A DNA stretch of 64,000 nucleotides from Alkalibacillus salilacus (GTDB taxonomy: Bacteria > Bacillota > Bacilli > Bacillales > Alkalibacillaceae). The stretch is from NCBI RefSeq assembly GCF_030812915.1, contig NZ_JAUSTQ010000005.1, forward strand, positions 62,001 through 126,000, given 5' to 3'. The notes under the pieces were generated by a model. The model was given only the letters and a program-made list of their open reading frames with translations. It ran no database searches and was not told the origin of the DNA. The translations under genes and the position numbers were made by a program. Positions 1-64,000 of this stretch are shown one piece after another (position 1 is the first letter of the stretch; each line of letters begins with the position of its first letter).

Positions 1-220
1 CACGAATTAAGTTCATTTTTTCAGGTAAACCATAACGATCTTTACGGTTTCGAATTAACATGCCTTCTTCTTCTAGTTCATTTAATGCTTTCATCAATGT
101 TTTGACTTCTTCACTATCCTCTAAATCTAATTCTTCTTGCACCTCTTCAACACTTAATGGTCGTGTTGCCTCTTCTTGAAAAAAGGTATTTAATCTTGGT
201 TTCATTTCTGCTAATTCCAT
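1..220 (-). CDS. rnr: Ribonuclease R, N-terminal part (runs off window)
   Basis: The reading frame opens with MELAEMKPRLNTFFQEE and continues to the window edge, giving about 73 residues. They form the winged-helix leader seen at the N-terminus of RNase R: a helical segment, then an acidic loop, then EGMLIRNRKDRYGLP. RNase R is a 3'-5' exoribonuclease that degrades structured RNA and takes part in tmRNA quality control. A good GAGGTGAA ribosome site precedes the ATG. The gene lies 24 bases after the esterase and downstream of secG, the secG-est-rnr order of B. subtilis. The catalytic RNB domain is outside the window, so the call rests on the leader and on synteny. Confidence 0.85.
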   Translation of the reverse strand, partial: MELAEMKPRLNTFFQEEATRPLSVEEVQEELDLEDSEEVKTLMKALNELEEEGMLIRNRKDRYGLPEKMNLIR

Positions 221-244
221 ATTGTTCACCTCTTCATCCGTTTT

Positions 245-991
245 TTATTTCGACCAATCCAGTTGCTCTAAGTAATGGTGAATATCTTCGTGGACTTGTT
301 CTTTATAATCACTTAAAGTAATGACATGTGGTGCGCCTTCATACCATTTAATATCCTTTTGATCGCAAGAAACATTGTCATAAATATGCTGTGCACTATC
401 TTGGTTAATCATTTCATCACTACCAGCTTGTAACACAAAAGTAGGCGTATAAATGGTGTCTAAGTCTTGTTCAACTGATTTTATTAATCGACTTAAGGTT
501 TCAAACGTTTCAGTAGACTGTTCCATCAGTTCATCCACTTCTTGTTCAATCGTTTCCTTATCTTTTTGTTCCAGTTGTTTGTATTCCTTGGCTTTAAATC
601 GATAGCCAGCAGATAATTCATCCTTATTATCAAAGAATATCGGTGTACATATCGGAATAACTCCTTTAATCGGTTTATTCATTGCTAGTTTGAGTGATAG
701 AACACCTCCTAGTGATAAACCGGCAACAGCTATTTCTTCATAACCTAATTCTTTCAAATGATCATAAGCTGCTTCTACATCTTCCCACCAATCTGCGGCT
801 GTTGTTTTAGCTAACTCTTCAGGTGGCTTACCATGACCACGATAAATAGGTGCATGTGATGTATAGCCTTGCTTTTCTAAATAACGGCCTAGCATCCGGA
901 CATCTGCCGAATGGCCTGTGAATCCATGTAGAAGTAGAACGGCGCGCGGGCCTGCTTCGAATGTAAATGGTTTAGGTTCTTTGATTTTCAT
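245..991 (-). CDS. est: Carboxylesterase, Est30/YvaK type
   Basis: A 248-residue alpha/beta-hydrolase of the small cytosolic carboxylesterase family typified by Geobacillus Est30, which hydrolyses short-chain esters and monoacylglycerols. The oxyanion-hole motif LLHGFTG is near residue 20, the nucleophile elbow GLSLGG places Ser at 93, and the acid and base are Asp192 (GSDEMI) and His222 (APHVITL). Length and triad spacing match Est30 almost exactly. It sits between secG and rnr, as in other Bacillaceae. A hairpin after secG suggests partial uncoupling from secG transcription. The physiological substrate is unknown. Confidence 0.93.
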   Translation of the reverse strand: MKIKEPKPFTFEAGPRAVLLLHGFTGHSADVRMLGRYLEKQGYTSHAPIYRGHGKPPEELAKTTAADWWEDVEAAYDHLKELGYEEIAVAGLSLGGVLSLKLAMNKPIKGVIPICTPIFFDNKDELSAGYRFKAKEYKQLEQKDKETIEQEVDELMEQSTETFETLSRLIKSVEQDLDTIYTPTFVLQAGSDEMINQDSAQHIYDNVSCDQKDIKWYEGAPHVITLSDYKEQVHEDIHHYLEQLDWSK

Positions 992-1063
992 GTTGGTCTC
1001 CCTTTCTAATCTACTAATTGATACATTTCCCTAATTATGCCACTTTTAATCATCTTATTTGAT

Positions 1064-1098
1064 TAAAAAAGAACAGCAAGTTAGATAACTTGCTGTTC
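1064..1098 (-). terminator. Rho-independent terminator after secG
   Basis: On the minus strand an inverted repeat with arms GAACAGCAAGTT and AACTTGCTGTTC is followed by a run of six T. It starts about 17 bases after the secG stop codon and would separate secG from est-rnr or set their ratio. Confidence 0.8.
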
Positions 1099-1114
1099 TC
1101 CTAATAGGTATTAT

Positions 1115-1348
1115 TTATTGCACGATATAACCAAGTAGGAATGTAACCACCATAAACGATACACCTAAGATGATCGTTAAACGGTGCAGAATCCCTTCCA
1201 TACCACGTGCTTTTTGTTTACCAAATAATTGTTCAGCACCACCAGAAATCGCACCAGACAAACCAGCACTTTTTCCTTGTTGTAAGAGAACAACGGTAAT
1301 TAACGCAATCGTATTAATAAATAATAATGTTGCTAAAACTTCATACAT
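1115..1348 (-). CDS. secG: Protein translocase subunit SecG
   Basis: A 77-residue membrane protein with two hydrophobic helices (about residues 2-20 and 52-74) joined by the family's glycine-rich loop [14 protein letters not shown]. SecG is the third subunit of the SecYEG channel and helps SecA-driven export. A longer frame exists upstream, but the ATG at 1348 is chosen because AGGAGG lies eight bases before it and the protein then begins MYEVLATLL like its relatives. A SigmaA-like promoter lies just upstream. Confidence 0.95.
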
Positions 1349-1389
1349 TGCATTGACCTCCTCATGCTTACGCACAAATCCATAAGTTT

Positions 1390-1419
1390 ACTTTAGCACA
1401 AATAAGACGACCAATGCAA
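1390..1419 (-). promoter_or_regulatory. Putative SigmaA promoter of secG
   Basis: Minus strand: TTGCAT at 1414-1419, an 18-base spacer and TAAAGT at 1390-1395, with an extended TGC just before the -10. It lies between the symporter stop codon and secG. Assigned by eye. Confidence 0.5.
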
Positions 1420-1427
1420 GATAGTTT

Positions 1428-2684
1428 TTAGGCATTGGAATTGAGCGATGGTCTGTCATCTTCTTCGTCTAAATCAGGCTCTGTTTCATTAATATACAAG
1501 GCACAAGCTGCATCACCGGTAATATTAACAGCGGTACGTGCCATATCAAGCAAACGGTCAACACCGAGGATGAGTCCAATCGCTTCAACAGGCAAACCAA
1601 CTTGCTCTAATACCATCGCAAGCATAATCAGACCAACACCTGGAACTCCTGCCGTACCAATAGATGCTAAGACCGCGATTAATACAACTGTTAACATTTC
1701 TGTGAGGCTTAAACTTTGTGCATAGACTTGAGCAATAAAGACCGTTGCGACACCTTGCATAATCGCTGTACCGTCCATATTGATTGTCGCACCAACTGGT
1801 TGCACAAACCCACTAACCGATTCTCGTACACCTAAACGTTTCTGTGCGGTTGTCATCGATACTGGCAGTGTCGCACTACTACTGGCTGTACCAAACGCAA
1901 CACTAATCGCTTGGGCAAAGTTTTTTATGAACCAGATAGGACTTTTCTTCGCCAAAAACTTAATGACAGAGCCGTACGTGATGACTGCATGGATTAGTAA
2001 CGCAGCTAATACAACTAAGAAGTAAGCGAACATTGATTGAATAGCTTCTAGTCCGACACCACCTACAGCTGACGCAATCAGAGCAAACGCACCCAATGGG
2101 GCCATATACATAATGATTTTGATTAAATACATCACAAGATCAAAGGCTTGCTCAAATAAATGATAGATCTTATCTGTTTTCTTACTTAAGACAGCTAATG
2201 CAAAGCCGATAAAAATAGAGAAAAAGATAATTTGCAACATTTCGCCATTTGTCATGGCATCAATCGGGTTCGTCGGAACAATATTGACTAATGTCTCGAC
2301 AACAGAAGGCGTTTCTTCTGCTTGATATTCTTCTTCAATTTCAACTGAATCGAGTAAACCTGGTGTTCCTGGTTTAACTAACAATGCTAGTGACATCGCA
2401 ATGGTTAATGCCACAGTTGTTGAAAGAAGGAAAAATCCAATCGTTTTTCCACCAATGCGCCCTAACTTTTTCGGATCACCTAAGCCTGCTGTACCTAGTA
2501 CAATTGAAACAAAGACAATGGGCACAACCATCATTTGAATCAAACGTAGGAAGATATCACCAATTGGCGAGAAAACGTATGTATCGACTGGACCAAATAA
2601 ATCCGGTAAAAACAAGTTCATACCTAAGCCAACAATGATACCCAAAATTAACGCAATAATTATTTGCTTCGTTAAATTCTGCAA
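1428..2684 (-). CDS. Sodium:dicarboxylate/glutamate symporter (DAACS family)
   Basis: A 418-residue polytopic transporter of the glutamate/aspartate/C4-dicarboxylate family. The core elements are readable: the HP1 serine-rich tip in FGTASSSATLPVS (about residue 270), the sodium-coupling motif NMDGTA (about 302), the HP2 segment GTAGVPGVG (about 343) and DMARTAVNITGD in the last helix, where Arg and Asp bind the substrate. This pattern is closer to archaeal GltPh than to the divergent Geobacillus GltT, so Na+ coupling is likely. The substrate (glutamate, aspartate or dicarboxylate) cannot be fixed. The start is a TTG preceded by AAGGAGG. A CcpA-type site lies between promoter and start. Confidence 0.9.
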   Translation of the reverse strand: MQNLTKQIIIALILGIIVGLGMNLFLPDLFGPVDTYVFSPIGDIFLRLIQMMVVPIVFVSIVLGTAGLGDPKKLGRIGGKTIGFFLLSTTVALTIAMSLALLVKPGTPGLLDSVEIEEEYQAEETPSVVETLVNIVPTNPIDAMTNGEMLQIIFFSIFIGFALAVLSKKTDKIYHLFEQAFDLVMYLIKIIMYMAPLGAFALIASAVGGVGLEAIQSMFAYFLVVLAALLIHAVITYGSVIKFLAKKSPIWFIKNFAQAISVAFGTASSSATLPVSMTTAQKRLGVRESVSGFVQPVGATINMDGTAIMQGVATVFIAQVYAQSLSLTEMLTVVLIAVLASIGTAGVPGVGLIMLAMVLEQVGLPVEAIGLILGVDRLLDMARTAVNITGDAACALYINETEPDLDEEDDRPSLNSNA

Positions 2685-2714
2685 CGTAAATCCTCCTTAT
2701 ATTCTAAGATGAGT

Positions 2715-2729
2715 ATGCAAACGCTTACT
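2715..2729. promoter_or_regulatory. Putative cre site (CcpA) upstream of the symporter
   Basis: ATGCAAACGCTTACT fits the degenerate cre consensus WTGNAANCGNWNNCW at every constrained position. It lies about 35 bases after the predicted start of transcription, where bound CcpA would block elongation, so glucose repression of the symporter is inferred. Confidence 0.6.
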
Positions 2730-2768
2730 AAAAATATAAAACTATTATAATTTTAAGTCGTGCTATAA

Positions 2769-2796
2769 ATTATAGTAAAAATAATGTTAATTGCAA
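2769..2796 (-). promoter_or_regulatory. Putative SigmaA promoter of the symporter
   Basis: Minus strand: TTGCAA at 2791-2796, a 16-base spacer and a perfect TATAAT at 2769-2774, in very AT-rich DNA. Confidence 0.6.
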
Positions 2797-2909
2797 TTGT
2801 TTTTTTATGTCAGATTTAATATAGGAATTGAGTCATACAAATTTTGTTAAATCTACCTCTGTAATCGAATGATGAGAAGTTGATTTAGATTTATTGGCAC
2901 TTTTTAAAT

Positions 2910-3140
2910 ATATCAGCGACACCACGGTTAATAGCGCCGATATATTTTGCATATCGGCGACTTACGATTTTTATCGGCGGCATCCTGAATATATCGGCGA
3001 CTTACCAATTTTATCAGCGACTTATGAAATATATCAGCGGCATCCTGATTATTTCAGCGCCCTACCGAATATATCAGCGAGATTCCAATTATATCAGCGA
3101 CCTCATCATATTTATCAGCGACTCCTACATTTATATCGAC
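2910..3140. repeat. Array 1 of the 20-bp TATCRGCGAC repeat (about 11 degenerate units)
   Basis: From about 2931 to 3130 the sequence repeats with a strict 20-base period. Each unit carries a core such as TATCAGCGAC or TATCGGCGAC followed by a variable AT-rich half. Units differ from each other but the phase never slips. No promoter or convincing gene is seen. Open frames across it only translate the repeat. It ends about 14 bases before the eno terminator hairpin and belongs to the same family as arrays near 44.9 and 53.6 kb. Confidence 0.9.
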
Positions 3141-3153
3141 AACCTCACCTAAA

Positions 3154-3190
3154 TAAAAAGCACCCAAGGCGATTAACACGCCTTGGGTGC
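3154..3190 (-). terminator. Terminator of the glycolytic operon
   Basis: A 12-bp stem GCACCCAAGGCG / CGCCTTGGGTGC with a 7-base loop and five T on the minus strand, 13 bases after the eno stop. Confidence 0.92.
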
Positions 3191-3203
3191 ACAATCTACT
3201 CGC

Positions 3204-4493
<1,290 letters not shown>

Positions 4494-4505
4494 TCACTCC
4501 TTGAT

Positions 4506-6044
4506 TTATTTTTTAATTAATGATTGGCCTGTCATGTCTTTAGGCTGTTCGACATTTAGTAATTGTAATAATGTTGGTGATAAATCACCTAATACTCCGC
4601 CCTCGCGTAATTCAACACCTGGCTTAGTCACGATCACAGGTACAGGGTTTGTTGTATGGGCTGTCATCGGACTGCCATCATCGTTTAATACGATATCAGA
4701 ATTTCCATGGTCAGCTGTAATAATAACAGATCCGCCTAACGCGTGAATCTTCTCAACGACTTTCCCGAGACATTCATCGACAGCTTCAACTGCCTTGATC
4801 GTCGGCTCTAACATACCAGAATGACCGACCATATCTGGGTTCGCAAAGTTTAAAATCGTTAAATTAGGTGCGTCATCATCATAAGCTTCTAACAGCGCAT
4901 CAGTTACTTCATAAGCACTCATCTCAGGCTTCAAATCATACGTCGCAACTTTTGGCGAATCAATTAAGATACGATTCTCACCTTCAAACGTTTGCTCCGC
5001 TCCACCATTCATGAAATAAGTGACATGTGGATATTTCTCAGTTTCAGCAATCCGTAGTTGACTCATTCCCTGATTAGAAACGACTTCACCAATAGTGTTC
5101 TTAGGTGAATTTGGTGGATAAACAACATCAACATCAAATTGATCACTATACTGTGTCATCGTCACCATATATAAATCGTCCAAATCGTCATAACCTTGCT
5201 CGAATTGATCTAACTGATTATTCGAAAACACATCTGTTATCTGTTGGGCACGGTCCGGTCTGAAGTTAGCGAATAATATAGCATCACCGTTGTTCACTGT
5301 TGCCACTGGCTCGTCATCTTCATTTGTTAAGACAAATGGTTCAACAAATTCATCAACGACATCTTGTTCATATGAAGCTTCTACGGCTTGAATGGCATCT
5401 TTAACATGCTTACCTTCGCCTAAACGAATCGCACGAAACGCTTTTTCTACACGTTCCCACCGCTTATCACGATCCATTGCATAATAACGTCCAGATACAG
5501 TGGCAAGTTGACCAAGATTGATCTCATCCATTTTAGCCTGCAGTCGTTCTAAATAAGTGACAGCGGTTTTCGGTCCAACATCACGACCATCTAAAAAGGC
5601 ATGTACATAGACGTCATTAATTCCTTGTGATTTTGCCGCATCGAGCATTGCGTGAATATGGTTCTCATGACTGTGAACACCACCGTCTGACAACAAGCCG
5701 AATATATGCCATGCGCCTTCATGTTCTTTTACGTGACTCGCTGCATTCGTAAAGCTTTCTTTCCCTTGAAAACTGCCGTCTTGAATCGCTAAGTTAATGC
5801 GGGTTAGGTTTTGATAGACAATGCGGCCAGCACCAATATTTAAATGACCTACTTCAGAGTTACCCATTTGACCTTCAGGAAGGCCTACTGCTTCACCTGA
5901 AGCGGTTAAAGTAGTGTGTGGGTATTCTTGCCAATAACGATCAAAATTAGGTATATGAGCTTGTCTAACAGCATTACCATAGTCTTCATCACGCATCGCA
6001 AAGCCATCTAAAATAATTAATGCGGTTAATGGTTGGTTAGGCAT
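4506..6044 (-). CDS. gpmI: Phosphoglycerate mutase, cofactor-independent
   Basis: A 512-residue Mn2+-dependent phosphoglycerate mutase of the alkaline-phosphatase superfamily, which interconverts 3- and 2-phosphoglycerate. LIILDGF near the N-terminus holds a metal-binding Asp, and the phosphorylated serine is Ser63 in [22 protein letters not shown] near residue 446 gives further metal ligands. A GTG at 6050 is possible, but it is only three bases from the GGAGG that serves the ATG at 6044 with good spacing. With the ATG start it overlaps the end of tpiA by 8 bases, so the two are translationally coupled. Confidence 0.97.
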
Positions 6045-6798
6045 TGGCACCAGCCTCCACGAGTTTCACAAATGAATCTTCTTCTAAACTAGCGCCACCA
6101 ACTAATGCACCATCAATATCCGATTGACTTAGTAATTCATCAATATTAGCTGGTTTCACACTGCCACCATACTGAATACGAATAGCTTCACTGACGTCTT
6201 CTGAGAAAGTATCTTTCAACACTTGGCGAATGTGGGCACAGACATCATTAGCTTCTTCACTTGTTGCCGTTTTTCCAGTTCCAATCGCCCAGATCGGTTC
6301 ATAAGCGATCACAACTTGCTTCGCCTGTTCTTCAGTTAAACCAGCTAATCCAGCTTTCACTTGCTTTTCGACAAATGTAAACGTCTCATTATTCTCGCGT
6401 TGTTCTAAAGACTCGCCAACACAAACAATCGGTGTCATCTCATGGTTGAATGCCGCTTTTACCTTTTGGTTAACTGATTCGTCTGTCTCACCAAACATTT
6501 CACGGCGTTCAGAGTGTCCTAGGACAACATAATCGACTAAAATATCTTTTAACATTTCTGGACTGACTTCACCTGTAAAGGCGCCACTATCTTCAAAATG
6601 CATGTTTTGTGCTGCAATTCCAACAGGGAAATCACGTGCAGCTTCAGTTAATAGGGGTAAATGAATATACGGTGCGCAGACGACAGCTTCTACTTTCTCC
6701 GCCTCCGGTAATTGTTCACGTACGTTTAAAAGAAAACGAGCCCCATCACCCGCTAGTTTATTCATTTTCCAGTTACCTGCAATAATTGGTTTACGCAT
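6037..6798 (-). CDS. tpiA: Triosephosphate isomerase
   Basis: A 253-residue TIM barrel converting dihydroxyacetone phosphate and glyceraldehyde-3-phosphate. The substrate lysine is Lys11 (GNWKMN), the electrophile is His95 (VLGHSERR) and the catalytic base is Glu167 ([11 protein letters not shown]). The phosphate-binding tail motifs QYGGSVKP and [10 protein letters not shown] are intact. It directly follows pgk with no gap and overlaps gpmI. Confidence 0.98.
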
Positions 6799-7998
6799 TT
6801 ATTTCACCTCTTCGTCTAGTTCGTTAAGGGCAGCTACACCTGGTAGAACCTTGCCTTCCATAAATTCAAGGGATGCACCACCACCTGTTGAAATGTGATC
6901 CATTTGATCTGCATAATTAAACTTCTCAACAGCTGAAGCAGAATCGCCTCCACCAATTACGGTATAGCCTTCAGTTTCTGATAAAGCCTTAGCGACACTT
7001 TTCGTACCATTAGCAAATGCCTCATACTCAAAGACACCCATTGGACCATTCCAAATGACGAGTTTTGAGTCACTAATAATTTGCGAGAAGTTCTCAACTG
7101 TTTCTGAACCAATATCAAGGCCTTCCCAATCACTTGGAATTTCGTCGATTGGTACTACTTTTGTGTTCGCCTCTTCTGAGAAGTCATCTGCTACTGTAAT
7201 ATCGACTGGTAGATGTAGAGACACACCTTTATCTTTCGCTTTTTGGATAAATTGTTTCGCTGAATCAATATTGTCCTCATCAAGTAATGATTGTCCAATT
7301 TCATGACCTAACGCTTTAATAAACGTATACGATAGACCACCACCAATTAATAAGTGATCCACTCGATCGATTAAGTGGTCAATTACACCAATTTTATCCT
7401 TAACTTTCGCACCACCAATAATCGCTGTGAATGGACGTTCAGGATTGTCCAACGCTTTACCTAGTACTTCAATTTCTTTTTCTAATAAGAAACCTGATAC
7501 AGCTGGTAAATGGTGAGCGATTCCTTCCGTTGAAGCGTGAGCACGGTGAGCTGCACCAAATGCATCATTTACATATAAATCCGCTAGAGACGCGAACTGT
7601 TTCGCTAATGCTTCATCATTCTTCTTCTCGCCTTTTTCAAAACGGACGTTTTCTAAAAGCATGACGTCGCCTTCTTCTACTTCGCCGACTGCTTTAGAAA
7701 CATCTTCACTATAAACATCATCTGTTTTGAAAACAGGTTGTTCTAAATAATTACTTAAATGTTGTGCAATAGGATCGAGACGAAGTTCTTCTACTACTTC
7801 ACCATCTGGACGACCTAAATGGCTAGCTAGAATGACTTTCGCTCCGTTTTGTATTAAGTACATAATCGTTGGTAAAGCTGCTTGAATTCGGGTATCATCG
7901 GAAATTTCACCTTTTGACATAGGAACGTTAAAATCGACACGACAAAAGACGCGTTTTCCTTGTAATTCAACATCACGTAAATTCATTTTTCGTTTCAC
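6799..7998 (-). CDS. pgk: Phosphoglycerate kinase
   Basis: A 399-residue kinase that makes ATP from 1,3-bisphosphoglycerate. The N-domain substrate region RVDFNVPM and the basic-patch motif SHLGRP are present, as are the conserved AFGAAHRAH and [10 protein letters not shown], and the C-domain nucleotide site [12 protein letters not shown]. The frame is open to 8034, but the GTG at 7998 is seven bases after GGAGG and gives the family's length, so it is preferred. The stretch before it contains a strong hairpin between gap and pgk. Confidence 0.97.
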
Positions 7999-8022
7999 TT
8001 GAATACCTCCAAGGCTAAATTT

Positions 8023-8049
8023 AAGGAGGGACATATCTAGTCCCTCCTT
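8023..8049. promoter_or_regulatory. Strong hairpin between gap and pgk
   Basis: A perfect 10-bp inverted repeat AAGGAGGGAC / GTCCCTCCTT with a 7-base loop. It has no T-run on the minus strand, so it is not a classical terminator. It could stabilise an mRNA end or act as a processing boundary between gap and the downstream genes. Confidence 0.6.
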
Positions 8050-8099
8050 CTATTTTAGAACAAGTCTTGTGATAAAGAAACACTTACTCGCTGTGTTAT

Positions 8100-9110
8100 T
8101 TACTCTAAGCCTTGCTCTGCCATATAAACAGCTAAATCTACACAACGGTTAGAATAGCCTGATTCGTTGTCATACCAGGAAACAACTTTAACCATATTAT
8201 CTTCCATCACTAATGTTGAATCACCATCAACAATTGATGAACGTGGGTCACCATTATAGTCAGAAGATACAAGTTGTAGGTCACTGTAACCTAAGATTCC
8301 TTTAAGCTCGCCTTCAGAAGCATCTTTAAGTGCTTGATTAACCTCATCCACACTCACATTTTGATCTAGCTCTGCAGTTAAATCAACGAGTGAAACGTTT
8401 GGTGTTGGTACACGCATTGCCATACCTGTTAATTTACCATCAACTTCTGGTAGAACTTTACCTACTACCTCAGCTGCACCTGTTGTTGTTGGGATAATGT
8501 TTTGTGCAGCCGCACGTGCACGACGATAATCTTTATGAGGTAAGTCTAAAATTTGTTGATCGTTTGTATATGAGTGTACAGTTGTCATAATGCCACGGTT
8601 TAAACCGAATTTATCACTTAGTACTTTAGCAACTGGTGCTAAGCAGTTTGTCGTACATGACGCGTTAGAAACGATTGTGTGTGCTTTAGGGTCATAATCG
8701 CTTTGGTTAACACCCATTAGTAACGTCTTATCTTCTTGCTTACCTGGAGCAGAGATAATCACTTTCTTCGCACCAGCATCGATGTGTTTTTGTGAATCTT
8801 CACGCTTCGTGAATAGGCCTGTTGATTCAATGACAATCTCAACACCTAAGTCACCCCAGCCTAAATTAGCTGGGTCACGTTCTGACATGACTTTAATTTC
8901 TTTACCATCTACGACTAAGTTTTCACCATTCGCTTCAACATCTTCTGATAATGTGCCATGAACCGTGTCGTATTTAAGTAAGTGCGCTAACATATTGGCA
9001 TCTGTTAAGTCATTGATTGCAACAACTTCTACTTCATCATTGTTTAACGCTGCACGAAACACGCGACGTCCAATTCTTCCAAATCCATTAATTCCTATTT
9101 TTACTGTCAT
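8100..9110 (-). CDS. gap: Glyceraldehyde-3-phosphate dehydrogenase, glycolytic NAD type
   Basis: A 336-residue GAPDH that oxidises and phosphorylates glyceraldehyde-3-phosphate. The Rossmann motif INGFGRIGR opens the protein, the catalytic Cys152 lies in SNASCTTNC and its partner is His179. An acidic residue in INDLTD and the Leu-Pro pair in LDLPHKDYRRAR mark the NAD-specific glycolytic form (GapA) rather than the NADP gluconeogenic GapB. It follows cggR by 19 bases, as in B. subtilis cggR-gapA. Confidence 0.98.
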   Translation of the reverse strand: MTVKIGINGFGRIGRRVFRAALNNDEVEVVAINDLTDANMLAHLLKYDTVHGTLSEDVEANGENLVVDGKEIKVMSERDPANLGWGDLGVEIVIESTGLFTKREDSQKHIDAGAKKVIISAPGKQEDKTLLMGVNQSDYDPKAHTIVSNASCTTNCLAPVAKVLSDKFGLNRGIMTTVHSYTNDQQILDLPHKDYRRARAAAQNIIPTTTGAAEVVGKVLPEVDGKLTGMAMRVPTPNVSLVDLTAELDQNVSVDEVNQALKDASEGELKGILGYSDLQLVSSDYNGDPRSSIVDGDSTLVMEDNMVKVVSWYDNESGYSNRCVDLAVYMAEQGLE

Positions 9111-9129
9111 AAAAAATGCCTCCCATTTT

Positions 9130-10155
9130 TTAATTATATTCTTTAAGTAAATGACGAGCTATGACCTCATCAATTACTAAGACATCACTTTCTCCCCATT
9201 TCAAATAAGCAGAAATGGCTTCACATTTCGAACGACCGCCAGCAACGGTGATAATTCGACTTCGTTCTTTTAAATCATCCATTGCAAGACCAATCGAATT
9301 CACTCTGTGTACAGTCTTCCCGTTTTTGTCGAAGTAATAACCAAAAGATTCGCCAACAGCTTGGTGTTCATTGATTTTATTCATCGTTTCAGCTGCTGTC
9401 TTGCGTCGTTTCGCCATAGTCTCCGCATCACCGATTCCATGAATCACGATATCGGCCTGCTTCATCAACTGCAATACTTCAACAATGGTCGGTTCTTCTT
9501 GCATTTTCGCATGTAATTCCTCACCGATTGAGTCAGGTACGTATAACAATCGGTATTCGCCATCTGTCTGTGACGCCATTTTGACACAAATCGAGTTGGC
9601 CTGGTATTCATGCAAATCACCTAAACCACCACGCGCAGGAACAAATAATGGTTTCACGTCATCGACTGGTTGCAGATAATCAGCAACCGCAGCCATCGTC
9701 GAACCACCTGTTACTGTCACGACTGAATCCCCATGATAAGAAGCAATCAATAGATTAGCCGCTTCTTTACCTAATAATGATTTGACTTCTTGTGGCGATG
9801 CATCTTCGTCACCTGGCACAACTTTCACTTGCTTCACAGGCAGACGTTCCATGAGCTGTTGCTCCATGAAATCAAGATCTGAACCTTCTTTCAATACTTG
9901 GTGATAAGCGCGAATGACCTCTGAACCATCTTGAGTGACATACATGCCTTTGGAGGTAATTAAAATTAAGCCTTGTTCATCTAAAAACTCAGTTTCACTT
10001 CGCATTTGACGCTCTGTTTTATCTAATTGCTCAGCTAATGAACGCCGACCGACTGGCTCAGTCTGCCCAATCGTCTTTAACACATGGTACCGGGCATCCA
10101 TCTTCTCTAACAAATCAGGTACTAACTTTTTTTGAAAATCAAAAATGCGGTGCAA
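9130..10155 (-). CDS. cggR: Central glycolytic genes regulator CggR
   Basis: A 341-residue SorC/DeoR-type repressor, the same length as B. subtilis CggR. The N-terminal winged helix (about residues 20-70, TEPVGRRSLAEQLDKTERQMRSE) binds DNA. The C-terminal sugar-binding domain carries GGSTMAAVA, VPARGGLG and AGGRSKCEAI. In B. subtilis the inducer is fructose-1,6-bisphosphate. Translation starts at a TTG with AAGGTG upstream. It is the first gene of the operon, and a matching operator lies between its promoter and start, so it should repress itself and the glycolytic genes. Confidence 0.96.
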   Translation of the reverse strand: MHRIFDFQKKLVPDLLEKMDARYHVLKTIGQTEPVGRRSLAEQLDKTERQMRSETEFLDEQGLILITSKGMYVTQDGSEVIRAYHQVLKEGSDLDFMEQQLMERLPVKQVKVVPGDEDASPQEVKSLLGKEAANLLIASYHGDSVVTVTGGSTMAAVADYLQPVDDVKPLFVPARGGLGDLHEYQANSICVKMASQTDGEYRLLYVPDSIGEELHAKMQEEPTIVEVLQLMKQADIVIHGIGDAETMAKRRKTAAETMNKINEHQAVGESFGYYFDKNGKTVHRVNSIGLAMDDLKERSRIITVAGGRSKCEAISAYLKWGESDVLVIDEVIARHLLKEYN

Positions 10156-10214
10156 AAAGACATCACCTTCTTATCACCTTGTCTTATAACTTTGTTAACT
10201 CTGCCATGATGGTG

Positions 10215-10252
10215 GACGCCAATTGACCTTTAGCAAGTCAAAAAACGTCCCG
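10215..10252 (-). promoter_or_regulatory. CggR operator
   Basis: The minus strand reads CGGGACGTTTTTTGAC (10237-10252), one mismatch from the B. subtilis half-operator pattern CGGGAC-N6-TGTC. A weaker second copy, AAGGTCAATTGGCGTC, lies at 10215-10230. It sits after the predicted promoter, where CggR acts as a roadblock. Confidence 0.75.
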
Positions 10253-10279
10253 CTTACAGCAAAAAAATATCCTACTATT

Positions 10280-10308
10280 AGATTAGCAGAAGCCCTTACT
10301 AATTTCAA
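10280..10308 (-). promoter_or_regulatory. Putative SigmaA promoter of the cggR operon
   Basis: Minus strand TTGAAA (10303-10308), a 17-base spacer and TAATCT (10280-10285) with an extended TGC. Only two of the -10 positions at each end are ideal. Its place directly upstream of the operator supports it. Confidence 0.5.
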
Positions 10309-10311
10309 ACA

Positions 10312-10569
10312 TTAAGTAAGGTGTTCCTGCAAAAATTGTTCTAATGTGGCGAACGAAATAGAATCGGCTGATAATTCACGTGATCCAATGCGTACAACCG
10401 GGATCAACAAAAAGTAATCCTCAAGTAATCGCTCATCTTGATAAATATTTTGCTCAACAATTGAAAAATGATAATCCATCTGCAAAATTTGCAACAATTG
10501 TTTCACGTCTTCGCATAATTTACAGTTTTGCTTCGTGTAAAAATAGACAATTGCGCTGTCACGGGCCAT
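10312..10569 (-). CDS. Glutaredoxin-like protein with CxxC
   Basis: An 85-residue thioredoxin-fold protein. The N-terminal strand IVYFYT leads into the redox motif CKLC (residues 16-19), and IPVVRIG supplies the cis-proline of the fold. Small glutaredoxin-like proteins of this type often lie just before cggR in Bacillales. It ends only a few bases from the cggR -35 box. Its partner is unknown, and a bacillithiol-linked role is possible because bshB2 is in the window. Confidence 0.8.
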   Translation of the reverse strand: MARDSAIVYFYTKQNCKLCEDVKQLLQILQMDYHFSIVEQNIYQDERLLEDYFLLIPVVRIGSRELSADSISFATLEQFLQEHLT

Positions 10570-10716
10570 ATGGTGAACACTCCTTATCCGTTTCAGGTGA
10601 CGATCATAAATAAACCACCTTTTATAAATTGATTAATCTATAGCAAACCATGTTTATCTTCGAAGGGTTTCTAATCTGTTAAATAACATTCCCATATTCT
10701 ATAATAATTCAAACAT

Positions 10717-10757
10717 TAAAAATCCGAAAGTATCCTGTTTATAGGTACTTTCGGATT
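10717..10757 (-). terminator. Terminator after the AGCS symporter
   Basis: Minus-strand stem AATCCGAAAGTACC / GGATACTTTCGGATT followed by TTTTTAA, nine bases after the stop codon. Confidence 0.85.
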
Positions 10758-10765
10758 AAATAATT

Positions 10766-12181
10766 TTAAGAATCTTGCTGCTTATCTTGTTCGCCCCACC
10801 ACTCAACATTTTTCAAACCATGCTTACTAGCTTGAAACTCTGGATCATAGCCATCTTTACGTTGTTGGACATAATCACCTAACACACGGAAAGCAATACG
10901 ACTGAGTAGTATTATAGCAATTAAGTTAACTGTTGCCATCATCGCCATAAACAAGTCAGCCATATTCCAAACAATATCAATGGAAGCTAGCGAGCCGAAC
11001 ATGACCATAAATAAGACGACAAAGCGATAAACGTTACGCCATAATTTACTATGTTTTAAGAAATCAATATTTGATTCACCATAATAATAGTTACCAATTA
11101 ATGAACTGAACGCGAATAAGAAGATTGTAACAGCTAAGAAAATAACAGCCCATTCCCCAATTTGCGCACTTAAAGCAGTCTGGGTTAACTGAATTCCATC
11201 TTCTGTATGACTCGCAAAATCACTATATAACAAAATCACAAACGCCGTCAGCGAACAAACAACGATCGTATCAAAAAAGACAGCTAATGACTGAACAAGT
11301 CCTTGCTTCGCTGGATGACTCACACCTGCTGTCGCAGCAGCGTTTGGCGCACTACCCATACCAGCTTCGTTTGAGAATAAGCCTCGTCTAATCCCTTGCA
11401 TGAGTGCAGCGCCGACACCGCCGCCAACAGCCTGCTCTAAGCCAAATGCATGCGACACAATCATCATGAAAATACGGGGGACTTCAGACAAATTCATAAA
11501 CACGACGACTAGTGAGACTGCGACATAAATGACCGCCATAATCGGTACAATTGTTCCTGAGACAACCGCAATTCGTTTAATACCACCGAAAATAATAATA
11601 CCCGCAAAAACAACGAGTACAATCCCTGTCACAAGTGGATCAATATCAAATGCTTTCTCAACAGCACCTGAGATCGTATTTGCTTGTACCGCATTAAATA
11701 CTAACCCAAATGTAATCGTAATTAACACCGCAAATAATACAGCCATCCAACGTTGGCCGAGTGCTTTTTCTATATAATACGCCGGACCACCGCGAAATCC
11801 GTTTTCATCAGGCACTTTATACACTTGCGCAAGTGTACTTTCGATAAACGCTGTCGCCATTCCGATCAGCGCAATCATCCACATCCAAAAGACAGCACCT
11901 GGACCGCCTACTGCGACCGCTAAAGCGACACCAGCTAAGTTACCTGTCCCGACGCGTGATGCAATACTAATACTAAACGCTTGAAAGGCATTTGTTCCGC
12001 GCTTACCACTCTGTTCAACCGCTTCCTCTCGAATCACTTTGAACATTTCCGGGAACAATCGGAACTGAACGAAGCGACTGTATAATGTAAAAAATAGTCC
12101 TGCAAAAATTAATAAATAAACTAATAAATAATCCCAAAAAATTGTATTACCTATTCCAATTAATGTACTAAGAAAATCCAT
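10766..12181 (-). CDS. Alanine/glycine:cation symporter family protein
   Basis: A 471-residue membrane protein of the AGCS family with about ten hydrophobic segments. The family signature is clear in GLFSNEAGMGSAPNAAATA (about residue 283) and in GTGNLAGVALAV near residue 85. Relatives import alanine, glycine or, for B. subtilis AlsT, probably glutamine with Na+. The ATG at 12181 is preferred over a GTG six bases upstream because AAAGGAG is then eight bases away. It stands alone with its own terminator. Confidence 0.92.
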   Translation of the reverse strand: MDFLSTLIGIGNTIFWDYLLVYLLIFAGLFFTLYSRFVQFRLFPEMFKVIREEAVEQSGKRGTNAFQAFSISIASRVGTGNLAGVALAVAVGGPGAVFWMWMIALIGMATAFIESTLAQVYKVPDENGFRGGPAYYIEKALGQRWMAVLFAVLITITFGLVFNAVQANTISGAVEKAFDIDPLVTGIVLVVFAGIIIFGGIKRIAVVSGTIVPIMAVIYVAVSLVVVFMNLSEVPRIFMMIVSHAFGLEQAVGGGVGAALMQGIRRGLFSNEAGMGSAPNAAATAGVSHPAKQGLVQSLAVFFDTIVVCSLTAFVILLYSDFASHTEDGIQLTQTALSAQIGEWAVIFLAVTIFLFAFSSLIGNYYYGESNIDFLKHSKLWRNVYRFVVLFMVMFGSLASIDIVWNMADLFMAMMATVNLIAIILLSRIAFRVLGDYVQQRKDGYDPEFQASKHGLKNVEWWGEQDKQQDS

Positions 12182-12297
12182 TTTCACCTCTCCTTTCTAA
12201 ATAGTTGTCATCCATTTTATCAATTTTTTAACGACAAATGAATTGTTTTTTTGTGTTCATTCGTAATAGAAACTCAAAATTTTCATTAGTCAGCCCA

Positions 12298-12323
12298 CAA
12301 AAAAACTCGGCCTTCGCCGAGTT
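12298..12323 (-). terminator. Terminator of nifS-niaR
   Basis: Stem AACTCGGC / GCCGAGTT with a 4-base loop and a T7 run on the minus strand, just after niaR. Confidence 0.9.
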
Positions 12324-12332
12324 TCGAATCAA

Positions 12333-12872
12333 TCATACGTCCTTCACCAATAAACCACGTTCTCTTAATGCTTGCTCAGCTTCGTTGAGAAGTGTCTCAT
12401 CATCTGCTGCGATGGTATGCAGGTGAACCCCACCTGTTAGCTCTGACAACAAAGCCGCTTCTGATGTCTGAATTTGTTCGATAAAACGCCTAACATCGAC
12501 TCGATTGGAAATATGTAAAACCGCTTTAAATTCACCGTAAATCGGATGATCAACAATGACATCTTTCACGTACACACCGTGGTCGACTAAAATCGTCAAT
12601 TCTTCTTCTGTTTGATCGCGATTGTGACGACACGCAATTGTTCGTTCAAACCGGTGAGTTTCCGCTTGATCCCGCATGTACACATAACCTTGACTCGTTG
12701 ATATGATCGGTTCATTCTGCGCTTTTAACAACGCAACATCACCAACAATCACTTGCCGACTAACCTGATACGTTTCAGATAGTTCTTTTCCTGTTTGCGG
12801 TTCATTTTCTTCTTTTAATTTATTTAAAATATGTCGCCTTCGCTCATCGCTCGACAATCGTTGGTTGGCCAT
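12333..12872 (-). CDS. niaR: Niacin-responsive repressor NiaR (YrxA)
   Basis: A 179-residue regulator with an N-terminal winged helix (residues 8-60, including VSRQVIVGDVALLKA) and a C-terminal 3H domain. That domain is named for conserved histidines, seen here in IACRHN, VDHPIYGEF and GGVHLHT, which bind a metal and niacin. In Bacillus it represses NAD synthesis genes when nicotinic acid is present. It overlaps the end of nifS by 29 bases, and a palindrome in the nifS-nadC gap is its likely operator. Confidence 0.94.
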   Translation of the reverse strand: MANQRLSSDERRRHILNKLKEENEPQTGKELSETYQVSRQVIVGDVALLKAQNEPIISTSQGYVYMRDQAETHRFERTIACRHNRDQTEEELTILVDHGVYVKDVIVDHPIYGEFKAVLHISNRVDVRRFIEQIQTSEAALLSELTGGVHLHTIAADDETLLNEAEQALRERGLLVKDV

Positions 12873-14004
12873 CGGAATTCACCTCATTTAAAACATTCGT
12901 TTCGATTAATGTATTTAAACATGCAGCTAGCTGTTTTACCTCATCATAAGTCGTATAGCGACCAAAGGAAATGCGGAAAAATTGCCTTGCTGTTTCCTCA
13001 CCCATCTGCAAGGCGTTCATTGCATTCGCTGACTGTTGATAGCGCACATCGCATGCACTCCCTGTCGAGATCGCGATGTTATGTCGATTACATTCTAACA
13101 TAACATACTGACCTTCCATATGTTCGATCGCCATCCCGATAATAGAAGGTAATTGAATCGACTTTTCCCCTTCGAAAAATTGTATCACATTAGGTTCAAT
13201 AAGCGACTCCTTAAATAATGCTCTTAATTGAGATTGATTATGATGTTCTTCTTCAATCCGTTCAACCGCTTCCTCACAAGCTGAGGTCATGGCTACCACA
13301 CTTGGAACATCAACTGTATTTCCTCTCAACCATTTTTGCGCCATACTTGCCGAATCATATTTCGGATGATCTTTTAAATAAAGAAAACCTACACCCTTAG
13401 GGCCATAAACTTTATGACTGGAAACAGACAAACTATCAACAAGATCCGCGATGTTTGATAAATCTACCTTGCCAAAACTTTGCACAGCATCAACGTGTAA
13501 TAATGCCTGATACTCGGCACACAGTTTACTAATTTGCTCAATAGGCTGAAGCGTACCGATTTCACCATTACTATGTTGCACACAAACAATCGCTGTCTGT
13601 TCGTTTAACACCTCATTCAAACGCTCTAAATCAATCACACCATTTGAATTAAATGGAATCACACTCACCTGGTAACCTACTTGTCTAAAAGCCGCTTCGG
13701 TTTGACGAATCGAATTATGTTCACCTGCTGATAAAATGACGTGATTCCCTTCTGCTTGTTGCTTTAAATGTTCGATCCCTAACCAATTCCCCATCGAACC
13801 ACCACTTGTTAGATGAATATTGTCTGATTGTGCACCGATAAACTCTCCTAATTGCTTTTTGCAAAATTGGACAACTTGTTCAGCTTCACCTCCCAAATCA
13901 TGCATACTATTCGCATTGCCAAAATATTGACGTGCTGATTTCACATAAGCATTCAATGCCGTATCACTCATCGGTGTTGTTGCAGCATAATCCAGATAAA
14001 TCAC
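12844..14004 (-). CDS. nifS: Cysteine desulfurase of the NAD cluster (NifS/NadS type)
   Basis: A 386-residue class V PLP enzyme releasing sulfur from cysteine. The PLP lysine is Lys198 (SVSSHKVYGPKG) and the persulfide cysteine is Cys318 in STGSACDV. The short loop around that Cys places it in the NifS-like group. Next to nadA it is expected to supply sulfur for the quinolinate synthase 4Fe-4S cluster. It starts at a GTG with AAAGGGG upstream, is transcribed divergently from nadC and shares a control region with it. Confidence 0.92.
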   Translation of the reverse strand: MIYLDYAATTPMSDTALNAYVKSARQYFGNANSMHDLGGEAEQVVQFCKKQLGEFIGAQSDNIHLTSGGSMGNWLGIEHLKQQAEGNHVILSAGEHNSIRQTEAAFRQVGYQVSVIPFNSNGVIDLERLNEVLNEQTAIVCVQHSNGEIGTLQPIEQISKLCAEYQALLHVDAVQSFGKVDLSNIADLVDSLSVSSHKVYGPKGVGFLYLKDHPKYDSASMAQKWLRGNTVDVPSVVAMTSACEEAVERIEEEHHNQSQLRALFKESLIEPNVIQFFEGEKSIQLPSIIGMAIEHMEGQYVMLECNRHNIAISTGSACDVRYQQSANAMNALQMGEETARQFFRISFGRYTTYDEVKQLAACLNTLIETNVLNEVNSDGQPTIVER

Positions 14005-14039
14005 TCGATCCGCCCCTTTCAGAATAACCCTTGCTATTC

Positions 14040-14080
14040 ATTTAATAATATGTAAATATAGGTGTCAAGACACATGTAAA
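14040..14080. promoter_or_regulatory. NiaR operator overlapping the nifS promoter
   Basis: An inverted repeat GTGTC-AA-GACAC lies at 14062-14073. On the minus strand it contains a perfect TTGACA (14063-14068) followed after 17 bases by TTAAAT (14040-14045), so a bound repressor would cover the nifS -35. It also lies 37 bases before nadC. NiaR binding is inferred from context. Confidence 0.7.
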
Positions 14081-14109
14081 TAATTAAGTAGAAGAGAGGA
14101 TGTGAAATA

Positions 14110-14958
14110 TTGAACAAATTAAAATTAAAGCAAATGCTGACTCATTTCTTTAACGAAGACATCGGGGATTATGATGTGACAACTGATTATTTATTTAATG
14201 AACAGGACCGAAGTCAACTAATCATCACAGCCAAAGAATCAGGTATTTTTTGTGGTGAATCTATTATTTATGAAGGCTACACTTTACTAGATCACACCAT
14301 GCATATTGAGGTATTAGTATGTGATGGCGAAAAAATTTCACCTGGCGATGCCATTGCCTACATAACGGGACCCATCAACACATTATTAAAAGGTGAACGA
14401 GTTATTTTAAACATGATTCAACGTTTATCAGGCATTGCGACCACAACAGCACAGGCTGTCGAACTTTTAAATGATCACCATATTCGTATTTCTGATACAC
14501 GAAAGACAACACCTGGATTAAGAATGCTAGAAAAATATGCTGTTCGTGTGGGAGGCGGAGTCAACCACAGATTGCGCTTAGATGACGCTGTTTTAATTAA
14601 AGACAATCACATCGCCTTCTTCGGATCGGTAAAAAAAGCTATTCATCAAATCCGGAGACAAATCGGCCATATGATCAAAGTCGAAGTCGAGATCGAAGAC
14701 GAAGATCAATTACTAGAAGCAATTGAAGCGGACTTCGATGTGATTATGATTGATAATACTGACATAACGACTATAACCAACTGGGTAAAACTGATTCCTG
14801 AATCCAAAATTGTCGAATTATCCGGTGGAATTACACCAGAAGATTTACCTCGATATCGTGGGTTACCAATTGATGTTATTTCAATGGGGTACTTAACTCA
14901 CCATATCCAAGCGCTAGATCTAAGCGCTACTCATCAGCCGATTAAGGAGCGTGTTTAA
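14110..14958 (+). CDS. nadC: Nicotinate-nucleotide pyrophosphorylase (quinolinate phosphoribosyltransferase)
   Basis: A 282-residue enzyme that turns quinolinate and PRPP into nicotinate mononucleotide, releasing CO2. Substrate-binding motifs are [10 protein letters not shown] (about 134-143), [20 protein letters not shown] (about 153-172), [11 protein letters not shown] and the phosphate loop [11 protein letters not shown]. The start is a TTG, because the ATG and GTG nearer AGAGGA run straight into stop codons. nadA follows after two bases. The nadB gene that usually precedes nadC is absent. Confidence 0.96.
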
Positions 14959-14960
14959 TA

Positions 14961-16061
14961 ATGTCATTATTACAACAAATAGAACAGTCTGTATCGCAAA
15001 TTCCTGAACACTATAAACAGATGGATCAAGAGCGGCTAAATCAGATCATTCAGCAAGCAAAGGATGAATTAGGTGACGAGTTGTTTATACCTGGCCATCA
15101 TTATCAAAAGGATGAAGTGATTGCCTTTGCCGATGCTCGCGGCGATTCCCTGGAATTAGCACGTAAATCCGCTCATACATCAGCAAAACATATCGTCTTT
15201 TGTGGCGTGCACTTCATGGCGGAAACGGCCGATATTTTATCAGCTGAGGATCAACATGTTTACTTACCAGACTTACGCGCGGGTTGTTCGATGGCTGACA
15301 TGGCTGACATCAACCAAACAGAACGAGCGTGGGAACGATTAACAGAGCAACTTGGAGATACGATCCTACCAATGACTTATGTAAATTCTACTGCTGCAAT
15401 CAAAGCGTTCGTTGGTAAATATGGTGGCGCAACCACGACTTCTTCTAATTGCGAACAGATGATGACGTGGGCTTTCAGTCAAAAGGAACGTATTTTATTT
15501 TTACCAGATCAACATCTCGGTAGGAACACAGCTTATGACCTTGGTATTCCACTAGAGCATATGGCTGTATGGGATCCAATCTTAGAAATTTTAAACTACG
15601 ACGGTGATCTTGAAGATATTAAAGTCATTCTTTGGAAAGGACACTGTTCTGTCCATGAAAATTTTACTGTTCCCAATGTCGAAGCTGTACGAGATGAACA
15701 TCCAAATATGAGCGTCATTGTCCACCCAGAATGTAAGCGTGAAGTCGTTGAACTTTCAGATGACGCCGGGTCAACACGGCATATTATCCAAACGATTGAA
15801 GCGGCTCCATTAGGAAGTGAATGGGCAATCGGAACGGAAATGAATCTCGTAAAGCGACTGATTAAGGAAAATCCTGATAAGCACATCATATCGTTGAATC
15901 CTCATATGTGCCCTTGTTTAACGATGAATCGCATTGATCTTCCTCATCTCGCTTGGTGTCTGGACTCGTTAAGACGAGGAGAACCAATAAATCGGATCAC
16001 AGTCGATCAAGCGACAAGCGACCAAGCAACAGCTGCATTAGAACGAATGTTAAATCGATAG
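14961..16061 (+). CDS. nadA: Quinolinate synthase A
   Basis: A 366-residue iron-sulfur enzyme condensing iminoaspartate with dihydroxyacetone phosphate. Cluster cysteines are Cys109 ([10 protein letters not shown]), Cys229 (KGHCSVH) and Cys319 (PHMCPC), in register with those of B. subtilis NadA. The long-form length fits Bacillus. It is coupled to nadC (two-base gap). Its sulfur donor is probably the divergent nifS. Its iminoaspartate supplier, normally NadB, is not in this window. Confidence 0.97.
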
Positions 16062-16065
16062 AACA

Positions 16066-16106
16066 TAAAAAGGTTCAAATACAAACGACTGTATTTGAAC
16101 CTTTTA
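16066..16106. terminator. Bidirectional terminator between nadA and the nadE operon
   Basis: A perfect stem of about 16 bp (AAAAGGTTCAAATACA / TGTATTTGAACCTTTT) between two convergent genes, with T-rich ends on both strands. Confidence 0.92.
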
Positions 16107-16110
16107 TTGA

Positions 16111-16653
16111 TCATGCTTCATGTATTTTGCCATTAAAGGCTGAGATATCACATGCTGTCAGTCGATGGATAATATGAAGAGCCGCTTCATTATATACTTG
16201 TTCTTCTGAAGCAATCGCATTTTCAGGCACCCACATAGAATAACCTTCGATATAAGCATCTTTAGCGGTAAATAACACGCACATATCACCTGCGACACCC
16301 GTTAATATTAGATGGTCGATACCCAAATCTTTTAGCATTAAATTTAGCTGAGTACCATAAAACCCGGAATGTTTTGGTTTGTAAATAAAATAGTCATCTT
16401 CAGTAGGCCTCAGTCGATCAATCCAACCTTTTCCCATACCATCTGAACAATAATCGACCAACTCGTCATAAGATTTCTTCCACATACCAAAATTATCATT
16501 CACATATATGACAGGAATTCCTTGTTGTTTAGCTAACTGTTTCAGTTCAACAATGGGTTCAACAATATCCACGGTATGAGAGTATAAATTTTCTGCTCCA
16601 ATAAAATCCATTCGATTGATCATATCAATAATCAGTAATGCTTGATTAGCCAT
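16111..16653 (-). CDS. Isochorismatase-family cysteine hydrolase (nicotinamidase-like)
   Basis: A 180-residue cysteine hydrolase with the family triad Asp10 (LLIIDMIN), Lys92 (YKPKHSGFYGT) and Cys125 (GVAGDMCVLFTA). Overlap by one base with nadE suggests a role in NAD salvage, for instance nicotinamide deamidation. The metal-binding DxH...H stretch of true nicotinamidases is not visible: the corresponding region reads YVNDNFGMWKKSYDEL. A different amide substrate is therefore equally possible. The fold and triad are firm, the substrate is not. Confidence 0.8.
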   Translation of the reverse strand: MANQALLIIDMINRMDFIGAENLYSHTVDIVEPIVELKQLAKQQGIPVIYVNDNFGMWKKSYDELVDYCSDGMGKGWIDRLRPTEDDYFIYKPKHSGFYGTQLNLMLKDLGIDHLILTGVAGDMCVLFTAKDAYIEGYSMWVPENAIASEEQVYNEAALHIIHRLTACDISAFNGKIHEA

Positions 16654-17402
16654 TAGGCATCACCTTTTCGATATGGCATAGGTCCAGGTGGTACTTCGCG
16701 TTTATGAGCCGAACGTTTATGCAGGGATTTAATGATATCAGCTGATTTGTTCGGTATATCTTCACCTCGTAGAAACGCATCGATGTGATCATAAGACACA
16801 CCCATCTCTTTCTCATCCGTCTGACCTTCCCACAGACCAGCACTCGGTTGTTTATTTAAAATCGCATCGGACACACCGAGATATTCGGACATTTGATAAA
16901 CTTCTTTCTTCGTTAAATTACGAAGAGGCTCCATATCCGATGCTCCGTCACCATACTTAGTAAAATAGCCTGTGTAGGTTTCGGCCTTATTACCTGTACC
17001 AACCACTAAATAATTAAAATTCTGAGCTAAAGCATATAGTGTACCCATACGAATACGTGCTTGTAAATTTGCTCTAACTAATTGTTCCTGCTCAGTATTC
17101 CACTGCTCTTGTAATTGAGCTTGAATCGTTTTAATTTGTGTTTGATACGTTTCCGTTAATTCTATGCCATAATACGGCATATCTAACGTATGAACTAAAT
17201 CCAGCGCATCTGCTTGATCAGTAACCGTTTGATTAATAGGCATGATGACACCTAACGAACGTCCAGGAAACCCGCGTTGCATTAATGCTGCAGCCAAAGC
17301 CGAATCAATGCCACCACTGACACCGACAATCACTCCATCAGCACCAGCATCATCTACATAATCTTGCATCCAATTGACGATATAATTAATCCGCGCTTCC
17401 AT
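16653..17402 (-). CDS. nadE: NH3-dependent NAD+ synthetase
   Basis: A 249-residue N-type ATP pyrophosphatase that amidates deamido-NAD+. The PP-loop SGGIDS is at residues 29-34, and GTGNKAETYTGYFTKYGDG holds the ATP and deamido-NAD contacts. The C-terminal SAHKREVPPGP is typical. There is no glutaminase domain, so it uses free ammonia. It starts at ATG with GGAGGG upstream. The cysteine hydrolase follows in a TAATG overlap. Confidence 0.95.
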   Translation of the reverse strand: MEARINYIVNWMQDYVDDAGADGVIVGVSGGIDSALAAALMQRGFPGRSLGVIMPINQTVTDQADALDLVHTLDMPYYGIELTETYQTQIKTIQAQLQEQWNTEQEQLVRANLQARIRMGTLYALAQNFNYLVVGTGNKAETYTGYFTKYGDGASDMEPLRNLTKKEVYQMSEYLGVSDAILNKQPSAGLWEGQTDEKEMGVSYDHIDAFLRGEDIPNKSADIIKSLHKRSAHKREVPPGPMPYRKGDA

Positions 17403-17473
17403 CGAAACCCTCCTTGAACATCTAGTTGTAATATACCTTCAATGCAAAAACTCAAACATCAAACAAATAAAAA

Positions 17474-17505
17474 TACCACCAACTCAATTGGAGTTAGTGG
17501 TTATT
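17474..17505 (-). terminator. Terminator after the DUF2200 gene
   Basis: Minus-strand stem ACCACTAACTC / GAGTTGGTGGT (with one G-T pair) and ATTTTTATTT after it, about 57 bases past the stop codon. Confidence 0.7.
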
Positions 17506-17561
17506 AAAATTGAACATAACTTGTGCAATCCCTACATATTTACTGTTATATATAGAATGAT

Positions 17562-17915
17562 TTAAGCTTGTCTCAAAATCTTCTCCATCTTTTTTCCCTT
17601 TGCCAATTCATCAATTAACTTATCCAAATAACGAATTTCTTGCATGGTTGGTTCTTCGATTTCTTCTACACGAACACCACAAATAACGCCTTTAATCAAA
17701 TGCCTTGAGTCATTCATTTCAGGTGCATCCGCAATAAATGTTTCAAAATCTGTTTCTTTTTCCAACTGAGCTTCAATCTCTTCTTGGTTGTATCCTGTTA
17801 ACCAACGGATAATTTCATCTACTTCTGATTTTGTTCGACCTTTTCTCTCCGCTTTTTTAATATAGTGAGGATAAACGCTAGCAAAGCTCATCGTATAAAT
17901 CTTATGTTTAGCCAT
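17562..17915 (-). CDS. DUF2200 family protein
   Basis: A 117-residue soluble protein matching the DUF2200 pattern: [19 protein letters not shown] near the N-terminus, then [12 protein letters not shown] and a helical middle, with [20 protein letters not shown] at the end. The family is widespread and short, and no biochemical role is established. It is monocistronic with its own terminator. Confidence 0.8.
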
Positions 17916-18013
17916 AGACCTTCTCCTTTGTCTTTATATCTATACTTTAACATATATAGACCACGTGCTGATTGAAGATTAGTTAACTGATTACTACATA
18001 TCAAATATACAAA

Positions 18014-18053
18014 ACAACCTCAATCCTTCATAGATTAAAAGGATTGAGGTTGT
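18014..18053 (-). terminator. Terminator hairpin of the pse operon, duplicated at 43.87 kb
   Basis: A perfect 15-bp stem ACAACCTCAATCCTT / AAGGATTGAGGTTGT beginning four bases after the pseI stop, with TTTT on the minus strand. The same arms occur in the hairpin at 43871-43906. Confidence 0.88.
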
Positions 18054-18057
18054 TGGG

Positions 18058-19098
18058 TTAATCCCTCATCATGTTCCATTGAAGTGGTGTCCCTCTTTTG
18101 ATTGCTTTGTTAGCCCTTTTTCCCAATACAGTTGATAAATATTTCGGACTCATACCATACCCAGGTCGTATTGACCGCACATTATCCTCAGTGAATATTT
18201 CTCCTGTTTGAATATCTTCTACCACAAATAATGACCGTGCTAATTTTCGTGAGTTTGCTTTTTGTTCCGTTATAGAGTAATCGACTTTACCGATAGCTTT
18301 TTCTGCTTGTCGCACGGCATTCACCATTTCCTGAAATTCACTCGGCTCCATAGAAAAAGATGCGTCTGGTCCACCAAGAGCTTTATCTAAAATAAAATGC
18401 TTTTCAATAACTCTTGCTCCAAGTGAAACTGCCGTAATCGGAACGACACTTCCATGCGTATGATCAGATAAGCCGATCTCTGTGTTGAACGTGTTCTTAA
18501 AATTAACCATTGTATTTAAATTTGCGTCTTCAATTTTAGCAGGATATGCTGATGTACATTTTAATAAGGTGATATCCTCATTTCCTACATTGCGACAAGC
18601 TTCAACTGCATCATAAATCTCTTGAACAGTCCCTATCCCTGTCGATAAAATCATCGGTTTGCCCTTCGATGCGGCATATTCTATTAATGGAATATCAGTT
18701 ATTTCAAAGGAGGCAATTTTATAAGCCGGATTATTCAAAGTCTCTAATAAATCAACAGCCGTTGTATCAAACGGACTGGAAAAACAAATCAAGTCCTGCT
18801 CATGAGCATAATTAAACAATTCCTGATGCCATTCCCAAGGGGTGTAAGCTTCTTCATATAAATCATACAGCGTTCGTCCATCCCAGATCGTGTCATGGTT
18901 CAATTTAAAATAATTTTGCTCAGATCGAATTGTCATGGTATCAGGTGTGTATGTTTGTAGTTTGATCGCATCGGCTCCTGATTTAGCTGCTGCATTAATC
19001 GTCTGTTTGGCAATATTAATATCATGACTATGATTGGCGGACAACTCTGCAATGATCAATACACGATCTTTTAATAATTCATGATCCGCTTCAAGCAT
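18058..19098 (-). CDS. pseI: Pseudaminic acid synthase
   Basis: A 346-residue NeuB-family aldolase that condenses 6-deoxy-AltdiNAc with phosphoenolpyruvate. The TIM barrel (about 1-275) has AELSANHS, GADAIKLQTYTPDTM, CFSSPFDTTAVD and KIASFEITDIPLI. The last of these and WDGRTLYDLYEEAYTPW are typical of PseI rather than of sialic or legionaminic synthases. GLSDHTHG and EKHFILD hold metal and substrate residues. A C-terminal SAF (antifreeze-like) domain spans about 285-346. It overlaps the deacetylase gene by one base and is the last gene of the operon. Confidence 0.92.
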   Translation of the reverse strand: MLEADHELLKDRVLIIAELSANHSHDINIAKQTINAAAKSGADAIKLQTYTPDTMTIRSEQNYFKLNHDTIWDGRTLYDLYEEAYTPWEWHQELFNYAHEQDLICFSSPFDTTAVDLLETLNNPAYKIASFEITDIPLIEYAASKGKPMILSTGIGTVQEIYDAVEACRNVGNEDITLLKCTSAYPAKIEDANLNTMVNFKNTFNTEIGLSDHTHGSVVPITAVSLGARVIEKHFILDKALGGPDASFSMEPSEFQEMVNAVRQAEKAIGKVDYSITEQKANSRKLARSLFVVEDIQTGEIFTEDNVRSIRPGYGMSPKYLSTVLGKRANKAIKRGTPLQWNMMRD

Positions 19099-19811
19099 TA
19101 CTGATTCTCCTCATTTTCATTGATCAAAATGTTTCTCCCTAATATGAAGGCTTCAGCATGGTGAACCCCTATATTAGACCCTCTCCATTCGGACAACACT
19201 TGCACCCCTTCAATTGACCTTGGGTGCGGCCATTCACGCATTTCAGACGTATAGGACTGGAGCGCTTTTAATTTTGCTTCGATGGAATGAGAAATATCGA
19301 CATACCAGTTCGGAATAAAATTTGGGGCTGATTGGGGAGGCATCCATTCTGTGCTCGAAACTGTTTCGAAAAATAATAGCTGTTTAACTAAATGCTGGCC
19401 TGGAATGGGTCGGCAAGCTGTTATGACTGCTTCATGAATCCGTCTATGGTCGATATTAACATCACCAATATGATGGGTATAAACGATGTCAGGTTTTACA
19501 CGATCTATTATTTGTTCAATCACCTTAATAATATCTAATCGGTCCAGTTGATCCATACGATTATCTGGAAACTGATCCAAAATTAATTCATGTACACCTA
19601 AGACATCATTGGCTTTTTCTGCGTCTTTTGCCAATTGTGATAATTGATCATATCGCTCTTCTCGATCACGCTTTGGATCTCGACTTGTTATTCCCTCTGC
19701 TAAGATAACAGAGTGGACCGTGTCTCCTTGCCTAACATGATTCACAATGGTCCCGCCACACCCGAGGATTTCATCATCAGGATGGGCGGCTATGACTAAG
19801 ACATTACTCAT
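19098..19811 (-). CDS. PIG-L family deacetylase
   Basis: A 237-residue LmbE-like zinc deacetylase. AHPDDEILGCGG (residues 9-20) gives the metal-binding His-Asp pair and catalytic Asp, and THHIGDVNIDHRR gives a further His ligand. Family members remove N-acetyl groups from amino sugars. Lying between pseI and the formyltransferase, it probably trims an acetyl group from a pseudaminic acid precursor or product so that formyl can be added. That role is inferred from neighbours. It overlaps the formyltransferase by eight bases. Confidence 0.85.
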   Translation of the reverse strand: MSNVLVIAAHPDDEILGCGGTIVNHVRQGDTVHSVILAEGITSRDPKRDREERYDQLSQLAKDAEKANDVLGVHELILDQFPDNRMDQLDRLDIIKVIEQIIDRVKPDIVYTHHIGDVNIDHRRIHEAVITACRPIPGQHLVKQLLFFETVSSTEWMPPQSAPNFIPNWYVDISHSIEAKLKALQSYTSEMREWPHPRSIEGVQVLSEWRGSNIGVHHAEAFILGRNILINENEENQ

Positions 19812-20502
19812 CGCTGTCTTCCTTTCTCGTTATTTTCACATCAGCATGAATATACCCCTCTTTTAAACTCGCCCGCTCAAATTCAAATAACAAATCTTCT
19901 GTTTCTAAATAGGCTCGCGGATAAGAAGTTGCATCTAACATCCTTATGTGGTCAAAGGCTCTTTCTAATGTGTCGATTTTCTTTAAATTACCTTCTGTTC
20001 TTTTTCGTCTTGAAAAAGAAACCACTTCCCCGACTTGTTCATAAGGTGTAGGTTCTGTTTCGATTATTTCCTGAATCATTTGCTCGATCGTTTGTGCTGC
20101 TCTCATGTAGATTTCTTCAGCTGATCCATATAAACTTAAATCCTTTTTTAAATAAATCGGCCCAGCATCTATCTCTGCTTCACAACGTATAGCCGTTAGT
20201 CTTGTTTCGTAAATGCCTCGACTGATTAAGTTCTGCAACGGGGTCCCACCTCTTCCGTAGGGTAAATCAGTCATATGAAAGACAATACATTCAAAGTTCT
20301 CATACACCTCTTGAGGAATGATGAATGACCAATGAGGGATAAAAATATAGCAAGGATTAATGGTAGATAAATAGTCGTATGTTAACGATTCCCGATTAGA
20401 TATATAATACACTTGATGGTCTAAAGTATTGGTTAAATTCTCGTAAACCTGACGATACCAGTCATGATTCGCAACAATAACGATTTTAACTTCGATCACC
20501 AC
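19804..20502 (-). CDS. Sugar N-formyltransferase-like protein
   Basis: A 232-residue protein with the formyltransferase core. FHMTDLPYGRGGTPLQNLI corresponds to the HxSLLPxxRG...P loop that holds the catalytic His, and EIDAGPIYLK gives the catalytic Asp. The usual Asn two residues before the His is a Val here. The N-terminal region is a Rossmann-like formyl-folate domain. Relatives formylate amino groups of nucleotide sugars. In this operon the substrate is probably a pseudaminic acid intermediate. It starts at a GTG that overlaps its own ribosome site, so the exact start is uncertain. Confidence 0.75.
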   Translation of the reverse strand: MVIEVKIVIVANHDWYRQVYENLTNTLDHQVYYISNRESLTYDYLSTINPCYIFIPHWSFIIPQEVYENFECIVFHMTDLPYGRGGTPLQNLISRGIYETRLTAIRCEAEIDAGPIYLKKDLSLYGSAEEIYMRAAQTIEQMIQEIIETEPTPYEQVGEVVSFSRRKRTEGNLKKIDTLERAFDHIRMLDATSYPRAYLETEDLLFEFERASLKEGYIHADVKITRKEDSDE

Positions 20503-20505
20503 CTA

Positions 20506-20964
20506 TTAATCTAATAATTCTTTATAAAATTCTATATGCGTATCATACTCATCCGACCTAAAATTCGCTTTATTAAAGGCCTTAATCGACGCTTTATTTT
20601 GATATTTAACCTTTCCAACTAGTTTACTAATCGGTAAATCGTATTGATGAACGATGCCTGATAAATGCTTGATTAATTCGCTACCATAACCACGGCCACG
20701 ATAGGCATGGTCTATACTATAATCAATGACACCTACGCCTTGTTCTATATCGATTCTTAGTTGACCGATTGGCTGATCGTATCGATATACCATAAATATT
20801 TTATGATCCGCTGATTTCAGTTTATTCTTAAACCATTCTTGATGGTCACTGTAGTTAATTTTATTAGAATCAAATGCGTTATTTCGGACACTTTCCTCAT
20901 TGGCCCAAGTATATAATTGCTCACAATCAGACTCATTTGCTTCCCTGATATAAAAATCTTCCAC
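20506..20964 (-). CDS. pseH: UDP-4-amino-4,6-dideoxy-AltNAc N-acetyltransferase (PseH)
   Basis: A 152-residue GNAT acetyltransferase. The acetyl-CoA loop YRGRGYGSELIKHL lies at about 93-106, and the N-terminal IREANESDCEQLYTWANEESVR resembles PseH, which acetylates the 4-amino group made by PseC. The GTG at 20964 is preferred because GAGGTG is six bases before it. It lies between pseG and the formyltransferase. The pathway role rests on a complete set of neighbours. Confidence 0.85.
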   Translation of the reverse strand: MEDFYIREANESDCEQLYTWANEESVRNNAFDSNKINYSDHQEWFKNKLKSADHKIFMVYRYDQPIGQLRIDIEQGVGVIDYSIDHAYRGRGYGSELIKHLSGIVHQYDLPISKLVGKVKYQNKASIKAFNKANFRSDEYDTHIEFYKELLD

Positions 20965-21045
20965 TCTAAACACCTCTATTCACTCAACAACTAAGTTACT
21001 TAATAAGTGATATTGGAAATCAACAAAGCTAATAGTGAAACCATA

Positions 21046-22011
21046 TTAATCTTGACCACCGTTTATTAGTAATTGAATAACTCGTTTGGACCCGTTACCA
21101 TCAATCAAACCACTCAGTTCATCTGATAATTTTTGCCTTTCTTGATAAGATAAGAGTCTTTCAAATTGTTTTAGCACATCTTGATAGAACATTGGCGAAT
21201 CTATACGAATGACTTTCTCATTTAACCCGCCATTAATTAAACTCGCTACATTATTTTGTTGATTATCGGCGGTTGCTATAGGAATGAATGGTGTTTGTGT
21301 CCGAATGACCTCTAATAAGGTTTGACCTGCTGCTGTGATCACAATATCTGCCTGCATGATCTGCTCCAGCATATCGTCAGGACCAATTTGATCTAATCGA
21401 TGGATATGAGTTTGATTGAGGCTTTCAACTGATTCATCACCAGCTAATAACACATAGAAATGAATGTAAGGGTATTTACCTGCCAAACTTTTCATTAATG
21501 CTTGCGTTGACTGATTTCCTGCACTTCCTAGAGTTATAAAAACCCGTTCAACATCTTGGTTAATCGTTTTGTGCCTTGTTTCGGTTAATGGCTTTCTTAA
21601 AATGATATAGTCTCTACCACTATAATAATGGCTTCTAGACTCTGATGCCTCTAGTGACAAATTCACCACCATCGCGTTACCTGGATAATCGATTCGATTG
21701 AGATCATCTAAAATCAAACAATGACCCGCTTGTTGTACTAATTGCTCACAAACCGTTTTACTAACCAAATAAGAATCCACGATCAGATTATGATAATCCT
21801 TGATCTTATTTTGAATAAAACTAAAGTTGCACCAGTCTACATATTGGACATCAACTTGCTCTAACAGCTTAATAGATTCATCTGAGGTATTCACAATAAA
21901 TTCAACCTCATAACCTTGGGCCACCGCTTCATCATAAAGCGCTTTACAACGTGCGATATGACCTAATCCAATATTAGATCCACCTTCTGTTAAAATAATA
22001 ATCGACTTCAC
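21046..22011 (-). CDS. pseG: UDP-2,4-diacetamido-trideoxy-altropyranose hydrolase
   Basis: A 321-residue GT-B fold hydrolase that releases UDP to give 6-deoxy-AltdiNAc. The N-terminal EGGSNIGLGHIARC contains the catalytic histidine (His18 from this start). The nucleotide-binding half has TLGSAGNQST and ITAAGQTLLEVIRTQTP, as in PseG and MurG-like proteins. A GTG at 22011 gives the usual MKSIIIL opening, and an in-frame GTG nine bases earlier is possible. It lies just after pseF. Confidence 0.9.
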   Translation of the reverse strand: MKSIIILTEGGSNIGLGHIARCKALYDEAVAQGYEVEFIVNTSDESIKLLEQVDVQYVDWCNFSFIQNKIKDYHNLIVDSYLVSKTVCEQLVQQAGHCLILDDLNRIDYPGNAMVVNLSLEASESRSHYYSGRDYIILRKPLTETRHKTINQDVERVFITLGSAGNQSTQALMKSLAGKYPYIHFYVLLAGDESVESLNQTHIHRLDQIGPDDMLEQIMQADIVITAAGQTLLEVIRTQTPFIPIATADNQQNNVASLINGGLNEKVIRIDSPMFYQDVLKQFERLLSYQERQKLSDELSGLIDGNGSKRVIQLLINGGQD

Positions 22012-22024
22012 TTTAAACACAGCC

Positions 22025-22762
22025 TTAATCCGTTATATTTTTCTGGTCAATGTTACTATTAACCTTGGCAATATGAGGATGTTGATGTAATAGCATCATA
22101 ATCTCATCTAAATAAAAATCATGTTCACCATGATATAAATAATCGTATATTAACTGAATAACTTCAAAATCTTCTGGAGTATCAAGTGTAAGGCGAAAGT
22201 GGGATAAATCAACATCTAACTGATAGAACGCAACATCATGTCGTTCTTCGTAAATATAGGGGGTAACATGTTCTTTTTGGTAGGTTTCAAGACTAAGTCG
22301 ATTAGTTGCTTGCAATAGATCATTTGAGAAGACTTCGACATCGAACCCTCTGGGGTAAGTTCGTTTCTCTTCATAGGGTGGTGCATTAGTAACTAACGGA
22401 ACAGAGTGATTTTGATAATACTCAATCAAATCATCTAAAACATGGGGATCAATCAATGGACAATCAGATGTAATCCTGACCACCGTGTCTAATTGAAATG
22501 TATGCGCCGCTTCAGCATAACGATTTAACACATTTTGTTCTGAACCACGAAAAATCGAAGCATTCAAATCTTTGACCTCACTTACAATGGCATCATCTTC
22601 TACTAAATCGGTTGTAGCGACAATCACCTCATCAACGAGGTTCGCTTGATTAACACGCTCCAACACATGGGCTAACACTGATTGCCCTTTTAGATTTTTT
22701 AACACTTTGCCTGGCAACCGTGTAGAACCCATCCTAGCTTGAATAATAACGCCAACTCTCAT
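22025..22762 (-). CDS. pseF: Pseudaminic acid cytidylyltransferase
   Basis: A 245-residue nucleotidyltransferase of the SpsF/CMP-sugar group. The signature IIQARMGSTRLPGKVL is at the N-terminus, followed by VVRITSDCPLIDP with the metal-binding Asp. It activates pseudaminic acid with CTP before glycosyl transfer. A longer frame reaches into pseC, but the ATG at 22762 with AGGGGT upstream gives the family's normal start, seven bases after the pseC stop. Confidence 0.88.
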   Translation of the reverse strand: MRVGVIIQARMGSTRLPGKVLKNLKGQSVLAHVLERVNQANLVDEVIVATTDLVEDDAIVSEVKDLNASIFRGSEQNVLNRYAEAAHTFQLDTVVRITSDCPLIDPHVLDDLIEYYQNHSVPLVTNAPPYEEKRTYPRGFDVEVFSNDLLQATNRLSLETYQKEHVTPYIYEERHDVAFYQLDVDLSHFRLTLDTPEDFEVIQLIYDYLYHGEHDFYLDEIMMLLHQHPHIAKVNSNIDQKNITD

Positions 22763-22769
22763 CTTACCC

Positions 22770-23942
22770 CTACTTTCTAAACGATTGAATGACGTGCTCA
22801 ACAATCTGAATAACATCTTGAACGTCACCGTCTGTCATAGCAGGAAATAACGGCAATGTAATAATCGATTCATATAAGGATTCAGTAACAGGATATTCCC
22901 CTTTTCGGTAGCCCATTTGTTGATAAAACGGCTGCATATGCACGGGAATATAGTGAACGTTCACGCCAATATTGTGAGCTCTTAAAGCGTTAAAAATGGC
23001 TTCTCTTGTGCCTGTTAAGTTCGCTAAGTTTAATTGAATGACATATAAATGCCAGCTCGATGACACATCATGATGCACAAAAGGTGTTACGATTTCTGCT
23101 ACATCTTGAAAAGCCCCATCATACATAGCTACAATTTCGCGACGTCTTTTGATAAAATCATCTAACTTCGATAATTGGCTCAATCCAAGGGCTGCTTGAA
23201 TATCTGTCATACGATAGTTATAGCCTAAAAACTGCATTTCATAGTACCAAGGGCCGTGATACTCTTCCATCTCATCTTGGTCACGCGTCACCCCGTGAGA
23301 TCGAAACTGTTTTAATTGTTGATAATACGTTTCATCATTGGTTGTAATCATCCCGCCTTCACCTGTTGTAATATGTTTAACAGGGTGAAAGCTGAACATT
23401 GTCATATCAGACAAACCACCGATTTTCTCACCTTTGTAAGTAGCTCCAATGGCGTGAGCTGCATCTTCGATCACGATCAAATCATGTTTATCTGCAATAG
23501 CACGAATCGCATCTAGATTAGCAGGTTGACCTGTAAAATGGACTGGGATTATGGCTTTGGTGTTTTTCGTAATACGTTTTTCCAATTCATGAGGATCAAT
23601 ATTATAAGTTTTAGGATCAATATCTGCGAAAATAGGTGTCCCTTTTTGATATAAAACACAATTAGCCGAAGCTATAAATGTCATGGGTGACGTCATCACT
23701 TCATCGCCTTCACCAATCCCAGCGACAAAACATGCCGCATGTAGGGCCGCTGTCCCGCTTGAAAATGAAACAGCATATTTCGCTCCCACTTTATTCGCAA
23801 GAGCTTCTTCAAACGCATCTACTTTAGGTCCTGTTGTTAAGAAATCACTTTTCAAAACATCTACCACTTGTTCTATATCATTGAGACTAAGACTTTGTTT
23901 GCCATAGGGTAACAATCTATCTCTCTTTGGATCATGAACCAT
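22770..23942 (-). CDS. pseC: UDP-4-keto-6-deoxy-AltNAc aminotransferase
   Basis: A 390-residue DegT/DnrJ/EryC1-type PLP aminotransferase. LLPYGKQSLSLNDIEQVV and SDFLTTGPKVDAFE are the typical PseC opening. SSGTAALHAACF binds the cofactor phosphate, IEDAAHAIGATYKG supplies the Asp that contacts PLP, and the Schiff-base lysine is in FHPVKHITTGEGG. The ATG at 23942 is favoured over the GTG nine bases upstream. It makes the 4-amino sugar used by PseH. Confidence 0.9.
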   Translation of the reverse strand: MVHDPKRDRLLPYGKQSLSLNDIEQVVDVLKSDFLTTGPKVDAFEEALANKVGAKYAVSFSSGTAALHAACFVAGIGEGDEVMTSPMTFIASANCVLYQKGTPIFADIDPKTYNIDPHELEKRITKNTKAIIPVHFTGQPANLDAIRAIADKHDLIVIEDAAHAIGATYKGEKIGGLSDMTMFSFHPVKHITTGEGGMITTNDETYYQQLKQFRSHGVTRDQDEMEEYHGPWYYEMQFLGYNYRMTDIQAALGLSQLSKLDDFIKRRREIVAMYDGAFQDVAEIVTPFVHHDVSSSWHLYVIQLNLANLTGTREAIFNALRAHNIGVNVHYIPVHMQPFYQQMGYRKGEYPVTESLYESIITLPLFPAMTDGDVQDVIQIVEHVIQSFRK

Positions 23943-24031
23943 CCTCTTCACCTTCTTATTTTGTTAAAAAATTGAACAACTTCAACTTGATGATGCCAAT
24001 CAAATTTTATTTAAAATTGGGATTGTTAAAT

Positions 24032-24976
24032 TTAGATCAGATTAGTAGATTGAATCCAACTTTCCGTCTTTTTAATACCTTCTTTTAAGCTGTATGACGG
24101 ATTCCAATCAAGCAATCTCTTAGCTTTTTGGTAATCGCACACTAACCTAGGGATCTCACTTTGAGGATGAATATGTTGAATATGCTTAATACGACTTTGA
24201 TCATCCACGATTAACTCAGCTAATTTATTAATGCTGATATCTTCACCCAGTCCTGCATTCACAATTTCGCCGTTCACTTGATCTGTGTAACCAGCTTTTA
24301 CAATAAACCGAGCACAGTCTTCCACGAAAAGTAAATCTCTCGTTTGATTGCCACTGCCATAAATATTGACCGGCTGACCTGCCAATTTATTTTTCAGAAA
24401 AATGGCGACTACGCCACCTTCTCCTCCCGTTTTCTGATAAGGTCCATAGGTATTAAATGGCCGTATTACGGTAATGGGCAACCCATAGCTATGATAGTAA
24501 GATAAGCACATATTTTCCGCCGCAAGTTTTGAACCTGCATAAGGGGAAGCTGGTTTCGCTGGATTTTTTTCACTGATCCCCTCTGATCCATCAGCTTGTT
24601 GATAGACCATACACGTACTCATAAATACCATCTTAACGCTATGGATTCTGCACTGCTCGAGCACATTAAAGGTTCCGATTACATCGTTTTCAAATGTGGT
24701 TTTAGGGTCATCAATACTATCCTGGACATTAATACTTGCCGCCAGATGAAAGCAAATATCAAACTTTTGATTAAACAATAGATTCAATATATGCTGATCT
24801 TTAATGTCTCCGACGACTAAGTCCATAAAATTCTTATCTTGATAAAAAGTTTCTAGGTTTTCTCTTCTACCATTTGATAGATCATCTAACACCCACACCT
24901 GGTGGTTATCCTTCAATAACTGGTCGACGACCCATCTCCCAATGAACCCTGCACCACCTGTCACAAGAATTTTCAA
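24032..24976 (-). CDS. NAD-dependent sugar epimerase/dehydratase (SDR)
   Basis: A 314-residue extended SDR protein. LVTGGAGFIGRWVVD binds NAD. The active site is TCMVYQQADG with YAGSKLAAE (Tyr-x3-Lys), and IRPFNTYGPYQ follows. The overall pattern resembles UDP-glucose/GlcNAc 4-epimerases of surface polysaccharide clusters. It starts at a TTG eight bases after AAGGAGG. Its sugar is unknown, and it may make a partner sugar linked to pseudaminic acid. Confidence 0.85.
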   Translation of the reverse strand: MKILVTGGAGFIGRWVVDQLLKDNHQVWVLDDLSNGRRENLETFYQDKNFMDLVVGDIKDQHILNLLFNQKFDICFHLAASINVQDSIDDPKTTFENDVIGTFNVLEQCRIHSVKMVFMSTCMVYQQADGSEGISEKNPAKPASPYAGSKLAAENMCLSYYHSYGLPITVIRPFNTYGPYQKTGGEGGVVAIFLKNKLAGQPVNIYGSGNQTRDLLFVEDCARFIVKAGYTDQVNGEIVNAGLGEDISINKLAELIVDDQSRIKHIQHIHPQSEIPRLVCDYQKAKRLLDWNPSYSLKEGIKKTESWIQSTNLI

Positions 24977-25042
24977 TACGACTCCCTCCTTTCTAGACGA
25001 ACACATATTAAGTCACACAGACCCTAATCCTTCAAAGAATAG

Positions 25043-25636
25043 TTAGACCTTTTTAAAAACTCTGATTGTATATGCCTGTAATCCAACGTTTTTTCCGCAT
25101 TTACCTTCTTCAATTTGTTTAAACCCTAACTCTTCAAAGATCTCTTTATAATTTCTAGGGAAAATTCTCCAATGTTCAGATTTTTCAGCTTCAATTGTCA
25201 TAAGATAAGCATCAGTAATTCTTGCGATTTCCTTGAAAATCCACTCGCTATCTGGATGAATATGCTCTAAGACTGCCATTGTGAATACTAAATCGTATTG
25301 ATTAGTAGGAAGCTCTTCAATTATGTTCTCAACTGAAGAGTGAATGATTTCACCATGATCGATTAAGTGAGGATGATACTTCTTAAGTTGATTAATCGCT
25401 TCCTCACTTATTTCGATTCCTGTCAATTTTTTGTAATTATTCTCGTAAAGATAATTCAAATTTCTACCTAGATTGCATCCAATCTCTAATACTTGCTTAC
25501 TCTCATCGATATATTTATTGATATGGTTATATAGAAGCTCGCTTCTTCCACTGTGTCTTAAATAATGTTCTGGCAAGCTTTCATTCTTCCAATAATCATG
25601 GATTTCTTCCAATGATCTCTTATCTTCTTCATCCAT
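25043..25636 (-). CDS. Class I SAM-dependent methyltransferase
   Basis: A 197-residue protein with the SAM motif VLEIGCNLGRNLNYL (about 45-59), an acidic ribose-binding EIS after KKLTGIEIS, and LVFTMAVLEHIHPDSEWIF as the post-I motifs. In an operon for an unusual sugar it probably methylates a sugar or glycan end, but the acceptor is not readable. It starts nine bases after AAAGGAG and lies between the epimerase and glycosyltransferase genes. Confidence 0.82.
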   Translation of the reverse strand: MDEEDKRSLEEIHDYWKNESLPEHYLRHSGRSELLYNHINKYIDESKQVLEIGCNLGRNLNYLYENNYKKLTGIEISEEAINQLKKYHPHLIDHGEIIHSSVENIIEELPTNQYDLVFTMAVLEHIHPDSEWIFKEIARITDAYLMTIEAEKSEHWRIFPRNYKEIFEELGFKQIEEGKCGKNVGLQAYTIRVFKKV

Positions 25637-25672
25637 CTCATCTTTCTCCTTTTGATTTAAAACATTCTTATA

Positions 25673-27079
25673 TCAAGTTGATAATTTGTGAATTAAATCG
25701 TACAATCGCTCACTAGATAAGCCTATATCTGGATAAGCATACGAAATAAACTTATCCCTTCTTTCATCTACTTCTTGGCTCCATTTTGGGTCATTAATAA
25801 ATTTAATAATTAGTGCTGCTAACTTTTCAGGATCTTTTTGCACTAACTCACCCAAACGATCAAAGTAACCTGTATAGCTTAATAATTTATTTTGCATAAT
25901 GAACACGGGTTTATTGACCAACATAGCCTCTAACCCTACAGTCGATGGGTATGAAACCACACAATCCACGTGAAGAAGTGTTTCATATAAATCATATGAC
26001 CCAGCCGATTGAATAAACGGGAATCTTCTTTCTAGTTCATGGGTATCTGTATTCGGAAAATCTTTTAATACTATATTCCATTCGAATTCTTTTGAAGCTG
26101 AAATCGTTTCTAGCAGCGTTTCCCATTTGCTAATATTGCGCTCACCTCTAACCACGACAAGTAGTGTTTTCTTGTTATGATCCAATCCTAGACTTTTATC
26201 AAAAGTAACGCGTGATATGGGCCTTGGCTGAAATGCCTGATCAAATCTGGGATGCCCTGTAATCTCAAGCGCTTCTTCTTTCACCCCTAAAGCCTTATAC
26301 CAATCCACTTCATACTGACCGTAAACAGCATCTATATTAGCAATCTTCGGAATATAACCAAATTCATTACCGATGATCCCATGTTGCGTACAAATGGTCG
26401 GAATACCACGTTTTGCTGCTACAAACGTCACGACACGACTGAAATGGTTCGGACTCGAAATCACGATGCAAGAAGTAGGAATATCCTTTAGGATGTTGTT
26501 GCAAATTTCAATTTGATTAATGACAGTGGACATTCTATTAAAAAGATTTTTTTGGAATTCAGGCTTTTGATATAAGTGGTGATCTTTATAGCTTTCCAAC
26601 AACTTCTTCACCTGAAGTCTCATATGAATTGTAGCCGCATTCACATTGGGCAAATAATCATTAACATAATGTACGGGCATATTGAGTGAAGAATCTTGCG
26701 GCGACTTTTTATGGTTCGTTTTTACGACGACTGTTTTGGAAGGATTGAAGTAATTGTTTAATATCTCCGGTGGAATGCGAAGTAACTGGTCATCAATGAA
26801 GAGTACTTTATTTGATTTATTTGCGTTTCCGGTTTCTTTTCGCTGTGAGTGTATATATTGGTCGAATAACTGTTGAACTTCTGACTGATCATCAATTCTT
26901 CTCGTTAGTTTTTTTGCAAAAGTATCCTTATCTAATTGTCGCCAGATTTCTGGATTATTCCGAATCAAAGCTGGAAAATGAACAAGATAAGACAATGAAA
27001 AACCGTTATATGTGATGCTTTCAAAGTCACGTATAAACTCAAGATATAACGACCAATAATTTTGGACATACGTATTCAT
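25673..27079 (-). CDS. Putative GT-B glycosyltransferase, paralog 1
   Basis: A 468-residue protein opening MNTYVQNYWSLYLEF. Its C-terminal half has the two-domain GT-B look of capsule and CDP-glycerol transferases: TQHGIIGNEFGYIPK, ITGHPRFDQAF, then VVSYPSTVGLEAMLVNKPVF near residue 390. It shares the whole layout with the next gene upstream, so the two arose by tandem duplication. Both are good candidates for adding pseudaminic acid or its partner sugar to a target. No signal peptide is seen. ATG at 27079 is chosen because AAAGGTGG precedes it. Confidence 0.72.
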   Translation of the reverse strand: MNTYVQNYWSLYLEFIRDFESITYNGFSLSYLVHFPALIRNNPEIWRQLDKDTFAKKLTRRIDDQSEVQQLFDQYIHSQRKETGNANKSNKVLFIDDQLLRIPPEILNNYFNPSKTVVVKTNHKKSPQDSSLNMPVHYVNDYLPNVNAATIHMRLQVKKLLESYKDHHLYQKPEFQKNLFNRMSTVINQIEICNNILKDIPTSCIVISSPNHFSRVVTFVAAKRGIPTICTQHGIIGNEFGYIPKIANIDAVYGQYEVDWYKALGVKEEALEITGHPRFDQAFQPRPISRVTFDKSLGLDHNKKTLLVVVRGERNISKWETLLETISASKEFEWNIVLKDFPNTDTHELERRFPFIQSAGSYDLYETLLHVDCVVSYPSTVGLEAMLVNKPVFIMQNKLLSYTGYFDRLGELVQKDPEKLAALIIKFINDPKWSQEVDERRDKFISYAYPDIGLSSERLYDLIHKLST

Positions 27080-27095
27080 GGTATCCACCTTTAAA

Positions 27096-28607
27096 TTATT
27101 TTCTTGTTAACCTAGCAACAGATCGTTTCAACCTCTGACCAGAGTTGCTCATATCAGGGTATGCGATACGAAGGAATTTCTGCCTTTTCCTAGAAGCATA
27201 TGCTTTAAATTCTGAATCGGTAAAATACTTCATGATCACTTCACCTAATTGTTTGGGATCACTTTTAACTAACTGACCCAATGCTTGAAAATAGCCAGAA
27301 TAACCATCAAAGTTACGATTTAGAATAAACACCGGTTTGTTTGCGATACTCGCTTCCAAAGCAACCGTAGACGTGTATGAAATAACTGTGTCAACGTGAG
27401 GAAAAATGTCGTAAATAGAATAATCGGCTGTCGATTGTACGAAAGAAAACTCTTTTGTTAACTTATGGGGTTTCTTACTGGGATAGTTTTTTATAATGAT
27501 ATTTAAATTAAGCTTTTTGATCGTTTGGATAAGCTTTCTCCACCGATTAATATCTTCATTATTTCTAATGACAATCAATAAGGTTCGTTTGTTATTATTT
27601 AAACCTAGGCGTCGATTAAATTGTGACCGTTTAGTTGTTAGTCTTCCAAATGCCTGATCAAACCTAGGGTGACCAATGATCTCTATTGAGGATCGCGGCA
27701 CCCCTAACTGGTTATACCATTTCACTTCATAGTTACCATACACAGCATCTATTGTCGCTATTTTAGGAATGTATCCGAATTCACTTGCTATAATGCCATG
27801 TTGCATACAAATTGATGGAATGCCTTTAGTGGCAGCGACGACAGCTAATATTCTATTAATATAAGAATGTGTAGTTGAAACAATCACACAGGAGATCGGC
27901 CTTTCACTCAGAAAATGTTTAGCCTGCTCAATTCGTTCAACTATCGCAGCGATCATATTCAAAAAGTACAGCTGAAAACTCTTGTTTTGGTATAAAGGAT
28001 GGTTTTTATGAGCTGCAAAAATTTCTCGAGCCCTATTTTGTAAATGGACGACAGCTTTTTTAGTATTAATGGAGTAATCACTTAAGTAATCGGTGTTGAG
28101 GTTTTGTTGGGATTGAGTACTTGAAACGGTTTGTTTGGGTGGTTTTATCTTCTTAATATGATTACCAGAGCTTAAGTTAACTTTATTGGATCCTTTTTTC
28201 TTATTAGAGCGTTTTTTAATTTGATTCGGTCTTCTTATATTGGCTTGTAGCATAATCGTTCGGGATGGGTGAAAATACTTTAATATGGTAGGTCTTGAGA
28301 TTCTTAATAATTTGTCGTTGTGGAATGCGACTAATCCATTTTCTTTTTTTACTTGTAATTTCCGCCTATGTTGGGCCATGAATTGATCAAAGACTTCTTG
28401 TATTTCTTTATGTTCGTTCACTTGGCTTCTTAAATGTTTATGGAATTTTTCACTCGATAACTGCTTCCATAGTGCTGGATTCTTGCTGACTTGACTATAA
28501 AAGTTACAAAACAAATATGATATTGAATACCCATCATATTTCAGATTTTCGAAATCGTTTAGAAAATCCATATATAAAGACCAATAATTTCTTGTCAGAG
28601 TATTCAT
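27096..28607 (-). CDS. Putative GT-B glycosyltransferase, paralog 2
   Basis: A 503-residue paralog of the following gene, with the same opening (MNTLTRNYWSLYMDF), the same core (MQHGIIASEFGYIPK, EIIGHPRFDQAF) and the nucleotide-end motif TVALEASIANKPVFI. It differs by a lysine- and asparagine-rich insert of about 40 residues (about 130-175, with KKRSNKKKGSNK), which looks disordered. ATG at 28607 follows GAGGAGG at ideal spacing, and an upstream ATG overlapping pseB lacks one. It probably uses a different acceptor or linkage from its twin. Confidence 0.72.
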   Translation of the reverse strand: MNTLTRNYWSLYMDFLNDFENLKYDGYSISYLFCNFYSQVSKNPALWKQLSSEKFHKHLRSQVNEHKEIQEVFDQFMAQHRRKLQVKKENGLVAFHNDKLLRISRPTILKYFHPSRTIMLQANIRRPNQIKKRSNKKKGSNKVNLSSGNHIKKIKPPKQTVSSTQSQQNLNTDYLSDYSINTKKAVVHLQNRAREIFAAHKNHPLYQNKSFQLYFLNMIAAIVERIEQAKHFLSERPISCVIVSTTHSYINRILAVVAATKGIPSICMQHGIIASEFGYIPKIATIDAVYGNYEVKWYNQLGVPRSSIEIIGHPRFDQAFGRLTTKRSQFNRRLGLNNNKRTLLIVIRNNEDINRWRKLIQTIKKLNLNIIIKNYPSKKPHKLTKEFSFVQSTADYSIYDIFPHVDTVISYTSTVALEASIANKPVFILNRNFDGYSGYFQALGQLVKSDPKQLGEVIMKYFTDSEFKAYASRKRQKFLRIAYPDMSNSGQRLKRSVARLTRK

Positions 28608-28626
28608 GATAGCCTCCTCACTTTGA

Positions 28627-29634
28627 TCAGACATTTAGAAACTTCGCTTTTTTTAACAATGAGCGGAGTTCTTCATGATTTAAGGGTTGCTGACGCTCAG
28701 ATGTATAAGTTCCATTCACAACTTCCTTCGTATCAGGATAAATCACATCACTTGATCGTTTAGGTATAATATACATCTCAGACATTTCTCTCGCGTAAGT
28801 GGATTCTTCATATGACATTAACTCTTCAAACATCTTTTCACCTGGCCTTACCCCTATTGATTCAATATCTATTTCTGATTGGTTGAGGTTATATTGATTA
28901 GCGATTTCGTCTATTAAAACATCGACTAAGTCACCTAATTTAATCACAGGCATTTTCAATACGAAAATTTCTCCACCTTTTGCTTCTTGTAATGCCTTAA
29001 TCGTTAATTCTGTTGCCTGATCTGGCGTCATCATGAAACGTGTCATATCTAAATCAGTGACTTTGATTTTCTTTTCCTTCAGTATTTGTTTCTTAAAAAG
29101 CGGAATCACAGAACCTCTGGAACCCATCACATTACCAAACCGAACACTAGAAAAGATAGTTTGGTTTTCGGTTCGATTGAGTTCAGTAGCCGAAATCATC
29201 CGCTCACCGATCAACTTAGTTGCACCATACGTATTAGGAGGAGAAATAGCTTTATCTGAGCTTGTGAAAATCACTCTTCTTACCTGGTGGTCAAGAGCCA
29301 CACGAATGACGTTATTAGTGCCCTGAATATTAGTCTTAACCGCTTCAGCTGGGTTATGTTCACATGAATCCACTCGCTTCATTGCAGCTAAATGAAACAC
29401 ATAATCAATACCTTCCATAGCTGTTGCAACACTGTCATAATCCCTAACATCACCAATAATGAAATTCAGAACATGGTTGAAACCCATCTCTTCCTGGAAT
29501 TGTTGCTGCTTAAACTCATCGCGACTAAATATATAAATAGAATCTGGATTTTCCTTAATTAGATGACTGACTATACTCTTCCCTATTGTTCCAGTGCCAC
29601 CAGTAATAAGAACTTTTTTTCCTTCAAAAAACAC
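28627..29634 (-). CDS. pseB: UDP-GlcNAc 4,6-dehydratase, inverting
   Basis: A 335-residue SDR enzyme of the PseB/FlaA1 group, first step of pseudaminic acid synthesis. VLITGGTGTIGKSIV binds NADP, FTSSDKAISPPNTYGATK holds the catalytic Asp-Lys pair and the Tyr-x3-Lys, and GVRPGEKMFEELMS is a conserved C-terminal block. The GTG start has AAAGGAGG before it. It is the first gene of the operon. Separate confirmation from close dehydratases (CapD-like) would need alignment, but the other five Pse enzymes downstream fit. Confidence 0.9.
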   Translation of the reverse strand: MFFEGKKVLITGGTGTIGKSIVSHLIKENPDSIYIFSRDEFKQQQFQEEMGFNHVLNFIIGDVRDYDSVATAMEGIDYVFHLAAMKRVDSCEHNPAEAVKTNIQGTNNVIRVALDHQVRRVIFTSSDKAISPPNTYGATKLIGERMISATELNRTENQTIFSSVRFGNVMGSRGSVIPLFKKQILKEKKIKVTDLDMTRFMMTPDQATELTIKALQEAKGGEIFVLKMPVIKLGDLVDVLIDEIANQYNLNQSEIDIESIGVRPGEKMFEELMSYEESTYAREMSEMYIIPKRSSDVIYPDTKEVVNGTYTSERQQPLNHEELRSLLKKAKFLNV

Positions 29635-29902
29635 AACATCCCCTCCTTTTTCAAGTTCAGTGTTCTTATTAAGTTTTCATAGTGTCACTAATTATATATA
29701 TTAAAAATAGTTACGCCGGTTAAAGTCGCAGGCCTACTCTCGCAACCCATTTTGAAACCTGTATTTATGACTCATATAATCCCAAAATCTATTTAAATGG
29801 CATAAAATTTTAATAGGCTTGAATTCAGCAACACCTATCTTAAATTGAATAATCGACTATCCAATTCTGATTGAAATCACTGATAAAAACGCCTTGATTA
29901 AC

Positions 29903-29929
29903 ACACGCATGTCACGAATTCATAGCTTA
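29903..29929 (+). promoter_or_regulatory. SigmaK-type promoter of the 147-residue coiled-coil gene
   Basis: AC at 29903-29904, 16 bases, then CATAGCTTA at 29921-29929 matches the SigmaK pattern AC-N16/17-CATANNNTA. It lies 54 bases before the start codon. The rest of the 29635-29982 gap shows no gene. SigmaK acts in the mother cell late in sporulation. Confidence 0.6.
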
Positions 29930-29982
29930 ACAATAAGATATTAGTAAGAAGTGCGTATTAATAAGTAAAGGAGTCTTGAGCT

Positions 29983-30426
29983 ATGGATGAAAAGAATTAT
30001 GAAGAAGAACATACACATACAGAGCAAGAAGATGAATCCATTTCAGCATCCATCAATAATCTGAAGCATGATGTTGATTCAATTAAAGAAGAAGTTGGGA
30101 AAATGCAAATTCAAAAACTGCTCTCCAAGATGTACCAAATGATGGAACAAATTGACGATCAACTTAAGAAATTAGAAGAGGAAATCATTTTACAGAAATC
30201 AAATAATCAAAAATCAGAGGAAACTACGAATGCAACGCCTAATCAACCTAAGCCACGGATGTCTGAGTACAAAATGTTACAAAACATGTTGCAATCCTCT
30301 GGTTCTGCGGGGACACCCACAAATCAAAGAAACAGCAACTTAACAAGAAATCGCGCAAATAGCGGCCACCCCTCAAACCCCAATATGCTTAATAAAAATA
30401 TCATTACTCGTAAATCTACAAGATAG
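29983..30426 (+). CDS. Coiled-coil protein with RMSEY motif (147 aa)
   Basis: Not a recognised family. Residues 20-75 are strongly heptad-like (INNLKHDVDSIKEEVGKM and ILQKSN), suggesting a coiled coil. Then comes block A, PKPRMSEYKMLQNMLQS (89-105), an Asn/Ser/Thr-rich linker, and block B, LNKNIITRKSTR, at the very end. Blocks A and B recur in the protein at 33202. There is no signal peptide. It is divergent from the pse operon and follows a SigmaK-like promoter, so it may be a spore-coat or outer-layer protein. That function is inference. Confidence 0.7.
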   Translation: MDEKNYEEEHTHTEQEDESISASINNLKHDVDSIKEEVGKMQIQKLLSKMYQMMEQIDDQLKKLEEEIILQKSNNQKSEETTNATPNQPKPRMSEYKMLQNMLQSSGSAGTPTNQRNSNLTRNRANSGHPSNPNMLNKNIITRKSTR

Positions 30427-30625
30427 CACCCTATCATTATAGACTACTAAATAGTCCCAAACGTTTTCCCATTCTCCGCGTTCACTATACTAACTAGATA
30501 AACAGTTAAGAAGATCAACTAAATTAACCCTCATAAAATCACCTATTTTCATAGATTGACTCTAGTTGCCCAAACGTTTTTCATATTTTAGCTTATAATA
30601 TAGTATTCAGAAAGGAGATGATGTT

Positions 30626-30766
30626 TTGAAAGCGCGGGACATTAGCAAGAACTCAAATAACGCAACATCTTCAAATGAAAAGAAGCCTATAACACTCGAA
30701 ACGCCACCTGGTCAGCAGAATCGAATTACGTTTGGAGGTTGTGGTTGCGGTAAAAACAAAGGTTAA
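30626..30766 (+). CDS. Small peptide with GGCGCG tail (46 aa)
   Basis: A short gene starting at TTG, eight bases after AAAGGAG; the two ATG codons in between hit a stop at once. The peptide is polar and Asn/Ser-rich, contains PITLETPPGQQNRITF and ends GGCGCGKNKG, so it has two cysteines near its C-terminus. A strong ribosome site and a CATATTTTA (30582-30590, SigmaK-like -10) support it as real. No family is recognised. The cysteines could cross-link or bind metal in a spore layer. Confidence 0.55.
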   Translation: MKARDISKNSNNATSSNEKKPITLETPPGQQNRITFGGCGCGKNKG

Positions 30767-30822
30767 TGCCTTTTAAGAGATTTGTTATTAGCAAAATGTA
30801 TTAGATCAAGTTAAGACCTATT

Positions 30823-30868
30823 AAAAAATGTCATAATGACTCAGTTACTTCGAGTCATTATGACATTT
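30823..30868 (-). terminator. Terminator after the surface carbohydrate gene
   Basis: A 14-bp perfect stem TGTCATAATGACTC / GAGTCATTATGACA followed by TTTTTT on the minus strand, 20 bases after the stop codon. It may also stop the plus-strand small gene. Confidence 0.9.
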
Positions 30869-30887
30869 AACTAATGAAAAACCGATT

Positions 30888-32162
30888 CTAGACAACAGTA
30901 CCGTTAAGCCTGAATAAGTTATTGGCTATTGGGACGATGTTTACAGTCTTGCTTTCTTCTTCGATCTCATCTAATTTACTAAAGAATGCTTTAATTTCTG
31001 ATTCAGTTAATGAAAAACGTCGCTTTTTTTCTTTTTTACTTTTTTTAAGTAGTGAATGTTGATCGATCGAATGCCGCTGTTGACTTTGATTAGGGTGAAT
31101 TTTAGGGAAAGTATCCATTAATCTTAAGATAGATTCATAGGCATACTGATTATCGTACCACTCACAATGATATAGCATGAGATCTGAATTGAGTTCGTTT
31201 TTAAATGGGACATACTTCTTGTGATTTAAATTAACCACATTATTTATTATTTCTAGCACTTCATCTACTTGAGAGGTTTTCATACCTAATTGGTTAGGTA
31301 AGCTTTGATCCTTCTTTGAGGAGACTGCAGGAACATATGAAATAACATGCTTACCAAGTAAATAGGCTTCAAGACCTGATGTACAGCCGTTGTGTATAAT
31401 CACTTTAGCAGCCAATATCCATTTAGTAATATTACCTTCGTGAATCACATGAACATTGCGATATCTTGAAAACTCTTGCAAGTATGATCTGATATTCTCA
31501 CCTGGATGCGGCCGAATCACAAAATTGATACCTGGAAATCGTTCACATGAGTGTTTGATTAAATCGATAAAGTGATAGTATAACTGTTTTATTTCTTTAA
31601 AATGCGGATCATCCTTTTTACCCTTAGCTGTATTATAACGTGCAAATCGTGTATTGATTAAAACAAACTCACCAAACTGCCTTTTAATTTGTTCAGCTTC
31701 TTCTTGATAAATTGTACTGAATTTAGGCTTTAATAAATCAAGTCTTGGATTTCCAGTAACATAGCATCTATCCTTCAAATCAGGATATGCACTTGTCATG
31801 ACGTCCATTTGGGATTGTCCCCAACAATATTCTTGTGTGACTAATGCCAGCATCTCTTTCTCCATGCGATCTCGCAAATACTTATGGTCGTCAAAAATCA
31901 ACCCTTCTTCATCCAGTTCGACAACCTTATGACCATAACTCGTCGCATCTGTAATCACCCTTTTTCTAACACCGCGAGAATAACCTTTTGAGAAGAAAAT
32001 ACCTTGTGGTAATTGATGAGACGCCTTTTGTACCATATAGTGATCGCCAATCACGACTTCATATCCTTTTTTCGCTGCATAATAAGCTAACAGTAGTTTG
32101 GAATCAGACTCTCTTACTTTTATCTCAATCGGTAAGTATAACCAATTCTTAATTTTATTCAA
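30888..32162 (-). CDS. Surface carbohydrate biosynthesis protein, GT-B-like
   Basis: A 424-residue protein that begins with LYLPIEIKVRESDSKLLLAY, the usual opening of a family annotated as surface carbohydrate biosynthesis protein. The C-terminal half resembles Kdo/CDP-glycerol type transferases, with VTGNPRLDLL, FVIRPHPGEN and HNGCTSGLEAYLLGKHVISY. The last 90 residues hold a Lys-rich stretch and a helical tail. The TTG at 32162 has GAGAGG upstream, while a TTG 27 bases earlier does not. It lies away from the pse operon but would serve the same surface glycan. Confidence 0.75.
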   Translation of the reverse strand: MNKIKNWLYLPIEIKVRESDSKLLLAYYAAKKGYEVVIGDHYMVQKASHQLPQGIFFSKGYSRGVRKRVITDATSYGHKVVELDEEGLIFDDHKYLRDRMEKEMLALVTQEYCWGQSQMDVMTSAYPDLKDRCYVTGNPRLDLLKPKFSTIYQEEAEQIKRQFGEFVLINTRFARYNTAKGKKDDPHFKEIKQLYYHFIDLIKHSCERFPGINFVIRPHPGENIRSYLQEFSRYRNVHVIHEGNITKWILAAKVIIHNGCTSGLEAYLLGKHVISYVPAVSSKKDQSLPNQLGMKTSQVDEVLEIINNVVNLNHKKYVPFKNELNSDLMLYHCEWYDNQYAYESILRLMDTFPKIHPNQSQQRHSIDQHSLLKKSKKEKKRRFSLTESEIKAFFSKLDEIEEESKTVNIVPIANNLFRLNGTVV

Positions 32163-32207
32163 AGTTATACAACCTCTCTTCTTCAGCAATCAAACAATTG
32201 ACAGAAA

Positions 32208-32236
32208 TAAAAGAGAGGAGTGAGGTCCTCTCTTTA
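32208..32236 (-). terminator. Terminator after the beta-rich surface protein gene
   Basis: Stem AAAGAGAGGA / TCCTCTCTTT with a 6-base loop and TATTT after it on the minus strand. Confidence 0.8.
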
Positions 32237-32252
32237 TTCTTAGATTAAAATG

Positions 32253-32939
32253 TTACCCTTCTCCACCGTTGTCTCCATTACCATTTGGAAACACGACAGG
32301 GCATTGTGGTGGGATGGTTGGTGCTGGGCACGGTGGGAACGGAAGGATATCTCTTGGCTGACAGAAATCTGCTGTAATTTCTAGTGTGACATCATAAGTG
32401 GATTGGATACTTTGACATAAGCGGACAGAAACCGTTACATCTAGTTCATCTACTTCAGTCGTTGTTCCAGTATCACAAGTTGCTGTACAAACGAAGCAAT
32501 CTAAATCCGTATAAGTGACATCAACATCTGTACCCTCTGGTGCACAAAGAATGACTTGCTCACAACGCGTGAACTCAGCGGAACCGACTTCGACCGTTGC
32601 TCCCCCAAGACCAGGAATTAAATCGACGAAAATCGTTACTTCGAAGTTTTTACGGATATTAACCAGTTGTAATGTGACCTCTGCTCCATCTACTACAAAA
32701 TCTTGATCAACTCTATCCAATACGACAATTGGATCTTCTTCGGTAGGCGCGACTGTACATGTAACGGAATCTAGATCAATATCATCACATTCCAATTGTT
32801 CACCGGTCATAGGGTTTAATGGTAAATCTAAATCACTTAAACTTAGGTCGAAATTAGCTTCATTTAGTATCCAGTCATAAACTTTCTCTGTATTAATACA
32901 AAGAAGCTCCTGTCCCCCAGTTAGATTATTAGCTTGCAT
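32253..32939 (-). CDS. Acidic, Cys-containing beta-rich protein (228 aa), probably spore surface
   Basis: No family named with confidence. The N-terminus LLCINTEKVYDWILNE has the VYDW pattern found in some Bacillaceae surface or spore proteins. The body is a run of short hydrophobic/acidic strands (DVDVTYTDLDCFVC, VTVSVRLCQS, YDVTLEITADFC), very rich in Asp, Val and Thr, with paired cysteines. It ends in a proline tail (PFPPCPAPTIPPQCP) and GNGDNGGEG. There is no signal peptide. A SigmaK-type promoter lies just upstream, so an outer spore layer is the best guess. Confidence 0.65.
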   Translation of the reverse strand: MQANNLTGGQELLCINTEKVYDWILNEANFDLSLSDLDLPLNPMTGEQLECDDIDLDSVTCTVAPTEEDPIVVLDRVDQDFVVDGAEVTLQLVNIRKNFEVTIFVDLIPGLGGATVEVGSAEFTRCEQVILCAPEGTDVDVTYTDLDCFVCTATCDTGTTTEVDELDVTVSVRLCQSIQSTYDVTLEITADFCQPRDILPFPPCPAPTIPPQCPVVFPNGNGDNGGEG

Positions 32940-32975
32940 ATTATTGACACCTCCAAAATATTTGATTTCACTTTT

Positions 32976-33002
32976 AATCTATGTCCATAGAGATAAGCGC
33001 GT
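32976..33002 (-). promoter_or_regulatory. SigmaK-type promoter of the beta-rich protein gene
   Basis: On the minus strand AC (33001-33002), 16 bases, then CATAGATTA (32976-32984) fits the SigmaK pattern, with the same spacing as the site at 29903. Confidence 0.6.
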
Positions 33003-33201
33003 TAATGAAATAGCGGAGTTACAAGGATATTTAAGAAGTTGGTTGAATATAATACACAAATAGTAATAATCTAATCACTCATCTAGTTTCGAATGTTAAA
33101 AGTACAAATACACCAACAATTTAAACCTTTTAACCATGACTTTTTCACAATTAAGCGCGTATTCAATAATATATTAATATGTAACCAAAGGGTGACACTT
33201 A

Positions 33202-34161
33202 GTGGATCAGTACAAATTATATGACACATCAGAAATTGAACAATTAAAACATGAGCTCCAAACCTACAAACAATCACTTGAATACTCAGGTCCCCATGAT
33301 TCATTAAACTATTTTGTCCACTTAAAGCGCGAATTACATGACATGCAACTAGAATTATCGAGATTTAAAGGAGAAGTGAACATCATGAAGGAAGATTTTC
33401 AAAAGAAGATTGAAGACTATGAAAAACAAAACGAAAATCAGTCTTTACAAATTCAATCTATAGCTAATTCACTTAATCAGTTACAGCATGACCTTACATC
33501 TATTAATCAAAACAATTATCAGACTCAAGTAACTGACCTGCTTGATAAGATGGAAAAAACAATCAACAGAACAGAGAAAAATAGAGCTACACTAAAGGAC
33601 CTTAGGCATAAATCTAGCAAGGAACATGCAAACTCAATAGAACATGAAGCAACTAAAACCAAACCTAGAATGTCTGAATATAGAAGAGTCCAAAATATGT
33701 TGCAATCTATTCATCAAGCGAATCCACAGAACACAAATACCTCAACTTATACTAACCAAAAATTCAGCCAAAACAAATCATTTCATAACAATAGAAAGGC
33801 ATCCAGTACTACTAACCAACCAAAATCCTCTAAAACCAACCATCTCGAATTTAATAAGAATGTTATTACCAAAGTGACAAAGCCTGAAAATAATATTCAA
33901 TCAGAACCTTCAACAAACCAGCAACAGCCTGATGCCAACGATAAAAAATTACCTAATCAAAAACAAAATCAGGAGATAAATCATCCATCTGAGAATACGA
34001 ATTCAACAAATCAGCAGATTGATCAAAAATCAACAAAGGATGATTCAATTAATTCCACCCATACTGAAAATGAGCACGAAACAAAATCACGGCTTAATCG
34101 CCCTAAGAATAAAAGAAACCTCAGCTCACTCTGGGCATTCATTGTTGAAAAATTAAGGTGA
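33202..34161 (+). CDS. Coiled-coil protein with RMSEY motif (319 aa)
   Basis: Not a recognised family. Residues 10-25 and 40-135 are coiled-coil-like, then block A, TKPRMSEYRRVQNMLQS (153-169), and an Asn/Gln/Ser/Thr-rich disordered stretch containing block B, FNKNVITKVTK (217-227). Both blocks are shared with the 147-residue protein at 29983, although the rest is diverged. The tail ends RRPKNK-like and then LSSLWAFIVEKLR, an amphipathic segment. A GTG start follows AAAGGGTG. The JAMM protease gene begins seven bases after it, so they are co-transcribed. Confidence 0.68.
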   Translation: MDQYKLYDTSEIEQLKHELQTYKQSLEYSGPHDSLNYFVHLKRELHDMQLELSRFKGEVNIMKEDFQKKIEDYEKQNENQSLQIQSIANSLNQLQHDLTSINQNNYQTQVTDLLDKMEKTINRTEKNRATLKDLRHKSSKEHANSIEHEATKTKPRMSEYRRVQNMLQSIHQANPQNTNTSTYTNQKFSQNKSFHNNRKASSTTNQPKSSKTNHLEFNKNVITKVTKPENNIQSEPSTNQQQPDANDKKLPNQKQNQEINHPSENTNSTNQQIDQKSTKDDSINSTHTENEHETKSRLNRPKNKRNLSSLWAFIVEKLR

Positions 34162-34168
34162 TTAAAAG

Positions 34169-34579
34169 ATGAAGCAAAAACAACTTATCTTACCCCAAAC
34201 AATCTACAATCAAATAGTGGAAGATTGTAGAAATAACCTACCATATGAATCTTGCGGTCTAGTTACTGGACTTGATCACCGGGTTAATAAATTTTGGCCA
34301 TTAGATAATGAGCTGAAATCAACCAAGCGATACTTTGTTAGTAAACAGTCATTAGAGGCCGTGATGAATGAAATCACGCAATCTGGCGAACAGGTGCTAG
34401 CGATTTACCATACCCACCCTGTCACAGCTCCTGTTCCCTCTTCTTTTGATTTGAAGAACCATCCTGATCATTCCGTTTATATGATGATTATTTCCTTTAA
34501 GTTGGAGTCTCCAATGTGCAAGTTATATTCGGTTGAAAATAATCGTTATTTAGAATGTGACATCACATTCGCAACTTAA
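34169..34579 (+). CDS. JAMM/JAB (M67-type) metalloprotease
   Basis: A 136-residue MPN+ protein. The zinc motif is complete: Glu27 in PYESCGLV, His81 and His83 in YHTHP, Ser91 and Asp94, giving H-x-H-x7-S-x2-D. Such single-domain JAMM proteins are isopeptidases or peptidases. Bacterial ones often process a neighbouring protein or a ubiquitin-like sulfur carrier. No ubiquitin-like or E1-like gene is nearby, and the partner seems to be the coiled-coil protein encoded directly upstream. The substrate is not known. Confidence 0.88.
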   Translation: MKQKQLILPQTIYNQIVEDCRNNLPYESCGLVTGLDHRVNKFWPLDNELKSTKRYFVSKQSLEAVMNEITQSGEQVLAIYHTHPVTAPVPSSFDLKNHPDHSVYMMIISFKLESPMCKLYSVENNRYLECDITFAT

Positions 34580-34649
34580 TAAGACATGCAAGTGATATTT
34601 TGGTACAAGGAGTCGATAATATCATGGTTCTTCTTAGCATAGAAATGAG

Positions 34650-34658
34650 CATAAGTTA
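34650..34658 (+). promoter_or_regulatory. SigmaK-like -10 element before the 183-residue gene
   Basis: GCATAAGTTA fits the CATANNNTA consensus and lies 30 bases before the start codon. No AC is found at the right distance, so this is weaker than the two complete sites nearby. Confidence 0.35.
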
Positions 34659-34688
34659 AATACTGACCCTTTTTCAGGAGTGAACACC

Positions 34689-35240
34689 ATGACCAATATG
34701 AGTGAGTTAAAGAAAAGAATTGGAGAACTGAACAATCAAACGGATCGCTTTGTTGAGGAGTTTAAGGAATATTTGCAAGCTCATCAGACACCCGACCAAC
34801 AAAATCCTCCGTTCATAAGTTATTTCACACACTCAATTAATGCAGCAACTGACTTCCAAGATGAAAATTTATTATTTGGCGGATTTCATATTAAAAACCT
34901 CAGTTCAGCTACAATAGAAGACCTGTACATATGTTTACGCATTGATACTTCCGATCCATTCAACTTTTCGGGAAAGTTCAATAATGATCCTTCTTCTATA
35001 AATGCTCAAGCAATACTAGCTACTTGGGAACGATTCAACCATAGTGACGATGACAAGGAACATTGGTTCAAACTAGGCCAAGGTCATTATTTAAAACCTT
35101 TTGATGATGTCTCATTATCTGATTTCCAGATCACTTGGGAAAATCATGTACCATTTTCTTGTTCAATCACAGGCTTTGTATACACTGAATCAGAAAGTGA
35201 TGGTAAGACTTCTCTTAACACTATTAATATAAGAATGTAG
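34689..35240 (+). CDS. Hypothetical protein (183 aa), helix plus beta domain
   Basis: No family recognised. A helical N-terminus (MSELKKRIGELNNQTDRFV) precedes a beta-rich domain of about 120 residues with LLFGGFHIKNLSSATIEDLY, a WFKLGQGHYLKPFDDVSL stretch and ITWENHVPFSCSITGFVY. It has no signal peptide or membrane helix. ATG at 34689 is preferred to a GTG nine bases upstream, since AGGAG then has proper spacing. It is followed after 18 bases by another small gene of the same unit. Confidence 0.62.
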   Translation: MTNMSELKKRIGELNNQTDRFVEEFKEYLQAHQTPDQQNPPFISYFTHSINAATDFQDENLLFGGFHIKNLSSATIEDLYICLRIDTSDPFNFSGKFNNDPSSINAQAILATWERFNHSDDDKEHWFKLGQGHYLKPFDDVSLSDFQITWENHVPFSCSITGFVYTESESDGKTSLNTINIRM

Positions 35241-35258
35241 AGACAAGGAGGGCTTTAG

Positions 35259-35537
35259 TTGGTTGATGAAAAATTTTGGTCGCTTACCTATAAGATGGTG
35301 AACGATTATGTCTCTCATATCGATGAACATGGAACAAATGATGAGAAACTGGAATATTCCATCTTACTTCTGTTACTCAAATTAAAAACACAGACTATTA
35401 ACAGTTCAGAAGATCACCATTTGAACATGCCAGGTGAATCATCCAGCGAACTTCTAAAAGAAATAGATAAAACAATCGAACACAATCAAGATCAATTTGA
35501 TCATTTACTCGAGTTTGTCACGAACTCTGAATCCTAG
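35259..35537 (+). CDS. Hypothetical small protein (92 aa)
   Basis: A soluble, acidic, helical protein: MVDEKFWSLTYKMVNDYVSH, then LEYSILLLLLKLKTQT and a charged helix ending LEFVTNSES. It starts at TTG after AAGGAGGG, ends before a strong terminator and is the last gene of the plus-strand group. No function can be assigned. Confidence 0.6.
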   Translation: MVDEKFWSLTYKMVNDYVSHIDEHGTNDEKLEYSILLLLLKLKTQTINSSEDHHLNMPGESSSELLKEIDKTIEHNQDQFDHLLEFVTNSES

Positions 35538-35551
35538 TTAATAGCTTAATA

Positions 35552-35596
35552 AAATGCCCCACTTAATGGATTCTATATCCACTAAGTGGGGCATTT
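35552..35596. terminator. Bidirectional terminator between convergent genes
   Basis: A 12-bp stem ATGCCCCACTTA / TAAGTGGGGCAT with an inner GGAT/ATCC pairing, AT-rich on both sides. Confidence 0.88.
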
Positions 35597-35600
35597 ATGA

Positions 35601-36427
35601 TTATCGTTTTTCTACTTTCATCGCATCAAATAACTGCGTCGTCGATAAAGCCGTGAATGGTAAAGAAACATTATGTTTGATGCCTTCTTTATGAGCAGCG
35701 GTTAAGTCGTTAAGCAAAATATCTAAAGCGGTCTCCGGTGTCCATTCAGAAACGTCACTCCAATGTCTAGCCACCCAACTATCACCTGTACTGACGTGCA
35801 ACAAGTTTAACAATTCATCTTGTGGCAAGTTGTAATGTTCAGCTAATTTAAGCCCTTCTGCCACGGCATTAACATTGATACCTAAAATCATATTGTTAAT
35901 TAATTTAGCAATCTGGCTATTACCTGTTTCAGGCCCATAGTAAAATATATTCGTACCTACGGCTTGAAAATAGGGATCCGCTGTTTTGACAGCATCTTCA
36001 GGTCCCGAGACCATAATCGATAACGTCCCCTCTTCTGCACCTATTGCGCCTCCACTGACACCTGCATCAATTAAAGTTAAGTTGCTTTCTTCTTCTACTT
36101 TTTGATTTAATTGTTTCATCGTGTCAGGATCCAATGTACTCATACAGATCACAATTTTATCTTGAGGGTCAGCTGCCGTTAATCCGTTCTCTCCAAAAAT
36201 GACATCCACATTCTGATCATAATCACGAACCATTGATATAACCGCTTCATCAGCTTGTTCACCCACTTCTTTCAACGTCTCAACCATGGTGATCCCTGCC
36301 GCTTTAGCTTTTTCATAGACCCCTTTGAAAGCATCATAACCAATCACTTCAAAGCCAGCCTTATTTAAATTAATCGCCATCGGTAAGCCCATCGTCCCTA
36401 ATCCTACAAGTCCAATTTTTTACTCAC
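35601..36427 (-). CDS. 3-hydroxyisobutyrate dehydrogenase-family oxidoreductase, probably frameshifted
   Basis: The readable frame starts at 36392 with MGLPMAINLNKAGFEVIGYD, without the dinucleotide-binding Gly motif. That motif, KIGLVGLGTMG, is encoded in frame just before it but is cut off by a TAA. With one more A in the A6 tract at 36416-36421 a GTG at 36427, eight bases after AGGAGG, would give MSKKIGLVGLGTMG and a complete N-terminus. The rest has the family pattern (DAGVSGGAIGAEEGTLSIMVSG, KLINNMILG). The C-terminus stops at MKVEKR, shorter than usual. It is either a decaying gene or a sequencing error. Confidence 0.82.
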
Positions 36428-36643
36428 TCAACATGCCTCCATTATTATTTTGTCTCTTTTCAAGTCTATCTATCATTTAGGTTGATTGGTCTTATTGTTA
36501 CTCATACACGTATTATTCGTTTCGTAAACATCATGATGAGTATCATACATGTTTCATTGTGAAGAATCCTTCTCCTCTTGTCGAACGGACGATTAAAGGT
36601 TCACTAATCTCATCTTATAAAAGCATTTGCCATTAATGAGAGA

Positions 36644-36964
36644 TTAATCTATTAATGGCAATACGTTTATAACAGGTTCCTCATAGGGATGAACTTGTCG
36701 AATGGTGTTTTTTACTTCCTTTATATCCTCATATGAACAACGAAATTCCATTTTACATTCCGCACCAAATGAAATCTGGTTTACAGAACCATCAAAAGGT
36801 GCTGCACCAGTTAATGGTCTCCAAAATCCTTTGACATGTGAGTAGGATATGACATTATCATAATTTCCAATAGTTAATACGCCCATTTTATTCAATGAAT
36901 CTCGCATCTTAATAATATTGTCTTCTGGCAATAAAACTTCGACTTTTACATATGTATATTCCAT
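36644..36964 (-). CDS. NIF3/YqfO middle-domain-like protein
   Basis: A 106-residue stand-alone protein like the PII/CutA-like insert of YqfO-NIF3 proteins: VKVEVLLPEDNIIKMRDSL, IGNYDNVISYSHVKGFWRP and RQVHPYEEPVINVLPL. It lacks the two flanking NIF3 metal-binding domains, as do other short members. The function is unknown. It stands alone. An inverted repeat (TTGCCATTAAT / ATTAATGGCAA, 36627-36661) overlaps its stop and may act as a weak terminator. Confidence 0.75.
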   Translation of the reverse strand: MEYTYVKVEVLLPEDNIIKMRDSLNKMGVLTIGNYDNVISYSHVKGFWRPLTGAAPFDGSVNQISFGAECKMEFRCSYEDIKEVKNTIRQVHPYEEPVINVLPLID

Positions 36965-37070
36965 TCAATTTCCCCTTCGATTTTTGAATTGTCAGCTTAA
37001 CTTGACCCTACCTATAATTCTAAATGGTATCCGGTTCTTTATAGTAATTCATAACCATATCTTCACGTAA

Positions 37071-37589
37071 TTAAAGCTGTGCATGATACCAGTGAATAGC
37101 TTTGGCTTCTATTTCTTCGACAAGAGATTCCTTGCCTTTAATATATGAAGCAACATCATGAGGATAAGCTTTTGCTAGATCGTATTTTAAATCACCATAC
37201 CGATGTTTATCATTGGGGTAAGTGTTTAGATAGTCGCGAAAAGCTAAATGTCGATCAATATCAGGGCTTCCAACTTCAAAAACATGAACATGATGAGAAC
37301 GACGGTCTCCTCCCTTTTGAAAATAACATCGCCCTGGTATTCCATTCTCACCTTTGGGCTCATAACCGAGATTTCTCATACCATCAACGTACTGATCAAC
37401 ACGTACAATATTGTCAATGACAACCATGATATCAATGATAGGTTTTGCTTTTAATCCCGGAATAGCCGTACTACCAATATGATATATGATTATATCTTCA
37501 CTTATAAAAACTTCTTGTAGTTTTTCAGCTTCATGTTTAAACCTTAAAATCCAATCAGGGTTATACGAGCATACTATAACCTCTCTCAT
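37071..37589 (-). CDS. GrpB family protein (UPF0157)
   Basis: A 172-residue GrpB/UPF0157 protein with a nucleotidyltransferase-like fold. The hallmark is HIGSTAIPGLKAKPIIDIMV (about 36-55), with a metal-binding Asp in the last strand. FQKGGDRRSHHVHVFE and HLAFRDYL follow as usual. In bacteria the family is of unknown function and is scattered among accessory genes. No operon partners. Confidence 0.85.
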   Translation of the reverse strand: MREVIVCSYNPDWILRFKHEAEKLQEVFISEDIIIYHIGSTAIPGLKAKPIIDIMVVIDNIVRVDQYVDGMRNLGYEPKGENGIPGRCYFQKGGDRRSHHVHVFEVGSPDIDRHLAFRDYLNTYPNDKHRYGDLKYDLAKAYPHDVASYIKGKESLVEEIEAKAIHWYHAQL

Positions 37590-37762
37590 GATGCTTACAT
37601 CCTTCCCTACTATGGCCTAACCTTTGAATGATGATTATATTAAAGCAATAAAAATCTCATTGTATTTATTCAATATCCACGGGTTACTGTATGAAATAGA
37701 TCAAGATAAATCAGTCAATGAATCATTCATTAATTTTACTATATATTGCTCTAAGATCCTTT

Positions 37763-38140
37763 TCATTCAACTGACAACTCACGTTCCACACCGTACATCT
37801 TATCTTGTTCAACATCTAAATAACGTCCTTCAATCCCTAAAGTTATTAAGTCACGGTAGTATCCTATTGTGAACACGATGTCATCCTCTTGTTTAAAACG
37901 CAATTCATAACCTGGTAATGGATAATCCATTGTAGCAGTTGACTCTGTTTCGGCTTGGTCCAATTCACTTATCAAATCTTCTATAAACGCTTCATCCTCA
38001 ATTGTTTTAACAACTTCATCTTGATTCCATTCTCTAATTTCTATCGTTGTTACCGTATCATTCAGGTTTAAATTCTCTTGGCCACAAGCCATAATTAAGA
38101 AAAAAGGGATGAGTAATATTACTATTTTTAATTTTTGCAT
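37763..38140 (-). CDS. Lipoprotein of unknown function
   Basis: A 125-residue secreted lipoprotein: basic start, hydrophobic IVILLIPFFLIMAC with lipobox and Cys19, then a small acidic domain with alternating strands (VVKTIEDEAFIEDLISEL, PGYELRFKQEDDIVFTIGYY). Lgt, encoded at 59189, would lipidate it. No catalytic motif is apparent. Confidence 0.8.
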   Translation of the reverse strand: MQKLKIVILLIPFFLIMACGQENLNLNDTVTTIEIREWNQDEVVKTIEDEAFIEDLISELDQAETESTATMDYPLPGYELRFKQEDDIVFTIGYYRDLITLGIEGRYLDVEQDKMYGVERELSVE

Positions 38141-38528
38141 CTAATCCCTCCGTTATAAACTAGACGTTTTATGAAACGGTTTGTTGCAATTCAGCTGCTA
38201 TCTTATAGCCTCAATTTTTTCAAGTTGATCGAAGTAAGTTTGATCACTAAACTAACAAAAATAATGGACTTAAATTGCAGATACCCCTCAGAATGAACCT
38301 GCAAACTCATAAAAAAGTAATTCAATTAAGGAGGCAAATACACATTTGCATACCAAAACTGAATTACTTATTCGTTAATCATTCTCGACTTGTAACATAG
38401 AGCTTTTCATAATATTTGAATTGGTTGAAACCAGTTATACCAATATCTAATTAGAATTCAGCCATATTCATTCTTGTGCAATATAATACTCATAATGCAT
38501 TCGAATTGGATTAATATAAAACGTTAAA
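38141..38528. other. Intergenic region with a nested inverted repeat
   Basis: No gene is seen. Within it, AAGTAATTCA (38315-38324) pairs with TGAATTACTT (38360-38369), and an inner stem GCAAAT/ATTTGC (38334-38349) sits in the loop. On the minus strand the outer stem ends in TTTTTT, so it could terminate the methyltransferase transcript about 160 bases downstream of its stop. Confidence 0.5.
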
Positions 38529-39125
38529 TCATTTCTTGCATTTTGCCATAAACAACGATGCATCTTCATTCATAAAGAGATTCTTGCCATGATGAAACGT
38601 CTGGATGTCAATTGATTGGAAACCAACATCAGCTAACAACCTTCTCAACTCATCATGCTTAAATCCATTATGCACTTTTGGGTGATCGATGTTTTCGTTT
38701 TTGTCAAAATCAACAATCACCAATTCTCCTCCGTCATTCAGAGTATCGTATAAAGTCTGAAGAATCGTTTTCGTTTCAGGAATATGAATGAGAACGAGTG
38801 ACATGAAAATCGTATCAACTTTTTCCGTAGGCTTTTCCTGCATAAAATCAGCTTGAAGCACACGGGCATTTTCAATGTTTCTCTGACGAACTTTCTCCTT
38901 CGCAATATCTACCATTTGTGATGACGCATCTACTAGTAACACTGATTCAACTAAATCTGTTAACTCAAGACTGACAAGCCCCGTTCCACCTCCATAATCC
39001 AAGAATGATTTGGAAGTATGTTGATGTAATACGGGCCTTACTTGTTCAACAATGACTTGCGCTAGCCCTTGCATTTTATCGTTATCATATCGTTTAGCTA
39101 TTTGTTCAAACGGTTGATCTGTCAT
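38529..39125 (-). CDS. Class I SAM-dependent methyltransferase (accessory)
   Basis: A 198-residue methyltransferase. FLDYGGGTGLVSLEL is motif I, LVDASSQMVDIA the acidic loop, and DTIFMSLVLIHIP the post-I segment. It resembles the Ubi/small-molecule group and has no domain to show a substrate. No partner genes: the neighbours are convergent or unrelated. Confidence 0.85.
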   Translation of the reverse strand: MTDQPFEQIAKRYDNDKMQGLAQVIVEQVRPVLHQHTSKSFLDYGGGTGLVSLELTDLVESVLLVDASSQMVDIAKEKVRQRNIENARVLQADFMQEKPTEKVDTIFMSLVLIHIPETKTILQTLYDTLNDGGELVIVDFDKNENIDHPKVHNGFKHDELRRLLADVGFQSIDIQTFHHGKNLFMNEDASLFMAKCKK

Positions 39126-39321
39126 CGTGATTCTTTCACCCTTTCTTTGAATTCGAACTCTTTCAACTATAACATTTTAAAATTGTTTGAAGTTGGATTG
39201 GATATGTGAAAATTATCGTGAAACAAAGGACTTAATAAGGTTTTATAAATAGAGTCAGAATTTTATGGTAAAATGAACGAAATAACAAAATTTACAAAAT
39301 ATCAACGCAGGAGTTGAGGTC

Positions 39322-39666
39322 ATGGAACACAATATGGGGCTTTATGAATCACCTTTTAACTCAATCAAGACAGGTAACAAGGAAGTAGAAGTAAGATTAA
39401 ATGATGAGAAAAGAAGAAAGCTTAATCCGGGAGACACAATAAAGTTTTCAAAAGTTCCAGATAGCAACGAAACATTAACCGTCGAGATTATTGAAATGAG
39501 AAATTTTCCAACATTTAAGGATATGTACGAAAACATTCCTGCAAGTGATCTTGATGCTGTCGGTGGCTCAATTGATGAAATGGTAGAACGAACTTACCAG
39601 ATTTATACGCCAGAACAAGAAAAGCAATGGGGGACCGTTGCGATTAGGATTAAATTATTAGGATAG
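39322..39666 (+). CDS. ASCH domain protein
   Basis: A 114-residue ASCH (PUA-like) protein. GLYESPFNSIKTGNKEVEVR holds the conserved N-terminal block, LNPGDTIKF is the loop typical of this fold, and YTPEQEKQWGTVAIRI ends it. ASCH proteins bind RNA or nucleosides, and some are amidohydrolases for modified cytidines. The ATG has AGGAG and GAGGTC upstream. Confidence 0.85.
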   Translation: MEHNMGLYESPFNSIKTGNKEVEVRLNDEKRRKLNPGDTIKFSKVPDSNETLTVEIIEMRNFPTFKDMYENIPASDLDAVGGSIDEMVERTYQIYTPEQEKQWGTVAIRIKLLG

Positions 39667-39745
39667 AACCTATAAGTTTCTATGTATTACAAACATAAAT
39701 TGGTATTATTGGATGCTTCAAAATGAAGTAGAAAGGTTGAACACT

Positions 39746-40390
39746 ATGGCTAATCCTACAAATCCAAAAGAAGAAGCAGCACAACATTTTAATCCGGTTG
39801 ACCATATTACGTCACGTATTCATGAAATGAAACAAACATCAGAGTATGGAGCTAGGCTTTCTTTTGAATGGTGGAGATTGCTAAATCAAAATCTAAAGAA
39901 TTGTCAGTACCCTGTCGTTCATCCAAAGGGTCAGGAAACATTTTCTTTATATATTACATTTTCAACTGGGCTATTTGAATGTGCTTTATCAATTGATGGT
40001 GTTACTTCTTTTATAAAAGAAAATGGGATCAAACCTGTTAAATACTCACCAACTGATATAATTTCCGCTGTCGACCAAGGTAACATTAATCAAGATCCGA
40101 ATCTGATCAAACCAAATCATAAAAACCCTGTCATGGTGCTTCAAAGCTACTATTTTACCGAGAATAAACCTTATTGCATCAATGGGAACCATCGCATTCA
40201 CGAGGCGTTTCTAAAGAATGATCATGGCATAGATGTATATCTTTTGGAAGATTTAGTGTTTCCCAACTTGTTTCACAACACTATATGCAAAGCCATTTAC
40301 TTTCTAGAGATTGATTATAATAATGTTATGACTGATAAGAGGCATTATTTACAGGATGATAATGACGCTATTGTATACCGTTTAAACTAA
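39746..40390 (+). CDS. Hypothetical protein with ParB-like GNHR motif
   Basis: A 214-residue protein with no family named. CINGNHRIHEAFLKN (about 165-180) resembles the GxHR motif of ParB/Srx-type nucleotide-binding proteins, and KPVKYSPTDIISAVDQGNIN precedes it in the way ParB-like domains do. An ATG 33 bases upstream lacks a ribosome site, while AGAAAGG precedes the ATG at 39746. Function unknown; a ParB-like NTPase is possible. Confidence 0.6.
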   Translation: MANPTNPKEEAAQHFNPVDHITSRIHEMKQTSEYGARLSFEWWRLLNQNLKNCQYPVVHPKGQETFSLYITFSTGLFECALSIDGVTSFIKENGIKPVKYSPTDIISAVDQGNINQDPNLIKPNHKNPVMVLQSYYFTENKPYCINGNHRIHEAFLKNDHGIDVYLLEDLVFPNLFHNTICKAIYFLEIDYNNVMTDKRHYLQDDNDAIVYRLN

Positions 40391-40464
40391 TGCAATTTCA
40401 TAATATTTTAACCATAATATGCTTTTCTGTAGTGAATATTTAACGATAGGGTTGGTGAAAATTA

Positions 40465-41010
40465 ATGGGTGGTATTAAAGTGATATCTGTTGCTTCAGTT
40501 TCAGGTGGCGGAAAAACTACAGTAACTAATGAATTAGAAAACACGTTAGGAGACACTGAAACACTGCATTTTGATAACTATGATTTTGATGGTGCACCAG
40601 ATGACTTAATTAAATGGGTTGAAAAAGGAGCCGACTACAACCAGTGGAATTTAACCCCTCTCATTGCAGATCTTCAATCATTATTAGACAGCAACAACCC
40701 TCCTAAATACATAATATTGGATTATCCCTTCTCATATAAAAATGATGACTTGAAAAGCTTAATTGATTTTTCCATTTATATTGATACTCCACTAGACATT
40801 GCTATGGCAAGACGACTAGCAAGAGATTATCATAATGCCACTTCAGGTGAAATCCAAAACGACTTGAATTTTTATTTAAACTACGGAAGAACTGCCTATT
40901 TAGAAATGGAAAATACAATCAAACCAAATGCTGATTTTGTCATAGATGGATCTTTGACAGTTTTGGATATAGTAGAAACTATACTTAGGGAGTTAAAGGA
41001 TGAATTTTAA
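40465..41010 (+). CDS. P-loop kinase-like protein
   Basis: A 181-residue protein with a Walker A loop VSGGGKTT (about 12-19) and an uridine-kinase-like layout: HFDNYDFDG as the base-binding region, IILDYPFSY as the Walker B strand, and DTPLDIAMARRLARD as the lid. It is probably a small nucleoside or sugar kinase. The substrate is unknown. AGGG lies before the ATG. Confidence 0.72.
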   Translation: MGGIKVISVASVSGGGKTTVTNELENTLGDTETLHFDNYDFDGAPDDLIKWVEKGADYNQWNLTPLIADLQSLLDSNNPPKYIILDYPFSYKNDDLKSLIDFSIYIDTPLDIAMARRLARDYHNATSGEIQNDLNFYLNYGRTAYLEMENTIKPNADFVIDGSLTVLDIVETILRELKDEF

Positions 41011-41059
41011 TTCTTTTTCCAACGAGACGATCTTATAATCCTTAATATTGGTTCACCTC

Positions 41060-41560
41060 TTAACTTTCACGCAAAACTTCACTATACCATTTCCTAAGCT
41101 GATTAATATGAGCCTGATGATAACGATTATGGTCAGCAATATGCCAAAGACCCCAACGAATAGTTGCTTCGTTTTCATCATTAAGACCAAAAGTGACTAC
41201 TTTGTCCAAATCTGCATCTGATAGCTGTGTACATGTATCTTTTAACTTAGTTAATACACTTTCGTATTCCGTGATAAGTGATTCCAGAGACATATTCTTC
41301 ACTTTTGGAAGCTTGTTATCGGTATCTAACACAGGACCATATTGGTTTTCTAAAGAATTGGGAAATGGCTGTCCTTTAATTCTATAAATCCAGTTAAGAT
41401 CAACATACATAATATGATTTATTAACTGTGCTGTACTATTATAATTACTATTAGGCCCCTTGTAATCTAATTCTTCTTGAGACATGCCATCAGTAATAAG
41501 TTGCAATCGTTGATGATTTTCTTTAACTGCGGAATATAACATTCCCACAGTTGGTGACAT
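41060..41560 (-). CDS. DinB family protein
   Basis: A 166-residue DinB/YfiT-like four-helix bundle. The metal-binding histidines are in LINHIMYVDLNW (first) and HIADHNRYHQAHINQLRKWY (second and third). Members are thiol-dependent enzymes, and in bacillithiol makers some are bacillithiol-S-transferases. The ATG at 41560 lies eight bases after AAAGGAG, so the longer frame is not used. It stands alone. Confidence 0.85.
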   Translation of the reverse strand: MSPTVGMLYSAVKENHQRLQLITDGMSQEELDYKGPNSNYNSTAQLINHIMYVDLNWIYRIKGQPFPNSLENQYGPVLDTDNKLPKVKNMSLESLITEYESVLTKLKDTCTQLSDADLDKVVTFGLNDENEATIRWGLWHIADHNRYHQAHINQLRKWYSEVLRES

Positions 41561-41731
41561 ATTGGCATCTCCTTTTAAATCATAAAGCATATTAAATCTC
41601 CTCCGAACTTTTAATTACTTATGGATTTAATTTAAAAACAACCTTAAATAGAAACTAACCATCACCTGAAAATAATGCAATAAAAGTACAAATAATCTAT
41701 AGGCGAACAAGGACGAATCTATATACTTTTC

Positions 41732-42157
41732 CTACTTTATGCGAACCTTTATTTCTTCCTTTTTATCGGATGATTTTTCTTCGGAAGATTGTCCTTCTTT
41801 TAAAATATCTCGAATTTCGGTTAATAACTCTTTGTTAGGATGAGGAGATTCCTTTAAAGGTACGCTTTCACTTCCCCTTAGATAATTAAATAATTTAATA
41901 AAAAGATAGATTGAGAATGAAATGATAAGGAAATCAACAGCCGTTTGGAGAAATGAACCGTACCTAATAATAACCCCGTTAAAATCTAAAACAAGAAATT
42001 GAAAACTCGTCCCACCTGCCAGCGCTCCAAATATAGGCATAATAATATCCTCAACTAATGAATCGACAATCTTGCTAAAAGCCGTTCCAACGATAACCGC
42101 AATAGCTAATTCAAATACGTTCCCGCGTAAGGCGAATTGCTTAAACTCATTCCACAT
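41732..42157 (-). CDS. mscL: Large-conductance mechanosensitive channel
   Basis: A 141-residue MscL. The N-terminal helix KQFALRGNVFELAIAVIVG with the pore-forming first transmembrane segment, GTAFSKIVDSLVEDIIMP and the second hydrophobic helix (FLIISFSIYLFIKLFNYL) are clear, with a charged cytoplasmic tail. It opens under osmotic downshift, which fits an organism facing changing salinity. Start ATG after AGGAG. Confidence 0.96.
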   Translation of the reverse strand: MWNEFKQFALRGNVFELAIAVIVGTAFSKIVDSLVEDIIMPIFGALAGGTSFQFLVLDFNGVIIRYGSFLQTAVDFLIISFSIYLFIKLFNYLRGSESVPLKESPHPNKELLTEIRDILKEGQSSEEKSSDKKEEIKVRIK

Positions 42158-42324
42158 AGAACCACTCCTGATCTGTTGCTATTAATAAATCGTATTCAAA
42201 GCGAGTGATTCATATTAAATATTTAAGACTTAGCATTGGCATGAGATCAAATGATTTCTATTCAATATGGAATATGTAAATTATATACTTTACTTTATTC
42301 CCCTTAACTCTAATGACCTTGTAC

Positions 42325-42603
42325 TTATTTCCTACTATCCTTTTCAACAATATTTCGCAAATAGTCTTTTTTAATTACATAAGAAAATAAAACCTGAATA
42401 ACTACAACTCCACCAGGAATTATAGTAACTATCCACGTCATTGGACTGTTTGCGGAAGAAAAATAAGAATGCACAAATGAATATGCAACTAAACAGTACA
42501 TTAAAGATAGTATACTAGCAGTAACATTTATTTTTTTTATAAGATCATCCCCCTTATAGTACTGAAACTTATCATCAAATTGATGCACAAGTTTATCGAG
42601 CAA
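42325..42603 (-). CDS. Small membrane protein (92 aa)
   Basis: Two hydrophobic helices (NVTASILSLMYCLVAYSF and WIVTIIPGGVVVIQVLFSYV) between charged ends. The start is a TTG without a clear ribosome site. An AAGGGGG inside the frame lies before an ATA, so the true start may be further in. Unknown function. Confidence 0.5.
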   Translation of the reverse strand: MLDKLVHQFDDKFQYYKGDDLIKKINVTASILSLMYCLVAYSFVHSYFSSANSPMTWIVTIIPGGVVVIQVLFSYVIKKDYLRNIVEKDSRK

Positions 42604-42636
42604 AACTTATGTAATTTCACCAACAAAAACATCGAT

Positions 42637-43191
42637 TCACTTATTGTCGAAAGTTTTCACACCACTAATGTATTCATCCTGTAACATTCCCATATGTATG
42701 ATGTCGTGCCATTGACCGTTTCTAAATAACGACTGACGACTTTTCCCTTCTTCTTTAAAACCTAACTTTTGGTACAGCTTTATTGCCTTTTCATTAAACG
42801 AAAAAACCTTCAACGAAACTCGATGTAAATTGAGTTCTTGAAAGGCGTAATTTAATAATAAATTTAGTGCTTCAGTTCCGTAGCCTTGTCCCCAATATTC
42901 CTTCTCACCTATATCAATAATTGATTCAGCGTTTCTGTTTTTGTAATCAATGTTTATTAACGATGTAATTCCAATAGAAATTTCATTCTTTCGATCAATA
43001 ATGATGTAACTTTTCGATGAACTATTATCCATAAGCACGTTTTCAACAAAATCTTTTGTTTCTTCAAATGAATATAAGTCTAATGATGGGTTTGTAGAAA
43101 ACATTACATCCGTGTCATTTCTCCACTGATGATATTGTTCAGCATCGTTCTTTTCTACTTTTTGCAAGATAATTTTTTGAGTTGAGAACAT
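42637..43191 (-). CDS. GNAT acetyltransferase, RimJ/RimL type
   Basis: A 184-residue acetyltransferase: ILQKVEKNDAEQYHQWRN opening, the acetyl-CoA loop GEKEYWGQGYGTEALNLLLNY (about 92-112) and HRVSLKVFSFNEKAIKLYQK. It would acetylate protein N-termini or small amines or drugs. GGGGGAG precedes the ATG. No operon. Confidence 0.88.
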   Translation of the reverse strand: MFSTQKIILQKVEKNDAEQYHQWRNDTDVMFSTNPSLDLYSFEETKDFVENVLMDNSSSKSYIIIDRKNEISIGITSLINIDYKNRNAESIIDIGEKEYWGQGYGTEALNLLLNYAFQELNLHRVSLKVFSFNEKAIKLYQKLGFKEEGKSRQSLFRNGQWHDIIHMGMLQDEYISGVKTFDNK

Positions 43192-43300
43192 ATCAAGCTC
43201 CCCCTTTTTGAGATAATTTCCTTTTGTGAAATAACCTTGCTATTAAATACTTAAATCCTTATACCATTGCTAATCGAAAATAAAACAGACTAGTCAAAGG

Positions 43301-43777
43301 TTATTTATTGCCTCTTGTTTTATTATAGCCTTTTCTATAAGCATCATAGGTTTCAATAGTGTGCCTTTCTAATTCATTTAAAGTCTTGAAACCACTATTT
43401 TCTAATGAAATCATTTTAATGGTCCATTGATCTCCATACTTATAATCTGCATAGACATCCCCGTTACCTCTTCCGAAAAAATGGTTGTTCACTCTATTAA
43501 GAACTTGCTTCCCTTGTCCTACATAAAACAAATTTTTAGATTTATTATGTAGAATATAAACACCGGCGAAATTATAATTACTAGAATATAATGGTTTCCC
43601 CTTACCACCAAAACTTTTATTTCTCATTTCCATAAATTCAGCGGGGGTTAGTTCTAATGTATTATTCGCCAGTTCAAAGATTTGTTCACGTATTTTCTTT
43701 TGCTCAAGGAATTGAATGATATAAAAGCTAATTAAAAGTAAAATTAGAAAAAACGGTAAAATAAATATATAATCCAT
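43301..43777 (-). CDS. Membrane-anchored GIY-YIG-like protein
   Basis: A 158-residue protein with an N-terminal helix (IFILPFFLILLLISFYII), a helical stretch, then a GIY-YIG-like domain: GVYILHN and FYVGQG correspond to the two motifs, and RVNNHFFGRG follows. The Glu of a catalytic pair may be in LNELERHTIETYDAYRKGYNKT. It is about 240 bases from the tRNA-Arg. Whether it cuts DNA or RNA, or is inactive, cannot be told. Confidence 0.72.
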   Translation of the reverse strand: MDYIFILPFFLILLLISFYIIQFLEQKKIREQIFELANNTLELTPAEFMEMRNKSFGGKGKPLYSSNYNFAGVYILHNKSKNLFYVGQGKQVLNRVNNHFFGRGNGDVYADYKYGDQWTIKMISLENSGFKTLNELERHTIETYDAYRKGYNKTRGNK

Positions 43778-43865
43778 TAAATCACCTTCAATTATTATAA
43801 TAACATCTTGTTACAGTTAAATTTTAACATACTAAATTAACTTTGAATTACTATTAGCTCAAACA

Positions 43866-43906
43866 AAAACAACCTCAATCCTTTCTTAGTAAAGGATTGA
43901 GGTTGC
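43866..43906 (-). terminator. tRNA terminator hairpin, copy of the 18.0 kb hairpin
   Basis: A perfect 15-bp stem CAACCTCAATCCTTT / AAAGGATTGAGGTTG with T5 on the minus strand, 40 bases after the tRNA-Arg. Its arms match those after pseI. Confidence 0.88.
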
Positions 43907-43945
43907 TCATTTATTTTTCTATTTTAACGATTAGATGTCTAATAA

Positions 43946-44017
43946 TGCCCTCGAAGGGAATCGAACCCCTATCGCAAGAACCGGAATCTTGTGTGTTATC
44001 CGTTACACCACGAGGGC
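43946..44017 (-). tRNA. tRNA-Arg (anticodon CCG)
   Basis: A full cloverleaf reads on the minus strand: acceptor GCCCTCG / CGAGGGC, D stem GTGT/ACAC, anticodon stem CAAGA/TCTTG with loop TTCCGGT (anticodon CCG, codon CGG), a 4-base variable loop and T arm AGGGG-TTCGATT-CCCTT. The discriminator is A and CCA is not encoded. B. subtilis also has a tRNA-Arg near clpP. tRNA genes like this are common integration sites. Confidence 0.95.
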
Positions 44018-44152
44018 TAAAAAATAACTGCATTAGTCATTATAATTCGTTCTGGTTTCTTTTGCAAGAAGTCATTGCTATTTGACGGTCTAACGTTTAA
44101 TCGGTCGTTAAATTGGGAAGATGTATAATGGTCAAAAGGATTAAGTTTTTCG

Positions 44153-44182
44153 TTTGACCTTTCTTGACCAAACAGGTATGAT
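44153..44182 (+). promoter_or_regulatory. CtsR box and SigmaA promoter of clpP
   Basis: TTTGACCTTTCTTGACC (44153-44169) is the CtsR direct heptad repeat in reverse orientation, with one base off. Its first heptad contains TTGACC (44154-44159), which is 17 bases from TATGAT (44177-44182). CtsR would therefore block the -35. A further GGTCAAA lies at 44130. Confidence 0.85.
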
Positions 44183-44224
44183 AAACATATAACATAAAAA
44201 ACATGTAATAAGGAGTGACACGAT

Positions 44225-44803
44225 ATGAATTTAATTCCTACAGTCATTGAATCAACGAACCGCGGGGAACGTGCTTATGATATTTATTCGCGTCTACTAA
44301 AAGACCGCATTATTATGTTAGGTGGACCAGTTGACGATAACATTGCTAACTCAGTTGTTGCACAGATGTTATTCTTAGCAGCTGAAGATCCTGACAAAGA
44401 TATTTCCCTATACATTAACTCACCAGGTGGTTCTATTACAGCTGGTATGGCAATTTATGACACAATGCAATTCATTAAGCCAGATGTATCAACAATCTGT
44501 GTTGGTATGGCAGCTTCAATGGGTGCATTCTTACTAGCTGCAGGTGCAGATGGTAAGCGTTATGGTCTACCAAACAGTGAAGTAATGATTCACCAGCCAT
44601 TAGGTGGTACGCAAGGTCAGGCATCTGACATCCAAATTCATGCTAAGCGTATTGTTGAAATGCGCGAGAAGCTAAACCAAATTCTATCTGAACGTACAGG
44701 TCAGCCGTACGAAGTGGTTGAACGCGACACTGATCGTGACAACTTCATGTCAGCAAATGAAGCGAAAGAATATGGCTTGATCGACGAAGTGATGGAAAAA
44801 TAA
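44225..44803 (+). CDS. clpP: ATP-dependent Clp protease proteolytic subunit
   Basis: A 192-residue ClpP. The serine protease triad is Ser98 (GMAASMGAF), His123 (MIHQPLGG) and Asp172 (RDN). [10 protein letters not shown] gives the oxyanion region, and the N-terminal LIPTVIEST is the axial loop. It forms the tetradecamer barrel with ClpC/ClpX. Control is by the CtsR box. It has its own terminator, and no N-terminal processing site stands out. Confidence 0.98.
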
Positions 44804-44817
44804 ACGAGTATCTTAGG

Positions 44818-44846
44818 AACGCCCGCATATCGCGGGCGTTTTTTAT
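44818..44846 (+). terminator. Terminator of clpP
   Basis: Stem AACGCCCGC / GCGGGCGTT with a short loop and TTTTTTA, 15 bases after the stop. Confidence 0.93.
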
Positions 44847-44869
44847 TGCGTAGAAATTGGGATGAGGTG

Positions 44870-45065
44870 AGGTCGCCGTTATATTTTAGATCGCGCTGAT
44901 ATATTTCGGATGGCGCCGATATATTTACTGAGGCGCCGTTATTTTTCATATGGCGCCGTTAAAATTTGTGAGGCGCCGATACCGTTATTATATCGGCGAC
45001 CTAGTGTATCAACAAACAGGATATCGGCACTTCATGTCTCGCAACCTGATATATCAACGACTTTT
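44870..45065. repeat. Array 2 of the 20-bp repeat, with an orientation switch
   Basis: Six units of 20 bases, each with GGCGCCG(T/A)TAT-type cores, run from about 44873 to 44992. The orientation then flips at about 44990 to TATCGGCGAC units, which are less regular and end near 45065. The region between 44847 and 45215 has no gene: open frames across it are repeat translations. It begins right after the clpP terminator. Confidence 0.88.
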
Positions 45066-45215
45066 TGGATTAACAATTCAGGTAGACCAACAACCAAGTC
45101 TACATCAAGGACCTAATGCACCACCTCCCCTCCATTCATCCGTAAAACTCCCTCTCAATTTCATCTAAACGCTGAACATGATACGATAAACAGAGTGAGA
45201 CAAGGAGTGACTGAG

Positions 45216-46088
45216 ATGACGATCGAATTACCGAATGAAATAGAAGCCAAGTTAAAAGCTAAGCAAGCGACTCCAAGCGAGTTTGATTACTTAAAAACAG
45301 AAGCGAGTTATCTACCTTATGATCAAACGATTTTAACTGATGCGCTCGTTGCGTTAATGCAAGGAAAAAATGTGTTGCTTAAAGGGCCGACTGGTTCTGG
45401 TAAGACGAAGCTAGCTGAAACATTAGCCAACTACCTGAAGCAGCCGATGTTTAGTGTGAATTGTTCTGTTGATTTGGATGCTGAGAGCTTTTTAGGATTT
45501 AAGACGATTAATTATGATCAAGACGGCAAACAACTAATCGACTTTGTCCCTGGTCCGCTTGTTCAAGCGATGGAAAATGGGCATCTACTTTATATTGATG
45601 AGATTAATATGGCGAAACCAGAAACATTGCCGCTGATTAACGGGGCACTGGATTACCGCCGAACGGTAACCAATCCTTTAACCAATAATCGAATCCAAGC
45701 ACAAGAAGGGTTTAATGTTATTGCTGCGATTAATGAGGGGTATATCGGCACGACCCGATTAAACGAAGCGCTGAAAAACCGTTTTATCGTGTTTGATATT
45801 TCCTATATTGGTGGCGATCAATTGAAATCACTAATTCAATCGGAAACGAACTTATCAGATGAAGGCAAAATTAATGCGTTTGTTCAATTGTCGGCTGATT
45901 TAATTGAAGCGGCTGAACAAGGTAAGATTGCTGAGGATGCTGCTAGTATTCGCGCACTAGTTGATGCGTGTGATTTAGCTCATATGATTCCAGCTAAACG
46001 TGCGATTCAACGGGCGATCGTGGATAAATTGGAAGATGACCGTGAGAAGGAAAATGTCCGCAATTTAGCGGATACGTTGTTTGAATGA
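45216..46088 (+). CDS. yojN: MoxR-family AAA+ ATPase (YojN-like)
   Basis: A 290-residue AAA+ ATPase. Walker A is GPTGSGKT (about 58-65), Walker B LLYIDEINMAKPE, and sensor 1 in VIAAINEGY. It resembles NorQ/CbbQ chaperones. The partner is the VWA protein encoded ten bases downstream, as for B. subtilis yojN-yojO. Such pairs remodel or insert metal into a target enzyme; no target is near. ATG at 45216 with AGGAG before it; a longer frame lacks one. Confidence 0.88.
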   Translation: MTIELPNEIEAKLKAKQATPSEFDYLKTEASYLPYDQTILTDALVALMQGKNVLLKGPTGSGKTKLAETLANYLKQPMFSVNCSVDLDAESFLGFKTINYDQDGKQLIDFVPGPLVQAMENGHLLYIDEINMAKPETLPLINGALDYRRTVTNPLTNNRIQAQEGFNVIAAINEGYIGTTRLNEALKNRFIVFDISYIGGDQLKSLIQSETNLSDEGKINAFVQLSADLIEAAEQGKIAEDAASIRALVDACDLAHMIPAKRAIQRAIVDKLEDDREKENVRNLADTLFE

Positions 46089-46097
46089 GGTGGTTCG

Positions 46098-47999
46098 GTG
46101 AAGTTTAATGATAAAGTGGTCGATACGCAACAACTAGCGAATTTGCGTGATTTTGTGAATGTTTTAGCTAAAGAAGCGGATCTAGAATTTGATTATCATT
46201 TTGGGGCGACGGTTCACATTGATGACCGGCAGATTACGGCGAGTCATTTTTGGGATCATCGATTTAATGTGCAACAGACAGGTTATAAAACGGATATCTT
46301 GTTACGCGTGTTAGGGACATTACATGAGACGTCTGTTTCCGAATTTTTACGTTTAAAAAAACAAACGAACCATAGTCAAATGCCCTATTTTATCGAGCAA
46401 TTATTTACGTTGCTTGAAGACATTCGCTTAGAACGATTGATCCGCCGACGTCGCCCTGGTACGAAATCGTGGTTTGATATTAGACGTAAGGCGTATCATC
46501 ACTATTTTGAAACACAACGACAGACAGCGATGACGCGTAGTTATAAGACAGATGAGCTCTTCTGTCTTATTTATCTAACTTTAACATCTGAATCCCCTTT
46601 TGAAGCTTTTAGATCAAGCAAGTCTACACAAAATCGGACAATACAAGGGATTAAACCGCTTCTCCAACGTGTTTATGAAGCAAAATCAACTCGTGATATC
46701 GTGCGAATTGTCCTGGAAATTCAAGATGCGCTTGAAGAAGACTATAGTGACATGATCAATCGTTATTTCGTTTACCCGATTCAACATCAATCTGAACTCC
46801 AAGAAGAACGTGTCATTGAGGAATTGAAGCGTGTCGATCCACTGAATAATGACGATGAGGATGATACGACGAGCGACGATGTTATCAATGAGCGATTTCA
46901 AACATGGCATCAAGAGAATGAAAATGATGATGAGAACCAAACGTTTATGCAGTTTGAACTTGATCAAGGAACGAAGACGACGATGATTGGTGATGGCGCT
47001 CGCCAAACTGAAGAAGGCGATCAGGCGATGGCGAGTGTTCAAGGGATGTCAGCGCAGACGGATCAGAATGAGTATGAGCATCTTGAAGACTTAGACGAGA
47101 AGAAAAGTGAGCAAGAAGCAGGTGACGAACAAAATTACGGCAAAGAAAATGCGAACGCCGTTGTCTATGATCGTTATCCGGAAAAACCGAGTGAATCTGA
47201 CATTGATTCCTATCGTGATTTATTGCGGACAATCGACCCACTTCGTCGCCAGCTATCCCAGACCATTTTTAAAGCATTAGATCAGAAACAAAATGCGGAA
47301 CGATCGCATTTATTAACCGGGCGACTTGATAAAAAACAATTACTGCCGCTTTCAATCGAAAACGAATCACGTGTTTTTTATAAAAATGATTTAGAGAGCG
47401 ACGAAATTGATGCTGTATTTACATTGCTCATTGATTGTTCGGCCTCAATGTTTAATAAAATGGAAGAAACAAAGACGGCAGCGATTTTATTCCATGAAGT
47501 CTTAAAAGAATTGAAGATTCCTCACAATGTGATTGGGTTCTGGGAAGATGGTTTTGCGACGAAGGAAAACGAACAGCCGAACTATTTTCATCGGGTGATG
47601 ACATTTGACAACGCATTGCAACCTAATGTTGGGCCAGAGCTATTGCAGCTTGATGCTGAAGAAGATAATCGTGACGGTTTCACGATTCGTGTTGCGACAG
47701 AAGAGTTATTAGAGCGCACCGAAAAAGACCAATTCTTGCTCGTGTTCTCTGATGGTGAGCCTTCTGCGTTTAATTATAGTGAAAATGGGATTATCGATAC
47801 GAATGAAGCGGTGATCGAGGCGCGTAAGAAAGGCATAGAAGTTGTTGGTATCTTTTTAAGTGACGGTGAGATTGCCGAACATGAGGCTATGCTTATGCGT
47901 AATATTTATGGTCGTGAACATATGCTTGTGCCTGATTTAAGTGAATTACCTGGATCGTTTTCAGGTATTTTGAAGCGATTGTTATTAAAGTCGATCTGA
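46098..47999 (+). CDS. yojO: VWA domain protein (YojO-like)
   Basis: A 633-residue protein. The N-terminal half is helical and basic/acidic, the middle (about 245-370) is very acidic and probably disordered (DDEDDTTSDD), and the C-terminal VWA domain holds the MIDAS motif LLIDCSASM (about 449-457). VFSDGEPS and GIFLSDG complete it. It fits NorD/CobT-like partners of MoxR ATPases. The ribosome site GAGGTGG overlaps the end of the upstream gene. Confidence 0.87.
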   Translation: MKFNDKVVDTQQLANLRDFVNVLAKEADLEFDYHFGATVHIDDRQITASHFWDHRFNVQQTGYKTDILLRVLGTLHETSVSEFLRLKKQTNHSQMPYFIEQLFTLLEDIRLERLIRRRRPGTKSWFDIRRKAYHHYFETQRQTAMTRSYKTDELFCLIYLTLTSESPFEAFRSSKSTQNRTIQGIKPLLQRVYEAKSTRDIVRIVLEIQDALEEDYSDMINRYFVYPIQHQSELQEERVIEELKRVDPLNNDDEDDTTSDDVINERFQTWHQENENDDENQTFMQFELDQGTKTTMIGDGARQTEEGDQAMASVQGMSAQTDQNEYEHLEDLDEKKSEQEAGDEQNYGKENANAVVYDRYPEKPSESDIDSYRDLLRTIDPLRRQLSQTIFKALDQKQNAERSHLLTGRLDKKQLLPLSIENESRVFYKNDLESDEIDAVFTLLIDCSASMFNKMEETKTAAILFHEVLKELKIPHNVIGFWEDGFATKENEQPNYFHRVMTFDNALQPNVGPELLQLDAEEDNRDGFTIRVATEELLERTEKDQFLLVFSDGEPSAFNYSENGIIDTNEAVIEARKKGIEVVGIFLSDGEIAEHEAMLMRNIYGREHMLVPDLSELPGSFSGILKRLLLKSI

Positions 48000-48004
48000 T
48001 AATG

Positions 48005-48036
48005 AAAAAGACCACAGTGTCGTAGCTGTGGTCTTT
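48005..48036. terminator. Bidirectional terminator between yojO and crh
   Basis: Stem AAAGACCACAG / CTGTGGTCTTT between convergent genes, with T5 on the minus strand and T-rich sequence on the plus. Confidence 0.85.
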
Positions 48037-48039
48037 GGT

Positions 48040-48297
48040 TTATTCAGTCGTTTCCATTAATGATGCCAGTGTACTGAGAGCGGTTTCTTCATCGACGCCT
48101 TCAGCTTTTAAGGTCACTTCTTCACCTGAACCAATCGCAAGGCTCATGACCCCCATAATACTTTTGGCATTCACTTGTTTTTCCCCTTTTTCTAAAAAGA
48201 CATCCGCAGAAAATCGATTCGCTTCTTGCACAAATTTAGCAGCTGGCCTTGCTTGTAATCCTGATTCTAATTGAACAACAACGTTCTGTTCAGCCAA
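48040..48297 (-). CDS. crh: HPr-like catabolite repression protein Crh
   Basis: An 85-residue HPr homologue. In place of the PTS His15 it has Gln in SGLQARPAA, while the regulatory Ser46 site NAKSIMG is kept. It therefore cannot carry phosphate for sugar transport but can be phosphorylated by HprK (encoded at 60.1 kb) to act as a CcpA partner. TTG at 48297 with AGGAG upstream gives exactly the B. subtilis length; the longer frame does not. Confidence 0.95.
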   Translation of the reverse strand: MAEQNVVVQLESGLQARPAAKFVQEANRFSADVFLEKGEKQVNAKSIMGVMSLAIGSGEEVTLKAEGVDEETALSTLASLMETTE

Positions 48298-48392
48298 AGC
48301 AATTCTCCTCTCTATAGCCCATGATTTCCTCATCGTTTATTAAGATTATTACTCGATATTATACCATAACTACAAATTTTAGAATAGTCTGT

Positions 48393-49340
48393 TTATTTCT
48401 CGAGAAGGTCACCTTTACGCAGTTTTTCAGCGTAATCATCAATTTTTCTGAAGCGGTGATTAAGACCTGATTTACTTATGGTACTTGATTCTGCTAAGTC
48501 GACTAATTCTTTTAGTGACACTTCCTGATGCTGCATTCTAAGTTCAGCCGCTTCACGAAGTTTATCTGGCAATGAATCAATGCCAACGACTTCATCGATA
48601 TAACGGATGTTTTCAACTTGGCGAAAAGAAGCACCGATCGTTTTGTTTAAATTAGCTGTTTCACAATTGACTAAGCGATTCACTGAATTTCTCATGTCAC
48701 GCATAATGCGAACATCTTCGAATTTCAACAGCGCCTGATGAGCACCGATTAGAATTAAAAATTCGGTGATTTTCTCGGCTTCTTTAAGATAATTAATATA
48801 TCCTTTTTTACGTTCATGTGTTTTCGCATGTAAATCAAAGTCATTCATCAATTCGACCAGTGCATCATTATGTTCCTGATACAATGTGAAAATTTCTAAA
48901 TGATAAGATGATGTTTCAGGGTTATTGACTGAACCTCCTGCTAAAAATGCACCACGTAAATATGATTTTTTACAACATTCGCGCTGCAAATAATTATTGG
49001 GAATGCTGCGGTTGAACGAAAATGGTCCATCCATTATACCTAAATCTTTCAACACGTGTTCAACACCCTCGACAAGTCGAACGATGTAAATATTATTTTT
49101 CTTTAAGCGCATCTTTTTACGGACTAAGAGCTCGACTGGATAATCATAAACATGCTTAATCAATGTATAAATGCGACGAGCAATAGCGGCATTTTCCGTT
49201 TGGACGTCTAATATATATTTTCGATTTGAAAAGGATAATGATCCATTCATACGAACCAAGGCTGATAATTCCGACTGCTTACAACATTGATCCGTTTCTA
49301 TGCTTGTCAGTTCTTTTTTCGTTTCTGATGCAAATGACAT
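48393..49340 (-). CDS. whiA: Sporulation/cell-division regulator WhiA
   Basis: A 315-residue WhiA. The N-terminal two-domain fold descends from a LAGLIDADG homing endonuclease ([22 protein letters not shown]), without its catalytic acids, and the C-terminal HTH reads [21 protein letters not shown]. In Bacillus it affects cell division and chromosome segregation. It lies between crh and yvcK, the conserved order. Confidence 0.96.
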
Positions 49341-49376
49341 AGCGATTCCCCTTCACTTCTTTAACTCTAAATTCCA

Positions 49377-50333
49377 TTATAACAATTCATAGAGTAAATT
49401 TGCGATTTTATGCTCATGGTGTTTTAATGTCCCGTCACTATGTAAGTCAGCAATATCTCCTTGGATGACGCGAACGCCCGCCTTCTCTAGTTCATCTCGG
49501 TCACATATAACAGGTTCAGCATGTTCTTTTTCGTATTCGTGCTTGATCGTCTGTTCGATCTGCTCACCATGCATCACGATTGAATCGACAAATGAATTTT
49601 CCACATGTCGATGCAAGGCTTCAATATGATCAGATGCTGTATAGCCAGCTGTCTCACCTTCTTGTGTCATAACATTACAGACATATACGGTTTCTGCGTT
49701 CGTTTGACGTAATGCGTCTTTTATTTCCCAGGAAATAAGGTTAGGTACGATACTCGTATACAAACTTCCCGGCGCTATGACAATTAATTCTGCTTGTTTA
49801 ATCGCCCTTACAGCTTCGGGTAATGGTTGCACATGAGGTGGGTCAAAAAATACCCGCTTAATTGGTTTATTAACTTCAGGAATTTTCGACTCGCCTCTAA
49901 CCACTGTGCCATCTTCAAATTCAGCTTTTAAATACATATTTTCATTGGCAATCGGATAAATTCGACCTTTGACGTTAAAAACACGGGAAATTTCCTTTAT
50001 TCCTTGATAGAAATCACCTGTAATTGAAGTCATCCCTGCTAATATTAAATTACCAAGTGCATGACCTGATAGTCCATTTCCGTCTTCAAATCGATGTTGA
50101 AATAATTTGAGTAACGTCGGTTCAACATCTGACATCGAAGCGATCACTTTACGGATATCACCTGGTGCCGGCATTCTTAAATCTTCACGCAATCGTCCAG
50201 TACTACCACCATCATCTGACACTGTTACGATTGCTGATAAATTAACCGGGAATTTTCGTAAACCACGAAGTAAGACAGGTAATCCTGTGCCGCCACCGAT
50301 TACGACAACTTTTTTTCCGTTCACATCTGTCAT
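49377..50333 (-). CDS. yvcK: Gluconeogenesis factor YvcK
   Basis: A 318-residue UPF0052/CofD-like protein. The N-terminal Rossmann motif [13 protein letters not shown] and [15 protein letters not shown] bind a UDP-sugar. PGDIRKVI and APGSLYTSI are conserved. It supports growth on gluconeogenic carbon and cell shape. It overlaps rapZ by four bases (ATGA). Confidence 0.95.
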
Positions 50334-51217
50334 GATGTAATTTCGTGACCCTTCTTAATATCGCGGTGGTAGACATGGGCTTGATAATCTTTGCCAATCA
50401 TATCAGCAATTTTTTCGGCGATTGCTACAGATCGGTGCTGGCCTCCCGTACAGCCAATGCCAATGATGAGTTGGCTTTTTCCTTCACGTTCATAGTGTGG
50501 CATCATAAACGATAATAAATCCTGTAATTTACGTAAAAACTTGCGTGTATCTTTCCACTTTAAGACGTAAGAGGACACTTCTTGGTTTTGACCCGTTAAT
50601 TCACGCATTGACTCGACATAATGTGGATTCGGTAAGAAACGTACGTCAAACATTAAGTCAGCATCGATCGGGATCCCATGCTTGTAACCAAAGGACACGA
50701 GTTGAATGGAGAAAACGTGCTGTTTCCGTTCTTTAAACTGGTTAATAATTTGCTCACGTAACTCGCGTGCTGATAATTCAGATGTATTAATTAGCGTCTG
50801 TGCCCGCCCTTTTAATTCATCTAAGATTGCGCGTTCTTGGTTGATGCCTTCTAATGGCAAGCCTTCTGGAGCTAATGGATGTGAGCGTCTTGATTCTTTA
50901 TAGCGCTGAACTAATGTTTCTTTATCAGCATCTAAGAATACGACATGCTCTGAGATCGCCTCATCACTTGTGAAATCGTTTAATGTATCGTATAAAGAAT
51001 CGAAAAATTCGCGTCCGCGTAAGTCCATAACAACGGCTAGTCGTTTATTTTCTTTATTATCTTTCATGAGTTCAATGAATTTCGGTAATAAGGCAGGTGG
51101 TAAGTTGTCGACACAGAAATAACCTAAATCTTCTAGGCTTTGAATGGCGACTGTCTTACCTGCACCTGACATACCAGTAATGATGACTAATTCAACTTTT
51201 TGAGGTCTTGGTTCCAA
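50330..51217 (-). CDS. rapZ: RNase adapter protein RapZ (YvcJ)
   Basis: A 295-residue nucleotide-binding protein: Walker A GMSGAGKT near residue 16, and the C-terminal domain with [17 protein letters not shown], which in E. coli binds GlmZ/RNase E. In Bacillus it affects competence and UDP-GlcNAc signalling. TTG at 51217 is chosen since GAGGGG has correct spacing and gives the B. subtilis length. The yvcI gene that usually precedes it is absent. Confidence 0.94.
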
Positions 51218-51305
51218 TGACGTCACCCCTCACTTATATATTTAATTTCAATTATACACGGAAGAAGCGTTCCTGACTATTCACTGCAAAATTTCTTATA
51301 AAACA

Positions 51306-51343
51306 GAAAAAACACAGGTAGATGAAAGGCGAATCTACCTGTG
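51306..51343 (-). terminator. Terminator after trxB
   Basis: Minus-strand stem CACAGGTAGAT / ATCTACCTGTG with a 9-base loop and T6. It stands 101 bases after the trxB stop. Confidence 0.8.
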
Positions 51344-51443
51344 CTAATAGAAGCTCTATAGAATAAAGGGGGTCAATTATTAATTTCATTATAACACCCC
51401 AATATTTCATCCGTGTTACAACGGCATTAAAAACCGATTACGT

Positions 51444-52427
<984 letters not shown>

Positions 52428-52506
52428 TCATTACTCTTATCATATTATACTCCCCCGACTAGCGACAATAAATGTGCTCAGGGGGGTATTTTAAAATCTC
52501 AGTTAT

Positions 52507-53520
52507 CTATTCCCATCCATGTGCTTGTAATAAACGTTCAATCGTTGGATGCTGTTCCTTTGCCTCTTGCCATATGGTCGAAGCCTTTTGATCACCATAA
52601 TAAGCCCGCATGCTATAACCGAACCATAAATAATAACTTAAATAATTCGAGACCTGATCTGATTTAAGTTTCCGGAAACGTTTGATTGCTTCTTCGTGAT
52701 CATTGACTTGAGCCATCACAATCGCTAATTTTAATTGTTTTTCAAAATATGTCGGATACACATTTTTAAGCTCATTTAAAAAGGCTTCACTAAGATCTGT
52801 TCGACCGATTTGATCATAAAAATACATCAGATTCATGCGACTACTCAATGAATTAGGGTCTTGTTCTAACCATATTTCTTCATATTGAATCGCTTCATCC
52901 GTTTGACCTTGCTGAAACAATGCATAAGCATACTCGTGTTTAGCCGGTAAATATTCTGGGTAACGATCAGTTAATTCTTCTAGGACTGTTAAAGCATCGC
53001 CCCACTCTTCGTGTTCGAGATGATAGAACGCCGTTTCTTGATATAGCATAAACTCATCTTCTTCGCTAAATGCAAGTTCCTCTTCTTCTGAGTAGTCTGC
53101 TAACACACGGTCCAGATTACTAATCAATTCTTCAGTCTCAGCTTTAAAATCACCTTCTGGATCTAGCTCAAGATATTGTTCAGCACTCTTTTTCGCTTCG
53201 TAAAACAGACCTAAGTGTGCATAGTTGTTTGCCATCAAATAATAGCAGTCAACATAAGGCTCGCGATTGGAGTCGAGCACTTGTTGCAACATGTCGTTGG
53301 CTTTATGATATTGATGCAATTCAGTATATAACACCGACAACTGGCACAAGTACAGTGGATTCGTTGGATCTGTTTCCAATGCTTTTTGAAACCATTTTTC
53401 CGCTTTAGTAAAATCTTTTCGTTTGAATGCTTTAACGCCATATGAAAAATAAAAATCGCCATCATGTCGAAACGTTGCGACCTTATTTGGTATATCCGTC
53501 TTCCGAAACATCGTTTGCAT
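52507..53520 (-). CDS. TPR repeat protein (YvcD-like)
   Basis: A 337-residue helical protein made of tetratricopeptide-like repeats, such as KAEKWFQKALETDPTNPLYL, EAKKSAEQYLELDPEG, DALTVLEELTDRYPEY and EAIQYEEIWLEQDPNS. There is no signal or membrane helix, so it is probably a cytosolic scaffold. It occupies the place of B. subtilis yvcD beside trxB. Start ATG after AGGAGG. Confidence 0.88.
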   Translation of the reverse strand: MQTMFRKTDIPNKVATFRHDGDFYFSYGVKAFKRKDFTKAEKWFQKALETDPTNPLYLCQLSVLYTELHQYHKANDMLQQVLDSNREPYVDCYYLMANNYAHLGLFYEAKKSAEQYLELDPEGDFKAETEELISNLDRVLADYSEEEELAFSEEDEFMLYQETAFYHLEHEEWGDALTVLEELTDRYPEYLPAKHEYAYALFQQGQTDEAIQYEEIWLEQDPNSLSSRMNLMYFYDQIGRTDLSEAFLNELKNVYPTYFEKQLKLAIVMAQVNDHEEAIKRFRKLKSDQVSNYLSYYLWFGYSMRAYYGDQKASTIWQEAKEQHPTIERLLQAHGWE

Positions 53521-53604
53521 AAAGGCCTCCTAGTCATGCTTGTCCATACCAAAGTATAACATAACACCCTTCGACAAGCGATGACTTCTGGAAAATAAAT
53601 AACA

Positions 53605-53730
53605 GCGCGCGCTGATATATATCAGCGAACGCCGTTATTTTTGGGATGGCGCCGTTATTTTTGGGATGGCGCCGTTATTTTTGGGATGGCGCCGTTATTT
53701 TTGGGATGGCGCCGTTATTTTTGGGATGGC
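53605..53730. repeat. Array 3 of the 20-bp repeat (five perfect copies) with a palindrome
   Basis: The unit GCCGTTATTTTTGGGATGGC occurs five times without change from 53631 to 53730. Just before it, GCTGATATATATCAGC is a perfect 16-base palindrome built from two opposing repeat cores. It ends at the glpD terminator hairpin. Perfect identity suggests recent copy-number change. Confidence 0.95.
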
Positions 53731-53769
53731 GAAAAAGATCCCTGGCTTTATCGCCAAGGATCTTTTTCA
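53731..53769 (-). terminator. Terminator of glpK-glpD
   Basis: Stem GAAAAAGATCC / GGATCTTTTTC with an inner TGGC/GCCA, three bases after the glpD stop. A- and T-runs are inside the stem. Confidence 0.88.
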
Positions 53770-53771
53770 CC

Positions 53772-55415
53772 TCACCTATTTAGTTCTGCTTCAGCGATCA
53801 TTTGATCGAGACTTTCGATATAAGTCTGATATTCTTTTTCAGTCCAATCTAATAAGGCATTCATCTCATCAATAACCGCTTGCTTATAAGCTTTCACTGT
53901 ATCGATATTAAAAAATAAGTCGCCTGTTCTCCGGATAAAGAAATCTTCTGGTTTGTAGATCGCCTCATTTTCGATCGTATAATGCAATTCAGCTAATAAT
54001 GCATGAAGTAATTCATCATCTTCCTCTAATTCTAAATAATGATTAAGCACCTCCCCGGCATTGGAGCCATAACGATTGAGCCAAGTGAGCATTGTCTTTT
54101 TATCGATATTTTGTTGATCAGCAGTATGGATCATTTGTTGTGTCCATTCGGCGAACCCTTTTGAGCCGCCAATGTCTCCACCTGCAATCGGTTGGTGTTT
54201 AGTCTTAGATGTGACATATGGACGGCCGTCGATTTTCTTCAGTTTCGAACTGACCTGGTCAACAATTTCTTCGGCCATTTTACGGTAACCTGTTAATTTG
54301 CCGCCTGCAATTGATAGTAATCCAGAATCTGATTCGAGCACTTCATCTTTACGAGAAATTTCAGAAGGGTCTTTCCCTTCTTCATGAATAAGTGGTCGAA
54401 TACCAGCCCATGTGGATTCGATATCATTTTCAATCAGATGAACATCAGGGAACATTTGATGAATGGCATCCAGTATATAATTCTGATCTGATTCTTTTAC
54501 ATCAGGGTGTGTTAAATCTGATTCATAATGAGTATCGGTCGTCCCGACATACGTTTTGCCCTCTCGTGGTATCGCAAAAATCATTCGACCATCAGGTGCA
54601 TCAAAGTATATCGCTTGTTGTAACGGGAAGTTGTCCTGATCAAAGACTAGATGAACACCTTTCGTATGATAAAGGTGTTTCCCTTTATTGGATTGATCCA
54701 TTTTGCGGATTTCATCAACCCATGGGCCCGTCGCATTAACGACGTAATGACTATAAACATCATGAATCGAATCATCCGTGCGGTCACGTACTTGAACGCC
54801 AATAACTTTCCCATCATTATATAGAAGTTGCTCGACTTGCATGTAATTAAATGATTGCGCCCCAAACTCAACTGCTTTCTTCATGACTTCCACGGTTAGT
54901 CGTGCATCATCTGTTTTGTATTCTACATAATAACCACTACCTTTGAGACCATCATGCTTTAATAAAGGTTCACGTTTCAAAGTCTCATCAACAGACAACA
55001 TTTTTCGACGTTCACTACGTTTGACGCCTGCTAGAAAATCATAAACACGCAGGCCAATATTGCTTGAAAACGGACCGAAATTACCCCCTTTGTAAAACGG
55101 GAGCATCATCCATTCAGGTGTTGTAATATGTGGGCCATTTTCATAAACGATTTCTCGTTCTCTACCAACTTCGGCAACGAGTTTAATTTCGAAGTTTTTT
55201 AAGTAACGTAAACCACCATGAACGAGTTTCGTCGAGCGACTCGAAGTACCAGCAGCGAAATCTTGCATTTCTAAAACAGCGACATCCATCCCGCGAGTAA
55301 CGGCATCTAAAGCAATCCCTGCTCCAGTAATGCCGCCACCAATGACGATTAAATCGAATGAATGATTTAATGATTGCTTATTATATGATCGATTTTGATT
55401 AGTAAATGTCGTCAC
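53772..55415 (-). CDS. glpD: Aerobic glycerol-3-phosphate dehydrogenase
   Basis: A 547-residue membrane-associated flavoprotein oxidising glycerol-3-phosphate to dihydroxyacetone phosphate and passing electrons to quinone. The FAD motif IVIGGGITGAGIALD opens it, LVHGGLRYL follows, GTTDTHYE and ESTWAGIRPL are substrate-site blocks. Starts at GTG after AAAGGA. It follows glpK by 26 bases. Confidence 0.96.
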   Translation of the reverse strand: MTTFTNQNRSYNKQSLNHSFDLIVIGGGITGAGIALDAVTRGMDVAVLEMQDFAAGTSSRSTKLVHGGLRYLKNFEIKLVAEVGREREIVYENGPHITTPEWMMLPFYKGGNFGPFSSNIGLRVYDFLAGVKRSERRKMLSVDETLKREPLLKHDGLKGSGYYVEYKTDDARLTVEVMKKAVEFGAQSFNYMQVEQLLYNDGKVIGVQVRDRTDDSIHDVYSHYVVNATGPWVDEIRKMDQSNKGKHLYHTKGVHLVFDQDNFPLQQAIYFDAPDGRMIFAIPREGKTYVGTTDTHYESDLTHPDVKESDQNYILDAIHQMFPDVHLIENDIESTWAGIRPLIHEEGKDPSEISRKDEVLESDSGLLSIAGGKLTGYRKMAEEIVDQVSSKLKKIDGRPYVTSKTKHQPIAGGDIGGSKGFAEWTQQMIHTADQQNIDKKTMLTWLNRYGSNAGEVLNHYLELEEDDELLHALLAELHYTIENEAIYKPEDFFIRRTGDLFFNIDTVKAYKQAVIDEMNALLDWTEKEYQTYIESLDQMIAEAELNR

Positions 55416-55441
55416 TTCATCTCATCCTTTCTGACTGACTG

Positions 55442-56974
<1,533 letters not shown>

Positions 56975-56976
56975 CT

Positions 56977-57005
56977 ACTTTATTCCTGTCTGGTAACATT
57001 TTCAA
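56977..57005 (-). promoter_or_regulatory. Putative glpK promoter with overlapping cre-like site
   Basis: Minus strand TTGAAA (57000-57005), a 17-base spacer and TAAAGT (56977-56982). TGAAAATGTTACCA (56991-57004) overlaps the -35 and resembles cre with two mismatches. No glpP-type antiterminator hairpin is seen in the leader. Confidence 0.4.
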
Positions 57006-57009
57006 ACAT

Positions 57010-57054
57010 AAAAAACGCTACATGAATATGACGTGTTGGTCTCATTCATGTAGC
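57010..57054 (-). terminator. Terminator of the hprK-yvoF operon
   Basis: Minus-strand stem GCTACATGAAT / ATTCATGTAGC with a 16-base loop followed by TTTTTT, twelve bases after yvoF. Confidence 0.85.
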
Positions 57055-57066
57055 AGTAGGATTAAC

Positions 57067-57576
57067 TTATTCTTGTTGTTTAGCGTCACGTTCTTCCTTG
57101 GTATAAATGATTTGCATCGGGTTGCCCCCAACAAATGCACCAGCTGGTACATCTTCATGCACAAGCGTCGCAGCAGAAACAATCGCACCATCCCCGATTG
57201 TCACACCTGGCAAGATTGTCGTGTTTGCTCCAATCATCACATCATCACCAATGTTAACGTTACCTAGACGATATTCATCGATGAGGTACTCATGCGCTAA
57301 AATCGTCGTATTATAACCAATCACACAGTTTCGTCCAATCGATATTTTTTCAGGAAACATGAGATCAGGCATGACCATTAAGGCCAGCGCTGATTCATCC
57401 CCAATCGACATTCGCAGAAATGTGCGGTAAAGCCAATTTTTCACACCTAACCAAGGAGTGTAACGCCCAATCTGAATGGCGATGAAGTTCTTACACACTT
57501 TTAGAAATGAAACGGTTTTATACATCTGCCATAGTGAGTTTGATTTCTTAACTGGATAGCGCGTTGTCTTGCGCAT
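57067..57576 (-). CDS. yvoF: Hexapeptide-repeat acetyltransferase (YvoF-like)
   Basis: A 169-residue left-handed beta-helix acyltransferase. Hexapeptide turns include ISIGRNCVIGYNTTILAH, VNIGDDVMIGANTTILPG and VTIGDGAIVSAATLV, then GGNPMQIIY. The basic N-terminus (about 1-60) is helical. The acceptor is unknown. It is the last gene of the operon and the usual neighbour of ppaX. ATG at 57576 with AAAGGGG before it. Confidence 0.9.
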   Translation of the reverse strand: MRKTTRYPVKKSNSLWQMYKTVSFLKVCKNFIAIQIGRYTPWLGVKNWLYRTFLRMSIGDESALALMVMPDLMFPEKISIGRNCVIGYNTTILAHEYLIDEYRLGNVNIGDDVMIGANTTILPGVTIGDGAIVSAATLVHEDVPAGAFVGGNPMQIIYTKEERDAKQQE

Positions 57577-57581
57577 GGGCT

Positions 57582-58220
57582 TCACCCCTTTACGATATCG
57601 AGTAAATCGCTCATATCATCTAAAATGTAGTCAGGATTGAACGATTGAACATAATCGTGTCCTTTAGCAGCCCAGCCAACAGCGGCCGTCTTGACACCAG
57701 CATTTTGGCCCGCTTCAATATCATGTGAATTATCACCGATCATGATCGTTGATGCTGCCTCGCCGTTCAACGCACGCATCCCTCGAAGTACTGGATCAGC
57801 TGATGGCTTCGCTTCCTCTACATTATCGAGACCAATAATGACATCAAAAAATTCATCCAATCCTGTTAACTCGAGTCCTTTTTGAGCAGAACTTTGAATT
57901 TTCGTAGTGACAATGGCCATTGGATAGCCATCTTCATGTAATTCACGAATCGCTTCATAAACACCATCATACATTTTAATATAGGCGTCATGATTCGATA
58001 GATTATGTTCACGATATGTCGTCATTAACTCATCGACCTGGTTCGGATCAATTTTCTCCATCGTGTCACGTAATGGTGGCCCAATGAACGGTAAGATTTC
58101 ATCACGTGAATAGTCGCGGTCCGTGTGTTTTTTTAACGTATAGCGAAAAGACTCGACGATTAGATCATTCGAATCAATTAGTGTTCCATCTAGATCAAAT
58201 AATAAGGTTTTGATCGTCAT
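57582..58220 (-). CDS. ppaX: Pyrophosphatase PpaX
   Basis: A 212-residue HAD hydrolase. The nucleophile Asp is in LFDLDGTLIDS, MVTT-type motif II in AIVTTKIQSSAQKG, and motif IV is MIGDNSHDIEAG. PpaX hydrolyses the pyrophosphate released when HprK dephosphorylates HPr-Ser-P, which fits its place downstream of hprK. It overlaps yvoD by four bases. Confidence 0.95.
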   Translation of the reverse strand: MTIKTLLFDLDGTLIDSNDLIVESFRYTLKKHTDRDYSRDEILPFIGPPLRDTMEKIDPNQVDELMTTYREHNLSNHDAYIKMYDGVYEAIRELHEDGYPMAIVTTKIQSSAQKGLELTGLDEFFDVIIGLDNVEEAKPSADPVLRGMRALNGEAASTIMIGDNSHDIEAGQNAGVKTAAVGWAAKGHDYVQSFNPDYILDDMSDLLDIVKG

Positions 58221-59170
58221 GTCGGGACATCCTCTCTAACTGTATCTACTTCTTTATTTTTCTCAAGTCGGTTCCAAATATAAGCGACGAGCGCTGTTAA
58301 AACGATCGCTGATGTCAGGCGAATGAGCAACAATGGCCAAACGGGAATACCTAGAGGGATAAAGACGAGTGTATCCTCAACGACGGCGTGACATGTAACC
58401 AGAAATATTAAGACGAGATACATATCTTTTTTCGAGACGCCATCTTCTTTGACCGCTTGAATCATCATACCAGCGCCATAGGCTAGACCGATCGTAAGTC
58501 CTGCCACTAGAGTCATGGATGCATTTTTTTGAACGCCGATTAGGCGAGTTGCTGGCGCTATTTTATTCGACATCCAGTCAAGCCATTTATTTTCGCGCAA
58601 CCACTGGATTCCAACCATAAGCGGAATGACAATAGCTGCCAACTGCACAATACTAAGTGCCGCGGTTTGAAAGGCTGTTAACGTAATATCGACCCACCCT
58701 GTCGGTTCAGGTCCCTCATTTGATATAAGGCCATATTGCGCTTGCTCGCCGCCACCTTGCCAAAATAAGCTGATTACAATAGCTGAAATGGTCGCTAAAA
58801 AGACGCGAACACTCACAATAATCCAAAAATTAACCCCTACTTTAGATGCAACAGCTGATTCAATAATTAAGTTGTGGGAAAAGGATAGCATGATAGCTAA
58901 AATAAAGACTTCTTTTACTGTAAAATCAAAGCTAACGATCGCCCCGATTCCCGCATATAAATTAAGTAAATTTCCTAACACAATGGGCACAGCCGCTTCG
59001 CCTGGTAACCCTAAAAATTTCATAACAGGTTCCAGCCAACTCATGAATAGTGGGAAAAGCGGCGTGTAACGTAAAATCATAACAATAACCGTGATTGGAA
59101 AGATGATTTTACTTAAAGCCCACGTGACAGAAAAGCCACTTTTAAAGCCGTTTTTTAATGTTGCTCCCAA
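58217..59170 (-). CDS. yvoD: Nucleoside-recognition domain membrane protein (YvoD)
   Basis: A 317-residue protein with several hydrophobic segments and Gate/nucleoside-recognition-like blocks: GNLLNLYAGIGAIVSF, SFSHNLIIESAVA and HAVVEDTLVFIPLG. Role unknown, though it is always near lgt and hprK in Bacillus. TTG start nine bases after GGAG. Confidence 0.85.
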   Translation of the reverse strand: MGATLKNGFKSGFSVTWALSKIIFPITVIVMILRYTPLFPLFMSWLEPVMKFLGLPGEAAVPIVLGNLLNLYAGIGAIVSFDFTVKEVFILAIMLSFSHNLIIESAVASKVGVNFWIIVSVRVFLATISAIVISLFWQGGGEQAQYGLISNEGPEPTGWVDITLTAFQTAALSIVQLAAIVIPLMVGIQWLRENKWLDWMSNKIAPATRLIGVQKNASMTLVAGLTIGLAYGAGMMIQAVKEDGVSKKDMYLVLIFLVTCHAVVEDTLVFIPLGIPVWPLLLIRLTSAIVLTALVAYIWNRLEKNKEVDTVREDVPT

Positions 59171-59188
59171 GATGGAAAACTCCCTTTT

Positions 59189-60091
59189 TTATTTCTTCTT
59201 TTTCTTATTCGTGTTCTTCTTTGATTTTTGTTTATTTTGTGGTTTTGGATTGCCGTGTTGGTCCAATGGCGTCCCGTCGTATAAGACATTGTCATAACCA
59301 TGTTTCCGACGGTAATATAAAACATAAAGACAACCTAAGATTAGTAGAATCGAAATTAATTGAGCGACACGTAAATCGCCAACTAAGTATAAACTATCTG
59401 TTCGCATACCTTCAATAAAGAAACGTCCAACTGAATACCACATGACATATGTTAAGAAAATCACTGCGCGACGAGGATTTACTTTATAGCGTAAGACAAG
59501 TAATAAAACGATGCCAAGTAAGCTCCACATCGATTCATATAAAAACGTCGGATGATGATAAAGTCCATCCACACACATATTATTCATAATCCAGTCCGGA
59601 ATATATTGATGAAAGTTTTTATAAGCTGATTGAGAAATCGGACCGCCATATGCTTCTTGGTTCATGAAATTACCCCAGCGACCAAGCATTTGTCCGAACA
59701 ATATACTCGGAGCCGCAATATCAGTAACTTTCCAGAAAGATACATTTTTAATTTTCGTATAGAAATAAGCAACTAATACAGAGGCGATTAAGGCCCCGTG
59801 AATCGCCAATCCTCCTTGACGAATATCAATGACTTCGATTAGCGAATTATAGCTCTCAAATTCAAAAGCTACATAATATAGTCGCGCGCCAACAATGGCT
59901 GCTGGAATCGCATAAACTAGTAAATCAACGAAGAAATCCTTATGTAGATTCAGTCGTTTACCTTCTCGTGTCGCCATGATTAAACCAATAAGCGCGCCTA
60001 ACATGATTAAGACGCCATACCAATAAATTGGGAACGGCCCTAATTCAAGAAAGACACGATCATAGGGTTGTTGCGTACAAGCCTCGTACAT
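59189..60091 (-). CDS. lgt: Prolipoprotein diacylglyceryl transferase
   Basis: A 300-residue integral membrane enzyme that attaches diacylglycerol to the lipobox cysteine. RQGGLAIHGALIA has the essential His, LGRWGNFMNQEAYGG is the Lgt signature, and EGMRTDSLY holds another conserved Arg. The C-terminal tail is very rich in Lys and Asn (about the last 20 residues) and should lie in the cytoplasm. Confidence 0.97.
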   Translation of the reverse strand: MYEACTQQPYDRVFLELGPFPIYWYGVLIMLGALIGLIMATREGKRLNLHKDFFVDLLVYAIPAAIVGARLYYVAFEFESYNSLIEVIDIRQGGLAIHGALIASVLVAYFYTKIKNVSFWKVTDIAAPSILFGQMLGRWGNFMNQEAYGGPISQSAYKNFHQYIPDWIMNNMCVDGLYHHPTFLYESMWSLLGIVLLLVLRYKVNPRRAVIFLTYVMWYSVGRFFIEGMRTDSLYLVGDLRVAQLISILLILGCLYVLYYRRKHGYDNVLYDGTPLDQHGNPKPQNKQKSKKNTNKKKKK

Positions 60092-60104
60092 AGATTAACG
60101 CTCC

Positions 60105-61037
60105 TTACTCTATTTCATTGTGATCTACATCAATAACGGAATTCAGGCGTTGCGAGAATTCCTCTGCTGTATTGACGCCCATGCGTTTAAGTCGGAAATT
60201 CATTGCTGCCACTTCAATAATAACGGATAAGTTACGACCTGGTCTTACTGGAATAACCGACTTTGGTAAATCAACATCCATAATCTTCATCGTTTCTTCA
60301 TCGAGTCCAAGTCGATCGTATTGCTTCTCTTCATCCCATAATTCTAGATGAGCAACCAATGAAATTCGTTTAAAATTGCGAACAGCACCAGCACCGAAGA
60401 GCGTCATGACATTAATAATACCTAGCCCGCGAATCTCAAGTAAATGCTCGATTAAATTCGGGGGATTCCCAATTAGTGTATCATAATCTTCTTGGCGAAT
60501 CTCAACGTTGTCATCTGCGACGAGTCGATGTCCTCGTTTGACCAATTCAAGCGCTGTTTCGCTTTTACCAATCCCACTATTACCTGTGATTAACACACCT
60601 ACACCGTATATATCGACTAAGACACCATGGACAGCTGTTGTCGGGGCAAATTTTGTTTCCAAGTAATTAGTTAATCGACTAATGACCTGTGTTGTTTTAT
60701 GTAATGAACGCATAACAGGTACACCCGCTGCATCAGCTGCCTCAATTAAAGTCGGAGGTACATCCATCGCCCGAGTGATGACAATGCCTGGTGTCACATC
60801 TGTGCACATTTTTTCCATACGATCTTGAACTTCTGGTTCTGTTAAGTCATATAGAAATGACAGTTCCGTGCGCCCCATCAATTGTAGGCGTTCTTTCGGA
60901 TAATGGGTAAAATAACCCGCCATTTCCATACCTGGTCGTGATATATCACTTGTCACGATTTCTCGGTGAATCCCGTCCTTTCCAGCAACGAGTTCCAACT
61001 CAAACCGTTCAATTAAATCTTGTGTTCGGACCTTCAC
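60105..61037 (-). CDS. hprK: HPr kinase/phosphorylase
   Basis: A 310-residue bifunctional enzyme that phosphorylates Ser46 of HPr and Crh and reverses it. Walker A is GNSGIGKS (about 155), VADDNVEI follows and the signature [19 protein letters not shown] is complete. GTG at 61037 is preferred: GAGGAGG is ten bases before it, and the length equals B. subtilis HprK. It heads the hprK-lgt-yvoD-ppaX-yvoF operon. Confidence 0.97.
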
Positions 61038-61127
61038 AAACGTCAATCCTCCTCAAAAAACACTCTTCTATACAGTTTACCATATCGCTCGTTTTGAGAA
61101 ATCCATTTTTGCTTGAAGATTTTATGA

Positions 61128-61255
61128 TTGTTTACCGAGATTGTTAAACAATCTCGAACCATTGTCTAACAGTTCGGCATAATTATGAAACATTTCAAGT
61201 AGATTATCGAACAAAGAAGCGCGATTGTTTAACAATCGCGCCTCTTTGTTTAATA
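61128..61255. repeat. 21-bp repeat array with TTGTTnnACAAT core, between hprK and yvlD
   Basis: Read on the minus strand, about six units of 20-22 bases begin TTGTT(T/A)AACAAT or a relative, followed by a variable part. Two of them, TTGTTAAACAATCGCG and TTGTTTAACAATCTCG, are near-palindromes, so strong hairpins form at 61136-61156 and 61210-61250. It is unlike the 20-bp family elsewhere in the window. No gene is supported. Confidence 0.7.
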
Positions 61256-61267
61256 AACCCCTATATG

Positions 61268-61294
61268 AAAAAATCACGGCAGCGGCCGTGATTT
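61268..61294 (-). terminator. Terminator of yvlB-yvlD
   Basis: Minus-strand stem AAATCACGGC / GCCGTGATTT and TTTTTTC, overlapping the yvlD stop region. Confidence 0.85.
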
Positions 61295-61653
61295 TATTTA
61301 AACATCTGCTTAAGTAGATTTTGCAGTAAGGCATTTAAGATCGAAATAATAATCGCTGCTAGGATTGCCCAACCGAAGCCATCAATGACGAATCCATCAC
61401 CAATTAGCCACTGGGTTAGCATTAACGTCAACGCATTAATCACAAATAAAAACAATCCGAGCGTGACAAACGTAATCGGTAATGTGAAAAATACAAGAAT
61501 TGGTCGAACGATCACATTCAAAATCGATAAGATTAGTCCCGCTAATAACGCCATTTCAAATCCATCAACTTGAAAGGCATCAATTAATTCAGATACGGCC
61601 AAAATCGCGACCGCATTGACGATAATTGCTATAAGCCAATTTTTTAACATCAT
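61294..61653 (-). CDS. yvlD: Phage-holin-like membrane protein (YvlD)
   Basis: A 119-residue protein with four hydrophobic helices in the superfamily of phage-holin-like YvlD proteins: WLIAIIVNAVAILAVSEL, ILSILNVIVRPIL, ITFVTLGLFLFVINALTL and ILAAIIISILNALL. In B. subtilis it belongs to the yvlABCD operon of the cell-envelope stress response. It follows yvlB by ten bases. yvlC is missing. Confidence 0.9.
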   Translation of the reverse strand: MMLKNWLIAIIVNAVAILAVSELIDAFQVDGFEMALLAGLILSILNVIVRPILVFFTLPITFVTLGLFLFVINALTLMLTQWLIGDGFVIDGFGWAILAAIIISILNALLQNLLKQMFK

Positions 61654-61663
61654 GAAAACTCCC

Positions 61664-62719
61664 TTATGATTGCTTTACCTTAATTTGCCCCGTCTTCGTT
61701 GACAATTGCACATCACAACGAGGCTTCTCGCTTTCTGAATGGAAAAATTGTGTCTGGCGTTTCGCTTTTTGCTCGCCCAGTTCTTGTACGGTCACATTAT
61801 TTAAGCCGATATCAACGCTATTCCAACTTGTATAAGCTCGACCATTCACACGTAAATCATCAGGGACATGTAATAAAATCGTACCTGTTGTCACGTTAAT
61901 ATCTACTCGCTTAGCATTCTCCTCATCTATTAACACTTTAGCAGTTCCTGTTACGACATCGACATCCAGTTCATTTGCTTCACCATCAAAGTGAACGGAG
62001 CCAACGACGGTTTCAAGTTTTGCGGTTTCACAAGAGACATCATCACATTTAACGGAACCGTGTCGTGTGCCTGATTTCAGTTGATCTGCTTCATAGCCTT
62101 GTAATTTAACGCTACCATTTACTGTTTGCACATTGACTTCTTGGCTCTTGTGATCAAACAATTTCACTGATCCGCTAACTGTTTCAATCTGCATCTGTTC
62201 ATACGTTGTCTCTGGTAAGTATATGGTTGCGTTCACGTACATATCTTTACGACTTTGTTCAAGTGACAATTGATCGTCTTGGACCATGACATTGACCGCT
62301 TCATCAAAAACATTCTGTGCTTCATTCGCATCAGTTTGATTAAACACTTTTCCAGCCAGTTTCACTTTAATCACATGATCTTCAGAAGGTTGGACATTAA
62401 TCGCACCATTCTGCCAACCGACCGATACATTTTTTACAGCGTGATCGTCGAAATGAAATAAACGATTCACTTCTTTTGGATTCACCCGCTGAACAGCATC
62501 GCCAACAAATTGGCCTAAGCCCTCTGCTAATTGTTTCATATCACGTTTAAAACGTTTGCCGAAATTCGACGACCCTGACTCTGATTGACCTTCAGTCGTT
62601 TGTTGATTAGCTTTCTTCTGTTCACTATTTTCAAGCTCATTCAACATCTCGTCTGCTTCTTCAGATGTTATATGACCTTCTTCTAATAGTTCTAATATTT
62701 TACGGCGTGATGCACTCAT
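61664..62719 (-). CDS. yvlB: YvlB-like DUF4097 protein
   Basis: A 351-residue protein. The N-terminal helix ASRRKILELLEEGHITSEEAD is a SHOCT-like element, a linker follows, and a DUF4097 beta-solenoid occupies the C-terminal two thirds, with repeating strands such as VNVQTVNGSVKLQGYEAD and AKLETVVGSVHFDGE. ATG at 62719 after AAAGGAGG. Probably an envelope-stress protein co-transcribed with yvlD. Confidence 0.9.
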   Translation of the reverse strand: MSASRRKILELLEEGHITSEEADEMLNELENSEQKKANQQTTEGQSESGSSNFGKRFKRDMKQLAEGLGQFVGDAVQRVNPKEVNRLFHFDDHAVKNVSVGWQNGAINVQPSEDHVIKVKLAGKVFNQTDANEAQNVFDEAVNVMVQDDQLSLEQSRKDMYVNATIYLPETTYEQMQIETVSGSVKLFDHKSQEVNVQTVNGSVKLQGYEADQLKSGTRHGSVKCDDVSCETAKLETVVGSVHFDGEANELDVDVVTGTAKVLIDEENAKRVDINVTTGTILLHVPDDLRVNGRAYTSWNSVDIGLNNVTVQELGEQKAKRQTQFFHSESEKPRCDVQLSTKTGQIKVKQS

Positions 62720-62789
62720 CAGTTGAACCTCCTTTAAATCGATCATTTATAATATGCTCGTTCCCACTGATGAGCGACCTGAAACCTGT

Positions 62790-63482
62790 TTATGAATCAA
62801 CCTGATCGACATCGACCTTGTAAAATGTCTCATAACGCAAGCGTTGTAGGGCGCTTTCATATTCACCAGTGAAATTCGAGCTCTCTTGCATTTTACGAAG
62901 CATACCTTCAGCTTGTGATTTATGTGATTTAATCGCCGCTAGCTTCCGGTCAAAAACAGATTCTGTGTCTAATACAATGTCTGGCTCACCTAAGTTAGCT
63001 TCACGATCATTGGATATCGCTGTTGCCCATACTTCTGGTCGCTTATCTTGATCCATTTGACGCACTGCTTCGAATGCAGCAGCCCCCATGGCATTATGAT
63101 CGGGATGCACTGCATATGGTGGATAAAACGTAATGACAAGCGTCGCATCAGCAGCTTCAATTCGCTGTTTCAAATCTTCTGCTACTTCATATTTTGATTC
63201 AAATTCTAATGTTTTATCACGATAACCGAGCATCACCAAATCCATATCAAGGACGTTGCAGGCATCTATTAGTTCTTGTTTACGAATCTCTGGCAATGTT
63301 TCACGGTTTGCGAAAAAGGGTGTTCCCATATTACGTCCCATTTCACCTAATGTTCCGCATAAATATTTAACAGGCACGCCTGCGTCACGAAAATTTAATA
63401 TCGTTCCTGAAGTACCAAATGATTCATCATCAGGGTGTGGGTATATAATGACTACTTGTTCGTGTTTTGCAAAATCGACCAT
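62790..63482 (-). CDS. bshB2: Bacillithiol biosynthesis deacetylase BshB2
   Basis: A 230-residue PIG-L-type deacetylase. YPHPDDESFGTSGT gives the metal-binding His-Asp pair and YAVHPDHNAMG the second His. It removes acetate from GlcNAc-malate in bacillithiol synthesis, and its place next to yojF is typical of BshB2. A separate PIG-L gene at 19.1 kb lies in the pse operon and has a different context. Start ATG after AGGAGG. Confidence 0.94.
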   Translation of the reverse strand: MVDFAKHEQVVIIYPHPDDESFGTSGTILNFRDAGVPVKYLCGTLGEMGRNMGTPFFANRETLPEIRKQELIDACNVLDMDLVMLGYRDKTLEFESKYEVAEDLKQRIEAADATLVITFYPPYAVHPDHNAMGAAAFEAVRQMDQDKRPEVWATAISNDREANLGEPDIVLDTESVFDRKLAAIKSHKSQAEGMLRKMQESSNFTGEYESALQRLRYETFYKVDVDQVDS

Positions 63483-63494
63483 CGTTTCTCCCTC

Positions 63495-63845
63495 CTACAT
63501 CTTAAATGGTGTTCGACTGATTTCTAATGCGACCATTAGGCGACCTTCACCGTCATGACCGGCCATTAAAAGTTGATCGTTTTCGTTCATTTCATAGTCT
63601 GTGATTCCTTCTGCGTAGATCCAACCGTTTGTTTTTAAGCCAACACGGTAGGTACCATCTGATTCGACAATCGTACCGCGTTCGTATGTGATTTCGGCAT
63701 TGCGAATATAAGCGCCAACATTGTGGGCATTCGAGTCAAAGTGTTTCGCATAAGCGCCGTTAGTTGTTTCTAAATGGATATATACAGGTTCATTCGCAAA
63801 TTGATCAAGAAGTGTTTGGACGTTTTCCATGTCAATAGCTTTCAT
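63495..63845 (-). CDS. yojF: YojF family protein (DUF1806)
   Basis: A 116-residue protein matching YojF: VYIHLETTNGAYAKHF, GAYIRNAEITYERGTI, YRVGLKTNGWIYAEGITDY and LLMAGHDGEGRLMVALEIS. Always beside bshB2, function unknown; a role in bacillithiol homeostasis is inferred from linkage. GGGAGG lies upstream. Confidence 0.9.
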   Translation of the reverse strand: MKAIDMENVQTLLDQFANEPVYIHLETTNGAYAKHFDSNAHNVGAYIRNAEITYERGTIVESDGTYRVGLKTNGWIYAEGITDYEMNENDQLLMAGHDGEGRLMVALEISRTPFKM

Positions 63846-63857
63846 GTTTAGCCTCCC

Positions 63858-64000
63858 TTATGTCGTTAACTGTTCTTTCTTTAATTCACGGTCGCGTTCT
63901 AGTACTGTCTTTAAATAACGACCTGTATGTGATGCTTCGATTTCAGCGACATCTTCTGGTGTTCCAGTGGCAATAATCTCACCACCGCCGTCACCGCCTT
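63858..64000 (-). CDS. uvrA: UvrABC system protein A, C-terminal end (runs off window)
   Basis: About 46 residues are visible: [19 protein letters not shown], then [20 protein letters not shown] and a stop. This is the standard UvrA ending, after the second ATPase domain. UvrA recognises DNA damage in nucleotide excision repair. It lies 12 bases from yojF, upstream on the minus strand. Confidence 0.9.

Follow-up and report, generated by a model that had tools for sequence, protein, structure and literature searches.

The window analysed here, a stretch of 64,000 nucleotides of Alkalibacillus salilacus DNA, holds a group of genes coding for two coiled-coil proteins, a tiny peptide with a cysteine-containing tail, a surface carbohydrate biosynthesis protein, a spore coat protein, a JAMM metalloprotease, a protein rich in beta strands (BETA) and a further small protein (Table 1).

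Table 1. Genes, motifs and putative promoters of the locus, in window coordinates
Feature	Position	Strand	Remarks
SigmaK-type promoter of short coil gene, AC-N16-CATAGCTTA	29903..29929	+	strict motif
Short coiled-coil protein, 147 aa, block A and block B near C-terminus	29983..30426	+	paralogue of 33202
Block A and flanks, short paralogue	30244..30315	+	
Tiny basic peptide, 46 aa, TTG start, tail GGCGCGKNKG	30626..30766	+	unnamed GC(G)C-tail family
Surface carbohydrate biosynthesis protein (TIGR04396)	30888..32189	-	359 bits vs cut-off 125
BMQ_0737-family morphogenetic spore coat protein, 228 aa	32253..32939	-	NF052457, E 1.3e-63
SigmaK-type promoter of BMQ_0737-family gene, AC-N17-CATAGATTA	32975..33002	-	strict motif
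Relaxed sigmaK-type promoter of long coil gene, AC-N16-AATAATATA	33147..33173	+	by reading; relaxed motif enriched
Long coiled-coil protein, 319 aa, GTG start, blocks A and B, aromatic/basic C-terminal tail	33202..34161	+	
Block A and flanks, long paralogue	33655..33726	+	
JAMM (M67, Prok-JAB) metalloprotease, 136 aa, complete catalytic set	34169..34579	+	PF14464, E 2.2e-15
BETA protein, conserved partner of BMQ_0737	34680..35240	+	N-terminal helix and Ig-like beta sandwich in model
Small protein, 92 aa, downstream of BETA	35259..35537	+	

An earlier note on this DNA had proposed a spore-surface locus, and this role is well supported because the gene at 32253 codes for a BMQ_0737-family morphogenetic spore coat protein: its product matches NF052457 with 214.8 bits (cut-off 71) across positions 1-199 of the 199-position model. 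BMQ_0737 of Bacillus megaterium QM B1551 is reported to reside in the outermost spore layer, and in one study BMQ_0737-GFP belonged to the outermost spore proteins of B. megaterium (PMC4656864). The predicted model of the family member here (pLDDT 80, pTM 0.68; the other four models have pLDDT 62-68) gave zero matches in the PDB at E<=0.001, with TM <=0.23 among the 50 matches listed. That of BETA is an Ig-like beta sandwich, from which we read no function because many structural matches are tied at Z about 10. The small protein downstream of BETA is likely, by its place and by eye, the counterpart of a 102-109 aa ORF beside BETA in relatives, which is fused to BETA in one locus (L108). The host genome also encodes CotE and CotO, the latter on a different contig, and an Rfam scan gave tRNA as its sole match. 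The locus is adjoined, as the note had stated, by a pseudaminic acid operon, in which PseI and PseC score above their cut-offs and PseB, PseG and PseH match below theirs; what ties its sugar to the proteins of the locus is gene adjacency only.

Reading of both coil ORFs confirmed that they share two blocks in the same order, namely block A (KPRMSEYKMLQNMLQS in the short protein and KPRMSEYRRVQNMLQS in the long one) and block B (NKNIITR and NKNVITK, respectively). The two proteins had been described as otherwise diverged; they are instead paralogues, which BLASTP aligns over 159 columns with 50 identities (E 2e-13), running from the coil past block A as far as block B. Searched against the entire host genome with a limit as loose as E<=10, a 24-position profile of block A hits these two places alone (E 1.7e-12 and 1.4e-11), and other genera also carry the motif in coil proteins, both long and short; hence, the pair is not a chance resemblance. 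Among 397 genomes of the order, those with block A have BMQ_0737 in 14/14 cases and JAMM in 11/14, and block A lies within about 2 kb of a BMQ gene in 13 of the 14 and in the remaining one shares a contig with it. This closer tracking of BMQ_0737 than of JAMM favors block A as a plausible candidate docking motif for the BMQ_0737 layer.

The earlier note had taken block A for a docking or cleavage site, perhaps one used by the JAMM enzyme, and had held that finding the motif in unrelated, non-sporulating contexts devoid of JAMM would count against its reading. Carriers are not always accompanied by JAMM, and block A does occur in its absence, yet it still sits beside a spore-coat gene there, so that only half of what would count against the reading was observed. 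That JAMM lies directly behind a block A protein in the window and in several genera, and is found in most block A genomes, speaks for block A as the site that JAMM recognizes or cuts. Nevertheless, we regard this as very unlikely and set it aside on account of the three carriers without JAMM (G050, G078 and G346), one of them a Gracilibacillus that retains block A in both paralogues along with two BMQ genes, BETA, the Cys-tail peptide and the TIGR04396 gene. Moreover, JAMM does not directly follow the short paralogue, and in many loci JAMM follows proteins that lack block A and instead have FNPxKY-like (19/63) or SFLSLNK-like (3/63) tails, frequencies that are circular within JAMM loci since the tail classes were defined after inspecting those very loci. 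Elsewhere, these tail classes occur in 6/204 ORFs of JAMM-lacking loci, one of them a coil of the present family (L160), and in 1/429 control ORFs. The survey counts 9/63 loci as having no upstream ORF, one of which (L102) is an artefact, its coil having been found separately.

The exact sigmaK-type motif AC-N15-17-CATANNNTA shows no excess in the window (7 copies versus 7.8 +- 2.4 expected), and therefore proves nothing by itself. Two of these seven copies lie directly upstream of the genes at 29983 and 32939(-). The sigmaK-type promoters reported earlier are borne out by a strong position-specific enrichment in relatives: the relaxed motif precedes 68/87 BMQ genes, 31/54 ORFs preceding JAMM and 9/12 short coil genes, as against 32/530 other ORFs. 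The strict form precedes 7/12 short coil genes and only 8/54 of the ORFs upstream of JAMM. By promoter consensus, with two strict sites and one relaxed site, the genes of the locus would thus belong to the sigmaK regulon.

The gene types of the locus, i.e. those for BMQ_0737, BETA, the GC(G)C-peptide, the coiled-coil protein and JAMM, cluster across many genera. BMQ is present in 53/55 JAMM genomes versus 138/342 others (Fisher p 1e-16, with the kinship of genomes ignored), and within 5 kb of JAMM a BMQ-like gene, defined by BLAST cluster, is found in 51/52 loci and a BETA-like gene in 36/52. When named Bacillaceae loci are compared with M67 loci from outside Bacillota, BMQ is seen in 16/18 versus 0/41, BETA in 17/18 versus 0/41 and the coil profile in 15/18 versus 0/41. 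The exceptions include one JAMM genome with zero BMQ matches (G001) and two loci with JAMM and BETA that have no BMQ gene in their 8 kb flanks (L112, L113). Glycan-type genes are common neighbors of JAMM (clusters 3, 5, 7 and 13), and the pse operon lies beside the locus in the window; thus, the genes might adjoin merely through the clustering of surface-glycan genes rather than as one functional module. We consider this the most improbable of the alternatives, because BMQ, BETA and the peptide are retained from locus to locus whereas the glycan genes differ, and because sigmaK-type promoters are enriched before the module genes.

The earlier description of a complete JAMM gene seven bases after the larger coil gene also stands: the ATG at 34169 follows a stop codon ending at 34161, and the product matches PF14464 with 57 bits (gathering score 25) and has the full catalytic set (E27, H81, H83, S91 and D94, i.e. 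HxHx7SxxD), which is invariant in 18 aligned proteins. In 20 of 46 loci, JAMM and the ORF before it overlap or lie less than 20 bp apart, as measured with mechanical starts; in 52 loci, that ORF is BMQ-like in four and none was found in two. JAMM and its upstream coil look like an accessory pair. The gene is frame-broken in 2/6 genomes of the genus, which makes it either dispensable or misassembled in those congeners, and the plasmid collection yielded a single distant match.

With Mec+, the archaeal desampylases (JAMM1) and the Cap3/Bil deubiquitinase-like enzymes, this JAMM shares its domain and catalytic motif. It differs from these known JAMM/M67 enzymes in its spore-coat neighborhood, in the lack of a recognized modifier system and in scoring below the cut-offs for the desampylases (NF041370, 40.3 bits versus 130) and CBASS Cap3 (NF050170, 13.4 bits versus 200). 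It could nonetheless act in the manner of Mec+ or a desampylase, by cutting after the Gly in the Gly-Cys tail of the peptide or by stripping a small modifier from coat proteins. Its nearest named solved relatives are JAMM1 structures (5lda, 5ld9), which we take to be of the archaeal desampylase type, and a peptide of this kind, whose tail is often GG-C, is encoded on the same strand no more than 800 bp away in 46/63 JAMM loci.

The peptide itself, correctly noted earlier for its GGCGCG tail, has zero Pfam or NCBIfam matches. Basic peptides ending in GC(G)C are an unnamed, widespread family adjoining the module genes with or without JAMM: by eye, they are present in 17/20 JAMM-lacking BMQ loci (L164-L183). 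This equal frequency argues against the peptide as a JAMM-specific substrate, a candidate that had looked strong from the JAMM loci taken by themselves and was rejected. The family definition was fixed after members had been inspected and misses genuine ones: only a looser filter brings out Gracilibacillus forms (L048, L160) and a further peptide in L162. L161 and L163 yielded none. The residue before the first Cys, though often Gly, can also be D, N, T, R or K. Further, no modifier or activating enzyme was recognized by eye in the recurrent neighbor clusters. Taken with the low score against the desampylase model, these points render a Mec+- or desampylase-like activity unlikely. Among the recurrent neighbors within 5 kb of JAMM, CysO and cysteine synthase were not recognized by eye. 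Just as doubtful as the Mec+-like reading is the notion that, instead of processing one partner, JAMM undoes isopeptide cross-links formed at the spore surface in the course of assembly, for quality control or release: JAMM enzymes of known families are isopeptidases and the locus codes for a surface layer, but no cross-linking enzyme was recognized by eye in the recurrent neighborhood.

The reading we prefer, with a probability of roughly 0.6, is that the genes form a late mother-cell (sigmaK) module serving the outermost spore layer and organized around the BMQ_0737-family protein. Here, BMQ_0737 and BETA would form the layer, and block A, as a short amphipathic helix, might recruit the coil proteins to it. 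The Cys-tail peptide may cross-link or order this cysteine-rich layer. JAMM, which seems to be transcribed together with its coil partner, would act as an accessory protease in late assembly, trimming a layer protein or releasing it, the most likely target being the coil partner at a point outside block A. A possible parallel is offered by phage lambda-type tail proteins, in which a JAMM domain serves the assembly of a structural shell. A bolder version, which we put forward tentatively and think rather less than probable, is that of an undescribed assembly system that finishes the spores of many Bacillales. Under it, the GC(G)C peptides would serve the cysteine-rich BMQ_0737 layer as disulfide glue or as a redox catalyst of the CGC type, the block A helix would plug in the coils, and JAMM, a class not known from spore coats, would process the assembled layer in about a quarter of these genomes.

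Finally, outer spore-layer gene clusters comparable to this one include the crust locus of Bacillus subtilis (cotO-cotZYXWV) and, by synteny, the exosporium genes of B. cereus beside fabI. In some JAMM-less relatives, FabI, DUF1360 or CotO is found near BMQ_0737. These two known clusters, however, have other structural proteins, and the coil proteins here have no match to CotO (PF14153) among their Pfam matches up to E 1. Little is known of the spore outer layers of Bacillales beyond the B. subtilis and B. cereus groups. The available portions of PMC4656864 and PMC4674009 make no mention of BETA, the Cys-tail peptide, the block A coils or JAMM, and the literature searches made turned up no report of a JAMM protease in a spore coat. 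Thus, a testable set of genes around BMQ_0737 emerges, with a conserved candidate docking motif, an unannotated peptide family and the addition of this metalloprotease class. Together, these point to undescribed parts of spore-coat building, probably in many soil and salt-lake bacteria.

The genes surrounding the two coiled-coil proteins form a module whose gene content, conservation, linkage and promoter enrichment are directly observable across genomes. In the window, the coordinates and motifs of the earlier note are correct: block A, KPRMSEY(K/R)x(L/V)QNMLQS, precedes block B, NKN(I/V)IT(R/K), in both the short and the long coil protein, the JAMM metalloprotease gene starts 7 bases after the stop of the long coil, the GGCGCG peptide was re-found, and the neighboring surface-glycan enzyme is a surface carbohydrate biosynthesis protein. 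However, the coils are not 'otherwise diverged': BLASTP aligns them over 159 columns at 31% identity (E 2e-13) and they are therefore paralogues; a block A profile matches the whole genome at these two sites only (E<=10). The adjacent pse operon, proposed as the source of a decorating sugar, lies on the far side of the surface carbohydrate gene; PseI and PseC exceed their cut-offs, whereas the PseB, PseG and PseH matches fall below theirs.

Features of the locus (positions in the window)
Feature	Position	Remarks
Pseudaminic acid biosynthesis operon	18058-29634	minus strand, reaching the short coil gene
Short coil	29983-30426	block A then block B
Cys-tail peptide, GGCGCG	30626-30766	beside the short coil
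Surface carbohydrate biosynthesis protein (TIGR04396)	30888-32189	
BMQ_0737-family morphogenetic spore coat protein	32253-32939	NF052457, 214.8 bits vs cut-off 71
Long coil	33202-34161	block A then block B
Prok-JAB metalloprotease (JAMM)	from 34169	full set of catalytic residues
BETA	from 34680	

In B. megaterium, the species to which the localization applies, BMQ_0737-GFP is among the outer-coat proteins and is antibody-accessible at the surface (PMC4656864). The 2.73 Mb genome of the window encodes CotE and CotO, as expected of a spore former. Its JAMM is 88% identical to that of Alkalibacillus almallahensis, the nearest named relative in the genome contigs collection, and among solved structures best matches an uncharacterized protein (2kks) and JAMM1. 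BETA has no family above cut-off in Pfam or NCBIfam, and its predicted model shows an N-terminal helix and then an Ig-like beta sandwich. In Gracilibacillus boraciitolerans (L108:5119-6015), BETA and a small downstream protein share one open frame.

Searching 397 genomes of the order, which span 136 genera, with a JAMM profile gave matches in 55 genomes from 27 genera. Of 53 sources (52 fetched regions and the window), 52 were used, L074 having no JAMM ORF; these are related genomes, some loci coming from one genus, with mechanical ORFs as gene calls and several peptides, tails and neighbors assigned by eye. Within 5 kb of JAMM, a BMQ_0737-like gene is present in 51/52 loci and a BETA-like gene in 36/52. 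The same-strand ORF 5' of JAMM (<=600 bp) is a non-BMQ protein of 151-971 aa, coiled-coil by eye, in 46/52 loci, BMQ-like in four and absent in two. Profiles for BMQ, BETA and coil match 16, 17 and 15 of 18 named Bacillaceae JAMM loci, and none of 41 non-Bacillota M67 loci; the ORF step recovered JAMM itself in 23 of those 41. Per genome, NF052457 is found in 191/397: 53/55 with JAMM versus 138/342 without it. NF052457 is missing from two JAMM genomes: in G001 the JAMM reading frame is broken, and in G179 the JAMM profile matches marginally (E 9.9e-4). JAMM is frame-broken in two loci of the window's genus (L094 of G001, L095 of G005), each break being judged by eye to fall close to the HxH active site, with the upstream coil still open. 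Virgibacillus senegalensis (L112) and Sediminibacillus halophilus (L113) each combine JAMM and BETA with a pair of Cys-tail peptides; the BMQ_0737 gene was not found within their fetched stretches. In several genera, BMQ_0737/BETA genes also lie close to FabI, DUF1360 or CotO (Pfam-confirmed in L177, L181 and L182; by eye in L163, L171 and L175), neighborhoods that the B. subtilis crust locus resembles.

The earlier note read block A as a docking or cleavage site, perhaps for JAMM. A 24-position profile from 16 sequences matches 14/397 genomes (E<0.001), with four further genomes at E 0.001-0.01 through short or broken frames. JAMM accompanies block A in 11 of the 14, while G050, G078 and G346 have no JAMM match by genome profile search or in the fetched stretches; as the profile derives from JAMM loci only and leans to JAMM carriers, these cases count more. 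BMQ_0737 is present in all 14, about 2 kb or less from block A in 13 and about 17 kb away in G346 if the contig is circular. G078, which has no JAMM and is assigned to Gracilibacillus by genus number and a G282 contig match, retains the two paralogues together with a pair of BMQ genes, BETA, TIGR04396 and a PseB-like gene, and has a Cys-tail peptide adjoining the short coil. Block A therefore follows the BMQ_0737 layer. A second common stretch, (Q)LQQKIIHYRSE-like, lies at the start of BETA, of divergent coil proteins and of some coils upstream of JAMM (L164-L183, by eye); hence, short common motifs may be frequent among these coat proteins.

A relaxed sigmaK-type motif, AC-N15-17-[CA]ATANNNTA, sought <=150 bp upstream of genes and relaxed from C to A after inspection of long-coil upstream regions, precedes BMQ in 68/87 cases, ORFs upstream of JAMM in 31/54, short coils in 9/12 and further long coils in 3/3, against JAMM 1/63, BETA 0/52 and other ORFs 32/530. 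The strict motif gives 63/87, 8/54, 7/12 and 0/3 for the first four classes, and 17/530 for others. This distribution fits BMQ and coil as probable transcript starts, with JAMM and BETA further down operons. By eye, a palindrome-like element, GCACAT...ATGTGC around TTGATG/TTGGTG-TTT-CATCAA/CACCAA, covers the -10 region in long-coil 5' regions of Aquibacillus- and Gracilibacillus-type loci (L100, L104, L105, L107, L160).

Tiny basic ORFs with GC(G)C-type tails adjoin JAMM: by a definition fixed after members were seen, such Cys-tail peptides lie no more than 800 bp away on JAMM's own strand in 46/63 loci (7 of the 18 named loci being left out, as their contigs were already in another set) and on the opposite strand in none, against 0.018 expected by chance per locus and 1/23 controls; reading by eye adds loci. 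Among JAMM-lacking BMQ loci (L164-L183; the L168 BMQ gene was not re-found at the ORF step), 17/20 have one anywhere in 13 kb, counted by eye with chance matches set aside. In four further JAMM-less stretches, the peptide occurs in L160 and L162, and none was found in L161 or L163. The peptide sits beside the short coil in Gracilibacillus loci too. NCBIfam has no family for five members, nor Pfam for the window member. This unannotated family, whose tails read GC(G)C or GGCC(G/L/M)K (30626-30766, L079-L098, L164-L181 and others), recurs at many Bacillales loci next to the genes for BMQ_0737 and JAMM.

The weakest step of the mechanism we propose is the substrate of JAMM, which may be an accessory protease acting on a layer protein, most likely its coil partner outside block A. 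The Cys-tail peptide might act via its two cysteines and block A would be a putative docking element of the coils, the module as a whole probably building the outermost spore layer.
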